From: Branchiostoma lanceolatum
Lineage: Eukaryota > Chordata > Leptocardii > Amphioxiformes > Branchiostomatidae
NCBI RefSeq assembly: GCF_035083965.1
Contig: NC_089729.1
Coordinates: 1,123,501 to 1,187,500 of the forward strand
DNA: 64,000 bases
Direction of reading: 5' to 3'
Below the pieces are notes generated by a model. The model ran no database searches and had not been told where the DNA came from. It worked only from the letters and a program-made list of their open reading frames with translations. How positions within the stretch are numbered: the first letter of the stretch is position 1; every line of letters starts with the position of its first letter. Made by a program: the position numbers and the translations under genes. Below, piece after piece: positions 1 through 64,000 of this stretch.

Positions 1-122
1 CATCTTAACGGACAGTTCACTAACTTAGTGTGTATATCTTCTTGCAGTGGGCCTTCTGGCATGGCCTTCAGGTTTATTGTTACATGTTGTATAATGGTAA
101 AAACTTTTGTTGAAATCCCCAG

Positions 123-1215
123 GAACGGAGGCCTGGGTGCACAGGCTGAAGTGGCCGGGTCTCGCACAGTTCGACACCAAGAAGTGGAAGCCGATTACTT
201 CCAAGGGGAAGACAGTCGGTTTCGTCAAAACTGAGGACAACTTTTCTTTCTACTGGATCTTGGATGCTGGGCATATGGTAAGCTCATTCTTTCTGTCTTA
301 AGATGACATAATCATGAAATATCCTTGGCTGTTTAGCATGGATTTCAATAGAATTTAGTCTGTTGAGTTTCTGCTGGTCTATTGGAGGCAAATCACCTCT
401 CACTACAATATATTGTGGCCTTTATAAATTGTATCACTTTGAACATTTAGCTCATCCCTTGAGTGCTGACACTAGGGAAATGTTTGACTTTTTTTGACAA
501 CATCCTTTCCAAAATAGTCTTTTCTTAGATGAAATAACAACTTGGTAAACTGAGAAATGGAGATATCACTGACTGAGTGTATACCACGCTTTGGATGACA
601 CGTGTGGATGATATTTTATGTCATGCCTGGGCCTGATACGGGTGTTCCGGACCGTGTGATAACTATCCGGATCACATAGGGTTCGGAAGTGTTATCACAC
701 AGGCTTCCATAGAATATATCGAACGCATTTCGAGCGCGCCGGTTGTGCGGCCGTCGGAAATTCGATTACCGGATTCGGAGATTGGAATCAATGTTGCTAC
801 AGTTTCTTGTTCGAGGACACAAAACTCCCTCAACTTCTGGCGCATTCCGCATTGAAATGTATGTTTTCTCGGGTGGGTATGACCAAGGTATGACATAAAT
901 GAAATACAACACGTTGTATTCCGCATCACCCTCGGTCCCAGCCCTCCCGCGGGTCGGATCCGACCCGCGGTCGGGCTGGTACCTCGGGTGATACGGAATA
1001 CCCCGTGTTGTATTCTATATGTATGTTATTTTGACCCGTTCACCACCTACATGTAGATCACACAACACACTAAAGCCATCGCAAAAACGGAACTTGTAGT
1101 GATTCAGCTTCGACATCGTCACACATTTGTGTTTTTCCTTCTTCTGTAGGTCCCAGCAGATGCGGGGGAGACGGCGCTCAGGATGGTTACCATGGTGATG
1201 GGGAGTCAACGATGA
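123..1215 (+). CDS. SCPEP1: Serine carboxypeptidase, SCPEP1-like, last two coding exons (5' part outside window)
   Basis: Exons 123-277 and 1150-1215. The first runs from TEAWVHRLKWPGL to YWILDAGHM and ends at a GT donor; the second begins VPADAGETALRM and stops at TGA 1213-1215. The split lies inside the AGHMVP motif, which holds the catalytic histidine of S10 serine carboxypeptidases. The order EAWV-LKW, FVK, FYWIL, AGHMVP matches the C terminus of SCPEP1 (retinoid-inducible serine carboxypeptidase), a secreted or lysosomal enzyme. The nucleophile serine and catalytic aspartate would lie upstream of the window. Exon 123 opens with two bases of a split codon. A segment at 47-71 flanked by AG and GT does not encode the expected residues (YNGQLD and following) and was not included. 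The family call is strong; the exact paralogue is inferred. Confidence 0.88.
654..1018. repeat. Foldback/inverted-repeat element(s) in the last SCPEP1-like intron
   Basis: Two inverted repeats are visible. GTGTGATAAC near 654 pairs with GTTATCACAC near 691. A larger palindrome at 903-1013 is centred on GGATCC, with arms containing the GCATCACCCTCGGT type of sequence. A similar arm fragment recurs near 18731, so this is a dispersed family. Confidence 0.6.
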
Positions 1216-2043
1216 AGACAATGCTTTTGTTGTTGTTGTAGACTTGCAGCATCATGTTGTTCAAGAGGAGCTGAACTTACATTGTCCACGTACAGTCAAA
1301 GCTGTACCAGTCCTGTAGCCCCTACCAGGCCCCGCGGGATGGCTGGAAAAATAGTAGAAATTGGCCTAATAGAGTGAATAGTATGCCATTGGGGAGTTGG
1401 CTACGGAGAGAGGGTCTAATATGCCAACCTAGAGCGGCAAACTGTACCCCTACAGCAGACTAACTCCTCTTGCATGTTTTTCTGTCTGTTTGGCCAGTTT
1501 CTACTCTTTCCAGCCGCCTCTGGAGCCTGGTAGAGGCTATCAGTCCTGTATATTTAAGTGGATGCCTCTACATATTATGGACCACCTGCCCATTGATATA
1601 CTGTTATTCACTTTATCTTCAATGGACAGTGCAAAAAGTTATAGATTACAAATGAGTTAGTACCTTATTTTCAAGTGTTATCAAGTACATGTACATGTAC
1701 ACAATTGTACTTAAAAAATATAACAAGTGTATATTACATGATTGTATTTGTTTATTTGTAAATGGATGTTGATCAACTTTGAAAGATCAATGAATCTGTG
1801 CTCTGGCCTTTTTGTATATTGTGTCCTCTGTGATTCTACATTATTTTGCTTAATTCGATGAAAAGAGAATAGAACATCCTGGTGAGAGATGTCTGCAGCC
1901 GCCATGGATCGTCAGTTGCTGCCTGCCGATGGTTGATTGATTTCAACGAGGATCATATAGTTTCTAAATTCAGTATATTAGATTCAACAAATCTGCATCT
2001 TTGACATTTGCGTGATATCTGTTCTTATGGATTGATCAATAAA
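1216..2043 (+). other. Probable 3' UTR of the SCPEP1-like gene, ending near an AATAAA
   Basis: No further coding sequence follows the stop codon at 1215. The first convincing poly(A) signal is AATAAA at 2038-2043. A foldback element (1309-1548) sits inside this stretch, so the mature UTR may carry a long hairpin. The end point is inferred. Confidence 0.45.
1309..1548. mobile_element. Foldback MITE, family also at 47864-48097
   Basis: The left arm (ACCAGGCCCCGCGGGATGG, then AGTAGAAATTGGCC) is the reverse complement of the right arm (GGCCAGTTTCTACT, then CTCTGGAGCCTGGT). The same arrangement occurs at 47864-48097, inside the first intron of the LENG9-like gene. It has no coding capacity. Confidence 0.7.
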
Positions 2044-2396
2044 ATATAAATTGTACACCATTTGTTATATGTCTCTGGTATTGGCATGCATGCTACACCA
2101 ACTCTATTTTACGAACGACATTGTCAGCAGACCCAGAAGCTATCGCAAGCACAGATAAAAGGTTGGCTCACTTTTTCATCCGTTTCACAACGTGATCGTC
2201 TTTACCAGCAGTCACACTGCTATATCCATCTACTAAAAGGAATTAGATATCATTTTAGGGTGGACGAGGGACCAATAAAAATCAATGTTTGCTTAGATGT
2301 CATCTATAAAATCAAACCTTGTGGGCATAGTCTGGTGTCCATACGTGACATTGCAGCAGATTAGGGGGCCATGGGAACTAGTATTAGAGTTACTGT

Positions 2397-2599
2397 TACT
2401 GTAAATGCATTTAAGTTTGTGTGGTTCTAATTTCGTGGTAGGGAGAAACTGGGGTGTTCACGGTGGTTTTAAGTTCGTGTTTGAGATAAAAGTAGAAAAG
2501 GGGATAGGAGGGAAAAACTTTCTTGGTGGTTTTAAGTTTGCAGCGAAGAGCTAAAAACGCGAACATAAAACCACCGCAAACATTTCTATATTTACAGTA
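2397..2599. mobile_element. MITE with TACTGTAAATG terminal inverted repeats
   Basis: It begins TACTGTAAATGCATTTAAG and ends with the reverse-complement end TTTACAGTA. Internal GGTGGTTTTAAGTT and AAAACCACCG segments are also inverted. Family members lie at 40759-40902 and, as a fragment, at 18650-18726. Confidence 0.75.
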
Positions 2600-2695
2600 T
2601 ATTCCAGAGATCCAAGATTCTCTGGTACCACTGTTCCAGAAGTCTGCCTGCTACATTTCTCTGCTCCAGTTATCACAGCCCTATTTGCTCTATTT

Positions 2696-2905
2696 ATCGT
2701 GGGGTCGTAACGGCAGGGTTTTCGGCCTGGGTTTGAATCCCCTGATGCCACCGATCATGTGCCCTTGGGGAAAAAGGCACTTAACACGACTTTCCTCACT
2801 CCACCCAAGTGTAAAAACGGGTCTATTATGTGTGTGGGTCACAACACCTAAGCAATAGCTGCCTGTGCCCACGTGTATTGCACTGTAAGCTGCAATTCTA
2901 ATAAA
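2696..2905 (+). mobile_element. tRNA-derived SINE-like element
   Basis: A B-box-like GGGTTTGAATCCC near 2729 is followed by a body shared with other copies in this window: GTGCCCTTGGG, then a motif of the ACGACTTTCCTCACTCCACCC type. Related copies are at 12274-12556 (-), 21108-21360 (+), 30745-31010 (+) and 42955-43198 (-). Confidence 0.6.
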
Positions 2906-3059
2906 ATCAAAAACGAATCCTAAAGCTGTCATACGTGCATACATACACTCAGGTACTTAAGAGTCTTCACATTTTATCGTTCTCATAGTAAAATAGTTCA
3001 TCCCCATCAAGACTTTGTTCCTCACATAAAGAGCTGAAAGGTTTAATTACAAGCTGAGA

Positions 3060-3620
3060 CTTTCATAGTCGTTGCGTTTCATGAGGCAATAACAAAGCCT
3101 GGAACCATACATGTACTTCTGAAGCTTCAAACCTAAAAGTTTGATATCCATGACCTTATTTGTCATGCCAAGGACAATGAAACTGTTATGATTTTGGCAG
3201 GACATTTTCAAAAACAGACACTGCATCAAAATGAAATTTGAACATTTTCATTAAGTTGAGTACTAGTAACTAGAGTTCTGCAAAGTTTTTATGCAAGGGG
3301 GACTGAATTTCTTTATTATAGGTTCAAACTTTTATATAGTTCCATATCGATTACCTTATAAAGATTTCATCATAGCAATGACAATGAAAATTTTTATCCT
3401 TTTGGCAGGACATTTTTAATCACATGCACGCGTCAAAACATTTTTACTCAATTGAGCAACTGGAGTTTTTATGCAAAGGTGACCTGCCATTATATGTTAA
3501 GCACTGAATTTCTTTATCTATTATAGGTTCAAACTTTTATCGTTTCATATTCATGACAATGAAAATTTTATCATTTAGGCAGGACATTTTTAATCACAGG
3601 CACCTCAGAGTTGTGATTTT
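3060..3620. repeat. Degenerate tandem repeat, three units of about 170-190 bp
   Basis: The phrases GACAATGAAA and GGCAGGACATTTTTAATCAC recur near 3180, 3385 and 3560, separated by similar AT-rich sequence. No coding potential was seen. Confidence 0.5.
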
Positions 3621-3664
3621 ACCCCTTTGACCTTTAAAGTAACTCAAGAGTTTGGCAAAGTTTC

Positions 3665-3878
3665 TACTCTCCAAGCAGTATGTATTGTCTTGTTGCAATT
3701 TTTTTAATGAAGAATAAAGAGGAATGGGTTTGGCTGGTTTTTGACGTGTTTTAGGCGTTTTTGTCAGGCTTTCTATTTTGTCCTGTTTTCTTTATGTCGC
3801 CAACCCACACCTGGAACAAAATATAAAGTCCGAAAAAACGCCTAAAAACATGTCAAAAATTCCTCTGCTTGGAGAGTA
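3665..3878. mobile_element. MITE with TACTCTCCAAGCAG termini
   Basis: The left end TACTCTCCAAGCAG (3665-3678) is the exact reverse complement of the right end CTGCTTGGAGAGTA (3865-3878). Inside, GACGTGTTTTAGGCGTTTTT faces the complementary AAAAACGCCTAAAAACATGTC. The termini resemble those of elements at 26147, 27743 and 57138. Confidence 0.75.
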
Positions 3879-3947
3879 CAAAGTTTCGCATTTTATTTTA
3901 ACTCAAGGCTGGCTTCATTTTGGTGAAGGTTAGACATCCAGGTAGTA

Positions 3948-4136
3948 AGATACGCCAAAAATAGTTACTCAAGCAACAGGATAAAATTTCGAAACATATC
4001 TATTCAGAGTTTTGGTATAAATACTAGTTCTACCATAGTCTTCTTTAGACACTGACGAAAGATAGCGGATGCTGTCTGAAACGTCTGTTTCAAAATTTTA
4101 TCCAGTTGCTTGAGTAACTATTTTTGGCGCATTTGC
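3948..4136. mobile_element. Foldback MITE with a GAAACGTC motif
   Basis: ACGCCAAAAATAGTTACTC and CAAGCAACAGGATAAAATTT on the left face their reverse complements near 4088-4131. A degenerate relative with TCTGAAACGTCTG lies around 49835-49985. Confidence 0.7.
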
Positions 4137-4375
4137 ATCATCATACAAAAACAAGACAGCCACAAAGACATTTGATACCCATGTCTGAGAAAACTTTAAT
4201 TCTACTTCTGTGTGTCAAATAGTGGCTCTTTACTGACTTCAGACAGAGTATATGCATACAGGAAGCCTGGGTACAAACCTAGTTAGTTTAGGTCCATTTC
4301 AGTAGCGTCGTGATGATCTCAGTAGACATTAACTACGATGGTAGCTTGAAAGTTCATCCGTGTTCTTGGTGGAAA

Positions 4376-4620
4376 TTATTCTGAAAAGTTTCCAACACAA
4401 AAATTGGACTTACCCAAATTACTCACAAAGAAGAGACGGGGGGCGCCACAGACTTTCTGCAACTTATGATCCACTGCTCTTCAAGTCACGCTACTTATCT
4501 GCATAACGTGACGTCATCTCGGCGGTGGAGTGCTCATTCATTGACTAAGACTGGTGTTGTACAGTCAAAAATTTGGGTAAGTCCAATTTTTGCGTTGGAA
4601 ACTTGTTTCAGAATAACTAG
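4376..4620. mobile_element. Foldback MITE with arms of about 45 bp
   Basis: The left arm contains AAAAATTGGACTTACCCAAA and the right arm TTTGGGTAAGTCCAATTTTT, extended by TTATTCTGAAAAGTTTCCAA and its near complement. The interior is about 150 bp and non-coding. Confidence 0.75.
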
Positions 4621-4793
4621 TATGGTATCCAGATTATGGTATGCATGGTCTGGTCAGCATGGATAGCCTATTCATATGATAGGACATACAACATGTACAT
4701 AATCTTCAAGGGCTTTCGCCAGCTCTACATTTGATTGAATCCCACATGTCTACAATGGGAAAATCTTACATTCATTAGAATGACAAGGCTCTG

Positions 4794-4915
4794 AGCAGAT
4801 TTAACTGTGGCAAAGACCGTATCCAACTGGCAAAAGGAGTTTTCACAGCTGTAATGAAAACTTCTTTTCCCAGTTGGATGCGGTCTTTGCCACCGTTAAA
4901 TCTGCTTGGAGAGTA
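4794..4915. mobile_element. Short foldback element
   Basis: AGATTTAACTGTGGCAAAGA and CCGTATCCAACTGG on the left pair with CCAGTTGGATGCGG and CTTTGCCACCGTTAAATCT on the right. It is followed by CTGCTTGGAGAGTA, the terminus seen in neighbouring MITEs. Confidence 0.7.
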
Positions 4916-5134
4916 GGTCTTCTTGGTGAGTGCACACAGCTACATCTTCTTCCTGTTCCTTGGAGAGATGCTGAGAGAAAATTAAGCAATTTCCTGCCCT
5001 GAACAGTATACCTGCAGTTCTGTTTGTTATTGGTAACTATTAAAGCTGTATGTAGTATTGACCTGGATAAAACACACACGTGTAAGGCATCCATTGCGAA
5101 CAGAACCCCACATGTTGAGTTACATACAATATTA

Positions 5135-8100
5135 TGTGCATGTGTATGACATCTGATGACATCTTTCTCTGGAAGGTGAAATCCTTGTAAAATTTCCCCT
5201 ACCTTTGTTTTCCTACCTTTAGCTTAACTGCAACTTCTCTTACAAGTAGTCCCTCAGAGAGACCTTGAAAAATAAAGCATTTCTTCCCACCCTCAAACCA
5301 TTCAAAGGTCCCATAATTTCCTTAATCTTCCTGTGTTTACAACTAAAAAAAACATTCACAAACTTAGGTTTTTGTCCAACTTTTCCAAAAATGTAATTCT
5401 TCCCACACCACTTTCTACAAAGGTTCAGAAGTTCATAACTAGTACCTTTATCTTTGTGTATCTAAAGCTTGGGAAAACTTCCATTTGCAAACAGTGGAAG
5501 ATTTTCGCCGAACCCCAAGGGTTGGGGACTCTGAGGTCCAACAGCACAGAGAGCGCTGTGAAAATTCCACCCTTGATTTTGAATTAACATGTATGTGCAT
5601 GTGTATGACATTTTTCTTGAACGTGACGTCCCCTACCTTTATTTTCCTACCTTTAGTTTAAGACAGATGCCGCTGCAACTTCTCTGTTCCTCAGAGAGAC
5701 CTTGAAAAATAAAGCATTTTTCTCCCCGGCCGCACAGCATACAAACGTCCCACAATTTCCTTAAACTTCCTGTATCTTTAACTTAAAAAAATATTCGCAA
5801 AGGTTTTTGTCAAACTTGTCTAAAAATGTAACTCTTCCTACACAAATCTTGTATGTTAGCTAATGGACTTAAGAAAGTGTCCATTTATCCACACCACTTT
5901 CTGCAAAGTTACAACTGTTACAGTAAATTACTGTGTCCCTTGCCATTATCTTGGATGGTGTAGTTATACAACTTGAAAAAAAATAACAAATTAAGGCATC
6001 CATTGCAAACAGTGGAAGATTTTCGCCGAACCCCAAGGGTTGGGGACTCTGAGGTCCAACAGCACAGAGAGTGCTGTGAAAATTCCACCCTTCATAAACA
6101 GCAACGTAGCAAGGAAAGAAGCACTTGCCTTGTTGCTAGGGTGTCAACCCTACCCTAGTAACCGTAACCATGGTAACAATCCGCAGCAGCAGAGCTGTGT
6201 GGAGGGGGGAACAAAAACCAAAACTATTTAGAACCAAGTCCTTCTGGATTGGGGAAGGGAAATTTCTTTCTAAGTTGTACAATGTATTTGCAACTCCTAA
6301 AAAGCTGGGGTTTTTATTCATGTTCAGCGTGAAAACAAATCGTGGTCACCAAGTATTTTCAACTTTTAATTATTAAGAGTAGGTGCTTGAGGTGAACAAA
6401 AGTATGCCTTGTCTTTCCTGCTATCTTACAGCATTGTGCCATCTGTACAGTTGTTTTGACCATACATTCAACTGCTAGTAAGAGCATTATGAAACTTCCT
6501 GGTCAGTTGGAGGTACCTCACGTTTTCCTTTAAAATCAAAGTCCATGAAGCGATCTCCCTACCTTTGTTTTCCTACCTTGAGGTTTCACACAGACGTTCC
6601 AGGATCAGACTTTGAACACCTCTTACAAAGTTCTGATACATCTGTGCTATCAAATCCCCCAAAAGGGAGCACTTGCCTTATCGTAGGGGTGTCAAATTGT
6701 CGGTATAACCCTTTATTAACATACAGAAAATCATTGGTTGCAAACAGTGGAAGATTTTCGCCGAACCCCAAGGGTTGGGGACTCTAAGGTCCAACAGCAT
6801 AGAGAGCGCTGTGAAAATTCCACCCTTCATAAACAGCAACGTAGCAAGGAAAGAGGCACTTGCCTTGTTGCTAGGGTGTCAACCCTACCCTAGTAACCGT
6901 AACCATGGTAACATTCCGCAGCAGCAGAGCTGTGTGGAGGGGGGGAACAAAAACCAAAACTATTTAGGATTGGGGCCTACCATGTACAATGGGGGAAATG
7001 TCTATCATTGGTTTCAACCTGTCTAATTTTTTTGTCATAGCAAGGAATGCACTTGAGAGCTGCTCTTGATGTCCTCTATTGGGATATGGTATCTTTCAAC
7101 TTGTGTTCACAACCATTCCGATGGCTAGTTTTCTATGAACATTTCTTCGCAGAAAATGGTCATCACCGTGAACTTCAACAAGGTTTGATGCAGTAGTGAG
7201 AGCGGGGACAAGTACATGTATGTATTATCTGACAGTGTGTATATATACTGCTATTTTGATCAGAATTATGTGTGCCACTTAAAATAATATAGCAGCTGTT
7301 TTCATTCTTTCAAGACTTTGACACCAAGTTATATGTGTACTTTACATCTCATAATAGTTCTCTTGAAGGTGACATCCTTGAAACATTTTCCCTACCTTTG
7401 TATTCCTACCTTTAACAGATGCCACTGCAATTTCTGTCCCTCAGTGACCTTGAAAAATAAAGCATGTCTTCCCAACGAAACATCATTCAAACTTCTCCAG
7501 AATCCCTTGATCTAGCTACGACTTCAGAAAACAAACATTGTCCTTAAAACTATATTTTTTTTCAACCATCAAAAATTCCAAGTCAAGTTGACCTTTTTGC
7601 AGCTAGAGCTTGCATGAATATACAGTACAGCATTGGTTGCAAACAGTGGAAGATTTTCGCCGAACCCCAAGGGTTGGGGACTCTGAGGTCCAACAGCACA
7701 GAGAGCGCTGTGAAAATTCCACCCTTCATATACAGCAACGTAGCAAGGAAAGAGGCACTTGCCTTGTTGCTAGGGTGTCAACCCTACCCTAGTAACCGTA
7801 ACCATGGTAACATTCCGCAGCAGCAGAGCTGTGTGGAGGGGGGAACAAAAACCAAAACTATTTAGAACCAATAAGGGAGGGATAGTGGATAAGACTTTTC
7901 ATATTTGCAACTCCTAACAAGTTGTTTTTGGCATCTTCGGGTGTAAAAAGAAATTGTTGTCACCTTGTAGTTTAAAAAGTTTAATGAGTGTAGGTGTTTG
8001 AGGTAACGAAAGTATGTGTTGTCTTTCTTGCCATCTTACGGAAGTTCAAATTCAGCTAGAACATTATGAAACTCACAATTAGTTAAGTTCTGTGGGAAGT

Positions 8101-8530
8101 ACGAAGAATTTTTCTTAGAAATGAAAGTTCTTGAAGCGTTCTCCCTACCTTTGTTTCCTACCTTGAATTTAACACAGGTGTCCCTCGAGTAGCAATTCTT
8201 CCACAGTGGAAACATTTGTGAAATCAGGGAGCACTTGCCTTATACCAGGGGTGTCAACATAACCATTTCATACACTAGGCATTTCTCTAACCCCACACCC
8301 TATTGATCTACATGTACATGTGTCCTGAAACATTCAGTGTCAAACAAAAGCAGTGAAAAAAAAATAAAATTTAGGGCATCCATTGCAAACAGTGGAAGAT
8401 TTTCGCCAAACCCCAAGGGTTGGGGACTCTGAGGTCCAACAGCACAGAGAGCGCTGTGAAAATTCCACCCTTCATAAACAGCAACGTAGCAAGGAAAGAG
8501 GCACTTGCCTTGTTGCTAGGGCGATGAATC
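5135..8530. repeat. Five-copy array of a complex repeat containing a 77-nt cloverleaf-like segment
   Basis: The 77-nt segments lie at 5494-5570, 6012-6088, 6747-6823, 7646-7722 and 8392-8468. Copies 2-4 continue for about 150 bp more (to about 6235, 6968 and 7866), through a CTAGGGT...ACCCTAG hairpin and a GTAACCATGGTAAC palindrome; copies 1 and 5 are truncated. Spacing is 518, 735, 899 and 746 bp. Spacer pieces such as CCCTACCTTTGTTTTCCTAC and GACCTTGAAAAATAAAGCAT also recur, so the array grew by segmental duplication. Short open frames across the repeat are not conserved at their ends and are not called genes. Confidence 0.8.
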
Positions 8531-10610
8531 TTTCCACAGGGCTTGAAGACAGGTTTATTTCTTCATATTTCAATGATAACTGAATTTACACTGCACGGAT
8601 CATTTCTTTACAATTTTCTTCTTCTAAGTTAGAATTTTGCTGTAACAATGGTGTATAACAGCATTCATTGCTCCAAGCCTTGTGAATCTGAGGAAATCAA
8701 GGTATTGACCAGTAGGTTCTTCTTTCACCTTCCATATTGTTAAAAGATACAGCTGTAAGGGGCAACTTTACTCACTGCTCTACATTAACCATGTAGTTCC
8801 TAATACACAACTAATAGAAACCCCAACGGTAGGAGAGAACAATGCACAACAACCAACTTGGGAGACAAGTTTTTCGCACCAACCTCACAAGAAGAAACGT
8901 ACCTTCCAGTAATCTTTCCTTGTGTCAGATTTTTATTAAGTACAATACAAGACAACGGTTCGGCTGAAAAGTGAAACGGACAACAATGCATGGCATAATA
9001 TCAACAAGCCTACCGTACAACCAGCATAATATAACTTAAACCCTAGGGCTTCACCTTCAACTTCAGTGTTACAGGTAGAATTAAAGACAAAATGATCACA
9101 CCATGCTAGGAACTTTCTTACAGCCTGTTAACTGTTTTCCTACTACTAGTTCTGACATTCCTTTTTTGTGTTTTTATGAAACTTAGTCCATGCTAAAATT
9201 GTTATCAGCTAGCTTGGCCAAAATATACTTTTCCATGTACTAGTATTTCACTTGACTTCATCAGGACCATTCCATTTAGAAATTTAATGAGGGGGGTTCT
9301 TTTTAAAACATTTTCTTCTAAATGTGTTCTTACACTTTTCCTTTAAGATTTTCATCCAAAGTATGTGCTCAAACTCTAACTTTCTAAATGGATTGGTTCA
9401 TGTGACAAGTGTCTTTTCATACACCCTCTCTGTACAGGGTAGGATACTGATATGTGAGTTAATCATCAACGAAATCTGATCTGTACCACCAACCTGCATG
9501 GACTTACCGCGATGGGATCATCTCGGAAACGTCCCTTTTTTCCACTCAAAATCATTTCCTACATCGAGTTCAACAGTCACAACACGAGAACAAAACTACA
9601 AGTCGTGGCGGGTACTTACCAAATTAAAACTTCATCCACACAGCCTTACAGCTACCGTAGCTTAGCTGTAGTAGGTCTGTTGAATTTTTGCTCTTTTTGT
9701 CTTAAGTCATTGTGTTTTTACCTGTACATGAGCAGACATGAATGCAGACATCTTTCGTGACGAAAAATCTATCCAGAGATGAATCTATAATGAGTAGTTT
9801 TATTTGAAAGCAAGTATTCAACAGACCTTTCTTCAAAGCAGTAATTAAGTTTGTTTTTTAGGTCATACTAATCTTGATTTTATGGTTCTTTGATTTCATT
9901 GCCTTTGTTTGAGGAGTAAAATTTGTATAGCCCACAACTAAAATGAAACTAAAAAGTTTTTCTGAGCATTTAAGGCAAACCTTTGTTGAATTTGCCATCT
10001 GTTTTGACTTGTTTTCAATCTAAAATTGCAATAATTCTGCCTGCAAAATCATGAGACTGGAGCAAGTTCTCAACAGTATTGGTTAACTTCCAGCCCTCTT
10101 GCATACATGTAGCAGCATACAAAATTGGAAAACCAAAAAATCAACCTAGTATGACCATATATCGGTTACAACGAGTGGAAACAACTATTTGTTTATCTAC
10201 AACTGCTTTCTGTTTCCCACCTTTTTTCTCCTTTTCTGCCTGTAAAGCAAAAACGTTTGTGTGCAATCACTCTACAGTCTCAAACGTTAGTCTTGAGTGA
10301 AGCGTTTTGATTCAGTGCTTGTCTACTCAGAACTTAGCTGTCGAAACGTCAGAAATATATGTATACTCAAGACTATCGGTAACAACGTGTAACATCTACA
10401 AACCTTATATTAGTTCAGGTACGCCAACTTCCGGTACCTACATGTAAGTATGGACAGCAGCGCAGAACAACAGCATACATTGTAGTATTTCATGTAACAG
10501 TTACTTTACGATATCATAGCCTTATTTGTATACAGAGCCAGATCCCAGAAGCAGGTATATGTTACAGGCCCACACAGCAGAAAACCAGTAAAGAGACAAA
10601 GACAAACAAC
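8531..10610. other. Intergenic DNA without a recognisable gene
   Basis: Both strands were read for splice-compatible coding segments, tRNA promoters and terminal inverted repeats, and nothing convincing was found. This stretch separates the repeat array from the 3' end of the BuGZ gene on the minus strand. Confidence 0.5.
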
Positions 10611-10619
10611 CAGAAAAGT

Positions 10620-10920
10620 TGAATCTTTGCAAAAGATTTGAACAGGAGGCTTCATTTTTTCCAAAAGTACAGTATGTTTGTATTGCAAACTGTTTCCATG
10701 GATCTCTTACAATTTTTATGGAGCTTTATTTTTTTGTAAAGAATGTTTTACTTTTAGAGGGAGTTTCATTATCTTCAAAGTATGTTTGTATCGCAAACTG
10801 TTTGCATGGATTTCTTTCAGTTTTCAAGGAGAGTTAAGGAACTGACACAACTGTTTTGGGGTGAGCGTAAGCTTCATTTTCGTACAAGCATGTTTGTATT
10901 TTTATGGAACTTCATTTAAC
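10620..10920. repeat. Degenerate tandem repeat of about 125 bp, about 2.5 units
   Basis: AGTATGTTTGTATTGCAAAC, TGTTTCCATGGAT and GGAGCTTTATTT recur with changes near 10670, 10780 and 10880. It lies in the probable 3' UTR of the BuGZ gene. Confidence 0.55.
10725..10730 (-). other. Candidate poly(A) signal of the BuGZ/ZNF207 gene
   Basis: TTTATT on the plus strand reads AATAAA on the minus strand, about 330 nt after the stop codon at 11057-11059. It is the first such hexamer downstream; cleavage there is inferred. Confidence 0.35.
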
Positions 10921-11056
10921 TTCTTTTCTAGGACACTTTTGTCCGACCGACAAGCCAGATTTAGCTTTGCCTCTTTTGCCGCCTTTCTGCTGCACTGTCC
11001 CTCCACAGGATAGCAGGACAGGCACTTAACTGTGCACGAAAACGCCGCCGTCATCG

Positions 11057-13062
11057 CTAGTACCGTCCCTGCGGTGCCATCATTGGTGGCCTCATCCCCG
11101 GGGGCATGCCCGGACCCCCTGGCCCCTGGAAGGGCATGTTGGGGGGGCCTCTCGGGGGGCCGCCGAACGGCATCCCCCCTGGCCCCATGGCCATCCCCTG
11201 CGGTGGTGGCCCGCCCATCCCTCCTGTAGGACACCGGGAAGGGGAACACAGAGAAACAGAGAGAGAGACAAGGGTTAGGGAACGTTCCATGGGATGTAAC
11301 GAGGTTAAGACACGCTGCGTGGCCGTTTCTTACCTTTGGAAGCAGTGCCGAGGACTGCAGACCACAAAATAAGCAGTAAAAAAGTCAACAATTATGAGCG
11401 TGCGTGTGAAGGTATCATCTAACACTGATCACTTCAAATTTGGGTAAACAATGGCACAAAATCTCGTATAAAAGTTGAAATAGAAAAAAAACAAGGGTGC
11501 TCATAGCAGCTAATTGATACAGAATATCTACATTTCATTTCATTTCATTTTATTTATACAGGGCAAATACGACTCAGGCAAGCACCATACTTTCAAAAAC
11601 TCCTTCAATATCTAGTTTATCAGTCTATCTTGCAAGGGTTACATATACTTTCAAATACAGTATATTGCCTAAAGATAATCAAATTTAACGAAATTGTAGT
11701 GTCTATCCAAATCTGGAATGACCAGGGTTCAACATGTGTTTGTTATAGCTGATGTGGCATGCACTTTCTATCAGTTGCGATACATCCTGTTTTGTGAGTT
11801 GTGTATGACTTCTGCAGGAAATCCTACCTTCCGACCTACCTTTCTCAAATCATAATCTTCAAGCATCCACTTTTGAATGTTAATATCAAACTCAAGGACA
11901 GTGTTTGATTATTCTAATAACGCTACAAGCTGGCAAAGTACAAACTTGACGACCGAGCCACTATTGCTGTTCTGGGGTTAGACCTCAAAAGGACTGAATC
12001 AAACAGTCTTCAGCAAGACGCCACATTTGCTGTTGTGTTTACCATACTCCGGAATCAAACTTAAGGTATCCAAAGGATATCATTCATAGCCTGGTGCAAA
12101 TTTGTGTGAGGTCGCACAGAACAGCAAGCGTTCAGCCAAGCAGATGCCCTGAACCACACACATTCTTTCCCATGCAGGGTAGTGCTATGGGTCCGGAGTT
12201 GGGCTGCGTACATAAACGTACCAACAGGTAACTGTGCTGAGGATTTCCAAAGTATTTTTACTTGTAAAAGGTAAAGGTAGTCCCATAGCCTTTTTCTAAG
12301 GCCGTAGAGGCAGTGGGTTGTTATCCACTGTGTCTATGGCACGGTATTGGAAGGGGCATTCCAACCCTTTCCTTCCACTGCCTTTAACCTCCCCAACCAA
12401 AGTGAGGTACCCATTTTTACACCTGGGTGGAGTGAGGAAAGTCGTGTAAAGTGCTTTTCCCAAGAGCACAACATCGGTGGCATGTCAGGGGAGTCAAACC
12501 CAGGACCTCTGGTGCAGGGCCAAACACCCTAACCATTATGCCAACACGACGCCACATTTTCTAACCAGTACGCAGCCCTGATCTACGGGGAGTGCACGGT
12601 ACACAAGACGCGAGTAGAAACAGTCCAAAGGCCGCATGCCATAATCGCTAGTCTGAAAGGTCCGGACCTGGTCAGTTAGTGGCGCTTGAACCCCACTGTT
12701 TCACAAGGTACACAGGCGGTGAGAGAAACCCTACCTGCAGACCTACCTTTGTGTGTGTGAACGGCGTGTGCGAGAGAGCGCTAGCCGGGGAAACGCTTAC
12801 CTGGGTGCCCCATGGGCGGCGGCATCGGAGGCCGCATGTTCGGCGGCATATTGCCGGGCGGCATCATGTTACCTCCGAAAGGCGGCCCGTGGCCCGGCGG
12901 GCCCATGCCGTGGCCGGGTGGCCCCATGGAGTGGGCCGAAACGGGCGGCGCAGCGTGCTGCTGGCCCATCTGTATCGGAGCGGAGGTCGAGGCCGGCGCG
13001 TGCACGGACACCGGCGGCATCTGGCGGTTGTACTTCGGCATCTGGGCTCTTCTCTCCTCCTG

Positions 13063-13108
<46 letters not shown>

Positions 13109-16100
13109 CTTTTTTTCAGTTGTTATGACATGATTAAAAATTCCTTACCAGTGAAACATCCCCCAGTTTACTCTACAAGGCTTTTACAGAATCTGCATTC
13201 AATTATCCATCAAAACAATTTCATCTCCATTGATTTCAGTTTCACAAATTTTGGATAACATGAATTCATTAAGCTGATACTCCTGCAAAAAAATTTAAGT
13301 GGTCTCACACCAGATTGGCTCACTAAAGAGCTACTTCTTCACAAGTTGTGACAATGACAGACTCTCTAATCCCACTTGGGTAGATATCGAATGCACGTTT
13401 TTTTTTCTCCAAAATTTCTACCACGTTCTCGGGTAGAGGATAAATAACTTGTTAGGCGAGATGTCACAAATTTTACAGGTTCCATAATATTTGGTAAACT
13501 TCCCTGGCTCTTTTTGACAAGCACGATGAACAGAGGATCACAGCTTAATGTCATGTCTTGAGGACTGCAGCCCTTTCCAGTAGCTCAAGTTGGATGAGCG
13601 ACAACAGCCAGGAGTCGAACTCACAACCTCTTGGTCCAGAGGCAGGACCACTAACCACTGGACTATGTATGCTGGAAAGAGCGACTCCTTACCAGTGAGA
13701 CGTCCTCAGGTTCTGGGTGCATGAGTTTGGTGGACCCTCCCGTCGAACCTCCGGACGTGGAAGGCTTGGAAATGCTCGGCGCGGCGGAAACGGTCGCTTT
13801 CTGTGTGGGGTTGAGAGGCGCGCTGGTTGTCAGGGGCGGCGCCGTGGTTGCCGGGGGAAGCTTCTGGGGCCCGATGTTCGAGGGGGCGTTCAAGGGTTTA
13901 AAGTCTGCGCCGACCGGTCCTGTCGTACTGGTGGTGGTCTGTGGGACGTGAGAGAAACAATGTGGATTTAAAACACTGGCAAATTTTTATTAGTAAAGAA
14001 GGCAAATTTTTAATAGTTAAGAAGGCAGAACTAGGGCAGTGTACCTAGACAATTCTTAGGTACAGCAGGGCACCAAATGTACTGAGTGCATGTGCACCTA
14101 TAATTGGAGCTGTGCACCTAATTTTTGACTGTGGACCAGTGCACCTGGATATTTTGTAGGCTATACCAATAGACCGATCCTGTCGAACACCATATCGAAC
14201 GAATAGAAGATCCATAGAACCCCTTGTTCTATTCAGCCCACCTCCGTCAAAAACAGCGTTGGCGGGGCAAAAATGGCACGTGTAAAGCAGGGTACGTATA
14301 TCTGGGGCAGGTTTTCCACTGTATTAGTTGAATGCATGCTCAGAACAAAAACGAATTTAAAAAGAAAATAGATCGGGCACTCAAGGAGAGGAAGCTTGTA
14401 CCACATGCTGACTGCTACAAACTCCGCTAGCGCAGAGTTTCGTATCTTCAGTTACTGGTGTGTGAAACTGGTTAACTTGAAAGTGAACAGGGAAGTAAAA
14501 GAAGGCATTTTTATTCTTAGTTACTAAATACCATGCAGCTGTTATGCATGCAGTCAATACAGTGGGAACCCTGTCGCAGATATACAAACCCTGTTTTACA
14601 CGTGCATCGGCTGGTTGTCAGAAAATGGGCGCTGATGCCCACCGACAAGGGAAAGCTATGCGGCGCATACCGCTTTAACATTGACCGAAAACATTACGCT
14701 CTCACCGTAACTACACCTACCCCCTCCTTAAACAACTCTACCCGGTGGATACAGCCTTCAACAAAGAAGACATAGCATTCTTATTTGGCCCGCTCTGAAA
14801 GGGTTTCAGTGCCACAAAAGCTAAACCGAAGTCAGTGTTATTATTTTCAACCTAGCCGCGGCGACCATGTTTGGTCCGTCAAACCCTGTTTTTGACGGAG
14901 GTGTTCGAAATCGAACAGGGGGCGTGGCTTTGGGATCGGTCTATAGGGTAGAGGTACTATTGTACACTAGTATATGGGACATTCTTGAATTCAAGCAATG
15001 TTTTACCTTGTTTGATGTATCACTTACCTACCCACATACCATAATCATTACAATCCGTCCAGAGGTTCTTAAGTTATGCTGACCACAAATATCCGGAAAA
15101 CACACAGAAAACACACACACAAACACATACACACACACACATACCCCCCCACACACATGCACACACACACAGACAGACACACGCGCTCACACACATACAC
15201 AAACACACATGCACGATACCTCCAATTTTCTTTAGGTAATAAAACCACCACAAGATCTTCAGTACTCACTGGTGCTGCGGCTGGGAACAGCGGTTTCGCG
15301 GGGGGTTGCTGCATCTGCTGCGCCGACGTCGAGGGGGGTTGTGACGTCGGGGGTACGTTGGGGGGCTGGGAGGAGGGGGGTAGGGCGCCGTGACCGCCCG
15401 GGCCGGGCATGCGGTGACCGTGCATGGGGGGAACCATCGGGGGGACGCCCATATGGCCCATGGGTCCCATTGGCCCCATCATCCTGAAAGCATCGCAGCA
15501 AGAAGAAGAAGAAATTACTACAAGCTACCAGCGTTAGACCAACCCTGCAGCTGGTAGAACTGTTGAATTGAAGTGCTAGGGAAAAAAGGGAAGTGATCTC
15601 AATCCAGTAATAGCTCATCGCAAAGCTGTTCTTCCACTGGTCGTGACAGAGAAGACAGACACTATGTACACTGTGTTACTCCTCGAAAGCAACCACTAAT
15701 GGCAAAACACTACCTATAGATCTTCCTTGGAACTTTGGCAAGAGGTTGGTATCCTATTCTACTCCTTCACTTAAAGTTAAACTTGCCAAACCTTCAGCAG
15801 GGACCATTGTTTACTACAGGAGTAGTAGTATCTGTTATTTGCAGTGTTTACTACAGGAGTAGTAGTATCTATTATTTGCAGTGTTTACTACAGGAGTAGT
15901 AGTATCTATGATTTGCAGTGTTTACTACAGGAGTAGTAGTATCTATGATTTGCAGTGTTTACTACAGGAGTAGTAGTATCTATTATTTGCAGTGTTTACT
16001 ACAGGAGTAGTAGTATCTATGATTTGCAGTGTTTACTACAGGAGTAGTAGTATCTATGATTTGCAGTGTTTACTACAGGAGTAGTAGTATCTATTCTTTG

Positions 16101-19100
16101 CAGTGTTTACTACAGGAGTAGTAGTATCTATGATTTGCAGTGTTTACTACAGGAGTAGTAGTATCTATGATTTGCAGTGTTTACTACAGGAGTAGTAGTA
16201 CATATTATTTGCAGTGTTTACTACAGGAGTAGTAGTATCTATGATTTGCAGTGTTTACTACAGGAGTAGTAGTATCTGTTATTTGCAGTGTTTACTACAG
16301 GAGTAGTAGTATCTATTCTTTGCAGTGTTTACTACAGGAGTAGTAGTATCTATGATTTGCAGTGTTTACTACAGGAGTAGTAGTATCTATGATTTGCAGT
16401 GTTTACTACAGGAGTAGTAGTATCTATTATTTGCAGTGTTAACTACAGGAGTAGTAGTATCTATGATTTGCAGTGTTTACTACAGGAGTAGTAATATCTA
16501 TTATTTGCAGTGTTTACTACAGGAGTAGTAGTATCTATGATTTGCAGTGTTTACTACAGGAGTAGTAGTATCTATGATTTGCAGTGTTTACTACAGGAGT
16601 AGTAGTATCTATGATTTGCAGTGTTTACTACAGGAGTAGTAGTATCTATGATTTGCAGTGTTTACTACAGGAGTAGTAGTATCTATGATTTGCAGTGTTT
16701 ACTACAGGAGTAGTAGTACATATTATTTGCAGTGTTTACTACAGGAGTAGTAGTATCTATAATTTGCAGTGTTTACTACAGGAGTAGTAGTATCTATTAT
16801 ATGCAGTGTTTACCACAGGAGTAGTAGTATATATTACTACAGGAGTGTTATTTGCAGTGTTTACTACAGTAGTAGTAGTATCTATTATTTGCAGTGCTGC
16901 TGGGGTCCTGGACAGTCGTATAGTGTGCTATTTTAATAGAAATGTCTAATAGTAATATAGAAAAAGGACTGGAAACTGAAAACCTACCCTGGTCTTGGTG
17001 GCATACCCATCATCATGTGAGGCATGCCTGGGACCATGGGGGGCATGCCCATGTGGGCCGGCATGCCGTGACCACCGTGCTGCCCCGGCATCATTCCTGG
17101 CATGGGCGGGGGCATCATGGGCATTCCTGTCAACAACAACAACAACACAGCACTGTTAGCAGGGTATGGGCGGGGGCATCATCGGCATTCCTGTCAACAA
17201 TAACAACAACAACACAGCACTGTTAGCAGGGTATGGGCGGGGGCATCATCGGCATTCCTGTCAACAACAACAACACAGTACTGTTAGCATGGCATGGGCG
17301 GGGGCATCATCGGCATTCCTGTCAACAATGACAACAACAACACAGCACTGTTAGCAGGGTATGGGCGGGGGCATCATGGGCATTCCTGTCAACAACAACA
17401 ACACTGTTAGCATGGCAAGGGCGGGGGCATCATGGGCATTCCTGTCAACAACAACACAGTACTGTTAGCATGGCATGGGAGGGGCATCATGGCCATTCCT
17501 GTCAACAACACGGCACACAATCTTTATTTACACATGTTGCACTTGCGTTGACAAGCGTTGACTTGACTTGAATATAGTATTCTTTTATCGACATTACAAC
17601 ACAATATAGTTTTTTTGCTACACAAACTGAGAGTGAGAGTGACTGAGAGTGTCTGAAAGTGAGAGTGACTGAAAGTGAGTGTGACTGAAGGTGAGTGACT
17701 GAAAGTGAGAGTGACTGAAGGTGAGTGTCTGAAAGTGAGAGTGACTGAAGGTGAGTGTCTGAAAGTGAGATTGACTGTGACTAAAAGTGAGAGTTTCTGA
17801 AAGTGTGAGTGACTGAACGCGAGTTAATGTCAAACTGACTCCAAGTGACTAAAAGTAAGTGTCTGATTGGGTGACTGAAAGCAAGACTAAGAGTGACCGA
17901 AAGTGAGAGTTTCTGAAAGTGTGACTGAAAGTATGAGTGACTGAAAGTGAGTTAATTTAAAACTGACTAAAAGTGACTAAAAGTAAGTGATTGAGTGACT
18001 GAAAGCAAGACTAAGAGTGACTGAAAGTGAGAGTGAAGTTGCAAGTGAGTGACTGAAAGTGAGAGTGACTCACCTGGCATGTGCTGCATGGCAGGTGGCA
18101 CACCTGGTACAGGTCCCGGCGCCATGGACGCGGCCGGCGTCGGCATCTGGCCCTGCGGCTGGGCTGACGTCCCCTCCCCCGCGTCTGTCTTCGGTTTCTT
18201 TGGTAACGGCCCGGCCCCGCCCGCTTCGGCCGCCTCGTCCGCTGGTGCGGGAGAAACGGACCAACATTAATCCACAGATATCCAAGACCGCGAACTCGGC
18301 TGGTTCAAACGGTGAGTTAGAGAAGCAATATATGACTATGAGAGAATGTACAATCCCACCCTCAACAGGAAAGGAGGTCTACGCGTCAAACTTTCAGGCA
18401 CTTGGAACAGCAGCTCGAGTCTTCATTTTTCATTTCTTTTTTCCAACCTTTATTAATAACAGAGTATGTACAACATGTAGACAATCATACACACAATATA
18501 AAATGTAAATAAATAACAATGTACAAAGCTAAGGACAACTGAAGTTGAGGTCCTCATCGACTACGATGGACGAACATCATCACAAAGCTAAGGGTGCTGA
18601 CTGTTGGACATTACAGAGTCAAACAGTATGTGACTATAGCGCTGCCGCAAACTTAAAACTAGCGCGAGCACCCCATTTTCCCCTTTGCACGAAATGAAAA
18701 TCACGCCAACTTAAATACATTTACAGAACTCTGCATCACCCTCGGTCGCTGCCCTCACATGTTGTATTCAAGATATGAGGATAAACGCTCTAAGCTGTTC
18801 ACCTTTATTTCCACTTGTTCAAGTGAATTCAATACGCTCCATTCTGTTGATAGATTTGATTACATACTGAGAGGAGACAATCCTTACTGTGTTCAAATAG
18901 GTATATTCATCAAAGAATGTTTGGACATAAGAACAAGTTATGTATAAGTATACAACACGCTAAATTTCAATATGTTGCCCTATTCCATATGATTGTATGT
19001 AAACAAACTCATTAGTATGAACTTTGTTTGTTGGCATGTACGTATGTATGTATGTATAGATTAAGTAGACCTTACGAGAGTCGCTGTACTTTTGTTGTGT

Positions 19101-22100
19101 CAATAAAGATTGTTGTACGAACCTATTTTTTGTCGTTCGTGCTCCTTGAGGTCCTTTTCAGGGATCCCCTCCATGCCGTAGATTTCCAGCTCGATGTCTG
19201 CTCTCCCCGGTAAGGAGTTTGGTACTGCATCTACTGTTTCCTTATGAACCTGCGGGTGGGGGAAACATAAAAGTAATGTACAAATATGTATTTCATTAGA
19301 GCTGTGTACCTAAACAAATTTTAGGTACAGGTACACGGGTTTAGGTACAGGTCCGGGCCTGTACCTAAACTACTTGTTGGGAAAATGCGGGATTTTCAAT
19401 AAAGACAAAAGCATATTTGAACTGGTAAAAACATAATATTTGATGGTGCTAGGTAAAATTGTTATGAAAACACAGATGAAAATTTGACTCCAGCCATGCA
19501 AATGTGTTTTCTGTGCTTTAGAGTGGCTTTAGAGCACTGCCACAGTAATTTCATAGTAATTTTATCTGTCAAAGTGGCCATCCCCTGAGTCAGGTCCAGT
19601 ACCTATACAGCAGGGTCAGGTATTTTGGACCTGTACCTAATTGATTGTACCCGGTACTGTATCGGTACACTATACTGGTACACAGCTCTATATTTCATAG
19701 TGGAAAAAATTATTTTCCCCAAGAAAAAATGGACCCACCAAGAAGAGAGAGTAGCCCGGATTTGAATTCTCCACCCTTGTTTTCTGTCAATTGACTGATC
19801 ACCCCGTATACTTTAAGTTAAACTATATATTAGATGAGGGAGGATATAGACTCAATCATGATGGGAAACACAGTGCAAAGTAGAACCAGTCACATCACGT
19901 GAAGGTGACATACGGACACTGAAACTTTGGCTGTCTCAACTCTTTGGTTGAGAATAAAGAGCTTCGTTATTCAGTCATTTAACAAACTTGATGAATTCAA
20001 AGTTATATTCATAGATCTGGATGTACAAATGTATCTATCTGAAGTGGGTAGATATTAACATGACAGGGCTCGAAATACTGGGTGCATGTGCACCTGTGTG
20101 CACCCAAAGTTGGAGCTGTGCACCTAATTTTTGACTGTGGGTGCACCAGTGCGCCTGGATATTTTTGTAGGCTATACACTATAGGGTAAAGGTACCATTG
20201 TTCACTAGTAAACAGTATCAGAAAAAGCAATAGAATCCTTTCTTGCACTTTATTTGATGTATTACTTGTTTGAAATTTGATTACAGATTGAAGTTCTTGA
20301 TAACAATAATAAGAGCATTAAACCCTAATTATGTTTTGCTGACCTTCAACTTTATTTTATGTGGTGCACCCAAATTTCTTTCTGTGCACCAGGAATTCTC
20401 TTGGTTGGGTGCACCAGTGCACCTATTTGCAAAAATGAATTTCGAGCCCTGACATGAAGAATGTTTCTGTGGAACCACTAGTGGAATCCCATATCAAACA
20501 GCTGACACCCACCTGTACACAGTGAATTGCTAACCCCGGCCCCGAGTACAACTTTTTGTGACATATATGACACTTGAAGTGCTTCGCTCTCTGGTGCTGC
20601 ATAAGAATCTTTTCATCCTCAAACTCCCTGTTACAGTACCTGGGAAAATGTCTGGTTAGGGAAAAGTTCAAAACAAGGTATAGTCATATTATCATGGAAG
20701 CTCATCTGTGTTGGTAGTAATCATAATACAATGCTAAATTTTCTTCCAACACTAAGGTATTCATAGATCAAATTTTTTACGACCTGTCACCACTGTTGCC
20801 TTCTTCAGGATCAATAATGACCAATCACTGCCGAACGTAAACTCGTGAGAGTTACAGACGTGACTTTATTGACATGTATCACCAATCTGTAATGACACGT
20901 GTCAATAAAGTCACTTATCTGTAACTCTCGTCAGTTGACGTTCGGCAGTGATTGGTCATTATTGATCCTGAAGAAGGCGACAGTGGTCGTCAAAAATTTC
21001 ATCCGTGAATACCTTAGTGTTGGAAGAAAGTTTAGCACTGTATAATGTATATATAAATATATATAGTCATGTCTAAAGACATCAGAGTTATCAACCCTTT
21101 ACAGTGCCATTGGTGGCGTAATGGTTGGGTGATTGGCCCAGGAGTCCTGGGTTTGAAACCCCTAGACATGCCTCATATGTGCCCTTGAGAAAGACACTTT
21201 GCAGGTGAAAATTAGTACCCAGCTTTGGTTAGGGACATTCCTCCAAAGGACATTACATGCAAGTCCCGTGTTTGAGGAGAGCCACACCTTGAGCACGTAA
21301 AAGAACCCACCACACTTATTGAAAAGAGGAGGGGTCCCTTCTAGTCTGAGTCCGTGGATGTATAATCAGTGAAAATTACAGAACAATTTCTCCACTTAAC
21401 ACATCTACTGACTCTTCTTCTTCTTCTTTGGGTTAGGTAGCCAACATCAACTTGTTGATGAATCTGCTACACTTGACTTGACCGGTAGTGCTGGTGATGG
21501 GAATGGGCCAAGTAGTGGGGGGGGGGGGGGGGGGGCAGGGAGGGGTTTCTAACTTGTCTAGCTGAGTCTAGTGGAGGTGAGCTACCCTGTCCAAACTCTC
21601 TGGATCAAACTTAACAGTCTGGACCTTGCGACTGTGCCATAATAATCATCAAGACTGTGGGCAAGACAAGACAACCCAGCATCAAGATCCAAGGGGTTTA
21701 CTCTAGTAACCTTCTCCTTGTTGTCTAAGTTTAACCCCATAGCCGATACAAATTTGGCAGCTAGGAGAAGGTTAAAAGATAAAACATACTGTACATAATT
21801 TTGTTTTAGCACATGGCTATGTAGCCGTGGCGACTAACGAAGGGAGTTTTTGCTTGATATTACATATACTAAGGGATAGTATATGTAATATCAAGCAAAA
21901 ACTCCCTTCGTTAGTCGCCACGGCTAATGGCTATGAAACAAAAGAGAGATACGTTAGTACACCCCAAAACCCTATTCATTTAGTTATTTCACCTCATGGA
22001 CTCAGCCTATTATTCTGAGAAGCTCACATAATTTTTTCTGTCGAGATAGATAGATCTTAATAATTTCTTATGTAATGATCCTCCAAGTTCAAATCTTGCT

Positions 22101-22350
22101 TGACTGATTCAACCTACTCGTGACTAAGACAATTTGCTTACGACATAATTTCAACAAGGAGGTTAAAATATTTTAACCTCCTTGATTTCAAGGAGTTTCC
22201 CAGTTTCTCCGTAAACGATATATTTCCTCCAACGCCGCCACACAAACAAAACCCTTTGTTACCCCCAACGTACGCAGGTACTTGAACGCTACGGCTCTGA
22301 AAAGGATACCAGCACCATGGCTTCATCTGCTTCTTCTTCTTCCGCCCCAT
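11057..22350 (-). CDS. ZNF207: BuGZ / ZNF207 orthologue (Bub3-interacting GLEBS and zinc-finger protein), complete
   Basis: Nine exons: 22350-22310, 20639-20513, 19249-19123, 18241-18074, 17126-16988, 15483-15270, 13938-13693, 13059-12801, 11223-11057. All junctions are GT-AG, phases join, and the total is 1488 nt (495 aa). The start [16 protein letters not shown] is the family N terminus. Two CCHH fingers follow: C13-C16-H29-H34 and C37-C40-H53-H58, the last histidine lying across an intron. Residues 59-100 keep the [13 protein letters not shown] and [15 protein letters not shown] blocks. The middle and tail are Pro/Met/Gly-rich, as in human BuGZ, where low complexity drives phase separation on spindle microtubules. 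[18 protein letters not shown] (about 343-360, across exons 7/8) matches the GLEBS motif that binds and stabilises Bub3. The expected role is kinetochore/spindle assembly. Introns carry many minisatellites, including decoy copies of the exon 5 acceptor. Confidence 0.95.
11224..12273. other. Last BuGZ intron, no gene seen
   Basis: AT-rich intron with a CATTTCATTTCATTTTATTT run near 11531 and no recognised coding sequence. Confidence 0.4.
12274..12556 (-). mobile_element. tRNA-derived SINE-like element in the last BuGZ intron
   Basis: Reading the minus strand, a tRNA-like head (TAATGGTTAGGGTGTTTGGC and GGGTTTGACTCC) is followed by the body GTGCTCTTGGG and then the complement of CACCTGGGTGGAGTGAGGAA. 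It is the same family as 2696-2905. Confidence 0.65.
13062..13110. repeat. (TCAA)n microsatellite abutting a BuGZ splice acceptor
   Basis: About 12 perfect TCAA units directly adjoin the exon 8 acceptor. On the gene strand the polypyrimidine tract is replaced by (GATT)n followed by GACAG. Length changes here could affect exon 8 inclusion, which carries half of the GLEBS motif. Confidence 0.9.
13300..13680 (-). mobile_element. tRNA-derived SINE, second family
   Basis: The minus-strand head contains AGTCCAGTGGTTAGTGGTCC and GAGTTCGACTCC. The body has AGAGCCAGGGAAG and ends near GAGCCAATCTGG. Another copy is 42110-42530 (-), and a body fragment lies at 15600-15665. Confidence 0.6.
14167..14945. 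mobile_element. DNA-transposon-like element of about 780 bp with ATAGACCGATCC termini
   Basis: Left end ATAGACCGATCCTGTCGAAC; right end GGGATCGGTCTATA. Sub-terminal CACCTCCGTCAAAAACAG and CTGTTTTTGACGGAGGTG are also inverted. The interior has no recognisable transposase. Partial gtgcacc-type repeat (14090-14165) abuts the left end. Confidence 0.65.
15090..15215. repeat. (CA)n-rich microsatellite
   Basis: Imperfect CA run interrupted by CCCCCC and CAGACAGA, lying just past the exon 6 donor of the BuGZ gene. Translated frames here are repeat artefacts. Confidence 0.85.
15806..16895. repeat. 37-bp minisatellite, about 29 copies, in BuGZ intron 5
   Basis: The unit GTTTACTACAGGAGTAGTAG plus TATCTATGATTTGCAGT repeats head to tail with a few substitutions (CTATTATT, CTGTTATT, ACATATTATT). 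There are no unique spacers between units, so this is not a CRISPR array. Confidence 0.95.
17127..17510 (-). repeat. Tandem decoy copies of the BuGZ exon 5 splice acceptor
   Basis: Six further copies of the junction TGACAG|GAATGCC lie upstream on the gene strand, with exon-like starts at 17190, 17257, 17318, 17385, 17441 and 17498; the true exon starts at 17126. Units are 56-67 bp. Many carry a TGCTAAC branch-site-like motif, a (GTT)n tract, the AG, and about 30 nt of exon-like sequence that then reads into a TAA. Confidence 0.85.
17625..18066. repeat. Degenerate short tandem repeat (GTGACTGAAAGTGAGA type)
   Basis: Irregular 10-16-bp units of GAGAGTGACTGAAAG fill the interval up to the exon 4 donor of the BuGZ gene. 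The seven-residue-like translated patterns are artefacts. Confidence 0.85.
18650..18745. mobile_element. Fragments of two MITE families
   Basis: 18650-18726 holds one arm of the TACTGTAAATG family (GCAAACTTAAAAC, then ACTTAAATACATTTACAG). It is followed by GCATCACCCTCGGTC, part of the 903-1013 palindrome family. Confidence 0.5.
19297..19691. mobile_element. MITE with TAGAGCTGTGTACC terminal inverted repeats
   Basis: The left end reads TAGAGCTGTGTACCTA and the right end GGTACACAGCTCTA. The interior repeats TTTAGGTACAGGTAC motifs. A degenerate end recurs near 32196. Confidence 0.7.
20064..20457. mobile_element. MITE with CAGGGCTCGAAAT termini, probable 6-bp target duplication
   Basis: It starts CAGGGCTCGAAAT and ends ATTTCGAGCCCTG, with ACATGA on both outer flanks. 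The interior has TGTGCACCTAATTTTTGACT and GTGCACCAGTGCACCT. Full or degenerate copies lie at 28385-28737 and 31646-32060; fragments at 14090-14165, 37020-37135 and 44083-44122. Confidence 0.8.
20741..21029. mobile_element. Long foldback MITE with arms of about 125 bp
   Basis: CTTCCAACACTAAGGTATTC on the left mirrors GAATACCTTAGTGTTGGAAG on the right. The inner arms pair through TGACCAATCACTGCCGAACG and its complement, and on to GTGACTTTATTGACA. Confidence 0.85.
21108..21360 (+). mobile_element. tRNA-derived SINE
   Basis: A-box-like GGCGTAATGGTTGGGTGATT and B-box-like GGGTTTGAAACCC head, then GTGCCCTTGAGAAAGACACT. The tail is of the GCACGTAAAAGAACCCACCA type, which recurs at 48805, 50980 and (inverted) 42960. 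Confidence 0.75.
21517..21535 (+). repeat. Poly(G) tract, 19 G
   Basis: An uninterrupted run of 19 G in BuGZ intron 1. It could form a G-quadruplex on the plus strand, or could be an assembly weak spot. Confidence 0.9.
21824..21929. repeat. Near-perfect hairpin with arms of about 48 bp
   Basis: TAGCCGTGGCGACTAACGAA, continuing through AGGGAGTTTTTGCTTGATAT, is mirrored exactly after a loop of about 5 nt (AAGGG). It lies in BuGZ intron 1. Such near identity suggests a young foldback insertion; a small-RNA precursor is possible. Confidence 0.9.
22155..22184. repeat. Perfect 30-nt palindrome
   Basis: CAAGGAGGTTAAAAT reads into its own reverse complement with no loop, about 125 bp downstream of BuGZ exon 1 on the gene strand. 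Confidence 0.85.
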
Positions 22351-22769
22351 GACTGTACCTAGATGTGACTAATAATTTCTGCGAAGAATGCGGTAAAAAC
22401 GAGCTGGAGAATCTTCCTTTTCTCTCCCACGCAGCCAAGATGGCGGTCACACAACACCTGGCAATGCCCGGATGTTCAACTTTGACTTCCCGATAACACG
22501 CAAACGTAATCTAGTCATACTAAGATAATTTGCTCCCAACTTATCATCAACAACATATGTACATGATTCCTATACATAAAAATATTTTATTATTATTTAA
22601 TATGAAAATTATGTGTTTAGTGGAGGAAATTGTTACGTAATTTCCAGTGATTCTGATTTATCTTCTTACATTTTGCTGCAGTCGGTGTGTGCCCTGTGAT
22701 CCTGAGTGAACCTTTGATCTATTTTGTGTTGTTCGATAATCGATATTAGTCAGGCTAAAGTTTCCTGTG
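22351..22769. promoter_or_regulatory. Putative bidirectional promoter between BuGZ and the docking adaptor gene
   Basis: The BuGZ ATG (minus, 22350) and the first candidate adaptor exon (plus, 22770) are about 420 bp apart and point away from each other. No TATA box stands out. GCCAAGATGGCGG at 22433-22445 is a good YY1-type element, typical of housekeeping promoters. Transcription starts were not determined. Confidence 0.5.
22433..22445 (+). promoter_or_regulatory. YY1-like site
   Basis: GCCAAGATGGCGG contains the AAGATGGCGG core of YY1 elements. It lies 83 bp upstream of the BuGZ start codon. Confidence 0.45.
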
Positions 22770-22822
22770 ATGTCTGGAGGCGGTGTATACCTGGCCACTC
22801 CGTCAACAGGAAGAAAGTTGAG
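22770..22822 (+). CDS. Candidate first coding exon of the docking adaptor gene
   Basis: ATG at 22770 begins MSGGGVYLATPSTGRKL and ends at a good donor (AG|GTAAAAG) with two bases of a split codon. It joins in frame to an acceptor after AACAAG at 26411-26412, giving an 890-residue protein. If the stronger acceptor at 26389-26390 is used instead, the joined frame meets TAA at once and this becomes a short upstream ORF before the ATG at 26432. Confidence 0.4.
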
Positions 22823-24028
22823 GTAAAAGCGCTCATAAATACTTAGCTGTCAATACACAAGTAGTTGTGCTACGCCTAGAGTATGTGGTCGTCATCAGAA
22901 AGATGAAATCAGGGCTCGGCAGAAAGTCCAGGATGTCACTTTGAGGTGGGTTTATACAGCATTAACATTGAAATTTTAAAGTAAACCTAGGAGGTGATAT
23001 TAGATTCGACTCTACAAGGCACATTTTTTGAAGGTCAGGGATTTTTGTTGCATGGTTGTTTCGTCACTGGCTCTTGAAATTGACCTACATTCTTGCCATT
23101 TGAAACAACTTGCCATGTGCATTACGTTAAACTTATAGAGCGTCTTAAATTTGTTTGTCTAGAATTGAAAACTCAAGACATAAAGTTGTATGACTTCCAT
23201 AGACTCCAAGCAATTTCTGATTTCTTAGTTATTTCTTAATTGTTTTTTATATATGAATTGACTACTACACTGAGTTGAGTAACTCACCGTGTCATGTGTT
23301 GTATAAAAAATGTTATAATTCATAGGTTAAACATTTGCTAAGTGCTTAATATATCAATCCTGAGTGGGAGGGTAACTTCAACACTGCACTGCGTTACCCA
23401 GCAACTTTACACCTTGCGGTCAGCCTGTGCACATACCACTATCAATACTAGTACTATTACTATCAATAGTACTTATAGATCTGGCATCAAGTTATCATTG
23501 AATCACTGCCGCAAAATGTCAGCCCAGGATATAACGTGCTAGTTGGAAACAGTCATCAATACATGTGACAAGTTTTAGTGTAAGTGGGTATGTTATTTCC
23601 TATTGTCCTGTAGCTATTGGGAGTCCTTTGGGTATTTTTCATTATATATATATATAATATAATGATTATGGCTTTCAAAACTGTCAGCAAACTCTGCAAT
23701 TCAGGGTGCATTTTCCCCTGCCAATGTACGTTTGCGCTCGGTGGTAATAATAAAGTACACTTATCAATAGTGTTATCAAAGATCAAGACAATAGAACTTA
23801 TAATTTTACAACATTTAGCTATGTAGAGTTCTTTCCTATTGTTGAGCTGACCTTGGAAAATTTGTCATATTCATAATACGTCGGCGTAACATACCAGCTG
23901 AAGTGTATAGATCTGTATTCAAAGATAGAAATAACTAAAAACAAAGTTCTGTGTTTAATTATTCATAATGGATCTGTTATATTCCCTATTGTTTTATACC
24001 TTCTGTGGAAATATGTATCCCAAAGAAT

Positions 24029-25081
24029 GTCAAGTTTAACCCGAAGAGTGTCAAGTTTAACCTGAAGAGTGTCAACATTAACGCAAAGAGTGTCAAGTTT
24101 AACCCAAAGAGTGTCAAGTTTAACCCAAAGAGTGTCAAGTCTAACCCAAAGAGTGTCAAGTTTAACCCAAAGAGTGTCAAGTCTAACGCAAAGAGTGTCA
24201 AGTTTAACCCAAAGAGTGTCAAGTCTAACCCAAAGAGTGTCAAGTCTAACCCAAAGAGTGTCAAGTCTAACCCAAAGAGTGTCAAGTTTAACCTGAAGAG
24301 TGTCAAGTCTAACCCAAAGAGTGTCAAGTTTAACCCAAAGAGTGTACATGTCAAGTCTAACCCAAAGAGTGTCAAGTCTAACCCAAAGAGTGTCAAGTTT
24401 AACCCAAAGAGTGTCAAGTTTAACCCAAAGAGTGTCAAGTCTAACCCAAAGAGTGTCAAGTCTAACCCAAAGAGTGTCAAGTTTAACCTGAAGAGTGTCA
24501 AGTTTAACCCAAAGAGTGTCAAGTCTAACCCAAAGAGTGTCACGTTTAACCCAAAGAGTGTCAAGTCTAACTCTAACCCAAAGAGTGTCAAGTTTAACCC
24601 AAAGAGTGTCAAGTCTAACCCAAAGAGTGTCAAGTTTAACCCAAAGAGTGTCAAGTTTAACCTGAATAGTGTCAAGTTTAATGCAAAGAGTGTCAAGTTT
24701 AACCCAAAGAGTGTCAAGTCTAACCCAAAGAGTGTACATGTCAAGTCTAACCCAAAGAGTGTCAAGTCTAACCCAAAGAGTGTCAAGTTTAACCCAAAGA
24801 GTGTCAAGTTTAACCCAAAGAGTGTCAAGTCTAACCCAAAGAGTGTCAAGTTTAACCCAAAGAGTGTCAAGTCTAACTCTAACCCAAAGAGTGTCAAGTT
24901 TAACCCAAAGAGTGTCAAGTCTAACCCAAAGAGTGTCAAGTTTAACCCAAAGAGTGTCAAGTTTAACCTGAATAGTGTCAAGTTTAATGCGAAGAGTGTC
25001 AAGTTTAACCCAAAGAGTGTCAAGTCTAACCCAAAGAGTGTCAAGTCTAACCCAAAGAGTGTCAAGTTTAACCCAAAGAGG
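24029..25081. repeat. 21-bp minisatellite, about 50 copies, with higher-order structure
   Basis: The unit GAGTGTCAAGTCTAACCCAA plus A alternates TCTAA and TTTAA variants. Because 21 is a multiple of three and the unit lacks stops in several frames, long open frames (up to 411 codons) run through it on both strands. Rare variants recur together (TGTACATGTCAAG near 24344 and 24734; GAATAGTGTC near 24664 and 24970), showing block duplication. It lies in the first adaptor intron and is not called a gene. Confidence 0.95.
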
Positions 25082-25464
25082 AAACATGCAGCTACACTTT
25101 GTATATCTGAAGCTACATGTGATGCATATGGAGATGGAGCAACTGTGTACAATTCAGTGTGTCAGGATTTGATATTTGGTTTTGGTCGGATACTGTGGAC
25201 CACATCTAAGAACCTGCTTGCCCTTTTCTGTAGAGTGTAATCAGCAGTTTAAATTTGTAGCTGGACTGCTCAGATTACTGTAGATTGGTAGTTGATACAT
25301 TCTGCATAAAGTATGAGTAATGCCTGAATTTAGCGTTAAGCAAAGCCAGCTGGCCGGCCAGATTTGATGTAATATGTAGCTGCTACCTCAGTCTCTAAAT
25401 GTAGCATAGAGGCTGAGCACTGACGGTATTCCCCCATGCAGGCCTCTCAGACTGTGAAAAGTAC

Positions 25465-25762
25465 AACATGATGATTATATATTTACTACATACTTGGTGA
25501 ATTCTTAACCTGAGGCTTGAGGTTGGGGTCTCCTCAACATCTCAATCTGCAAGCGTCTCCTACTGTAAACTGTCGTTGGGGTTCGAACCCTTGACCTCCA
25601 GGTCCAAAGGCAGGGTCACTGACCCCTAGACTTTAAGCTCTCTATGTATACATGTTTTGCATGTATTATGCCTCCTGATTGGAATGTTGAGGAGACACCA
25701 ACCACAAGTCCCAGGTTAAGAATTCACCAAGTATATGTAAATTCATAATCATCATGTTATGA
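25465..25762. mobile_element. Foldback element with arms of about 75 bp enclosing a tRNA-like head
   Basis: TTGGTGAATTCTTAACCTGA on the left faces AGGTTAAGAATTCACCAAG on the right, extended through GGTGTCTCCTCAACAT. Between them, GGGGTTCGAACCC with GGTCACTGACCCCTAGACTT is a minus-strand tRNA-like SINE head. Confidence 0.7.
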
Positions 25763-26146
25763 TGAACATGTTCGTGTCAGCTGATTGACTCTGCCACTAC
25801 GTCATCTCGCCACTTCTCGTTCTGTCTCGCACATGTGATGTAGTCTCGCGGTGTTAAATTCCCACGTATGTTGCTTGTCATCTTATCGTCATAATGCAGC
25901 GAGATGTGTTTTAGTCTCAAGTGCTGCTGCAGATGTTGCGGAACTGCTGTCTTATAAACTTCAGTTTGAGGAACTTCTTACATGGTAAATGGCAGTGCCT
26001 ACATGATGTTGCTGAACTGTGGTCTTGAACTTCACTGGACCTGCACTAGTAGTATGTAGAACCTTACGTAGTGTGGCAAATGGCTGCTCCTTCCATCGAT
26101 GTGACTCTTCCAAGAAAATTTCACCTCAGTCCTTTACATAACATAA

Positions 26147-26290
26147 TCTCCAAGCAGATGTGGGGTATAGGATGGTAATGTTTTCTGACAGCTTGTTATA
26201 GGTGAGGGACTATCAGACTATGATCATGAAGATCTGTAGGCTGTAGTCAGAAAACATTGCAATCTTTCACCCCGACATCTGCTTCTATAT
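26147..26290. mobile_element. Foldback MITE with CTCCAAGCAGA terminus
   Basis: CTCCAAGCAGATGTGGGGT and GTAATGTTTTCTGAC on the left face GTCAGAAAACATTGC and ACCCCGACATCTGCTT on the right. It sits about 140 bp upstream of the main adaptor start codon. Confidence 0.65.
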
Positions 26291-26396
26291 TACCTGTTGC
26301 ACTGCCAAGTTCTTGTTGCAGCCAATTTTTTTTTGCTGACCCTTAAGTTTAAGGGTTAAACAAATAAGACCTGTGTTGTGTTTCGTCTAGGTAACG

Positions 26397-26409
26397 GTTG
26401 CCAAGCAAC
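26397..26409 (+). promoter_or_regulatory. RFX X-box-like motif
   Basis: GTTGCCAAGCAAC fits the X-box consensus (GTNRCC, short spacer, RGYAAC) exactly. It lies 23 bp upstream of the adaptor start codon, inside or beside the exon, so chance or coding constraint is possible. Confidence 0.3.
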
Positions 26410-26431
26410 AAGTATCAACCACGCTGGCCAG

Positions 26432-29400
26432 ATGGAAAGTAACATGGCCACAGTCATCAAGGAAGGACCGTTGTGTCTCCTGGACGTAAAGGACCAAGGA
26501 TTTAAGAAGACTAAGGTAACAAGTCTGTCAATCAATATATCCATGTGATATATAGGAGTTTTCAATGCTAATACATGTATTAAGTATCACTGATATAACA
26601 CCAATACTGAAGCTTGTTCCACTTGTCACTGTTGTTATATTGCATTGTCTGTGTACATTTTGCAAAATACTGTTAGTGTTACGTGTAACAATTGGGCAAG
26701 AAATTGCAAATAATGTGTGTATGTCTTGTAACCAGGTAGCAAGTAGTTGATTGATTGACCAATTAATTGATTGATGAATTGATGAACAGATAATTTTGGG
26801 CAAGGAGGACAACATCAGTGCACAATACCAAAAAAATGAATGTTCATTAAGTATTGCTGTCAGATCTTTAGTCTGAAAGTTCATAGATTCTGTGTTGGTA
26901 GTTAGTACTAGTAGTTTACACCTAAGTATACAGTTGACTGATTGCTGACGTCACAACCTGTCTCTAAGGTTACTTGACCTTTTTGATTGGTCCCTTGAAT
27001 TCTCAAGATTTCAAGGTGGAGCATCAACAGTTTTTGTGACAGCAGGGGCATCCTCGGTAGATCGCTTTAAGCAACGCTAAATGTAACTATATATTATATA
27101 CTAGTATGAACACGGTGTGACAGGTCGTTCAGTGTGATATAACCAGTGGAAGAGCGATTTTATCGGCTTTATGTGTAGATACAGAAACAAATGAAGAAGA
27201 CTGCAGTAGAACGGTTGAAAATTGCTTAGTTAAAAATACTTGTAGTCTTAAAACAAAGTTTGAGCTCTGCTCTGTACTGTTACTGTTCAGTAATTCTTGT
27301 TTCTTTCACTGTTCACTGTTTTTACGGTCACCTCTGCACCAGGAAAAAAACCTGTTATGATTCCTTCACACATCCATTCTGTAAATCTCTTGGCGCCGTT
27401 GTGAAGTTGAAGTTCAGTGAAAATGTCCATTTTCCTTTCATTGTGAAATTTTGCTGCAGTGAATTACTGGAACAGTATATATTAAACTTTTGTTTGCTCC
27501 ACTGGTTCACTTAGATTCAATTAGAGCGTTCAAAAACATCCTGGGTCAAAGTCTACCATCGAGTATATATCAAAAGGAATAGAAAAGGGGAGGGAGGTTA
27601 ACGTTCGGGCATGGATTTTGACATAAAAGATGGATTGTTAAACCACTGCACAAGGCACACTGTTACATACAGATGTATTTTCAGTTATAGAAAAAAAAAG
27701 AATTCATAAAGTGCTCGCAGTAGAGACTTCTACATGTATATTCTTCAAGCAGAGGTTTCAGTTGGGGGGCTACTACTAAGTAATGGTGGTTATTTTTTTC
27801 GTCTGCAGCTGGGGGGAGGTAGATGGAAAAAATCAGTCATTACCTTGTACTAGAAGTAGCCCCCCAACTGAAACCTCTGCTTGAAGAATTATGGTTCTAT
27901 TACATCAAGTACATAGTCTGTTATGCCACAGTCACCAATTTGAATTTAATGTTTTGTTTCTTGAATAAAAAAAAAGATAACTCTGTAATAATTTATAAGG
28001 TCTGTGCCTTTGTTTTCACAATCTCAAGAAGTGAATATAGTGAGATGCACTTAAGCATATACTGTTGAGTGTACATTCTTCTTTTATTACAGCCGAGTTG
28101 AGACTATGCTATGTGTTGCCTGAAGTAACCCCATGATCAGAATGTTGTTTGAACACCGCGATTTGTGTGCATGTGTTGGTGCTAGAAATATCTGTGTCTC
28201 TAAGTTGCATCAACAAGGTTGTAGCCAGCTGACTCACGATAGCCATTGAGGTTTTATCATGTGATAACGTTATCTGATTATCTCTAACATTATCAGTTTA
28301 TTTCCAGTTTTGTTAGTTTGGCTGTGGAAGATAAACAGTCCTGGGCTGTCCACAGTTATACACTGTAGCTCATGGATATATTCAGGACTCTAAATACTGG
28401 GAGCATGTACACCTACTTTTTGACTGTGGGTTCACCAGTTCACCTAGATATATTTTGTAGGCTATAGGGTACAGGTATAGTACACAAGTATATAGAATAT
28501 TCTTGAAATTTAAGTATCAGAAAAAGTAATGTTACCTTTGTTGTACTTTGTTTGATGTAATAAACACTTTTTAAGTTAGCGATAGAAATGAGAGGCAGTA
28601 GGGTTTTGTTCATTCAAGGAGGTTAATTGGTTCATTGTTGTGCACCCAAAATTATTTCAGAATCTGTGCACCTAAATTTTTAGGTTTAAGGTGCACCAGT
28701 GCACCTATTCACAAAAATGAATTTCAAGCCTTGGTATTACCAGGATAGTCCTGCTGACAACACAATACAGCATGTGGTGTTAAGATTTTAACACGACCAA
28801 TTTAACCAGTATGTATGCATATCATGCAATTGTATAATATATAGCTATAGGAGTGGTGTTTATGTGTACAGAGTATGGTCCCTTTTATTATTAGAAGGTG
28901 ACAATAAAAGTGCTATACTGTATGTGTACCGTAGTACCGGAATGTACACATTAGTTATGTATAGACTAACCGGTCACACACATTCAGTAGTAAAGGAGCC
29001 CTTGTCTATAATATACAGATAGCTTGGAGCGCCCCTGGGGGTACATTCCCTACATTCTCTAAAGCATCGTGTTTGTCTGTTTATACAGTTACGTAGATAT
29101 GACTGAAGTCTTTTCCTGATAAAGGCTTGAGTGTGCTTGAAACAAACAATTTAACACATTCCTTTGTAACATGGGTTTTGAGTTTTGTCACAGTTGAATT
29201 TATTCATAGAATCAAGCGGAATAACTAAGCTATAATCTCTAACTTTTAAGTTACACAATCATGAAGTAATTTGTGGTAAATTTAACTTGAAAATTGAAAC
29301 TAAATAGACAATATTTGAACCCAAGAACCAACGAGCTTACTTGGTGTAGCCTAGCATTATGCATTTAGCTGAGTCTGATGAGTCTGAGCAAAGAAGATCT

Positions 29401-32400
29401 AGAAGAGAAGATTTGTGCTTGTGATTTTATAAGTTGGCTGATTTGTCTTTTAATTTCACTTTTCAGTACTGGGTCGTTCTGTCCACCACTCCACAGGAAC
29501 ATGGTGAGGACAGATCAATTCATTTACTTGTTAAGCACAGTTTAATTATAATAAAATGTACTATATGGTATGTTAAAAGGGTATGTGGGTCCTGTATATG
29601 TACAGGTTGGGGTATCTTTTAGCCAAACGCGCCACACCGCAGCGAAACGCACCGAATGCGGATTTCAAAGAAACTATGCCAGTCAGCCACACAAAAGTCA
29701 AGGGCTGATGACCTGGTCAGCAACTAAAATCAATGAAACCTATTGCATAAAAAACACCAGCAGGACATTGGTTAACAACAAACAGAATGTTAACCAATGT
29801 CCTGCTGGTGTTTTTTATGCAATAGGTTTCATTGATTTTAGTTGCTGACCAGGTCATTGATTATATGGATGACATCCGCGCGCACATCAATTTTCGTTCA
29901 TTTCCAAAAACCTGTTGATTTGATTATATGAAAGACATCCACTCGCACATCAATTTTCGTTCATTTCCAAAAACAAAAAAAGTTTTCTACCATACTGTAA
30001 ATTGTGCAAAGCAGCTACAAAATGAGCAGATATATGTACTTAGTATATGCCGTAAAAGATATTTTGTAAAGCAGAACTAATGTCTAGAATGCCAAACTCA
30101 AGGAGAAATTTGTGAAAGACCAAAATTGAAGAATCCATTATTTGGTATACTATCCTCGGTGTGTTAAGTCATTTGTTCAATCTTCCTGACCATGTAGATT
30201 TCATAAGGAAGGCAACTTTTTTCTTTTAAACTTTTTTTGTATTCGATGGCACGCTCACATCAGTTTTGGGGTTCCCATAGGATGTCATCCATATAATCAA
30301 ATCGACATTGCCTCAAATAAAATTCCTTTTCCCTCCAGTCTACCTCCTGCACCTGTACTACTACAGCAAGTCCCCGCGGGAGCCGTGGCGGCTGTTTCGC
30401 CTGGAGCGCGACACGTTCAGCGGTTCGGAATGCGGCTTGCTGAACCAGCGCGTGAACAGCCCAGAGGAGAGGTACTGGGCACTGGTGCTGTCCAGCGGCA
30501 CCCTCCTGTTCCAGGTTAGTAACCCTTGTTGCAGGGTGCTAATATATAGGTCAAGCATGACTTAAGGCCGTGGCAGAAAGCACTAATGCTGGAAAGATAA
30601 TTGGTTCAAGCCTTGGTCCAAGGCATGGCTGAGGGACTGGTATTTGGACAGCCATAATCGCCATGAAATTACCATGGCAGTGTGCACTAACCAAGCATTA
30701 GTGCTGCATATGTATTTCTGGCATTAATGATACATTAGACAACAGTTTGGCAAGGGTACTGTTGGTGTAACGACCAGGGTGTTTGGTCCTGGGTTCAAAT
30801 CCCTTGATTTTTTTTTTCTTTCAATTTGAAGAAAACAACTTTATTCATTAAAAAAAAACAGACAAATCCTTGATATGTCACCGATGTTGTGCCATTGGGA
30901 CAGGCACTTTACAGGACTTTCCTCATCACCCCACCCAGTTCTGTATGACTGTGCCTGACTTCGGTTGGGGCGGTAAAAGGCTCTGCCTTCCAATACCATG
31001 TGACCGGTGCAATGGCCTAATTGGTAGAGTGTTCGCCTTGCATACGGTAGGTCGTGAGTTCGAACCCCGGCCGGGTCATACCAAAGACTCTAAAAATGGT
31101 ACATACTTCTTTCTCTGCTTAGCGCTCAGCATTTGGGAAAGAGTATGGAAGTTAAACACACACATCACTACCAGCGGACCAGCCCCCTGCTGTAGTGGCT
31201 TGCACTTGTGTGGCCCAAGGGCTTCGAATGGGAGATGGGCGCCCCCCTACGCATCTTCGATGCATGGGACCACTTTAACTTTAACTTTTCCAATACCATG
31301 CCCTTTCACACGGTGGATAACAACCAACTGCCTATACAGCCTCAAAAAGGCGTTGGGACTACATTTACCTAGAAAAAAAGTTCCTTCCCACACAGATGGT
31401 GCATAGGGTGGCACCCATCTCCGTTTCAATAGCCCTTGGGCCACACAATTTTGTGGGATCACTACAGTGGGGGGCTAGTCTGCTGGAAGTGGTGTATGTG
31501 TAACTGCCATGCTCTTTCCAAATGCTAAGCAGACAAAGGAGTTTGTACCTAGTCTTTGGTATGACTCGGCCCAGGATTGAACTCACGGCCTACTGTATAC
31601 AAGGCGAACACTGCCCACTAGGCTATTGCATACATTTACCTTCCTATAGGGCTCGAAATAGTGGGTGCATGTGCACCTGTGTGCACCCAAAATTGTAGCT
31701 GTGCACCTTAATTTTTTACTGTGGGTGCACTGCTGCACCTAGATATTTTTGTACTCTCTCTCTATATAATTATATAGATATAGGGTAATGGTTCTCTTGT
31801 ACCCTAGCATACAGAATACTCTTGAAATGTATCAGAAAAAGCAATAAAACCTTTTTTGCACTTAATTGGATGTATTGCTTGGTTGAAATTTGAAATCTGG
31901 ATAGAAGTACAGATTGAAGTTCTTAAGAGGCAGTAGTGTCAAACTTATGTTTTGTTGACATTCAACTTGATCTTATGTGGTCCACCCAAACGTTTTTCTG
32001 TGCATCTAATTTTTTTGGTTGGGTGCACCTTTTTCCCAAAAAGAATTCCAAGCCCTGTTTTTGCCTCTCACTACTCCAGGAAGCACGGGGAAACTGGAGA
32101 AGATTCGAAGATTCCAACAGCGTGGAGATATGGGACAACAAAGTCAGGGAGTGTATGAGGGATCGTGAGTATCTTCTTCATGTCCTAAATAACTTAGAGC
32201 TGCATACCTAAACTAATGTTCAGGTTCAGGTCCGGACTTATAAGACCTGAACCCATGGCGTATGGAAAATTCCATGTTGACATAAAGTTGACTTACAATT
32301 TGAAAAAGAAACAATCTACCCTCTTTTCCCCAGGCGGCCGGTGGATGTGTCGGTCGGTCGTCTCCCCTGACCCGACGCTACCCGAGGAGTTCGTCGTCAA

Positions 32401-35400
32401 TCTGACGGAGGTTTGTTTTATTTCTTTGCTCCTTTGTTTATTCATGATGACCTCAGATAGGCCTGCAGGCCGCTTTTCATTGAAGTCATAAGGGAAGAGG
32501 TAATGTTCAGATAAAATATAACGGCTAACCGACATCTATCGCACCGCATGTAGTCATCCCTCAGTAAGACATCTGGAGCTGCATAGTTCTTATTCAGAAC
32601 TTCTATTCAGCCTGTGAATGGCCCGTGTCTAGATCTGTTTCTTTAGGTCTCACTGGGTTTTAACTCCTTGTTGGTGAACATATACATGCAAAATTATACA
32701 CAGTCAGTAGTAAAGGCAAATGCTCAGTAATAAACACAAGTTATTTGTCTTTTCTATGGCACAAATTTCAGGATCTATGGAAGGTTTTAGATGGTTAAGA
32801 ACAAAAAGGAGAATATCAGTGATAGTTTTTTGCAAGCACAGACTTAGTCTTAGACTTAGCACCCGACGTTGACCCAGGTTTTTTGGGACTTGAACCTAGA
32901 CATTTCTACAAATCCAGTTAAGGTGTAGATTTAGGTAATCCGTATGCAGCATTGTCCTTAGGATACTTGGAGTTTCTTTTAACACAACCAGGTAATCTCA
33001 CTTGCTGAAGTTTCAGTGTCTGTCAGACACCTTCTTCAGAGCTTCTGACTGGAGTACTGCTTCTCGCCGCTATAAGTAGCTGATGTAGGTGGCCATTTTA
33101 TAGGGGCGAGAAGCAGTACTCCAGTCAGAAGCTCTGAAGAAGGTGTCTGACAGACACCGAAACGTCAGCAGGTGAGATTACCTGGTTATGCTAGAAGAAA
33201 CTCCAAATATCCTATGTTCTACCAACCTGATGAAATTATTTTCGGAAGCATTGTCATTTTCCATTTGTTTAGGTCTCGCTGGGCTTCAACTCCCTGATGG
33301 CCAACAACCAGTCTGCCCAGAGCCACGGCCTGTGGGACCTCGCACACGTGGAGATCAACGATCCCGAGTACCAGAATGTCTCTCAGCAGGACGGACAGTT
33401 CTTAAAGCTCGCCATCGGACAGCCAGGAAAAAGGAAGGGTAATGTTTGTTTGTTTATTTATTTCATCTCAATACAACAGCACCAAGGACAGGTATGTTTG
33501 TGTGTGGATAGTGTTCAGCACCAAGGACAGGTTTGTGTGTGTGGATGGTGTTCAGCACCAAGGACAGGTATGTTTGTGTGTGGATGGTGTTCAGCACCAA
33601 GGACAGATATGGTTATGAGTGGATAGTGTTCAGCACCAGGGACAGGTATGTTTGTGTGTGGATGGTGTTAAGCACCAGGGACAGGTGTGTTTGTGAGTGG
33701 ATAGTGTTCAGCACCAAGGACAGGTATGGTTATGAGTGGATAGTGTTCAGCACCAGGGACAGGTTTGTGTGTGTGGGTGGTGTTCAGCACCAAGGACAGG
33801 TATGTTTGTGAGTGGATAGTGCTCAGCACCAAGGACAGGTATGTTTGTGTGTGGATGGTGTTCAGCACCAGGGACAGGTGTGTGAGTGGATAGTGTTCAT
33901 CACCAAGGACAGGTTTGTGTGTGTGGATAGTGTTCAGCACCAGGGACAGGTTTGTGTGTGTGTGGGTGGTGTTCAGCACCAATTACTGGTTTGTGTGTAT
34001 GTGGATGGTGTTCAGCGCCAGGGACATGTTTGTGTGTGTGTGGATGGTGTTCAGCACCAAGGACAGGTATGTGTGTATGTGGATGGTGTTCAGCGCCAAG
34101 GACAGGTTTGTGTGTGTGGATAGTGTTCAGCACCAAGGACTGGTTTGTGTGTGTGTGGATAGTGCTCAGCACCAAGGACAGGTATGTGTGTGTGTGGAAA
34201 GTGTTCAGCACCAAGGACTGGTTTGTGTGTATGTGGATGGTGTTCAGCGCCAAGGACAGGTTTGTGTGTGTGGATAGTGTTCAGCACCAAGGACAGGTTT
34301 GTGTGTGTGTGGATAGTGTTCAGCACCAAGGACAGGTATGTGTGTGTGTGGATAGTGTTGAGCATTACAACATCCCTATCACCCAAAGCGAAATGATTGT
34401 AGTTAGGAAATTGGTGTAAAAAAAGTGCCTTTCCTATGAGCATACTATTGGGGGCCTGCTAGAGATGCAAACCCAGTCCATTGACCTTATCCAACACAAC
34501 CTGTGGTGAAAGACTAATGTTTTCTGTTGTTGTTTGTTGGCAGGTGTTTATATCTTGAAGCTGCCCCCACGGGCCAGGTTGGAGTTGGTGACAAAGATGA
34601 AAACCTTTCAGTCCCGGCTCGGACCCCCCACACCCCCCAGGCCTGGAGCAGAGAATGTTCAGTCCCGGCCTCTTCCTATAATCCCTCCCCCCATTGCGCC
34701 ACGGCCCCCCACCCACTTATCGCCTGGGTCATCCCCACACACCCAACCAACCCACCCGGCACCAAGAGTCTCCCCACGCACCCAACCATCACCTAAAACT
34801 TCCACACACACACAACCCACCCACCCTTTCCCTGGAACTTCACCACACACACAACCCACACACCCGTCACCTAGAACCTCCCCACATTCACAACCCACCC
34901 ACACATTGCCTGGAGCCTCCTCGCACACCCAAGCCTTGAATGCAGGCAGCCAGACTTCAGAAAATTCCCGGTCCCCTTCACCGATGCATCAAGCCCTCAC
35001 ACCGCCCTTCCAAAGAGTGGGACTAGCATCCAACCCGCCGTCTTCATCGGGAAGATGTCCTGCCCCACCGTCACCCACCAGGAAAACTCCACCGCGTCTT
35101 CCGACACCCGGGCCTCATTCAAAACACTTCCACAGACCTGCAGGAGAAGAGAAAAGACCCCTGCCCTCCCCGCCCAACGGAGCGCCGTCCCCCGACGAAC
35201 ACACGTACCTGCAGTTGGAGAAACAAAGTTGCCCCATTCCCGATACAGGGGGCCCGCCTCCTGTTCCTTATCACCGTTCAGAGTCCCAAACAAGCGACAG
35301 ACGGCGAGTTCTGCCAAGGACGCCCTCTCCCACACAAGAAGACAAATCGGTGAGGCCAAGAAGAAGCACAGATCCCGGGGTTCCTTCCACGTTGGCGCCG

Positions 35401-38400
35401 GTGGAAACATCCTTTCCTGTTGCACGAACCCCCAACATTGTTGTGGGTATGTTTCTCATTGCCTGTCATAGATTTAAGTGTTAGAACAGAAGGCAAGAAA
35501 CATATCATCATTGTGAAAGGTATTGCTGAGTTTATGGGCCTTTAATATACAATAATTGTGTAATTTTTCATGACATCAGGCCCTATCAAGATAAAGTCAA
35601 ACCTGAAGTGACCACCTCTACGTAAGGCCAATTTGACCACTTTTTGGTGGTCTGTTAGATGATTTTTCCAATTGAGTCATTGGAGGAGTAAGAACCCTGT
35701 CTATAGTGACCACCTGTCCACATGGGTCATGCTTCTCTGGGTGGTCTTCTTGGGCAGGTTTGACTGTAATTCAGATTTGGACCAACAAAGGAACAAAATC
35801 AACTAGTAAGGAATGACTTTTTTTTAAGAGGTACAAATCTTTAAGCTTGGAAAATTTAAATTGAACTTGTTCAAATCTTCTGATGCCGTGTGATAAAGCA
35901 TTATCCATGTGATTAGAAATTTGAATCTTAATGTTTTTTGCCTCCTAGATGAGTTCAAAGACACTGTTGCTGCTGCGGGAAACGATGCCAACAAACAAAA
36001 CAGGTCGACAACGCCAGACAAGCCGCTCCTTCCCAAAAAGAAAGTGCAGTGGCGGAAGGAAGATCTAGAGAGAAGATACAAAAACATTCCTGACAGTTAT
36101 ACGCAGAGCGAGCACTGCACACATTCTGTGACAATAAGTAGCGAATCCACCGATGACGATATGCAGTATTACAGCGTAGTTCCTGCGGAAAAAGACAGCG
36201 GAGCTCACAAAAACTCGCATGTGTCGAGTGCGCAGCGGTCCAGTGACAGACATGTTTACATGAACACACCGCCGGCACATGTTGGTGACAGAAGTAGAGT
36301 CTATATGAAGTGTATGTCCACTGACAATCACACCACGGAGGATGCCGAGAGACTTATGGTGGCTGCGAATGTGAAAAGGTCCGGGTCCATGCCACTTCTG
36401 ACTGACCTGCCACACCCTGCATCGATTCCGTACTACAACGTTCCAGGTACAGCCTTTCCTTTCATCTGTGAATAACTTCGTCGGATCGGAAGCTCAATGG
36501 ATAATGCTAGGGTCACATTTCCATACCGGGACCCAGCTGGGCTGTTTGCGGGAACGTAAAATAAAAACTCATATCAAGAAATATACACAGATCGTGCTTA
36601 TGCAAATATTCTAGCCCCCCATTGATAGAGAACTGATTGACATGCTGGTATAAAAGCATTATATTAAACATCCTGGATCGAGTAATGTATATTATGATAA
36701 AACCATTTTTCTGATGTTTACCATGCTACCATGCTATCCCTTCAGTCCACTCAAACCCTTGTGTGCACCGCTGGACTGCCTTGATTTGCAATTACCAACT
36801 TACCTGACTTGTTTGGTTAAAGTTTTGATAAGAACTTGCCGACTTGGTTCCAGATCTGAAGGCCGAACCATTTTACCAGAATCCAAACCTGAAAGGTCAA
36901 AAGGGCAGCAGATGCCCCCCTCCCCCATCAGTGGCTCCAGGAGATAGTCAGAAGAAACCTGTACCTGCCCCAAGACGAACTGCAAGCAAGTAAGACATTC
37001 ACAATAAATCGCATTTTGCTAGCATTCTACTTTATTTTATGTTGTGCACCCAAGACACTTTTTGTGCACCTAGATTTTTAGTTAAGGTGCACCAGTGCTC
37101 CTATTCCCCAAAATGAATTTCAAGCCCTGGTAAGGAGTGGATATGAGAAATAGTAATACATGTATGTAGAAGTAGCTATTACCATTAGAACATACATTCA
37201 GAATCTGTAATTGTTCAATTTTGTTGTTGTTGATGACTTGTTTATAGGCAAGAGCTGCATTCAGTTGAATACTATGAGGAGCATCCCATGCACCCTTGCA
37301 AGGAAGAGCAGAACCAAGACGGCCAAAAGAAAGATGTAAGTAAATTTGGAGATATTGTTGGTATTCATTCTACATGTAAAGTATTACTTGTTTTTAAAAT
37401 GTTCTTGTATAACCCACTGCCCTAACAGTCTAAAAAGGCTATGGGACTACCTTTACCTTTTTTTTTACCAGATAATAAGTGTGATAATGTACTGTGACAA
37501 TATGTTGTGATAATATGTTGTGATAATGTGTTGTGATAATGTGTTGTGATAATGTGTTGTGATAATGTGTTGTGATAATGTGTTGTGATAATGTGTTGTG
37601 ATAATGTGTTGTGATAATGTGTTGTGATAATGTGTTGTGATAATGTGTTGTGATAATGTGTTGTGATAATGTGTTGTCACAGTGATAATGTGTTGTGATA
37701 ATGTATGATGTAAACACTCCTGCCCAGATGATGAGTGTGATAATGTGTTGTGATAATGAGTTGTGATTATGACTGTGATAATGTGTTGTGATAATGTATG
37801 ATGTGAACACTCCTGCCCAGATCATGAGTGTGATAATGTGTTATGATAATGTGTTGTCACAGTGATAATGTGTTGTGATAATGTATGATGTGAACACTCC
37901 TGCCCAGATCATGAGTGTGATAATGTGTTGTGATAATATGTTGTCACAGTGATAATGTGTTGTGATAATGTATGATGTGAACACTCCTGCCCAGATCATG
38001 AGTGTGATAATGGACCGCAGTCTGGAGGAGGACAGCCTGGGCCTGCCCAAGGAGAAGTGGGAGAAGCTGCTGCTGCTTCTCTGCTTTCCCAGCCCGCTGC
38101 AGAACGACTGGAGGGTGTTGGCATCCAAACTAGGTGAGATTCCCCTTGATTTTGTGTCATCGGGCTAGTAATGCTTCGGTCCCAATGTGTGTGGTGCCCG
38201 TTTGGGGTGTAGTCCGCAGAACGACTGGAGGGTGGTGGCATCTAAACTAGGTGAGATTCGCCTTGAATCTGTTTCATCAGGCTAGCAACGCCTTGGTCCA
38301 AGGCATGGCTGCTAGGACATTAAGGGACTGGTATTTGATCAGCCATAATTTCCATGAAATTACCATGGCAGCGTGCACTAACCAAGCATTAGTGCTGCAT

Positions 38401-40749
38401 ATGTATTTCTGGCATTAATGCTACATAAGACCATAGTTTTGCAAGGGTAACGCTTCGGTCCCAATTGTGTGGTGCCCGTTTGGGGTGTAGTCCTGGCCAG
38501 CCCCAAAGCCACAAATTTGTCCCGGTGGACTGCCGGGTACCGGGGAGTACCTCCCGGTGTTCGCATGATTAGCTTAATGCGTCTATTTGTTACCGGGTCC
38601 CGCATTGATTGTAAGTCCGAGTTAAAATGATTCGGGGTCCTGGCCGGGCTCAAAAATAGCGAGGCAGCCGCAGGGTGTCCCACGTCACCATCCTAAATGA
38701 CGAATATGCAATCCCTTACAACATGTCCGAGCTGGAGTCGACCCCTAGGATCGAACTCGGGCCCTAGGATCCACGGAATTCGATCCAGATGTCAAAGCAG
38801 CGGGGTTGTGTTTCCGCTTGCGCCAAGGGGACATAATTACAGAAAACTGTGCAAGTTGGAGCCAATCTTTTATCTTCTTATTTCGCCTCAGATCTAACCA
38901 ATGTCGACGTGATGTTGCTGGAGAGTGTGCGGGAGAACTACAAGGAGCTGCCGGCACGATACGTCTTCAAGTACGTTGTTTTCTTACAAATCTATAGGAT
39001 GCTTCGTTGAACGGGCTTGTTCAATGTATAGGATGCTTCGTTGAACGGGCTTGTTCAATGCAACACCATAGTTGACCTCTTTTTGGCGAAGCTGATGAAA
39101 GATGAAGATGACCTGAGAAACAGCAGTGAACATTCAATTTGGTTTTGAAGGCTTTCAGGTTGTATACATTCTACGGGAGGGATTCTTTCCTTTTTTTAAC
39201 GGGTTTGTTCAATGCAAGGCCACAGTTGACCTCTTCTGGGCACTTAACTAAGCTGATGGAAGATGAAGATGATTATATATGCAGAGAGACAGTGCTCAAC
39301 ATTCAATGGTCGTATACATTGTATGGGAGTGATTCTTTCCTTTTTTGAAGGGTCTGTTGAATACCAGGCCATACATGTAGTTGACCTCTTCTAGTCATTG
39401 AACTAAGTTGCTGGAAGATGATTATGCTGGGAGACAAACTTTCACTCAAATAGTCACACTCACATTTTCACATACATAGATATTGTTAAGCAACAATAAT
39501 ATATATCTAATGTTACGTATTGTATATAACAACACTTAACATTTGTGACTGTATTCTCAGTGACACCTGCAAGCTACAGTGCAAAATGAACAAGTCATTA
39601 TTAATAATTGCCCCAAAGAAGCTGACAGATGGTCTTTGAAATGTTCAAGCTGTTATATCACTCATTGTTTGTGAAAAAAGAACATAATAATTGTTATTCA
39701 GTACCTTTATCTTTCTACATATTCAGGTACTTTACATTTGGAATCACATCATCTCACCATTGTTGCTTAACAGTATCTATTAATGTAACAATACTTTACG
39801 TTTGGGACTGCATTGTCAGCAGTAACACCTACAGTAGCTTCAGTGCACTGTGAACTAGTCAGTATTGCCCTGATGAAGATGACAGAAGGTCATCGAAACG
39901 TCGGCTCTTGTAAATACTTGGTTGTGAATAAAAGAACCTTGCTATTCAGTCATTCACCAACCCGATGAAATTATTCAGGGAAGAACTTTCTTATTCAGTA
40001 CCTTTACCTTTCTACATCGCCAGGTACTGGCAGAGACACGGCCCCTCCCCTACATGCGTAATCGAAACTGAATTATTTCAGCTCCAACTCGTCGGTTGTG
40101 AAAAAACGAACTTTGTTATTGGGTACTAGCAGAGACACGGGCCCCTCTCCTACACGCGTCATCGACACTTCTAAGCTGTTAAACCACTCATCGGTGGTGA
40201 AAAAGGAACTTTGTTATTGAGCACCTTTACCTTTGTGCATCTGCAGGTACTGGCAGAGACACGGGCCCCTCTCCTACACGCGTCATCGACACTTCTAAGC
40301 TGTTATACCACTCATCGGTGGTGAAAAAGGAACTTTGTTATTGAGCACCTTTACCTTTGTGCATCTGCAGGTACTGGCAGAGACACGGGCCCCTCTCCTA
40401 CACGCGTCATCGACACTTCTAAGCTGTTAAACCACTCATCGGTGGTTAAAAAGGAACTTTGTTATTGAGCACCTTTACCTTTGTGCATCTGCAGGTACTG
40501 GCAGAGACACGGGCCCCTCCCCTACACGTCATTGACACTTCTAAGCTGTTAAACCACTCATCGGTGGTTAAAAAGGAACTTTGTTATTGAGCACCTTTAC
40601 CTTTCTACATCTCCAGGTACTGGCAGAGACACGGGCCCCTCCCCTACACCAGGCAGGAGGTTCAGAGAGTCCTGATCGAACTGGAGAGACTGGAACTGGC
40701 AGGGATGTTCGACGACTACTGCACTCTACCCATAAAACCTGTGTCCTAA
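26432..40749 (+). CDS. DOK-like docking adaptor with PH, IRS/DOK-type PTB-like, multi-YxN tail and C-terminal death domain
   Basis: Exons: 26432-26515, 29467-29503, 30339-30514, 32080-32164, 32334-32410, 33273-33438, 34544-35446, 35949-36446, 36854-36989, 37248-37335, 37995-38133, 38892-38970, 40617-40749. All are GT-AG with matching phases; 2601 nt, 866 aa. Residues 10-127 resemble the DOK PH domain (EGPLCLL, GFKKTKYWVVL). Residues 140-232 resemble an IRS-type PTB domain (FVVNLTEVSLGF, GLWDLAHVEIND, FLKLAIG, helix RARLELVTKMKTF). Residues 235-500 are Pro/His/Ser-rich with PxxP runs. The tail has YxN (Grb2 SH2-type) motifs at Y553, Y613, Y671 and Y683, plus YYSVV. Residues 770-855 form a death domain (NDWRVLASKL, VDVMLLE, KYWQRHG, LIELERLELAGMFDDY). 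Expected to act under the membrane, linking tyrosine kinases to death-fold partners; this role is inference. No close named orthologue was recognised. Confidence 0.88.
27743..27890. mobile_element. Foldback MITE with arms of about 38 bp
   Basis: ATTCTTCAAGCAGAGGTTTC and AGTTGGGGGGCTACT on the left are mirrored by AGTAGCCCCCCAACT and GAAACCTCTGCTTGAAGAAT on the right. The termini match those of 57138-57465. Confidence 0.8.
28385..28737. mobile_element. Degenerate MITE of the CAGGGCTCGAAAT family
   Basis: It shares TTTTTGACTGTGGGT, ATTTTGTAGGCTATAGGGTA and the right part GTGCACCAGTGCACCTATTC with 20064-20457. The ends are eroded. Confidence 0.6.
29707..29855. repeat. Near-perfect long hairpin, arms of about 65 bp
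   Basis: GACCTGGTCAGCAACTAAAA through GGACATTGGTTAAC is mirrored after a loop of about 15 nt. Arm identity looks complete, implying a recent foldback insertion, or an active hairpin RNA if transcribed from the adaptor intron that holds it. Confidence 0.9.
30570..30745. repeat. Dispersed repeat, second copy at 38283-38445
   Basis: Both copies share CCTTGGTCCAAGGCATGGCT, GAAATTACCATGGCAG, GTGCACTAACCAAGCATTAG and TGCTGCATATGTATTTCTGG. They sit in two different introns of the adaptor gene, each shortly after an exon. A whole-block duplication is possible. Confidence 0.75.
30745..31010 (+). mobile_element. SINE split by a short poly(T)/poly(A) insertion
   Basis: The tRNA-like head ends GGGTTCAAATCCCTTGAT and the body resumes at ATGTCACCGATGTTGTGCC. 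Between them is a roughly 80-bp T- and A-rich insert flanked by CAAATCC(C)TTGAT on both sides, a likely target-site duplication. Confidence 0.6.
31005..31280 (+). mobile_element. tRNA-Ala-like SINE, forward copy
   Basis: The head GGCCTAATTGGTAGAGTGTT, CGCCTTGCATACGG and GAGTTCGAACCCCGG resembles tRNA-Ala(TGC). The body runs through GGGAAAGAGTATGGAAGTTA to TGGCCCAAGGGCTTCGAATG. An inverted partner lies at 31370-31622 and a fragment at 45535-45680. Confidence 0.7.
31370..31622 (-). mobile_element. tRNA-Ala-like SINE, inverted copy
   Basis: On the plus strand it reads body first (GTTCCTTCCCACACAGATGG, CCCATCTCCGTTTCAATAGC) and head last (GGATTGAACTCACGGCC, ACAAGGCGAACACT). It faces the copy at 31005-31280, so an intron transcript could fold across the pair. 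Confidence 0.7.
31646..32060. mobile_element. MITE of the CAGGGCTCGAAAT family abutting adaptor exon 4
   Basis: It starts AGGGCTCGAAATAG and ends CAAGCCCTG, only about 20 bp before the exon that begins at 32080. The exon's polypyrimidine tract therefore starts right at the element's edge. Confidence 0.7.
32639..32690 (+). pseudogene. Degenerate duplicate of the start of adaptor exon 6
   Basis: TTTAGGTCTCACTGGGTTTT and AACTCCTTGTTGGTGAACA closely match the true acceptor and exon start at 33270-33310 (TTTAGGTCTCGCTGGGCTTC, AACTCCCTGATGGCCAACA). The frame would start VSLGFNSL and then diverge, and there is no matching donor. It looks like a decayed exon copy. Confidence 0.6.
32955..33215. mobile_element. 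Foldback MITE with GAAACGTC motif
   Basis: AACCAGGTAATCTCAC, TGTCTGTCAGACACCTTCTT and GACTGGAGTACTGCTTCTCG on the left are mirrored on the right, ending GGTGAGATTACCTGGTTA. It lies about 60 bp before exon 33273. Confidence 0.8.
33478..34362 (+). repeat. 39-42-bp minisatellite with splice-site-like units, about 22 copies
   Basis: The unit is AGCACCAAGGACAGGTATGT plus TTGTGTGTGGATAGTGTTC. Many units place TTCAG, a 12-nt CACCAAGGACAG segment and a GTATGT donor-like sequence in order, i.e. a consensus-looking micro-exon. It fills most of the intron between exons 33438 and 34544. Long translated frames are artefacts. Confidence 0.9.
34735..34930 (+). repeat. Coding minisatellite in the proline-rich region of the adaptor
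   Basis: Within exon 34544-35446, degenerate units encode SPHTQPTHP-type peptides about five times, with PSPRT or PFPGT linkers. The copy number is probably polymorphic. It lies between the PTB-like domain and the phosphotyrosine tail. Confidence 0.8.
35585..35772. mobile_element. Foldback repeat, relative at 57475-57650
   Basis: GTCAAACCTGAAGTGACCAC on the left is mirrored by GGTGGTCTTCTTGGGCAGGTTTGAC-type sequence on the right. 57475-57650 shares GTGGACAGGTGGTCACTACA and GGTGGTCCTTATG. Confidence 0.65.
37478..37994 (+). repeat. TGATAATGTGTTG microsatellite with three decoy copies of the exon 11 acceptor
   Basis: 13-bp units grade into 87-93-bp units, each with ACTCCTGCCCAG followed by ATCATGAGTGTGATAATG (ATGATG in the first). 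Exon-like starts are at 37728, 37821 and 37908; the true exon starts at 37995. The exon's own first 18 nt appear to be the seed of the array. Confidence 0.85.
38211..38290 (+). pseudogene. Partial duplicate of the 3' end of adaptor exon 11
   Basis: CCGCAGAACGACTGGAGGGT, GGTGGCATCTAAACTAG and the donor GTGAGATT copy the true exon end at 38096-38140. The copy keeps an AG before AACGAC and a GT donor, and would encode NDWRVVASKL. The downstream intron sequence is copied too. Confidence 0.75.
38283..38445. repeat. Second copy of the dispersed repeat at 30570-30745
   Basis: Shares the CCTTGGTCCAAGGCATGGCT to TTTCTGGCATTAATG block, with few differences. Confidence 0.7.
38990..39420. repeat. Tandem repeats in adaptor intron 12
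   Basis: GATGCTTCGTTGAACGGGCT plus TGTTCAATG occurs twice back to back. A unit of about 175 bp containing GTTGACCTCTT, GATGAAGATGA and GGGATTCTTTCCTTTTTT then repeats about 2.5 times. Confidence 0.75.
40011..40616 (+). repeat. Five tandem decoy copies of the final adaptor exon start
   Basis: Units of about 100-124 bp each carry CTTTACCTTTGTGCATCTGC plus AG, then GTACTGGCAGAGACACGGGC. Exon-like starts are at 40024, 40123 (AG lost), 40247, 40371 and 40495; the real exon starts at 40617. Used as terminal exons, copies 3 and 4 would read YWQRHGPLSYTRHRHF and stop, truncating the death domain. Confidence 0.9.
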
Positions 40750-40758
40750 CTTCATACA

Positions 40759-40902
40759 TACTGTAAATGCAGAAATGTTTGCGGTGGTTTTATGCTCGCG
40801 GTTTTTGCGATGAACGTTCAGCGCTACTGAACTTAAAACCACCGCTCCATTTTGTCTCTACCGCGAAATAAAAACCATGCGAACTTAAATGCATTAACAG
40901 TA
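40759..40902. mobile_element. MITE of the TACTGTAAATG family in the adaptor 3' UTR
   Basis: It starts TACTGTAAATGCAGAAATG and ends TTAAATGCATTAACAGTA, 9 bp after the stop codon. It contains AATAAA at 40867-40872, so the transposon supplies a candidate poly(A) signal. Confidence 0.75.
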
Positions 40903-41660
40903 GTTTATTGTTTTGTTTTCTTTTGCGGTTAGAAATTACCCGTGCAATGGCAGCCTTTCTAGTTCACAGATACATATTTGCTGAAGCAGAACACTTGCAC
41001 TTTGTGGAACTCTCGTTGTCTGGGCAGCTGCCATTCCTGCTGTCCTAGACTTTATTGTTCTGAATGAACATTGCGGTCCTTATCAGGACTGACTTACATT
41101 GATGTTACAGTCCACTGATGTAAAACCATGTAGTTAAAATATCGACAGTATCAAAACGAAATATTATACAGAGGATTAGACTATGACAACATCAACAATA
41201 CTGCAACATAAGATAGAGTTTTGCAGGCATCATATGGACAAAACATGTAGCTCTTGCTCTCAGGATGAAGGCGATTTATGTCTGTTTGATTTTCTAATTG
41301 GTGGTAAGATTCTGACCTTATATGTAGTAACTGTTCAATGATGTATTTTGTATAATGTATACAGGTCTAACCTTCATCGAAAATTTTATATCGTCAAAGA
41401 AACAATTTTGTTGGAAAGGCCTTGCAATAATACATTTTGTCTTCCAGGTCCTATTACAAATATAGAAGGGTCTATACATGGTTAACATGTATGTATGCTT
41501 TTGTATATACGAAAGTTAAATGTTATGAGTATAAATTATACAACATGAAAAATAACGATTTGCATTTATTCATTTCTCTCTCTAATGCTGCCTTCTTTGA
41601 TGAGAGGTACATAATATCACAATCATATAGAATATATTTGCCCTCCTTTGGTGATGCCAA

Positions 41661-41666
41661 AATAAA
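41661..41666 (+). other. Candidate distal poly(A) signal of the adaptor gene
   Basis: AATAAA followed by GTGACATTGG, about 910 nt after the stop codon and about 190 bp before the end of the converging gene's coding sequence. Confidence 0.4.
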
Positions 41667-41856
41667 GTGACATTGGAAAAAAACACTGATTCTACTAGTA
41701 TTGTCCTTGTTCCTGAGATGTTGTTGGTCAGTCACAGTCCTAAATCCATGCTCTATCTCCAAACAGATTTTGGGAGTTTGGTTTTGCCCACCAACATCTG
41801 CTTCGAGATTTGTCTAGCCCACATTTTATTAAAACCATTTCTACGAGTTCACAGTC

Positions 41857-44800
41857 TCAGACCAACAGGGCTTGAGTAAAAGAGAGCGTTGCAAAAACCG
41901 CTGCCAAGAGAACATAGGACCCTCTGTGGAAACCATCAGCACCTCCCAAGCAGGCTGTCCCGGTCTCTGTACGGTTTACAGCGCACCTGGTCTGGAGGGC
42001 GGGGTCGGACGCCGCCGGTGCGGTGAAGTTTGACAGGCCGCACGTCCGGCTCACCTAGAGAGAACATGATAGACTGTTTATTGTAATCACAAAAAGCGAA
42101 CATACATGTACCAAAAGCGATAGAAAGTGATATTGATCCAGTTTAGCTCACTGAAAAGCTACTCTTCCAACGGTCGTGACAGGGAAGACAGACGCTATGT
42201 ATGTACAGTTAGTACATCTTTATAAAGAATTGACACAAGACAATACACAGTGGACCGCCATGCAGCACAAGCTGGTATTGTAAATTAGATTCAAGAATAA
42301 AACACTAAAGGCAGTCCATAGAATTACAGGTTCTTTGTACCAGGGAAATTCCTCTAGCTCTTTTTGACCAAGTACCATGAACAATTAACCACGGCCTAAT
42401 GTCCCGTGCTAAGGACTACGACTGTTACCGGAAGTGTGCATGTTGGGTGGGTGATACAGTGGGAATAGAACTCACGGCTTCTAGTTCCAGACGCAGAGTC
42501 AGTAACGGCTGGACTACGCAGGCTTGGATACCACTACCCTACCTGGTCGAAGTGTTCCTGGTCGGCTGGGAAGGCCACGGAGAGGTAGTTCACCTCGTCT
42601 GGCAGGAACATGTCGCCGTCGCGCTTCAGCAGCAGGATGTAGTCTTCTCCGATGTCCACTGTTACAGGCAGGAAGAAAATACAAGATTAAGTCTTAGACC
42701 AAGTGTAGCTTGAGCAGAATTCATGACACTATAATGTGGTCTAACTTGAAAAGGGTACATTCGACGTACACGTCCAACCGCAAAAACAAACAAAATCTTA
42801 TTTTAATCTTTTTTATTTTATTCAGATTTACCACATTTGTGGAAGGATTGACATAACAGGTGACTATCACCTTTTCAAGATGTCAACCCAGACCAGACTG
42901 TAATGTTTGGACCATCGCACACCGGGGCATGCCCCTACTCTTTTTCGGAAGGTGTGGTGGGTTCTTTAACGTGCGTGGGGTGTGGCTCTCCCCAAACACG
43001 GGACCTCCATTTGACGTCCTATCAGAGGGACCTCCCTAACTGAAGCTAGGTGCTCATTTACACCTGAGTGAAGTGATGAAATTCGTGTTGAGTGCCTTTC
43101 CCAAGGGCACAACGTCAGGGCGCATGTCCAGACATGTCTGGGGGCAAGTCGTGATCGAACTCGGGTTCCCTTGTTTGACGGCCGCCACACGGCGCCACGA
43201 TTTGCATGTTCAAGTTAAGTGTCCACAAAGTGACGCCAGCTGAAAGTGAGGGCTATTCTACCCTTGAAGAAGTGGCATCAAATGCATTGAATTGATCACA
43301 ACAACTACATGGGTTATTGTTTTCAAAGAACACTTCTGCATGTGCAATGTGACGCACTGGAGCCAAAACATCAAAGTTCAAGGTTGCTGGCCATTTTTTA
43401 ATGTTTTGCCAGTGGACTTCACCTTTGACCCATTACCCATGATGCATCAACCTGCACATGTGCACTTCAAACCGTGAACAAGCCTATCATGCCTTTTGAA
43501 AAAGAGTAGGGGCATGCCCCGGTGTGCGATGGTCCAAACCTTACAGTCTGGTCTGGGTTGACATCTTGAAAAGGTGATAGTCACCTGTTATGTCAATCCT
43601 TCCACAAATGTGGTAAATCTGAATAAGATAAAATGCCCACCCTTGGTATGGTGACATGACGTCAGCTGACCCATCTCGTCCACAATGAGGTTGGACGGCA
43701 GTGGGCCGCCTTTGAACACACAGTACACCTGCAGCACTCCTCTGTAGGCCATAGGCCAGTAGCCATACGTACCTGTCGTTGGAAAAACAACATTCAAAGC
43801 TTTGTTAGGACTACAGTTATATTTCTATCCGATACACACTTGGAAAATTGTCTGGACGTATGATAATGACGTGTGACGATGATACGTCGGGGATTTTTAT
43901 GGCCCATACAACCTTGTCGTAGGTTACATCCAGGGTGATGAAAACGCCGGACGTACGTCGCGCAGGGCCAGTTCACACCCAGGAAAAAAGGCGACATACG
44001 TCAAAGACGTACATCGTTGTTGTACGTCATCATCGTACGTCCAGAAAATTTTCCCAGTATGTATCGGGTCTTAGTCTGGCCCCCGTGCACCTATTCCCAA
44101 AAATGAACTTCGAGCCCTGACAGTTATATTTCTTCTGGCCCCTATAAAAATGTGATTCTCCCTCATGACCTCTATGAATAAGTGATGAGCTGATTTGAGT
44201 TTTTCATTAATAAATAAAGGATAAGAAAACAGCAAAAATTCAATTCTCATTATAGTTTTTTTTTATTAATTAATAAATAAAGGCTCATACAAATAAACAA
44301 GACTCCATTCTCATGTACCTGTCATTAAAAAAAAAATTCAATGCTTTTTAATGACTCTAGTCATATATCTTTCATGTAATTGAATATGGGCCCGGGCAGC
44401 TGGTTTAAAATCTTGCAAATTATTTACACAATATGCAGCTTAAAGCAGCATGGATGGGCCATGGGCAATCTACCTGGCCAGGAAGGATGAACAAAACTTA
44501 ACAGAGTATGGTATACCGAACAATAAATTCTTCATTTCTGTTCTTTCACCTCTTCCTTTTTGACAATAAGCATTCTATGACATTAGCATCCATTTTCCGA
44601 AATATTTTTTTTGCGATTTACGGCACATATTTTTTATTTTGCAGCTGCTTTGTATGATTTACAGTTTGGCTGAAATCGTTGTTTTGTGTGTGAGCGTTGA
44701 ATTGGACGAAAATTGATGCGCTCGCGGATGTCATCCATATAATCAAATCAACATGGCCTTATGAATGAGTACCAACCATTGACTTTGTCCAGGACCCTGG

Positions 44801-44945
44801 CGTATACTGCAATCTCCGCTGCCGCTACCTGCTCTGAGAAAGACATGGGCTGCCAATCAGCCACCTTACAGGACTGGCACGGGGCCAGGAGTGTCGTCAG
44901 GACAACGGCCACGCCCACCGCTAGGGCGATCTGGGACGAAGACAT
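41857..44945 (-). CDS. Secreted CCDC3/favine-like N-terminal-domain protein with probable GPI tail (proximal first exon)
   Basis: Exons 44945-44777, 43772-43641, 42658-42543, 42054-41857; GT-AG with phases 1, 1, 0; 615 nt, 204 aa. The signal peptide is MSSSQIALAVGVAVVL followed by SC. The domain includes WQPMSF, AEIAVYARVLD, VYCVFKGG, TSCHHTK, EDYILLLKRDGDMFLPDEVN and FPADQEH. This order resembles the part of CCDC3 before its coiled coil (AE..VYARVL, SCHSHTV, DY.FFLR, LP..VN, FPDTQE). There is no coiled coil; instead the C terminus is hydrophobic (SYVLLAAVFATLSF, then TQALLV and stop), suggesting a GPI anchor. The NTR/TIMP fold was the alternative considered. The gene converges on the adaptor gene. 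Confidence 0.75.
42110..42530 (-). mobile_element. tRNA-derived SINE, second family
   Basis: The minus-strand head has TAGTCCAGCCGTTACTGAC and GTGAGTTCTATTCCC. The body (TAGAGGAATTTCCC, then CTGTCACGACCGTTGGAAG) matches 13300-13680 and the fragment at 15600. Confidence 0.6.
42818..43634. mobile_element. Long-terminal-inverted-repeat element of about 815 bp with a nested SINE
   Basis: The left arm (TTCAGATTTACCACATTTGT through GGGGCATGCCCCTACTCTTT, 42822-42953) is the near-perfect reverse complement of 43500-43630. A tRNA-derived SINE (42955-43198, -) sits just inside the left arm. The right end abuts the exon 43772-43641 donor. Confidence 0.8.
42955..43198 (-). mobile_element. SINE nested in the inverted-repeat element
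   Basis: The plus strand reads the tail first (TGGTGGGTTCTTTAACGTGC) and the head last (CGAACTCGGGTTCCC, then GGCGCCACGA). It shares its body with 21108-21360. Confidence 0.65.
43829..44069. mobile_element. Foldback MITE with CGATACA ends
   Basis: CCGATACACACTTGGAAAAT and TGTCTGGACGTATGAT on the left face ATCGTACGTCCAGAAAATTT and CCCAGTATGTATCGG on the right. It lies in intron 1 of the CCDC3-like gene. Confidence 0.7.
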
Positions 44946-45194
44946 CTGTTGGCCAATGTATAAATTGAACATTGACAATGTTTGATTTTATTGATTGATC
45001 TCAAGTACTGGTATAATGGTATCCAGCACTAGTAAGGCTGAAGAGTACCTATCGTCCTCTCCATCTAAGATACTGCTGAGTCTCTTTTGAGTCCTCTCCG
45101 CGAATAGTAGAGGACAGAAGAAAACTTACATGTAGAGCAGCCAAAAGAGGTTTGGATGCCAGACTACTTGCAGAGTGGACAAAAGAACCTCGGT

Positions 45195-45310
45195 AGCTAT
45201 AGTTGAAACAAATCAAAGGAGCGAGTAGAAACAAGTGATCCCAACCGAGATTCGAACCCACGCCGAAAACGGCAGCCCAGATCACAGTTGGAGGCGCTTG
45301 AACCCCACTG
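45195..45310 (-). mobile_element. tRNA-derived repeat head
   Basis: On the minus strand, GTGGGTTCGAATCTCGG is a B-box and GGGTTCAAGCGCCTCC precedes it. The 12670-12730 region shares TGGCGCTTGAACCCCACTGT. It is too diverged to be called a tRNA gene. Confidence 0.45.
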
Positions 45311-45534
45311 TTACATAATCAAGGAGTTTTGATGCCAGGCTAGGCTACAAGTGTGACGACACATGACATTCCCAGTGCAGGTAGTGGCAGCAAACAAAAG
45401 TAAAATAAAAGTATCTTAATCTATGATCAGGGACCTAGGGCTTAGCAGCCCCTCCCAGTAAAAATTGTAAGACCCTGCTACTTAAAACAGCAAGGAAACT
45501 GCCAGTAGGTGAACTACAAGGGGCTGAGTTAAAA

Positions 45535-45680
45535 GTTAAAGTTCCTTCCTGCACCAGAATGTGCATAGAGTGGTGCCCACCTCCGTTTCAGTAGCCCTTG
45601 GGCCGCACAACTTTGTGCAATCACTACTGTAACAGCAGGCGGCTAGTCCACTCAGGTAGTGGCATTAGGGGTTTGAAAGA
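45535..45680 (-). mobile_element. Fragment of the tRNA-Ala-like SINE
   Basis: Shares GTTCCTTCCTGCAC, CCCACCTCCGTTTCAGTAGC and CCTTGGGCCGCACAACTTTG with 31370-31622. The head is missing. Confidence 0.65.
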
Positions 45681-45708
45681 AGGAGGAAATCTACTATCGA
45701 CAACTAAC

Positions 45709-45877
45709 CATTGAGTTTGTCCACAACTCTGGCATGAACTGCGATCTCTGAAGCCACTACCTGCTCAGGGAAGGACATGGCCTGCCAGTTGACAACGCTA
45801 CAGGACAGGGCCGGGGCTGGGGCTGATGCCAGGACAAGGGTTGCAGCCAGAGTTAGGGCGATCAGGGATGAAGGCAT
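45709..45877 (-). CDS. Alternative distal first exon of the CCDC3/favine-like gene
   Basis: Exactly 169 nt like the proximal exon (44777-44945), ending at the same type of donor (AATG|GTTAG) and in the same phase. It encodes a signal peptide (MPSSLIALTLAATLVLASA) and WQAMSFPEQVVASEIAVHAR, clearly paralogous. It can splice to exon 43772 in frame. Either it is an alternative first exon with its own promoter, or it is left from tandem gene duplication; no second set of downstream exons was found. Confidence 0.75.
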
Positions 45878-45938
45878 CTTGGACTGGAGAACAATGTTGA
45901 CTGTTAACAAAACTATTTTTCTTTTCTACTTACATGAT

Positions 45939-46065
45939 GTGAGTGAGTGAGTGAGTGAGTGAGTGAGTGAGTGAGTGAGTGAGTGAGTGAGTGAGTGAGT
46001 GAGTGAGTGAGTGAGTGATGTAACTGTTAGTAAATGGGACCTTGTACATTGAGTGAAACACACAC

Positions 46066-46097
<32 letters not shown>

Positions 46098-46255
46098 AAC
46101 CATACACATAAGTTACCCACATGCACACACAAATACAACTTACAAACACACATACACACACAGACTTACGCACGCACACACACACATACGTACATACATA
46201 CATACACAAAGGCATACACACATGCACACATATTATAACAATCACAATAACACAC
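45939..46255. repeat. (GTGA)n followed by CA/CATA microsatellites
   Basis: 45939-46018 is a perfect GTGA run of about 80 bp just upstream of the distal CCDC3-like first exon. 46065-46255 is a mixed CA and CATACATA tract. Confidence 0.95.
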
Positions 46256-46642
46256 ATATAATTACTCCTGCAATGTAACGTAACCGTTGAACAAACAGTA
46301 TAACTGTTATAGGGATTACTAGTAACAACTTGAAAGACAAAATTATGAGGTGGGATAAAAGACAACTTCAAGTCTGTACTTCGTGCACAAGCGCAGTTGA
46401 GTGATCGTATCCAGTTATTTCAGATCTTATAAGAGAAGTGGTTCTTTGGTAAAGGTAACATTTCCCACCTTTTGTCCAGACGATCTCTGAAATATCGTTA
46501 TAATTTTCAGGTCTGCGCCTGCTTCAAGAATGTACCTAGCACGGACTGGTACGTGTTTTAGTCCTGTCTTGCCCCACCCAGACGTAAACACGTCACCTGA
46601 CAATCATACATACCAGGCGAAGGTCAATGATCCCGGTTTACC

Positions 46643-46656
46643 GTTGCCATGGTTAC
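46643..46656 (+). promoter_or_regulatory. RFX X-box-like motif
   Basis: GTTGCCATGGTTAC is close to the X-box consensus. It lies between the divergent CCDC3-like and LENG9-like genes. A weaker relative, GTTGCCGTAGAAAC, is near 47064. Confidence 0.3.
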
Positions 46657-47174
46657 CTAGTGGACTTTCTCCCGCAGAAGCTAGTCATTCGGATCGGTGA
46701 CAACGGTGCTCAACCTAACGTCGAGTCAGACTATTTCCTGGGCGGAAGTTGTTCTGCTGCTTTGAATGCCGCGAATATGGCTGCATCTGGCGTGGCCCGG
46801 TCGGGTCACTCCCGCGAACTTTGGCTCTGAATGCGTGGCTGTGCATCCGCTGCTAGTTTCTGTCCCGTGCTCATGCGGAAGTGACATAGTTCAGATCGGC
46901 GGCGACACCCCCTCCGTTGGACGCCCATCTGGCATCAATCTGCCCACCTTTCGGACGCAAGGGGAATGCGATATTTCCTGCTCAACATTTTATTGATTTG
47001 CCCGCTTCGCTCTTTGCTAGTCGACGTCAACCAGGTTTGCCGAAACGAAGGTAAGAATGCTGGTTGCCGTAGAAACGAAACACAGTGTGCAGATGTCTAT
47101 TAAAAACAACAAACGGTAGAATATTTCCTTACTTGTTTTCTAGTTTCGTAGAAAAAAAAAAAAAAAATAATGCT

Positions 47175-47246
47175 TTCCCATGCCGGGAATCGAACCCGGG
47201 CCGTGTGGGTGAAAGCCACAAATCCTAACCACTAGACCACATGGGA
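47175..47246 (-). tRNA. tRNA-Glu(TTC)
   Basis: 72 nt on the minus strand. The acceptor TCCCATG pairs with CATGGGA, discriminator A. D-arm GGTCTAGTGGTTAGG; anticodon stem TGTGG/CCACA around loop CTTTCAC (anticodon TTC); T-arm CCCGGGTTCGATTCCCGG. All four stems pair. A T-rich stretch follows after a few bases. It is the closest feature upstream of the LENG9-like promoter. Confidence 0.95.
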
Positions 47247-47468
47247 TGCCGATGTTGTCCTGGGCGACAACAAGAGTCCTTATACAAGGACCGTAGCAGG
47301 TGCACCCAGCTTCGTAAGCATTTTCACAATCATTTGGGCCTTTTATAACCCTACATTTTTGCTGCCGACAACAGAGAAGATTTCAATTATTCACGCTGAA
47401 GCTCAGACATTTAAAGCGCTGTTACACAAGACACGGTAGATTTCTAGGGCGTAATTTGGACGGTCAGG

Positions 47469-47476
47469 TGACGTCA
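47469..47476 (+). promoter_or_regulatory. CRE (TGACGTCA)
   Basis: A perfect palindromic CREB/ATF site 160 bp upstream of the LENG9-like start codon. GGTTTAAAAACGG near 47550 could serve as a weak TATA-like element between them. Confidence 0.5.
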
Positions 47477-47635
47477 CCGACCTACATTTATTAATAGCTC
47501 CGTGACGTATGCGGCGTTGCATCACAGGTTGCAAAAGACAACTCAGCGCGAGGGTTTAAAAACGGCCGGATTCCCATCGCTGTTTCACTTGTTACAGCAT
47601 TTCAGGAGTGGAGAGAGCGGCTGATTCTAACGAGT

Positions 47636-50600
47636 ATGGCGGGGGCCGTGTGCGAACAAGAAAATTCAGGTGAGTTTCAAAAAGTTCTAAAAGTTCGAAC
47701 TTCGGTCCAAATTTCAGTCTATAGAAACACCCGTTGTCGGATGCCTACTTGCAGGTGAATATTTTTGTGGCCTTGCGAATATCTTTTCTTGAACATACTG
47801 CCGTGAACAATACACGAAAAGAGCCTGATTGAAACATGTTCAAAATGCTGAGTCCTTTAGATATAGCCTCAGCTCTACCAGGCTCCACAGGGCGCTGGAA
47901 AATCGTAGAAATTGGCTAAATAGACGGATAACATGGCAGAGTAGTCCATTATAGAAGTTACAGTTTGTGACCTCTAGCACGGACGGCATGTTGGACCCTC
48001 TATCCGTAGCCGACTCCCTTAGCATACTGTTCACTCTATTTGGCCAGTTTCTACTATTTTCCATCCATCCGCGGGGCCTGGTCAGAGGCTATCTTTTCGA
48101 CACAAAAGTCAAAAACGCACGTGAGTACAAATTATGACTGTGTTCGAATTTGTAAGCACTTTCTTATTCACCCGTATCTGTACATGCGGCTTCCAAGAGA
48201 AGGTGGCCATACCTTTGGACTTTGTTCTAGTCAACACATAGTCAATCGATTATTCAAACGCTGACAAAGTCAAGTCAAGTTTATTGCACAACAATTGCAT
48301 CAGGTACAATGTACGGCAAATAACATGGAATATTAACAACTACAGACTATCTATACTAGTGCACTAACCTAACATCATTACTCGATACATAAGATAATGG
48401 CGTGATATATTTCACGTTATGGCACGGCTTCTCTTTTGCATAGCATTATATATGAGTTGGCCTAGGTAGACAGATACAGAGTCAGGACATGACAGAAGTA
48501 CATTAAATATTTCTCTACTTGTTCCAGGTAGTGTTATTTCCTTCTTACATGTAATCATCAGTCTTTTCCTTTCTTCATTATAAGATGGACATATCATAAG
48601 GAAATGGTATTCATCTTCAATATTTTCACAAACGAAATAAGTAGTTCATGCATCCTGACTACTAGTATTCCGTGGAGCCAGCATCCCAAGTTCGCGGCCC
48701 GGGCCTGGACACGGCTGGAAAAGAGTCGCATCGTCCTATCGGAGGGGGACGTAAAGCCGGCGGCCCCGTGTATAAGGGAGCTTTGGGGCGTCAAACATCT
48801 GCACCGTAAAAGAACCCAACACACTATTAAACTTATCGAAGAGAGTAAGGGTGACCTGGCCTAAAATACGCGACCGTAGCGAAGCCGCATTGCACTAATA
48901 CTGACGTCATATTAGCTAACGAAAGAGCGTCATGTTTCGTCCTCAGTCTGAGGTTCGCCCGCTTTAATGACAATGACAATGAACTTTATTGCATATTCAT
49001 GCCCATCATGGGCTAAATGCATTAGGTAACATAAAGTAAAAGAAAAGGAACATTGTGATATATTCCATTTAAATCTACAGTCTCTTCTCTCTTCTTGAAA
49101 CATTTGTACACAAATTCACATAGTTTTCCATTTATATCGTAGTTTTTAGATGACATAATACATGTGAATAGCTCGTTATTTCTAAGATGCGCATATTTCT
49201 TGTCTAGTTGTATGGGACTTACAAAGGATCTGCGCATGTCTGCGTATAGTGAGCATTCTAAGATAAAATGTATTTCATCTTCTATACAATCATTTACTAC
49301 GCATCGCATACTATCGGACCAACCAGATCGGATAAACCAAAGTTTGTTTTCTCCCGTCCGCAGAGCTGGCCGGAGAGCTGGAGGTTTTACAGGCCATCTA
49401 TGGGGACGAGGTTCAGAGAGTGGAGGGAGGGGATCGCACAGAAGTTTTAATGACCCTTGGGCAAGAGGGTATCGGACTGCAGTTCATGCTGACAGGTTTG
49501 TTCCGCATGTCGAATATCAAATGTCATATTTTCTGTACCTTTATCATCATTTTTATTCATTATAATAAAGTTGATTCTAATCATTTCAAAAATTCCCATG
49601 GAACGACCCCTAGCTACTCTTTTCCGATATATAAAGTGTCAAAAAAAAATCGTCTCATTCAAAGTTCTATCAAAGTGAGAGCGGCGGACCAGGTATAAAG
49701 CTATTAAAAGTGGCAAATGCACTTTGACCATGACTCTAAAGTTGGAAGACTGAGAGCGCTGCAAAATAGCATGTGCTGTTGAAGTACCTATACGTTTTAA
49801 AGAAGGTCATCAAGACCGTGCGCAGTGCAGTAGGGACATCCAGGTAATAAGATACACAATACAAACGTTAATCAAGTCACTCAGTCACTGATGGAAGATA
49901 GTGATCGATAGTGGGTGGTATCTGAAACGTCTGACGGTTTACAAAATCTATGCAATTGCTAGAATGACTTTGGTAAAACTTTGACTGAATTAGCCTCCGT
50001 TGCAGACTCCTTCCGGGTGTTTTTATTTTCTAAGTTCCAGTTTTACTATCACATTTTTTTCTTCTCGTTGGCCGGCCAGCAATTAGAAATGTAATAATAT
50101 AAAAACAATAACTTAGAAAACAGCCGGGAGGAGCCTGCATCGGAGGCTAGAATGAATAACGAAAGTCATCATGCTCCATCATGTTCTGTAATCTCAGATA
50201 CATTTTTGCCGAAACAGTCAATGCAGAAATGTTCGTGTTGTAATCATTCAAAACTTTCATGTCAGCATATCGTCACGTTTGATTCGACAGTGCAAATTAG
50301 AAGTAAAATAACTTTTGCATCGGCCGGGAATCGAACCCGGGCCTCCCGCGTGGCAGGCGAGAATTCTACCACTGAACCACCGATGCTTGTGTTTGTGGGC
50401 GAGAAACAGCTGACTAAATTCCCCGTAAGCATGGCTAAACGCCAAACAGATGTTGTTTCACACAGTGACGTATGCTAGGTGCAAAGTTTTGGCGCCAAAT
50501 TAAACGCGAATTCGGATTTCTTTCTTTTTTTCTGCGATAAGTAGTTAAAAGTTGCCAAAGCGTGTAAATTAAACAACTAAAACACGACAAACAAAATAGA

Positions 50601-53600
50601 TATGAATTATCAGAGATGTGCACAATTTTTGAACACCTGACCTGAAAAAGCTAATGTCAGTTTCTTAACGGACGTGGATCCATACATATAGAGCCTGAAT
50701 TTGAGGATTTAGTCATTTCAAGGACATTTGGTTTATTTGTTTATTTAGTTGACGGCAAAGCGTAGATAAATGAGCAAAGTAAACATCACAACATGTCAAC
50801 TTAAGTGAACGCACTTTGGCGTAACACAGTAGCTTTGCAGGGACCGTCGGACGTTTAACGAACAACAAATATTATGTTGATGAAGGTTAGACAAATATTA
50901 TGTTATTGTTAAGATTATTTGACTAAAAGGTTTCTACCCTGTGATTATAACAATTATTATATTCTACATGTACGTCAAACCTCTGCACGTAAAAGAACCC
51001 AACACACTTATCGAGAAGAGAAGGGGTGACCCGGTGTGCTTGGCCAAAAATGTGTGCCGTGACGAGGCCGCCGTGCAGTTGCACGAACAGCCCTAGATTA
51101 CTAGTTTACCCGAGGGAGTGGGTCACATTTCATTAATTTCTTCATACATGTACAATGGTTGTGTGTTTATGTTACATACTTGTGACAGTGATATGTGTAC
51201 TCTGCCAACTCCTTTAATAGCTTGTTCTAATTATGACACAACTTTTCTCATGATACAACCTTACAGAACGCTACCCAAAGGAAGCGCCCACTATCCACGT
51301 TTCCAGTTCCGAAGCATGCAACGTGGCAGACGCAGATCGTGCAGTACTGGCGGCGCACCTAGAGGGCGTTGCAAAGGCTTCTGTCGGTAAGCGTAAAAGA
51401 GATTGTGAACTTCAGAATAGAAAAAAAACACGTAACATTAAGATCGCGAAACTGCTGCAAACAGGTGCAAAATTGGCAAATAATAGAGACGTTGTTTGAT
51501 CCATCGTTAGCCTAATTGAATTGCGCTTATAGCATTTTGTATAATGGTTATCATTCTTAGATTCCGAAGCAGGTTCTATGGGCCTTTTATGGCTTATAAT
51601 AAATTTTTTGCTGAGTGATGGCTTCTTTTCGTTTATGCAAAAACGACCCAGTACAAAAAGAAATCATCAGCAAAAAGTGTATTTTAAGACCCAAAATGCA
51701 CGTAGAACCTGCTGTAGAGACTACAAATTGAGTCATTTATTTCCAGGGGAGGCCATGCTTCACACCCTCATCACCGAAGCCAAGGACTTCGCGGCCTCCC
51801 ATGTCAAGGACATTGCAAGGTCACCGACGAAAACGAAGACGTCGGCCCCGGACGACACGAAACCGGTCTGTACGTTTTTCCTTGAAGGAAAGTGCCGGTT
51901 TGGGGACAACTGTTTCAACAGGCATCCTCGGGCCGATGCGACATCGAAGGTGACAAGGGGCGTTTCAGAGATCAAACTTCAGGACAGGGAAAGTCCAGCG
52001 GAGTCTCGCGAGAGCGAGAGGAAAGGGAAGAAGAAGCCACCAATGAGGACGGCTCTCGACGTCATCAACCGCATCCAATGGGATGAGGACCTTCCCAGCA
52101 AGAACTTTGTGATTGGCTACTTGGACAGGTTCACAGGTGAGACATCCAATCACACCAGCTTTTAGAACCTAAAGAAGCAAATTCCTTTCAAGGCTGCCTC
52201 AAGGTTGACACTGGAATGATTTCAATTCTATTTTTAAAAATCGGGGTCTGGTGGAAACAGTTAGTAAAAATCTGCGCGTGTGCTAGTTTGCCAATATTTT
52301 TTGTTTGTTGAAAGAAAAAAAAAAGTTTGCATTGGCCGGGAATCGAACCCGGGCCTCCCGCGTGGCAGGCGAGAATTCTACCACTGAACCACCGATGCTT
52401 CTGTTTGAGTAACCAAACTCTTTTTATTAAAGAAAAATTAACTCAAAAGTTGAAATAGTGGAGCTTTCATCAGACCAAGTACCCTTAATAGAAACAAGAG
52501 CTTTTAAAAAAAGCTGGCGTTTCGGCTACGTTTATAAGTGTGAATTGTCTTTTCCCTTTACTTGAAGTAAAATCTGCCAGAGGAAGTCACTCAAGGGCTG
52601 TTCAGTCTATAAGAAAAATTGTCATTTTGGGAAATGAGTACTGTTTTAATAGAGAAAGGCAGATTGGGGAAAGCAATTTTGGAGTTACGTCACTTAACTT
52701 AAGTGCTTTTGAAAAAGCTGGTCTTGGCCTGCAACTTGTACTTATTTGTAAAATGTATAATAGGCTCATTATAAAAGCTATCAATGTAATTATGTACATG
52801 GCACGCAATAAAACAAAAAATTTGAAAAAGCACCATTGAATCATCAGCACTATGGTAATTAAGTGAAATAGAAGTTCATAACAGCTAAGGTTCTATCTAA
52901 AATGACTACCAAATGTCAAACAAATCAACAGCTACCTCATCCGTATTATTCTGGTTTCCGCATTTACAACATTTCTTCCTTATTTTCCTGGGTAATTTTG
53001 CTAAAATTCAGGAAAATTCCCATAGTTTTGTGCCGAGGGGCGCCACTTTCCACGTCCGTGTTGTCTGAATGAAGTCGATACTGAACAATGGAGCATTTGC
53101 TACTGTAAGTGTAACAAAGAATCGCTGTTTTGCAAACAACATCAAGAGCCTCTGTTTACATCGGGGATAGAAGTTTAGTGGCGAGTGTTTTGCAAGAATC
53201 ATCTTACCGCGCATAGGAGCCACTGCACGGTATTTTCCATTACAATGAACAGAAAAATTCGAATGCCGGGTTTGGAATCTATGAAGTCCTGTTCATAAGA
53301 CAAAGGCCTTGTATATATTAAATGAATATTTAAAAATAACAAATATAAAATATTTCTTTATTTATTAATGAAAAAAAATGATATTCATAAATATGATATT
53401 GATAGATTAATATAATATCAATATATATTTTTGATATTCAATATCTAAAAAGAAAAAAAAAATCCATGCACGGACACGAACCCGGATCTTCTGGGTCCGA
53501 AGTGCTTCGCGTTGCCAGATCGGCCAAGCTGCGGTATGTAACTAGTTACTCTGGACGTAATGCTATAACCTCACTATATGGTATCATTTATGCCGATTTT

Positions 53601-56600
53601 TGGTCGTTTTCTTGACGAAATCATTTTTTTTCTTCTGCAATCTTGTGGAATAGATGTAATATGGTCATTTTTCAGGATATCAAAGTCCGAAACCACAATG
53701 CAATGATATTTCCGAACAGTTGTAGCAGTTACATGCGGTCGCCGTCCTGTGTCACATGCAAATCTAGCCTGCCTGCCTTTTCGTGCTCTCTTGCCATATA
53801 AGGCAACGGCTATACAAGGATTTGAGAACGTATTGCCATATAAGGTCTTATTGTGTGCGACACAGTGTTGAACCAAGCTTCCCTGGTTCCTGCCTGCAAG
53901 GTAAAAGCCAGGACAATGCGTTCCGGCGCGCATGCGCCGAAACGCAAAAACAAAGACTGAGATGAAATACTCGATGGGCCATTCGACATACAGCATATGA
54001 CAAGTTGCCACCCCAGTGCATCCCTTTTTATGCACACGCTTTACCGTTCTTTTTTTCATTCAAAGAAACATCTAACATACAAAGAAATGGACGAAGACAA
54101 AGTGGCGGCGGACTCAAGTTGTACACAACGTATATTCTCGCCGTGATTTGTACATTGTAGAAAATAGAATATTTGACAAGACACTAAAACTTGTGACTGC
54201 CAGAATGGTAAATGAACAAATACCTAGTTGAAACGAAAGTCCGACCTCCCCCCCCCCCCCACACGAAAACAAGCAAAAAGGACATGTATACCTAAAAACG
54301 TTTTGTTACTGTGATATAGATATATGTGTGGCTAACATTATTTACTATACGATTGTTTGTGCACAGGTGTTCAGGAGAGACCGTTCGACGACTTCACCTG
54401 GGGTGACCTGAGCGATGCCGAGATAGACGACCTGGCCATCCCACAGCACCGCATCCAGTACTTCAAGTACCACGAGGAGAAGGTGGGTCTATTCTACTGG
54501 TCTGAACTACCCGAAACTTTACTTTACTTGACTTAGACGTAGATGAGGGCATGCATGCCCCTTTTACGTAGAGCGTAATCGGCCGTTTTAATTTTACGTA
54601 GAGCGTTGCCGACCACTCCATAATTTAGCGTAGAGTGTAGGGGGGGGGGGGCTTTCTGAATTTAGCGTAGAGCGTAAGGAGGCTTTCTGAATTTAGCGCA
54701 TTACGTAACCGGCCCTCCGAATTTAGCGTAGAGCGCCCGTGCCTAGTGGCACATCGGGCGGCAAGCTTTATTCATCCGGTACGGTTTTGGGCCAGGACGT
54801 CTGGTCTCATCCCGGGGGCCATTCTGTAGCATTTGTCGCCATGCTACGGTTTTAATTGGTCTTTCCCGCTTTCTTTTCCCTTTGCCAGGTTGTCAGTGCA
54901 GCGCTGTTTTAGCATGTCGTTCCACGGGCATTCTGAGCACTTGCCCTGTGTACTTGTCCCACTCCTTTGTAATTCTATCTCTATATGTTATGTTATGTTA
55001 TGTTATGTTATGTTATGTTATGTTATGTTATGTTATGTTATGTTATGTTATGTTATATTATGTTATGTTATGTTATGTTATTTATCATTCGAAAGTCACC
55101 GTTGTCGGAATGCAATAGTTTAATGACTGAGAAATTTAAGTTTAATGACTGTGAACGATTTCTACAAGCGCTAGCCGGCTAGACTAGTCGTTGTGCCCGG
55201 CTCAGTCTGTGTCTTTTACGCCTGTACTTGCAACTGATTTAGTTCTCTTTTCTAGCATTGCTCTTCTTTATCGGTTCAACTCCTCCGTTTAAAGAAACAG
55301 CCTTGGATCCCTACATGATGTTCTTGTTCAGTCAGCTTCTGTCGTTGCTCCAACTGTTAAGCCCACCTCTCACTGGACCCGCGGCACGCTGGCGGCGTCG
55401 CTGCGTCCTAAACTGGATTTGTGTTACCCTTGACTTTACAATGGGAATATCATTCAAAACGTACAAGTATGACCAAAAGACAACAAAACGCGCAAAGCTT
55501 AAAAAGATTCGTTTTTTGTCGATGAAATTCGTTGATTACTTTGTCAATTCAATCGGCCGCAGCGCCGTCGCCAGCGTGCTGCGGGTCCAGTGAGAGGGGG
55601 CTTAAACACCTCGATTGTTAGCGTGGTCTATCTTTACTCCCTGCACCTTAAATGCTAATCTTGGAAGAGAATACGTCGATGAAGGTGATACATCCAGGTA
55701 CATGTAATAATCATTAGGTTAGGCATCCAGGTAATGATAATTGCATAATATGTCAATGACAGGCGAACGGCTAGCTGTCAAGATGGCGTTGGTATACTTG
55801 GTTTCAACCGAGTCTACTTATCGCTGGGAAAAACCCACGGGATTGTTCTCATGTTAATAGTACAGTAACGTATACGGAACAGTGCAATTGTCAACCAGTG
55901 CCATACGTTTGTATGCAGTTTGCCTATATCAATCATATATTCAGAGAATTTTTTTATCTGCAGTTGACAGTCCGACGCACACGATTTACTTTTTACCTTG
56001 CGCCCCCTGGGTGTCCTAACCCAGACAAGGGGCTGTCCTAGGTGTTTCTAAATATTCATCTTGCGTATTGTATGTCTGTTCTAAGTACAATAAAGATGAT
56101 TTTAACTCTCTTATCGTCTTTGATGTATTTACAGGTCTGGGACAAAAACGAGCGACTGGATAACGTGTTCGGGTCTACCGGAAGTGACGTCACCATCCAT
56201 GACGTGTTACAGAGGTACAAGAAGGAAGATGAAAGTTTGACGGTCCAAGACAAGGAGGAAGGCGCGCAGGCTGTGGAGGAGGGACCACAAGAAGACGAAG
56301 AAAACAGCTCAGATGACGAAGACGTCGTCCCAACTCAGACGGTGACGACTCCTTGGAAAGGACAGCGTCTCCAAAAGCTTAAAGATGCGAACAAGAACAC
56401 GCCAAGGAAGTCAAAACAGACCTCATTTGACAGACCAAACTTTTTCGTCGCCGTCCGCATAACAGACCCGGACATTCTAAGCGTCGCGAAGGAGTTTCAG
56501 ACGTGCATTTTCGAGCGTTCGCCTGTCTTGGACGCTGCCTTAGCTCCAGTGGAGAAACTCCACGTCACGCTGTGCACCTTGCGGCTCAACAGCCAGACAG

Positions 56601-57049
56601 AGCTGGACGCGGCCAGGCGGGTCATGCGGGACCTCAAGCGGGAGTCCGCCCGCCTGCTGCCGCCCACTCTCGTCCTCAAGTTCCGCGGAGTCGAAACTTT
56701 CAACAACCGCGTGCTCTTCGCCGCTCCCGAGGACAACCCGTCTTTCCGCGCGCTGGCCGCTCGCGTGACGTCACGACTGAGGGACGCGGGGCTGAACATG
56801 GCGGGGAGCCACGACGACTACACCCCCCACCTCACCTTGCTGAACCTGTCCCGCTCCATGTGCAAGGAGATGGTGGCGTGCGGTGCTCTGGGCGCGGAGG
56901 GCGTAGACCCGGCGCTGTATGACCGGTTCGCGGCCCGAGATTTCGGCGCGCAGGCTGTAGAGGAGCTGCACCTCTGTCCCATGGGCTCCACAAGGCACGA
57001 CGGGTTCTACCAGTGCGCAGCTTCCGTCCCGCTTTTTGAAGAAAACTAG
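47636..57049 (+). CDS. LENG9: LENG9-like protein: RWD, CCCH zinc finger, MJ1316 domain and 2H phosphoesterase, complete
   Basis: Exons 47636-47669, 49364-49495, 51267-51386, 51747-52136, 54367-54482, 56135-57049; GT-AG, phases 1,1,1,1,0; 1707 nt, 568 aa. Residues 12-95 look like an RWD domain (ELEVLQAIYGDE, LGQEGIGLQFMLTERYPKEAP). The zinc finger is C137-x7-C145-x5-C151-x3-H155. Residues 195-282 match the MJ1316 (DUF504) domain (ALDVINRIQWD, FVIGYLDRF, ERPFDDFTWGDL, IPQHRIQYFKY, VWDKNERLDNVFGS), proposed to recognise RNA cyclic ends. An acidic linker leads to an AKAP7/2'-5' ligase-like 2H domain (365-568) with both catalytic motifs, H407-V-T409 and H496-L-T498. A role in RNA-end recognition and phosphodiester hydrolysis or ligation follows from the families. 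The RWD domain is not one I associate with human LENG9. Confidence 0.92.
47864..48097. mobile_element. Foldback MITE, family of 1309-1548
   Basis: The arms ACCAGGCTCCACAGGGCGCT / AGAAATTGGCTAAATAG and TTTGGCCAGTTTCTACT / GCGGGGCCTGGTCAGAGGCT are inverted, as in the SCPEP1-like UTR copy. Confidence 0.65.
48257..48660 (-). mobile_element. LINE 3' end fragment (reverse transcriptase C terminus)
   Basis: On the minus strand it encodes FVCENIEDEYHFLMICPSY and then NEERKRL, the C-rich C-terminal segment typical of CR1/L2/jockey-type ORF2, followed by about 60 more residues. The 3' tail ends with a TTGACTTTGTCAG-type sequence near 48257. The 5' part is missing. Confidence 0.7.
48780..48905 (+). mobile_element. 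SINE tail fragment
   Basis: GCACCGTAAAAGAACCCAAC, ACACTATTAAACTTATCGAA and AGGGTGACCTGGCC match the tail of 50965-51095 and 21290-21345. Confidence 0.55.
48962..49315 (-). mobile_element. LINE 3' end fragment, related to the preceding one
   Basis: Minus-strand peptide MRCVVNDCIEDEIHFILECS, then LYADMRRSF, is again the ORF2 C terminus. It is followed by GCAATAAAGTTCATTGTCAT and CATT repeats, the tail microsatellite such elements use. It ends about 50 bp before LENG9-like exon 2. Confidence 0.75.
50316..50386 (-). tRNA. tRNA-Gly(GCC), antisense in LENG9-like intron 2
   Basis: 71 nt. Acceptor GCATCGG/CCGATGC perfectly paired, discriminator A; anticodon loop CTGCCAC gives GCC; T-arm CCCGGGTTCGATTCCCGG. 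A T-poor 3' flank (AAAAG on the minus strand) is followed later by T-rich sequence. Confidence 0.95.
50965..51095 (+). mobile_element. SINE tail fragment
   Basis: GCACGTAAAAGAACCCAACA, CACTTATCGAGAAGAGAAGG and GGTGACCCGGTG, then a CCGTGACGAGGCCGCCG segment. It lies in intron 2 of the LENG9-like gene, about 170 bp before exon 3. Confidence 0.6.
52328..52398 (-). tRNA. tRNA-Gly(GCC) with one acceptor-stem mismatch, antisense in LENG9-like intron 4
   Basis: Identical to the copy at 50316-50386 except for one base in the 3' acceptor strand (CCAATGC for CCGATGC), giving a C-A mismatch at pair 5-68. It is followed by a run of T-rich sequence on the minus strand (AAACTTTTTTT), a good Pol III terminator. 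Probably still a gene, possibly less efficient. Confidence 0.85.
53464..53537 (-). pseudogene. tRNA-like sequence, possible decayed tRNA-Arg(TCG)
   Basis: The minus strand has an A-box-like GCTTGGCCGATCTGG, an anticodon-region CTTCGGACCCAGAAG similar to tRNA-Arg(TCG), a B-box GGGTTCGTGTCC and then TTTTT. The acceptor and anticodon stems do not close properly. It could be a pseudogene or a SINE head. Confidence 0.45.
54540..54735. repeat. Degenerate tandem repeat (ATTTAGCGTAGAGCGTAA)
   Basis: Four or five imperfect units of 30-40 bp with TTTAGCGTAGAGCGT, including a run of 11 G near 54641. A similar ATTTAGCGTTAAGC occurs near 25328. Confidence 0.65.
54983..55083. repeat. (TATGT)n microsatellite
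   Basis: About 20 units of the 5-mer TATGT, one with A for G. It lies in the last LENG9-like intron. Repeating MLCYV-type translations are artefacts. Confidence 0.95.
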
Positions 57050-57137
57050 ACTTTGTAATGAAAAAAAGGCAATCTGTTTGTCAATTTGTAATGAAGAGAA
57101 TTGATTTGCACCCGAATGTTGAAATGTACACACACGT

Positions 57138-57465
57138 ACAAGTATTCTCCAAGCAGAGGTTTCGGTCGAGTAGGCTAGGACACTCGTCCGAGAGGACGGC
57201 CTAAGGTCACTCTCAGGCGAACACTGCAAAACTACGGGATGAAGCTGGGATTACATTCACTGGAGGAAATGGCAGTAGCGGCACAAGACCGCAACCTTTG
57301 GAGGAGAAGTATCCGTAGCCAAGTTGACCTATGCACCAAAGTTGCGGGAGGATCTAAGATCTAAGGGTAGGAGTGTCCGGGACTCCTGAAGGGAGACAGA
57401 AGTAAAAAATCCCGGACACTCCTAATCGACCGAAACCTCTGCTTGGAGAATACACAGTCACGAAT
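57138..57465. mobile_element. Foldback MITE with TATTCTCCAAGCAGAGGTTT ends
   Basis: TATTCTCCAAGCAGAGGTTT and CGGTCGA at 57144-57170 are exactly inverted at 57424-57452. The family terminus matches 27743-27890. It starts about 90 bp after the LENG9-like stop codon, so it probably lies in or near its 3' UTR. Confidence 0.8.
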
Positions 57466-57474
57466 AACCAAGAG

Positions 57475-57650
57475 GACCACTTAGGGACAGAATCTGGTCT
57501 ATGTGGACAGGTGGTCACTACAGACAGGATTCTTAGTGATCGTGTCAATGTGGAAAAATCTTCAAAGGGACCAACAAAAAGTGATCACATTGGTTAGGTG
57601 GTCCTTATGTTTAGGTGGTCACTTGTACAGATTTGACCGTAGTCTCAAAT
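57475..57650. mobile_element. Foldback repeat related to 35585-35772
   Basis: Shares GGACAGGTGGTCACTACAGA, CAGGATTCTTAGTGATCG-like and GGTGGTCACTTG segments, with partial inversion. Confidence 0.55.
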
Positions 57651-58640
57651 TCTCTATTTTTCACTCATGTGAATTAAAATGGAAAGATATTTATCCAACT
57701 GCGATATCGATAAAAGGTATTTTTAAAGTAGAACTTTCTGATTTCAAAAATTTTTGTAAGATTTTTCATCCACTATATTGAACTGTTTATTACATATGAT
57801 AATCATGATAAGGCCACCCCAATGGAATTACTTGTTTCACAGACGAATAACAAAAACTAATGTAAAAAATGTAGATTTTGTGTAAAGTCAAACTGTAAAT
57901 GTGTGAAGATATCGTCACGTTCGACTGTAACAGGATATTGCGACATTTTTATGTATTTTCAGTAGATTGGTGAATATACACAATGTCAATGCGAGAGGAG
58001 GAAGTAGCTGTGTCAGTCTTTTCAAACCTCCTTGGTCTTTTCAAGAACAATCGAAGATGAAGTTTTATGTTACTTCTTTATTTGATGCAGGGCTATTTCA
58101 AGTAGACATGTACATGATAGCTAGACTTCGTTCCAACACGACAAACAAGTTTCTCGGGATTTCGGTTCTGCGTACTACGACAAGAATGAATATCATACTA
58201 TGAAATACCAGAGGACGGCTGGGACAGTTAAATGGGACGAGGACTAAATTCAACACCATAGTTTGAGACAGGGCAGTGACAAATTAAGCTACAGACGTAT
58301 TGACATTTCCCCTCCACAGAAATCTTTAGTAAAAGACCAAAGACTTGTTCTGTACAGTGCACTGAAGAGAAACCAGAGTACCGACAATTGGTCGCCATTT
58401 TCACAATATCAAAAAGTAACACTTTTTTGGCGCGGCGGAATTGCGAGGCAAAAATGTCCACTCCCGAAAGTGGAGACGACATAAAGGCAGCAAATTGCTC
58501 GTTATGAAAATTGTTTCCGTGGCCTACTCGCACTTTTTACTGAAGGTTGCAGTCCGAGCTGGAAGATGAATGTGACACTTTTAATCTGAAAATGTTCCTT
58601 CTTCCACAGGTGTGGAACATGGACAGAATTTTTGATTGAT
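57651..58640. other. Intergenic, no gene recognised
   Basis: Short open frames occur (for example 57967-58203) but none has a recognisable domain, splice context or matching neighbour. Confidence 0.4.
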
Positions 58641-58710
58641 TGAAGGCGCTAGCGTTTCGTCTTCATGCCTTCGTTGATTTTTTTTTATCATTTCAAGTAT
58701 GGAAGCATAA

Positions 58711-58781
58711 GCATCGGTGGTTCAGTGGTAGAATTCTCGCCTGCCACGCGGGAGGCCCGGGTTCGATTCCCGGCCGATGCA
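58711..58781 (+). tRNA. tRNA-Gly(GCC)
   Basis: 71 nt on the plus strand with the same sequence as 50316-50386. Acceptor GCATCGG/CCGATGC, anticodon GCC, T-arm GTTCGATTC. The 3' flank reaches TTTTG within 10 nt. Confidence 0.96.
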
Positions 58782-58790
58782 GTAATTTTG

Positions 58791-58795
<5 letters not shown>

Positions 58796-58883
<88 letters not shown>

Positions 58884-58894
58884 ACACACACACA

Positions 58895-58931
<37 letters not shown>

Positions 58932-58946
58932 ACACACACACACACA
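58796..58946. repeat. (CA)n microsatellite
   Basis: About 75 CA units with rare CATA, GCGC and TGAC interruptions, beginning 15 bp after the tRNA-Gly gene. Confidence 0.95.
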
Positions 58947-59054
58947 TTGACACACCAAAAACAATGCCCCCCTTTGCCATGAAGGCAATAAAGTCAAGTA
59001 CAATCTACAGTCCATGTCAAAAAACCTCCAATTCTATAATACGCTTCTTCTGTA

Positions 59055-59810
59055 ACTAATCTGCATACCCCGGGCTATGGTTCATGCTTCGCGCACTTCC
59101 GGGTTCGACTTTGGCAGAAAACCGTCGATTTTCCGTTACACAAGTGGTGAATATCGGATCTAAGACACGATGCGGCATTCTAGGTTTATACCTTAGCTCC
59201 CACATTCTCGTCACTTTACAAAATGTCGATTTAAGGATCTTCTAATCATATTTTTACCCCGAGGTGTTGAAGGCTTGGCAGTTGCTTGGCAGTTGAATTG
59301 CCTGGCAGTTGTTGGCCGCTATGCTGCGCCCTCTAGTGCTCAGTGTGAGTACTGCAGGATTACTGGAACTTCTACAGCAATAACAGACATTACTTCAGAA
59401 TAGCTTTGCGATGTGGTCTCTAAACGTCTGAAATTACATTTTGGAACGCAGCAAGGATGTGCGAGTTAAAGAATTAAGCAGGCATCTAAACCGTGCGTTA
59501 GATACGCTATTCAACCGCTATATAGCCAGACATCTGCCATCTACATGTACATGTGCAACGGTGAATGTCGGACCTTAATAATAGTACGCAGCGCCATAAA
59601 GCTACACAGACTCAGCCGGCGGAGAATGACTAGAAGATCCTTAAATAGACATTTCGTAAAATGACGAGAATATGGGAGGTAGAGTATGAACCTGGGTTGT
59701 CATATAATGTCTTAGATGTGATATTCACCACGTGTGTAACGAAAAATTCGATATTTACTCGGCCGGACGCCGAACCCGGAAGTGCTGAAGTACCCATGAA
59801 CTAGCTAAAT
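59055..59810. mobile_element. Foldback DNA element of about 755 bp
   Basis: The left arm has CACTTCCGGGTTCGAC, TTTTCCGTTACACAAGTGGT, GAATATCGGATCTAAGACA and AAGGATCTTCTA. The right arm has TAGAAGATCCTTA, TCTTAGATGTGATATTCACC, ACGTGTGTAACGAAAAAT and GAACCCGGAAGTGC. No transposase was seen inside. Confidence 0.7.
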
Positions 59811-60129
59811 ATCTGCTGCTGCACAGCGGAAAGTTTTGCGTTGTAGTGAAATTGTGACTAGGTGATGTCGAAAGGTCAGAAGTCCGGAAAATGGTTTCTT
59901 TTTGATCATATAAAAAAGCAGGCTATCCAGTATAAAGACGTAATGATATTTGATAAATCGTGGTCAGTGCTTACCCTGCCTTTTTAACTATTTGTTTATT
60001 TTCATTTATCTTATTTATTAAGAATGAAATAATGTATGTAATATATAAAAAGTGATAAAGATATAATGAGGAAAATCAACTGAATAGTTTGACGTTTCTC
60101 AGACGTCTCAGACTGGTACGGTGCGGTGG

Positions 60130-60400
60130 GCTGGTGGAACGTTACAGTCCAGCACAGATGTTATTATGATAAAGCCTCGTAAGTTTTGCTTCATCGCCCT
60201 CTTTGGCTTTACATTGATAATGCATCACCTCAAGGCCACAACCCGCCGACATGTGCCGCGACCGGCTTAGCGAAGAATGCTGGCGGTTTGTGGCCTTGAG
60301 GTTATGCATTACCAATGTAAAGCCGCAGGGAGCGATGGAGCAAAACCTGTAAGGCTTTATAATATCTGTACTGCGCTGCGTTGTACCTTCTAGTAGACAA
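60130..60400. mobile_element. Foldback MITE with arms of about 100 bp
   Basis: GGCTTTACATTGATAATGCA and CACCTCAAGGCCACAA pair with TTGTGGCCTTGAGGTTATGC and ATTACCAATGTAAAGCC. The outer ends AGATGTTATTATGATAAAGC and GGCTTTATAATATCT are also inverted. Confidence 0.8.
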
Positions 60401-60759
60401 CTCGCACATTTTTTACTCATTTATTTATATGACTAGGATCATCTTTGTCTAAGCTACAGTAGAAAGATTTAATAGAGGAGATTTTGAGAAGGATATTGTC
60501 ACCCTATTTGTACAGTTCTTGGTGAGACAAGTTACCATACACATGTTTGGAGTGTTGTATGATGTTTTACGTTATTCACATTTCTTAAATCAAGTACAAC
60601 CAGTTTTAAGAGTCTCGATGCCACAAACTGTTTTGAGTATATATTTGAATGCAACAACCCCACAATGCAAAAATAAGTAAATATTTAAGCGACTGCTTTG
60701 TCATTAGAAAACAATACCGAAACTAATGATTAGCCCCACTCGATTTTAGCACTATATCA

Positions 60760-60905
60760 ATTTACTATGCTAGCCCTTATTGTATTGTATTCGTAATTAG
60801 GATGTTGAGTTTTATTCTATACCTCTATTTTGTGCTATGTTTAATGGCTGTTGCCATACTTTGTACCATGTACAATTGTCGTGCAATAAAGTTCTATCTA
60901 TCTCA
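60760..60905 (+). mobile_element. Probable LINE 3' tail
   Basis: TACCATGTACAATTGTCGTG and CAATAAAGTTCTATCTATCT form a 3' end with a short tail repeat, as in CR1/L2-type elements. No ORF2 sequence is attached. Confidence 0.5.
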
Positions 60906-61188
60906 AGATCTCGCAAAACACAATATCAATAAACTAACGGTACGTCCTGTTTTAGTCTAGCGCTTTAGGACAGACCTTCGTCCAAAAATCAACTGTAAAC
61001 AGCTTGTTAGATTTCATTTGAACAAACTTTAAAGCGATATGAAGAAATCTCAATTGGTACAAAATATGGCGACAGGGTGTTTTTCTTGCACCTCTGTTTT
61101 CCTGATTTTGTCAAGTGCTGTGCAAGAAAAACGGATATGGATATAAACCCTGTGATGCATGGGTTCCGATAGGATCGCCCTGTGTGTT

Positions 61189-61334
61189 ATGATCGGTGCA
61201 ACGTGTGAAGAAAAACCGGTTTGTACCGTCCCAACAGCCATTTTTCTTCAAGTGTTTGCGAAGGAAGGTCGGTACCTGTCAACCTTTTCGGTCCAACTTC
61301 TTAGCGAGTTGCTTCACCAAACCCTACAACACAG
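61189..61334 (+). CDS. Weak candidate first exon of an unknown gene
   Basis: An ATG at 61189 opens 48 codons (MIGATCEEKPVCTVP, then FLQVFAKEGRYLSTF) that run to a consensus donor CAG|GTGAGT at 61334/61335; the frame would stop immediately inside the intron. No domain was recognised and no following exon was found before 64000. It may be chance. Confidence 0.2.
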
Positions 61335-61339
61335 GTGAG

Positions 61340-63110
61340 TGCTTCCAACTTATAAAACCAAAGGTGAAACTCAAAAGGTGGAAAAGACAACACGGTAATT
61401 AATTCTTAAAGGTAACAAACTTCTTCATACTTCTCACATCTGCATTCGACATTCGCACCGTTATAGAAAGCCTGCTAAAAGTTTGGACATAGCGATAGTA
61501 ATATACCTTTCTCAATTGTTTTAAAACATCTGCTATGCACATTTTTTGTCACTTTTTTCTCACCTTTTTTGAGACTTTTTTTTTCGTCTTGTCTAGTGGG
61601 CGTGACCAAAAGACGAGGACCTTGTTAGGTACCAACGTTAACGTTATTCTAACAGTACGGTTTAGAATCTGATAGTCATGGGTTTTTGTAGCTCTCTGAA
61701 CAAATTGTCATTGAAATAAAAGTGTTCTAACACTTGCTCAGTATTCACCACCTTGTGAGATTTGATGATTAAGGGGGAGGGGGTCTCGGTTGTGTATGTG
61801 ACCGGTTTCTCATGATTTCTCGTGATTTAGAGGTCGTTGAATGCCTCTGCTTTAATGTTAGTACTGTTAAGTTTCAAAAAAGAACAAAGTTTTGGTATTT
61901 TAGCAAATTAATGTAACGTTAACGTTAGAGGTGAAGAGAAAGTTTGCACACCTAAATGTGTATAACAGGGCACGCCTAGCTTAGATCTAAATGTTCTTCT
62001 CTCAAAGCCATTATTTGTAGCTGATCTTTGCCTGACTGGCCAAAACCGGTCCAACAACTGTGTACACTGCCACAAGGTATAACAGATGATGCCACTAGTC
62101 CGTCTATCCAGCATGCATAGCCTATAGCTACCGGAAGAAATGTTATTGTAGCTGATATCACGACCGCGCCAAAAACAGTCTATTTTTCATGGGGGTAACA
62201 AGTGCAGTATGAAAGAGGGCCGCAAGGGGCCCAAATTCATTTGTTTAAATCATTGATAGGACTTTGTAGCCACATGACAAATGTCATCTAATGGTCTAAA
62301 TCATCAAGCTATTCAACGCTATTCAACCACAGGCAAAACATCAACATAGCCTCATACAAAATTATGCAACCGAAAACATGGCCTTCTAAACATAGTGCTG
62401 TAGTCATTGCGTGTGGAATTGGGAAAGAATGCCGGTGAGCTGACGATGTGAGCTGTTTGCTTCATTAAAAAAATGTTCTTACTTTAGAAGCCAAGACTTT
62501 CTTCGTTTTCTTTTTAAACAGCGCTTGCAGAAAATCTCACTGTTTGACTTAAATAGGATTCCCGGTTTTCCTGTAGTGTAAACTCTAGCTGCTGTAGTTA
62601 GCGTTAGTTCAGTATCCCCCACATTACGTGGATTTGGCTTCTTCTCGCTTCTTAGTGATGGTGTAAATATAGACACAGATGTGCTCTATAATCGAGGATT
62701 TGTCTAAAGCCATTACAAATATGAACTTTTCTAAAATGTATGAAATGGGGAAACATATACATGCATTGCATTAGTTTATAAAGATACAATACATTTGATA
62801 AACTAACAACGGAAATAAGATCAACCGGTATCAAATTTCCGGACTTGCTTGTATTTTTGGTTTATGTCAGACAGGCACATTTGGGGATGATAACATGTAG
62901 AGGTAAATCTTGGTCTTAAGTTCTGGTCTACAACATCTTTTTTCATATTTCTCAAAACCCGGCGGGCGGGAATTGATGCACGGGTGGATAACATCGACTC
63001 AGCGTGACCTAAAAACTAAACTAGACCCGCCATAATTTCCACCGAGTCATTCTTCTTTTATATCGTTTCCACCAGAGAACAAACACGGTTGGGAAATTGG
63101 GCTGAAAATG
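61340..63110. other. Intergenic, no gene recognised
   Basis: Read on both strands. No coding exon, tRNA or clear inverted repeat was found in this AT-rich stretch. Confidence 0.4.
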
Positions 63111-63120
63111 GACAGGCAAC

Positions 63121-63133
63121 AGGTCAAAGGTCA
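63121..63133 (+). promoter_or_regulatory. Perfect DR1 nuclear-receptor element
   Basis: AGGTCAAAGGTCA is the textbook direct repeat with one-base spacing bound by HNF4, RXR and PPAR families. No nearby start site was identified, so function is unproven. Confidence 0.35.
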
Positions 63134-63180
63134 GACCCAGCGCTGAGTTCCCAAGTGTGACGTCATGGAAATAATCGAAA

Positions 63181-63542
63181 CACACTCTAATATCACACCA
63201 TCAGCCTTACTGACTTGTTACACACTCTAATATCACACCATCCGCCTCACTGACTTGTTACACACTCTAATATCACACCATCCACCTTACTGACTTGTTA
63301 CACACTCTAATATCACACCATCCACCTTACTGACTTGTTACACACTCTAATATCACACCATCAGCCTTACTGACTTGTTACACACTCTAATATCACACCA
63401 TCCGCCTTACTGACTTGTTACACACTCTAATATCACACCATCCGCCTTACTGACTTGTTACACACTCTAATATCACACCATCCGCCTTACTGACTTGTTA
63501 CACACTCTAATATCACACCATCCGCCTTACTGACTTGTTACA
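63181..63542. repeat. 40-bp minisatellite, 9 copies
   Basis: The unit CACACTCTAATATCACACCA plus TCCGCCTTACTGACTTGTTA repeats nine times with changes only at TCAG, TCCG or TCCA. There are no spacers, so it is not a CRISPR array. Confidence 0.95.
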
Positions 63543-64000
63543 CTTGCTGTTCAAATAACACACCAGCCTGCTCTGGCTCGGAACAAACCTTTCATGAGGG
63601 ATGTATGGAATTTTTGCGGAAATAACTTGCAGGGAAATACATTTTTTGTTAGTAAACAGTTCTTATCGCTATATCAGCACTACCCGGCACTTATTAATAC
63701 ACAGGTCTCTTAACGTAATTGCATTTGGACCCCATTCAACGTCCACCGGAATTTCAATAAAGGAATAGGGAACCAACTGAGCGAACAAAAGGACCAACAA
63801 AGTCAACGCCCAGCATGGATTAAAAATTTTAATATTTCATGATGCAGCAAAAAAACACCCTCCACTGAGAACACCTGTTGATGCGTCTGCATACTTCAGC
63901 CTGTGGTGTTGGCAACCGTTGTCATGACAACAACATCATGACGCGTGTTGATAATCCTCACGAAATGCGATGTTATTCGTGTTTTATAGATCGTACCGCA

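Follow-up and report, generated by a model that had tools for sequence, protein, structure and literature searches.

The vertebrate adaptor BCAP carries a TIR domain that, in the passages of PMC5241739 that treat it, associates with TLR2/4 and MAL/TIRAP; MyD88 and SARM are also named there. Its phosphorylated region is described as recruiting SH2/SH3 proteins (parts of PMC5241739 and PMC6937578), and interactions with p85, NCK, GRB2 and CRKL are given in the relevant part of PMC6937578. Engineered DED-PTB/SH2 chimeras divert tyrosine-kinase signals into apoptosis (Howard et al. 2003, as cited in a passage of PMC2575513). The first-pass annotation of the locus reported here held that a direct bridge from receptor tyrosine kinases to death-fold complexes was not known from vertebrates. 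As regards the idea, this was too strong, since BCAP joins a TIR domain to an SH2/SH3-recruiting region and engineered DED chimeras exist.

Lancelets are rich in death domains: a table in PMC2246300 gives a Death count of 139 (136) for B. floridae versus 31 (29) for human. Hybrid "shortcut" proteins with death-fold domains, some of them supported by cDNA, are described for lancelets in passages of PMC2575513. In the part of PMC12373286 concerned, over-representation among dispensable lancelet genes is strongest for Death, so that a gene such as the one described below may be absent in many individuals.

The window analysed here is a 64,000-nucleotide stretch of Branchiostoma lanceolatum DNA, to whose first letter all positions refer. 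It contains a predicted gene whose product can fairly be read as a docking protein with a death domain at its C terminus. From the first-pass annotation as a whole we retain the exons, the YxN motifs and the similarity to PH and death domains, and discard the IRS-type PTB domain. In the open-licence literature we found no report of a single chain that combines a PH-type docking module with a death domain.

Gene model and coding evidence

The gene model was rebuilt as 13 exons on the plus strand (26432-40749), with GT-AG at all borders. Joined in phase they amount to 2601 nt, encoding 866 residues and a stop with no earlier in-frame stop, exactly the protein that had been proposed. The exons are as follows.

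26432..26515, plus strand: exon 1, start codon and residues 1-28, with the first PH strand (IKEGPLCLL) and donor gtaaca
29467..29503, plus strand: exon 2, residues 29-41, PH; acceptor rank 10 of 914 AG, donor rank 15 of 1093 GT
30339..30514, plus strand: exon 3, residues 41-99, PH; codon score exceeding that of each of the 6,975 open intron stretches sampled
32080..32164, plus strand: exon 4, residues 100-128, end of PH; codon score equalled by a fraction of 0.0115 of intron stretches
32334..32410, plus strand: exon 5, residues 128-153, start of the supposed PTB region; weak donor
33273..33438, plus strand: exon 6, residues 154-209, supposed PTB region
34544..35446, plus strand: exon 7, residues 209-510, completing the putative second domain and continuing into a proline-rich linker
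35949..36446, plus strand: exon 8, residues 510-676, tyrosine tail with YKNI (Y553), YMNT (Y613) and YYNV (Y671)
36854..36989, plus strand: exon 9, residues 676-721, with YQNP (Y683) and KPVPAPRR; donor rank 18 of 1093
37248..37335, plus strand: exon 10, residues 721-750, phase 0 end, gtaagt donor of rank 17 of 1093; scores as coding
37995..38133, plus strand: exon 11, residues 751-797, first part of the putative death domain; scores as coding
38892..38970, plus strand: exon 12, residues 797-823, middle of the putative death domain; scores as coding
40617..40749, plus strand: exon 13, residues 823-866 and stop, end of the putative death domain; acceptor rank 4 of 914; scores as coding

The open frame of exon 1 reaches upstream to 26360, and the linker encoded by exon 7 includes an in-frame 39-bp repeat (34779-34932).

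Splice sites were scored with a generic consensus and ranked against all 1093 GT and 914 AG of the region. Twenty of the 24 sites fall in the top 5% of the region's GT or AG; outside this range are two acceptors, those of exon 11 (rank 169) and exon 9 (rank 78), and two donors, those of exon 5 (rank 102) and exon 8 (rank 73). Codon preference was trained on the gene's other exons (without exons 9 and 10) and on the AKAP7-like reading frame that neighbours the docking-protein gene. Because this training set contains the gene itself, the codon scores are supportive rather than independent. Exons 3, 5, 6 and 9-13 outscore every open intron stretch drawn (for exons 9-13, from 7,018 to 14,292 random overlapping draws each, from intron stretches of at most 40 codons). 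Scores are weaker for exons 1, 2 and 7, equalled by fractions of 0.057, 0.028 and 0.124 of intron stretches, and the score of exon 8 is equalled by a fraction of 0.0115.

The N-terminal region and the proline- and tyrosine-rich tail

Of the families that had been expected in Pfam, the scan returned Death (see below) and listed neither PH nor IRS at E <= 10, for the whole chain or for its pieces; Pfam filters discard most weak matches. A PDB sequence search with the N-terminal part gave no match at E <= 10, and single-sequence fold prediction of this part was unusable (mean pLDDT 37.0). We also used custom PH and PTB profiles, whose member sequences are approximate; a few pieces of them were compared with the PDB. 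A profile of eight mixed PH domains aligned residues 7-105 with 13.9 bits, a score reached by none of 1000 shuffles. A semi-global PH test gave z = 4.7 (0 of 300 shuffles as high), far below the 11.6-22.3 of real PH domains left out one at a time; the same profile stayed at chance on residues 110-240 (144 of 300 shuffles as high) and on a piece of the tail (98 of 300). These profiles support the claimed N-terminal PH domain, at about residues 7-105, though it is absent from the Pfam listing.

A specifically DOK-type PH domain was rejected. The DOK1-3 profile scored 7.4 bits on residues 7-72 (0 of 1000 shuffles as high, 839 of them scoring high enough for listing), and five non-DOK PH domains combined into a profile scored 10.2 bits (0 of 1000), so that the PH domain carries no DOK specificity. 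Among single PH domains, the number of shuffles per 1000 scoring as high was 3 for DOK1, 5 for DOK2 and 11 for DOK3, and 98 for IRS1, 245 for AKT1, 492 for GAB1, 50 for pleckstrin and 110 for STAP. When DOK1-3 were compared with residues 1-235, hmmsearch gave 3.1 bits, and hhalign a probability of 1.9, which 1 of 100 shuffles also reached.

The first-pass annotation had placed an IRS-type PTB-like fold after the PH domain. As a demonstrated feature this has to be rejected: in three sequence tests the chain did no better than its shuffles. With a profile of six PTB domains (HMMER), 163 of 1000 shuffles scored as well as the chain, and with one of the DOK1-5 and IRS1 PTB domains 254 of 1000. The semi-global PTB test gave z = 0.65, with 74 of 300 shuffles as good, against z = 11-27 for real DOK/IRS PTB domains left out in turn. 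No RR pair was found in residues 120-240, which consequently contain no LRRYG- or GRRC-type motif of DOK PTB domains. The failure of the three tests leaves both membership in the DOK family and direct binding to phosphorylated receptors unsupported.

A true DOK/IRS relative, its PTB domain diverged beyond recognition and a death domain added, would account for the order of a PH domain, a second small domain and a proline- and tyrosine-rich tail, which fits DOK. It would also account for the alignment of the PH domain from residue 1 (residues 1-77) with the DOK1-5 and IRS1 profile at 9.9 bits (0 of 1000 shuffles). By eye, and by reading only, a W, a G and a final helix follow the PH domain in PTB order. 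We nevertheless consider this origin somewhat unlikely: besides the failed PTB profiles and the missing RR pair, the PH domain scores higher with the non-DOK profile than with DOK1-3, the DOK1-3 and IRS1 profile reaches just 2.8 bits (16 of 1000 shuffles as high), and the DOK4/5 profile is at chance on the N terminus (389 of 1000). Of the DOK layout that had been claimed, the PH domain and the proline- and tyrosine-rich tail stand and the IRS-type PTB domain does not; the layout appears DOK-like, with DOK membership unsupported.

The tail (residues 236-750) contains 92 prolines and 13 tyrosines. The four YxN motifs that had been pointed out (Y553, Y613, Y671 and Y683) are all present, versus a mean of 0.43 in shuffled tails, and a fraction of 0.0003 of 3000 shuffles reach four. 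This enrichment provides the tyrosine tail with SH2-binding motifs that characterizes docking proteins of the DOK/IRS type. The SH2 domain of Grb2 prefers pYxN. A fifth YxN (Y186) lies inside the putative folded region, outside the tail. YxxP motifs are not enriched (2 versus 2.30 expected), and no YxxM was found in the tail, which also carries PxxP and KPVPAPRR stretches.

Splicing of the last exons and the death domain

Whether docking region and death domain belong to one chain depends on the splice from exon 10 to exon 11, and the exon-11 acceptor (score -1.2), situated within a minisatellite, scores lowest among the model's 12 acceptors; this weakens the reading as a docking protein with a death domain. 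Three features of the 3' half bear on this reading.

36990..37008, plus strand: possible alternative 3' end, with TAA at 36991-36993 and AATAAA at 37003, the exon-9 donor remaining unused
37480..38012, plus strand: minisatellite whose unit includes the exon-11 acceptor and first codons
40024..40616, plus strand: array of partial copies of the last exon (TRF 40122-40649, 124-bp unit, 4.3 copies, plus the copy at 40024)

Left unspliced, exon 9 runs immediately into a stop, with AATAAA 12 nt further on. A 721-residue form that keeps all four YxN motifs and is without the death domain is therefore possible. Exon 11 opens with two in-frame ATGs (37998 and 38010), which would allow a separate death-domain protein, and the sequence beyond them contains the entire Pfam Death match. 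Together with the poor acceptor, repeated as a minisatellite unit, these observations are what would be expected if the locus made two products, a 721-residue PH docking protein and a small death-domain adaptor starting in exon 11. We judge such a division unlikely. It would leave without an owner exon 10, whose coding score none of 11,795 intron stretches attains; the donors of exons 9 and 10 are among the best of the region (ranks 18 and 17); and exon 11 is in phase with exon 10, which ends in phase 0 where exon 11 starts in phase 0. Moreover, the span from exon 1 to exon 13 contains 13 instances of AATAAA or ATTAAA, so that one close to a read-through stop is no great surprise, and the hexamers at 37003 and at 40867 (AATAAA, after the last stop) are both weak evidence. 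The intron between exons 10 and 11 contains neither AATAAA nor ATTAAA, and exon 10, if left unspliced, reaches a stop 29 codons on.

Minisatellite copies at 37728, 37821 and 37908 have an acceptor score equal to that of the modelled site at 37995. As partners of exon 10, the upstream copies were rejected, since the joined frame then closes at a stop within 15 codons. A 31-nt copy of the end of exon 11 (38220-38250) was likewise discarded; used as an exon, it would shift the frame.

The array before exon 13 raises a comparable question. Copies of the exon-13 acceptor and first codons are found at 40024, 40247, 40371 and 40495, all leading to early stops; another copy, at 40123, lacks the AG. 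By their sequence, the four partial copies with acceptors could truncate the death domain. It is quite improbable, in our view, that the main product is such a truncated form, acting as a decoy or dominant negative. The copied acceptors score 5.6-6.2, near the 7.5 of the acceptor at 40617, they are closer to the donor, and each gives a stop without the last helices; against this, the acceptor at 40617 is the top of the set (rank 4 of 914), and only its frame runs on into the sequence of the last helices. Of the three exons that encode the death domain, two have acceptors copied within tandem repeats, which illustrates a hazard of animal genomes rich in repeats.

For the C-terminal domain itself, Pfam Death (PF00531) matched residues 778-851 with E = 3.4e-4 and 21.1 bits, 1.5 bits under the curated cut-off of 22.6. 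In the scan of the whole chain, Death (E 0.011, 16.3 bits) was the sole family listed at E <= 10. A profile of seven death domains scored 11.8 bits (1 of 1000 shuffles as high). The best single matches were MyD88 (7.8 bits, 1 of 1000 shuffles) and FADD (5.2 bits, 3 of 1000), followed by NGFR, TNFR1 and IRAK4 (11, 21 and 29 per 1000); FAS and ANK1 were at chance (294 and 196 per 1000). A single-sequence model showed six helices at low confidence (mean pLDDT 50.4). Foldseek with this model returned 48 matches; no match reached E <= 0.001 and no description named a death domain, which says little at such confidence. The PDB sequence search with this part gave four Bmi-1 chains (E 0.023-0.095), which we judged to be chance matches. 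We conclude that a C-terminal death domain is supported, by the Pfam E-value and the death-domain profile; the earlier call stands to this extent, with a score under the Pfam cut-off and a Foldseek search that returned no death fold. That the domain is some other helical domain matching Death by chance, as the score beneath the cut-off, the poor model and the Foldseek result might suggest, is very improbable, given that for the death-domain piece Death is the sole Pfam family with E < 0.01 and is covered over profile positions 7-79 of 86, that 0 of 10 shuffles of the piece match Death (a single unrelated match, at 0.018, came up), and that a single shuffle in 1000 reaches the profile score.

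Proposed mechanism and comparison with known systems

Our best explanation, held tentatively and with somewhat less than even confidence, is that the locus is one gene whose product, some 866 residues long, is a cytoplasmic docking adaptor that couples tyrosine-kinase signals to a death-fold complex. The PH domain would bring the adaptor to membrane phosphoinositides or to an active receptor complex. The four YxN motifs of the tail, once phosphorylated, would recruit a Grb2-type SH2 adaptor, and the PxxP and KPVPAPRR stretches may engage SH3 partners. The C-terminal death domain would bind another death domain, of the MyD88/FADD class. Such a coupling could either nucleate a death-fold complex at the membrane or import a kinase-regulated brake, as may be compared with vertebrate BCAP and its TIR domain; by analogy, a brake is as plausible as a death trigger. 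Use of the alternative 3' end after exon 9 would yield a form without the death domain, whose inclusion could in this way be regulated, and the shorter form may compete with the full-length adaptor. We infer the transcript, the phosphorylation, the partners and the direction of effect from the features described above. Of the bridge proposed in the first-pass annotation, what remains is a PH domain, a YxN tail and a death domain in one frame; the PTB domain is lost and the join of exons 10 and 11 is doubtful. Rather doubtful, too, is the more specific proposal of a natural single-chain wire from receptor tyrosine kinases to a death-fold complex that recruits Grb2 and a MyD88/FADD-class partner together, the inclusion of its death domain being switched by the alternative 3' end.

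If the chain is real, evolution would have built the same kind of shortcut as synthetic biologists, from tyrosine-kinase signals to death-fold assemblies, an evolved counterpart of the chimeric adaptors assembled by hand in 2003. It would also provide a directly testable case of domain shuffling rewiring immunity and cell death in early chordates. Searches of viral contigs for homologues gave 34 pattern matches and no relative, and a search of phage DNA with 600 bases gave no match.

In working principle, BCAP is the nearest vertebrate analogue. BCAP/PIK3AP1 and Dof/stumps, as far as the cited passages describe them, would share with the predicted protein the combination, in one chain, of an innate-immunity assembly domain (TIR in BCAP) with a phosphorylated region recruiting SH2/SH3 proteins, including GRB2. 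They differ in having TIR, DBB and ankyrin domains (for Dof, a passage of PMC7260276) where the chain described here has a PH and a death domain; none of those three was found in its whole-chain Pfam scan, which at E <= 10 returned only Death. The chimeras of Howard et al. (2003), as summarized in PMC2575513, likewise unite a death-fold domain with a tyrosine-kinase docking module, but they are artificial and use a DED and a PTB/SH2 module, in contrast to the death domain, PH domain and phosphorylatable tail predicted here.

With the docking proteins DOK1-7, IRS and FRS2/3 the chain shares an N-terminal PH domain (DOK, IRS) and a long proline- and tyrosine-rich tail with SH2-type motifs, and it differs from them by the absence of a detectable IRS-type PTB domain and by its putative C-terminal death domain. 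We know of no DOK protein with a C-terminal death domain. MyD88, FADD and other death-domain adaptors have the death domain in common with it, MyD88 being the best match of the seven compared, but carry TIR or DED where the present chain has a PH domain and a tail.

The lancelet shortcut proteins are similar in fusing a death-fold domain to a domain that is kept apart in vertebrates. The combinations named in the passages of PMC2575513 include TIR-NACHT, death-caspase, death-NACHT, DED-NACHT and TNFR-caspase, none of them with a PH docking module. Judged by its sequence, the protein would be a new domain combination of this shortcut kind, and no proven DOK. Its gene would fit the known lancelet pattern of a genome rich in death domains and in shortcut hybrids.

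Tandem repeats at the death-domain exons

Three repeat features were recorded in or near exon 11 and the last exon:

37480-38012, minisatellite of 13/26/87-bp units that contains the splice acceptor of exon 11
38220-38250, in intron 11, a diverged duplicate of the exon-11 3' end together with its donor
40024-40649, tandem array of ~124-bp units in which the last-intron acceptor and the opening codons of the final exon are repeated

The modelled acceptor of exon 11, together with the first codons of that exon, constitutes one unit of the minisatellite. Use of the 31-nt intron-11 copy as an exon would break the reading frame. In the array at the last exon, the AG acceptor is retained in four upstream copies, and these could give rise to truncated death-domain isoforms.

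A possible alternative 3' end

If exon 9 is left unspliced, the frame runs immediately into a TAA, followed 12 nt further by an AATAAA (36990-37008). We regard the segment as a possible alternative 3' end; the resulting product would have 721 residues and lack the death domain.

Other minisatellites and neighbouring genes

Further repeats and neighbouring genes were recorded as follows:

24019-25080, 21-bp minisatellite, ~49 copies
33477-34364, 39-bp minisatellite, ~23 copies, in intron 6
34779-34932, separate 39-bp repeat in exon 7, inside a Pro/Thr/His-rich stretch
11000-22400, - strand, gene pieces, ZNF207/BuGZ-like
51254-57046, + strand, parts of one or more neighbouring genes

On either strand, the 21-bp minisatellite creates long open frames that are spurious. 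Three pieces of the minus-strand gene gave no Pfam match; its zinc-finger piece (20426-20683) matched, at 1e-19, the PDB chain 6j0d_A, which is described as "transcription factor". The gene resembles ZNF207/BuGZ. The domain scan identified RWD, CCCH zinc finger, MJ1316 and AKAP7 2'5' RNA ligase-like domains in the plus-strand pieces (in three of the eight pieces scanned), and these pieces we take to be LENG9-like.
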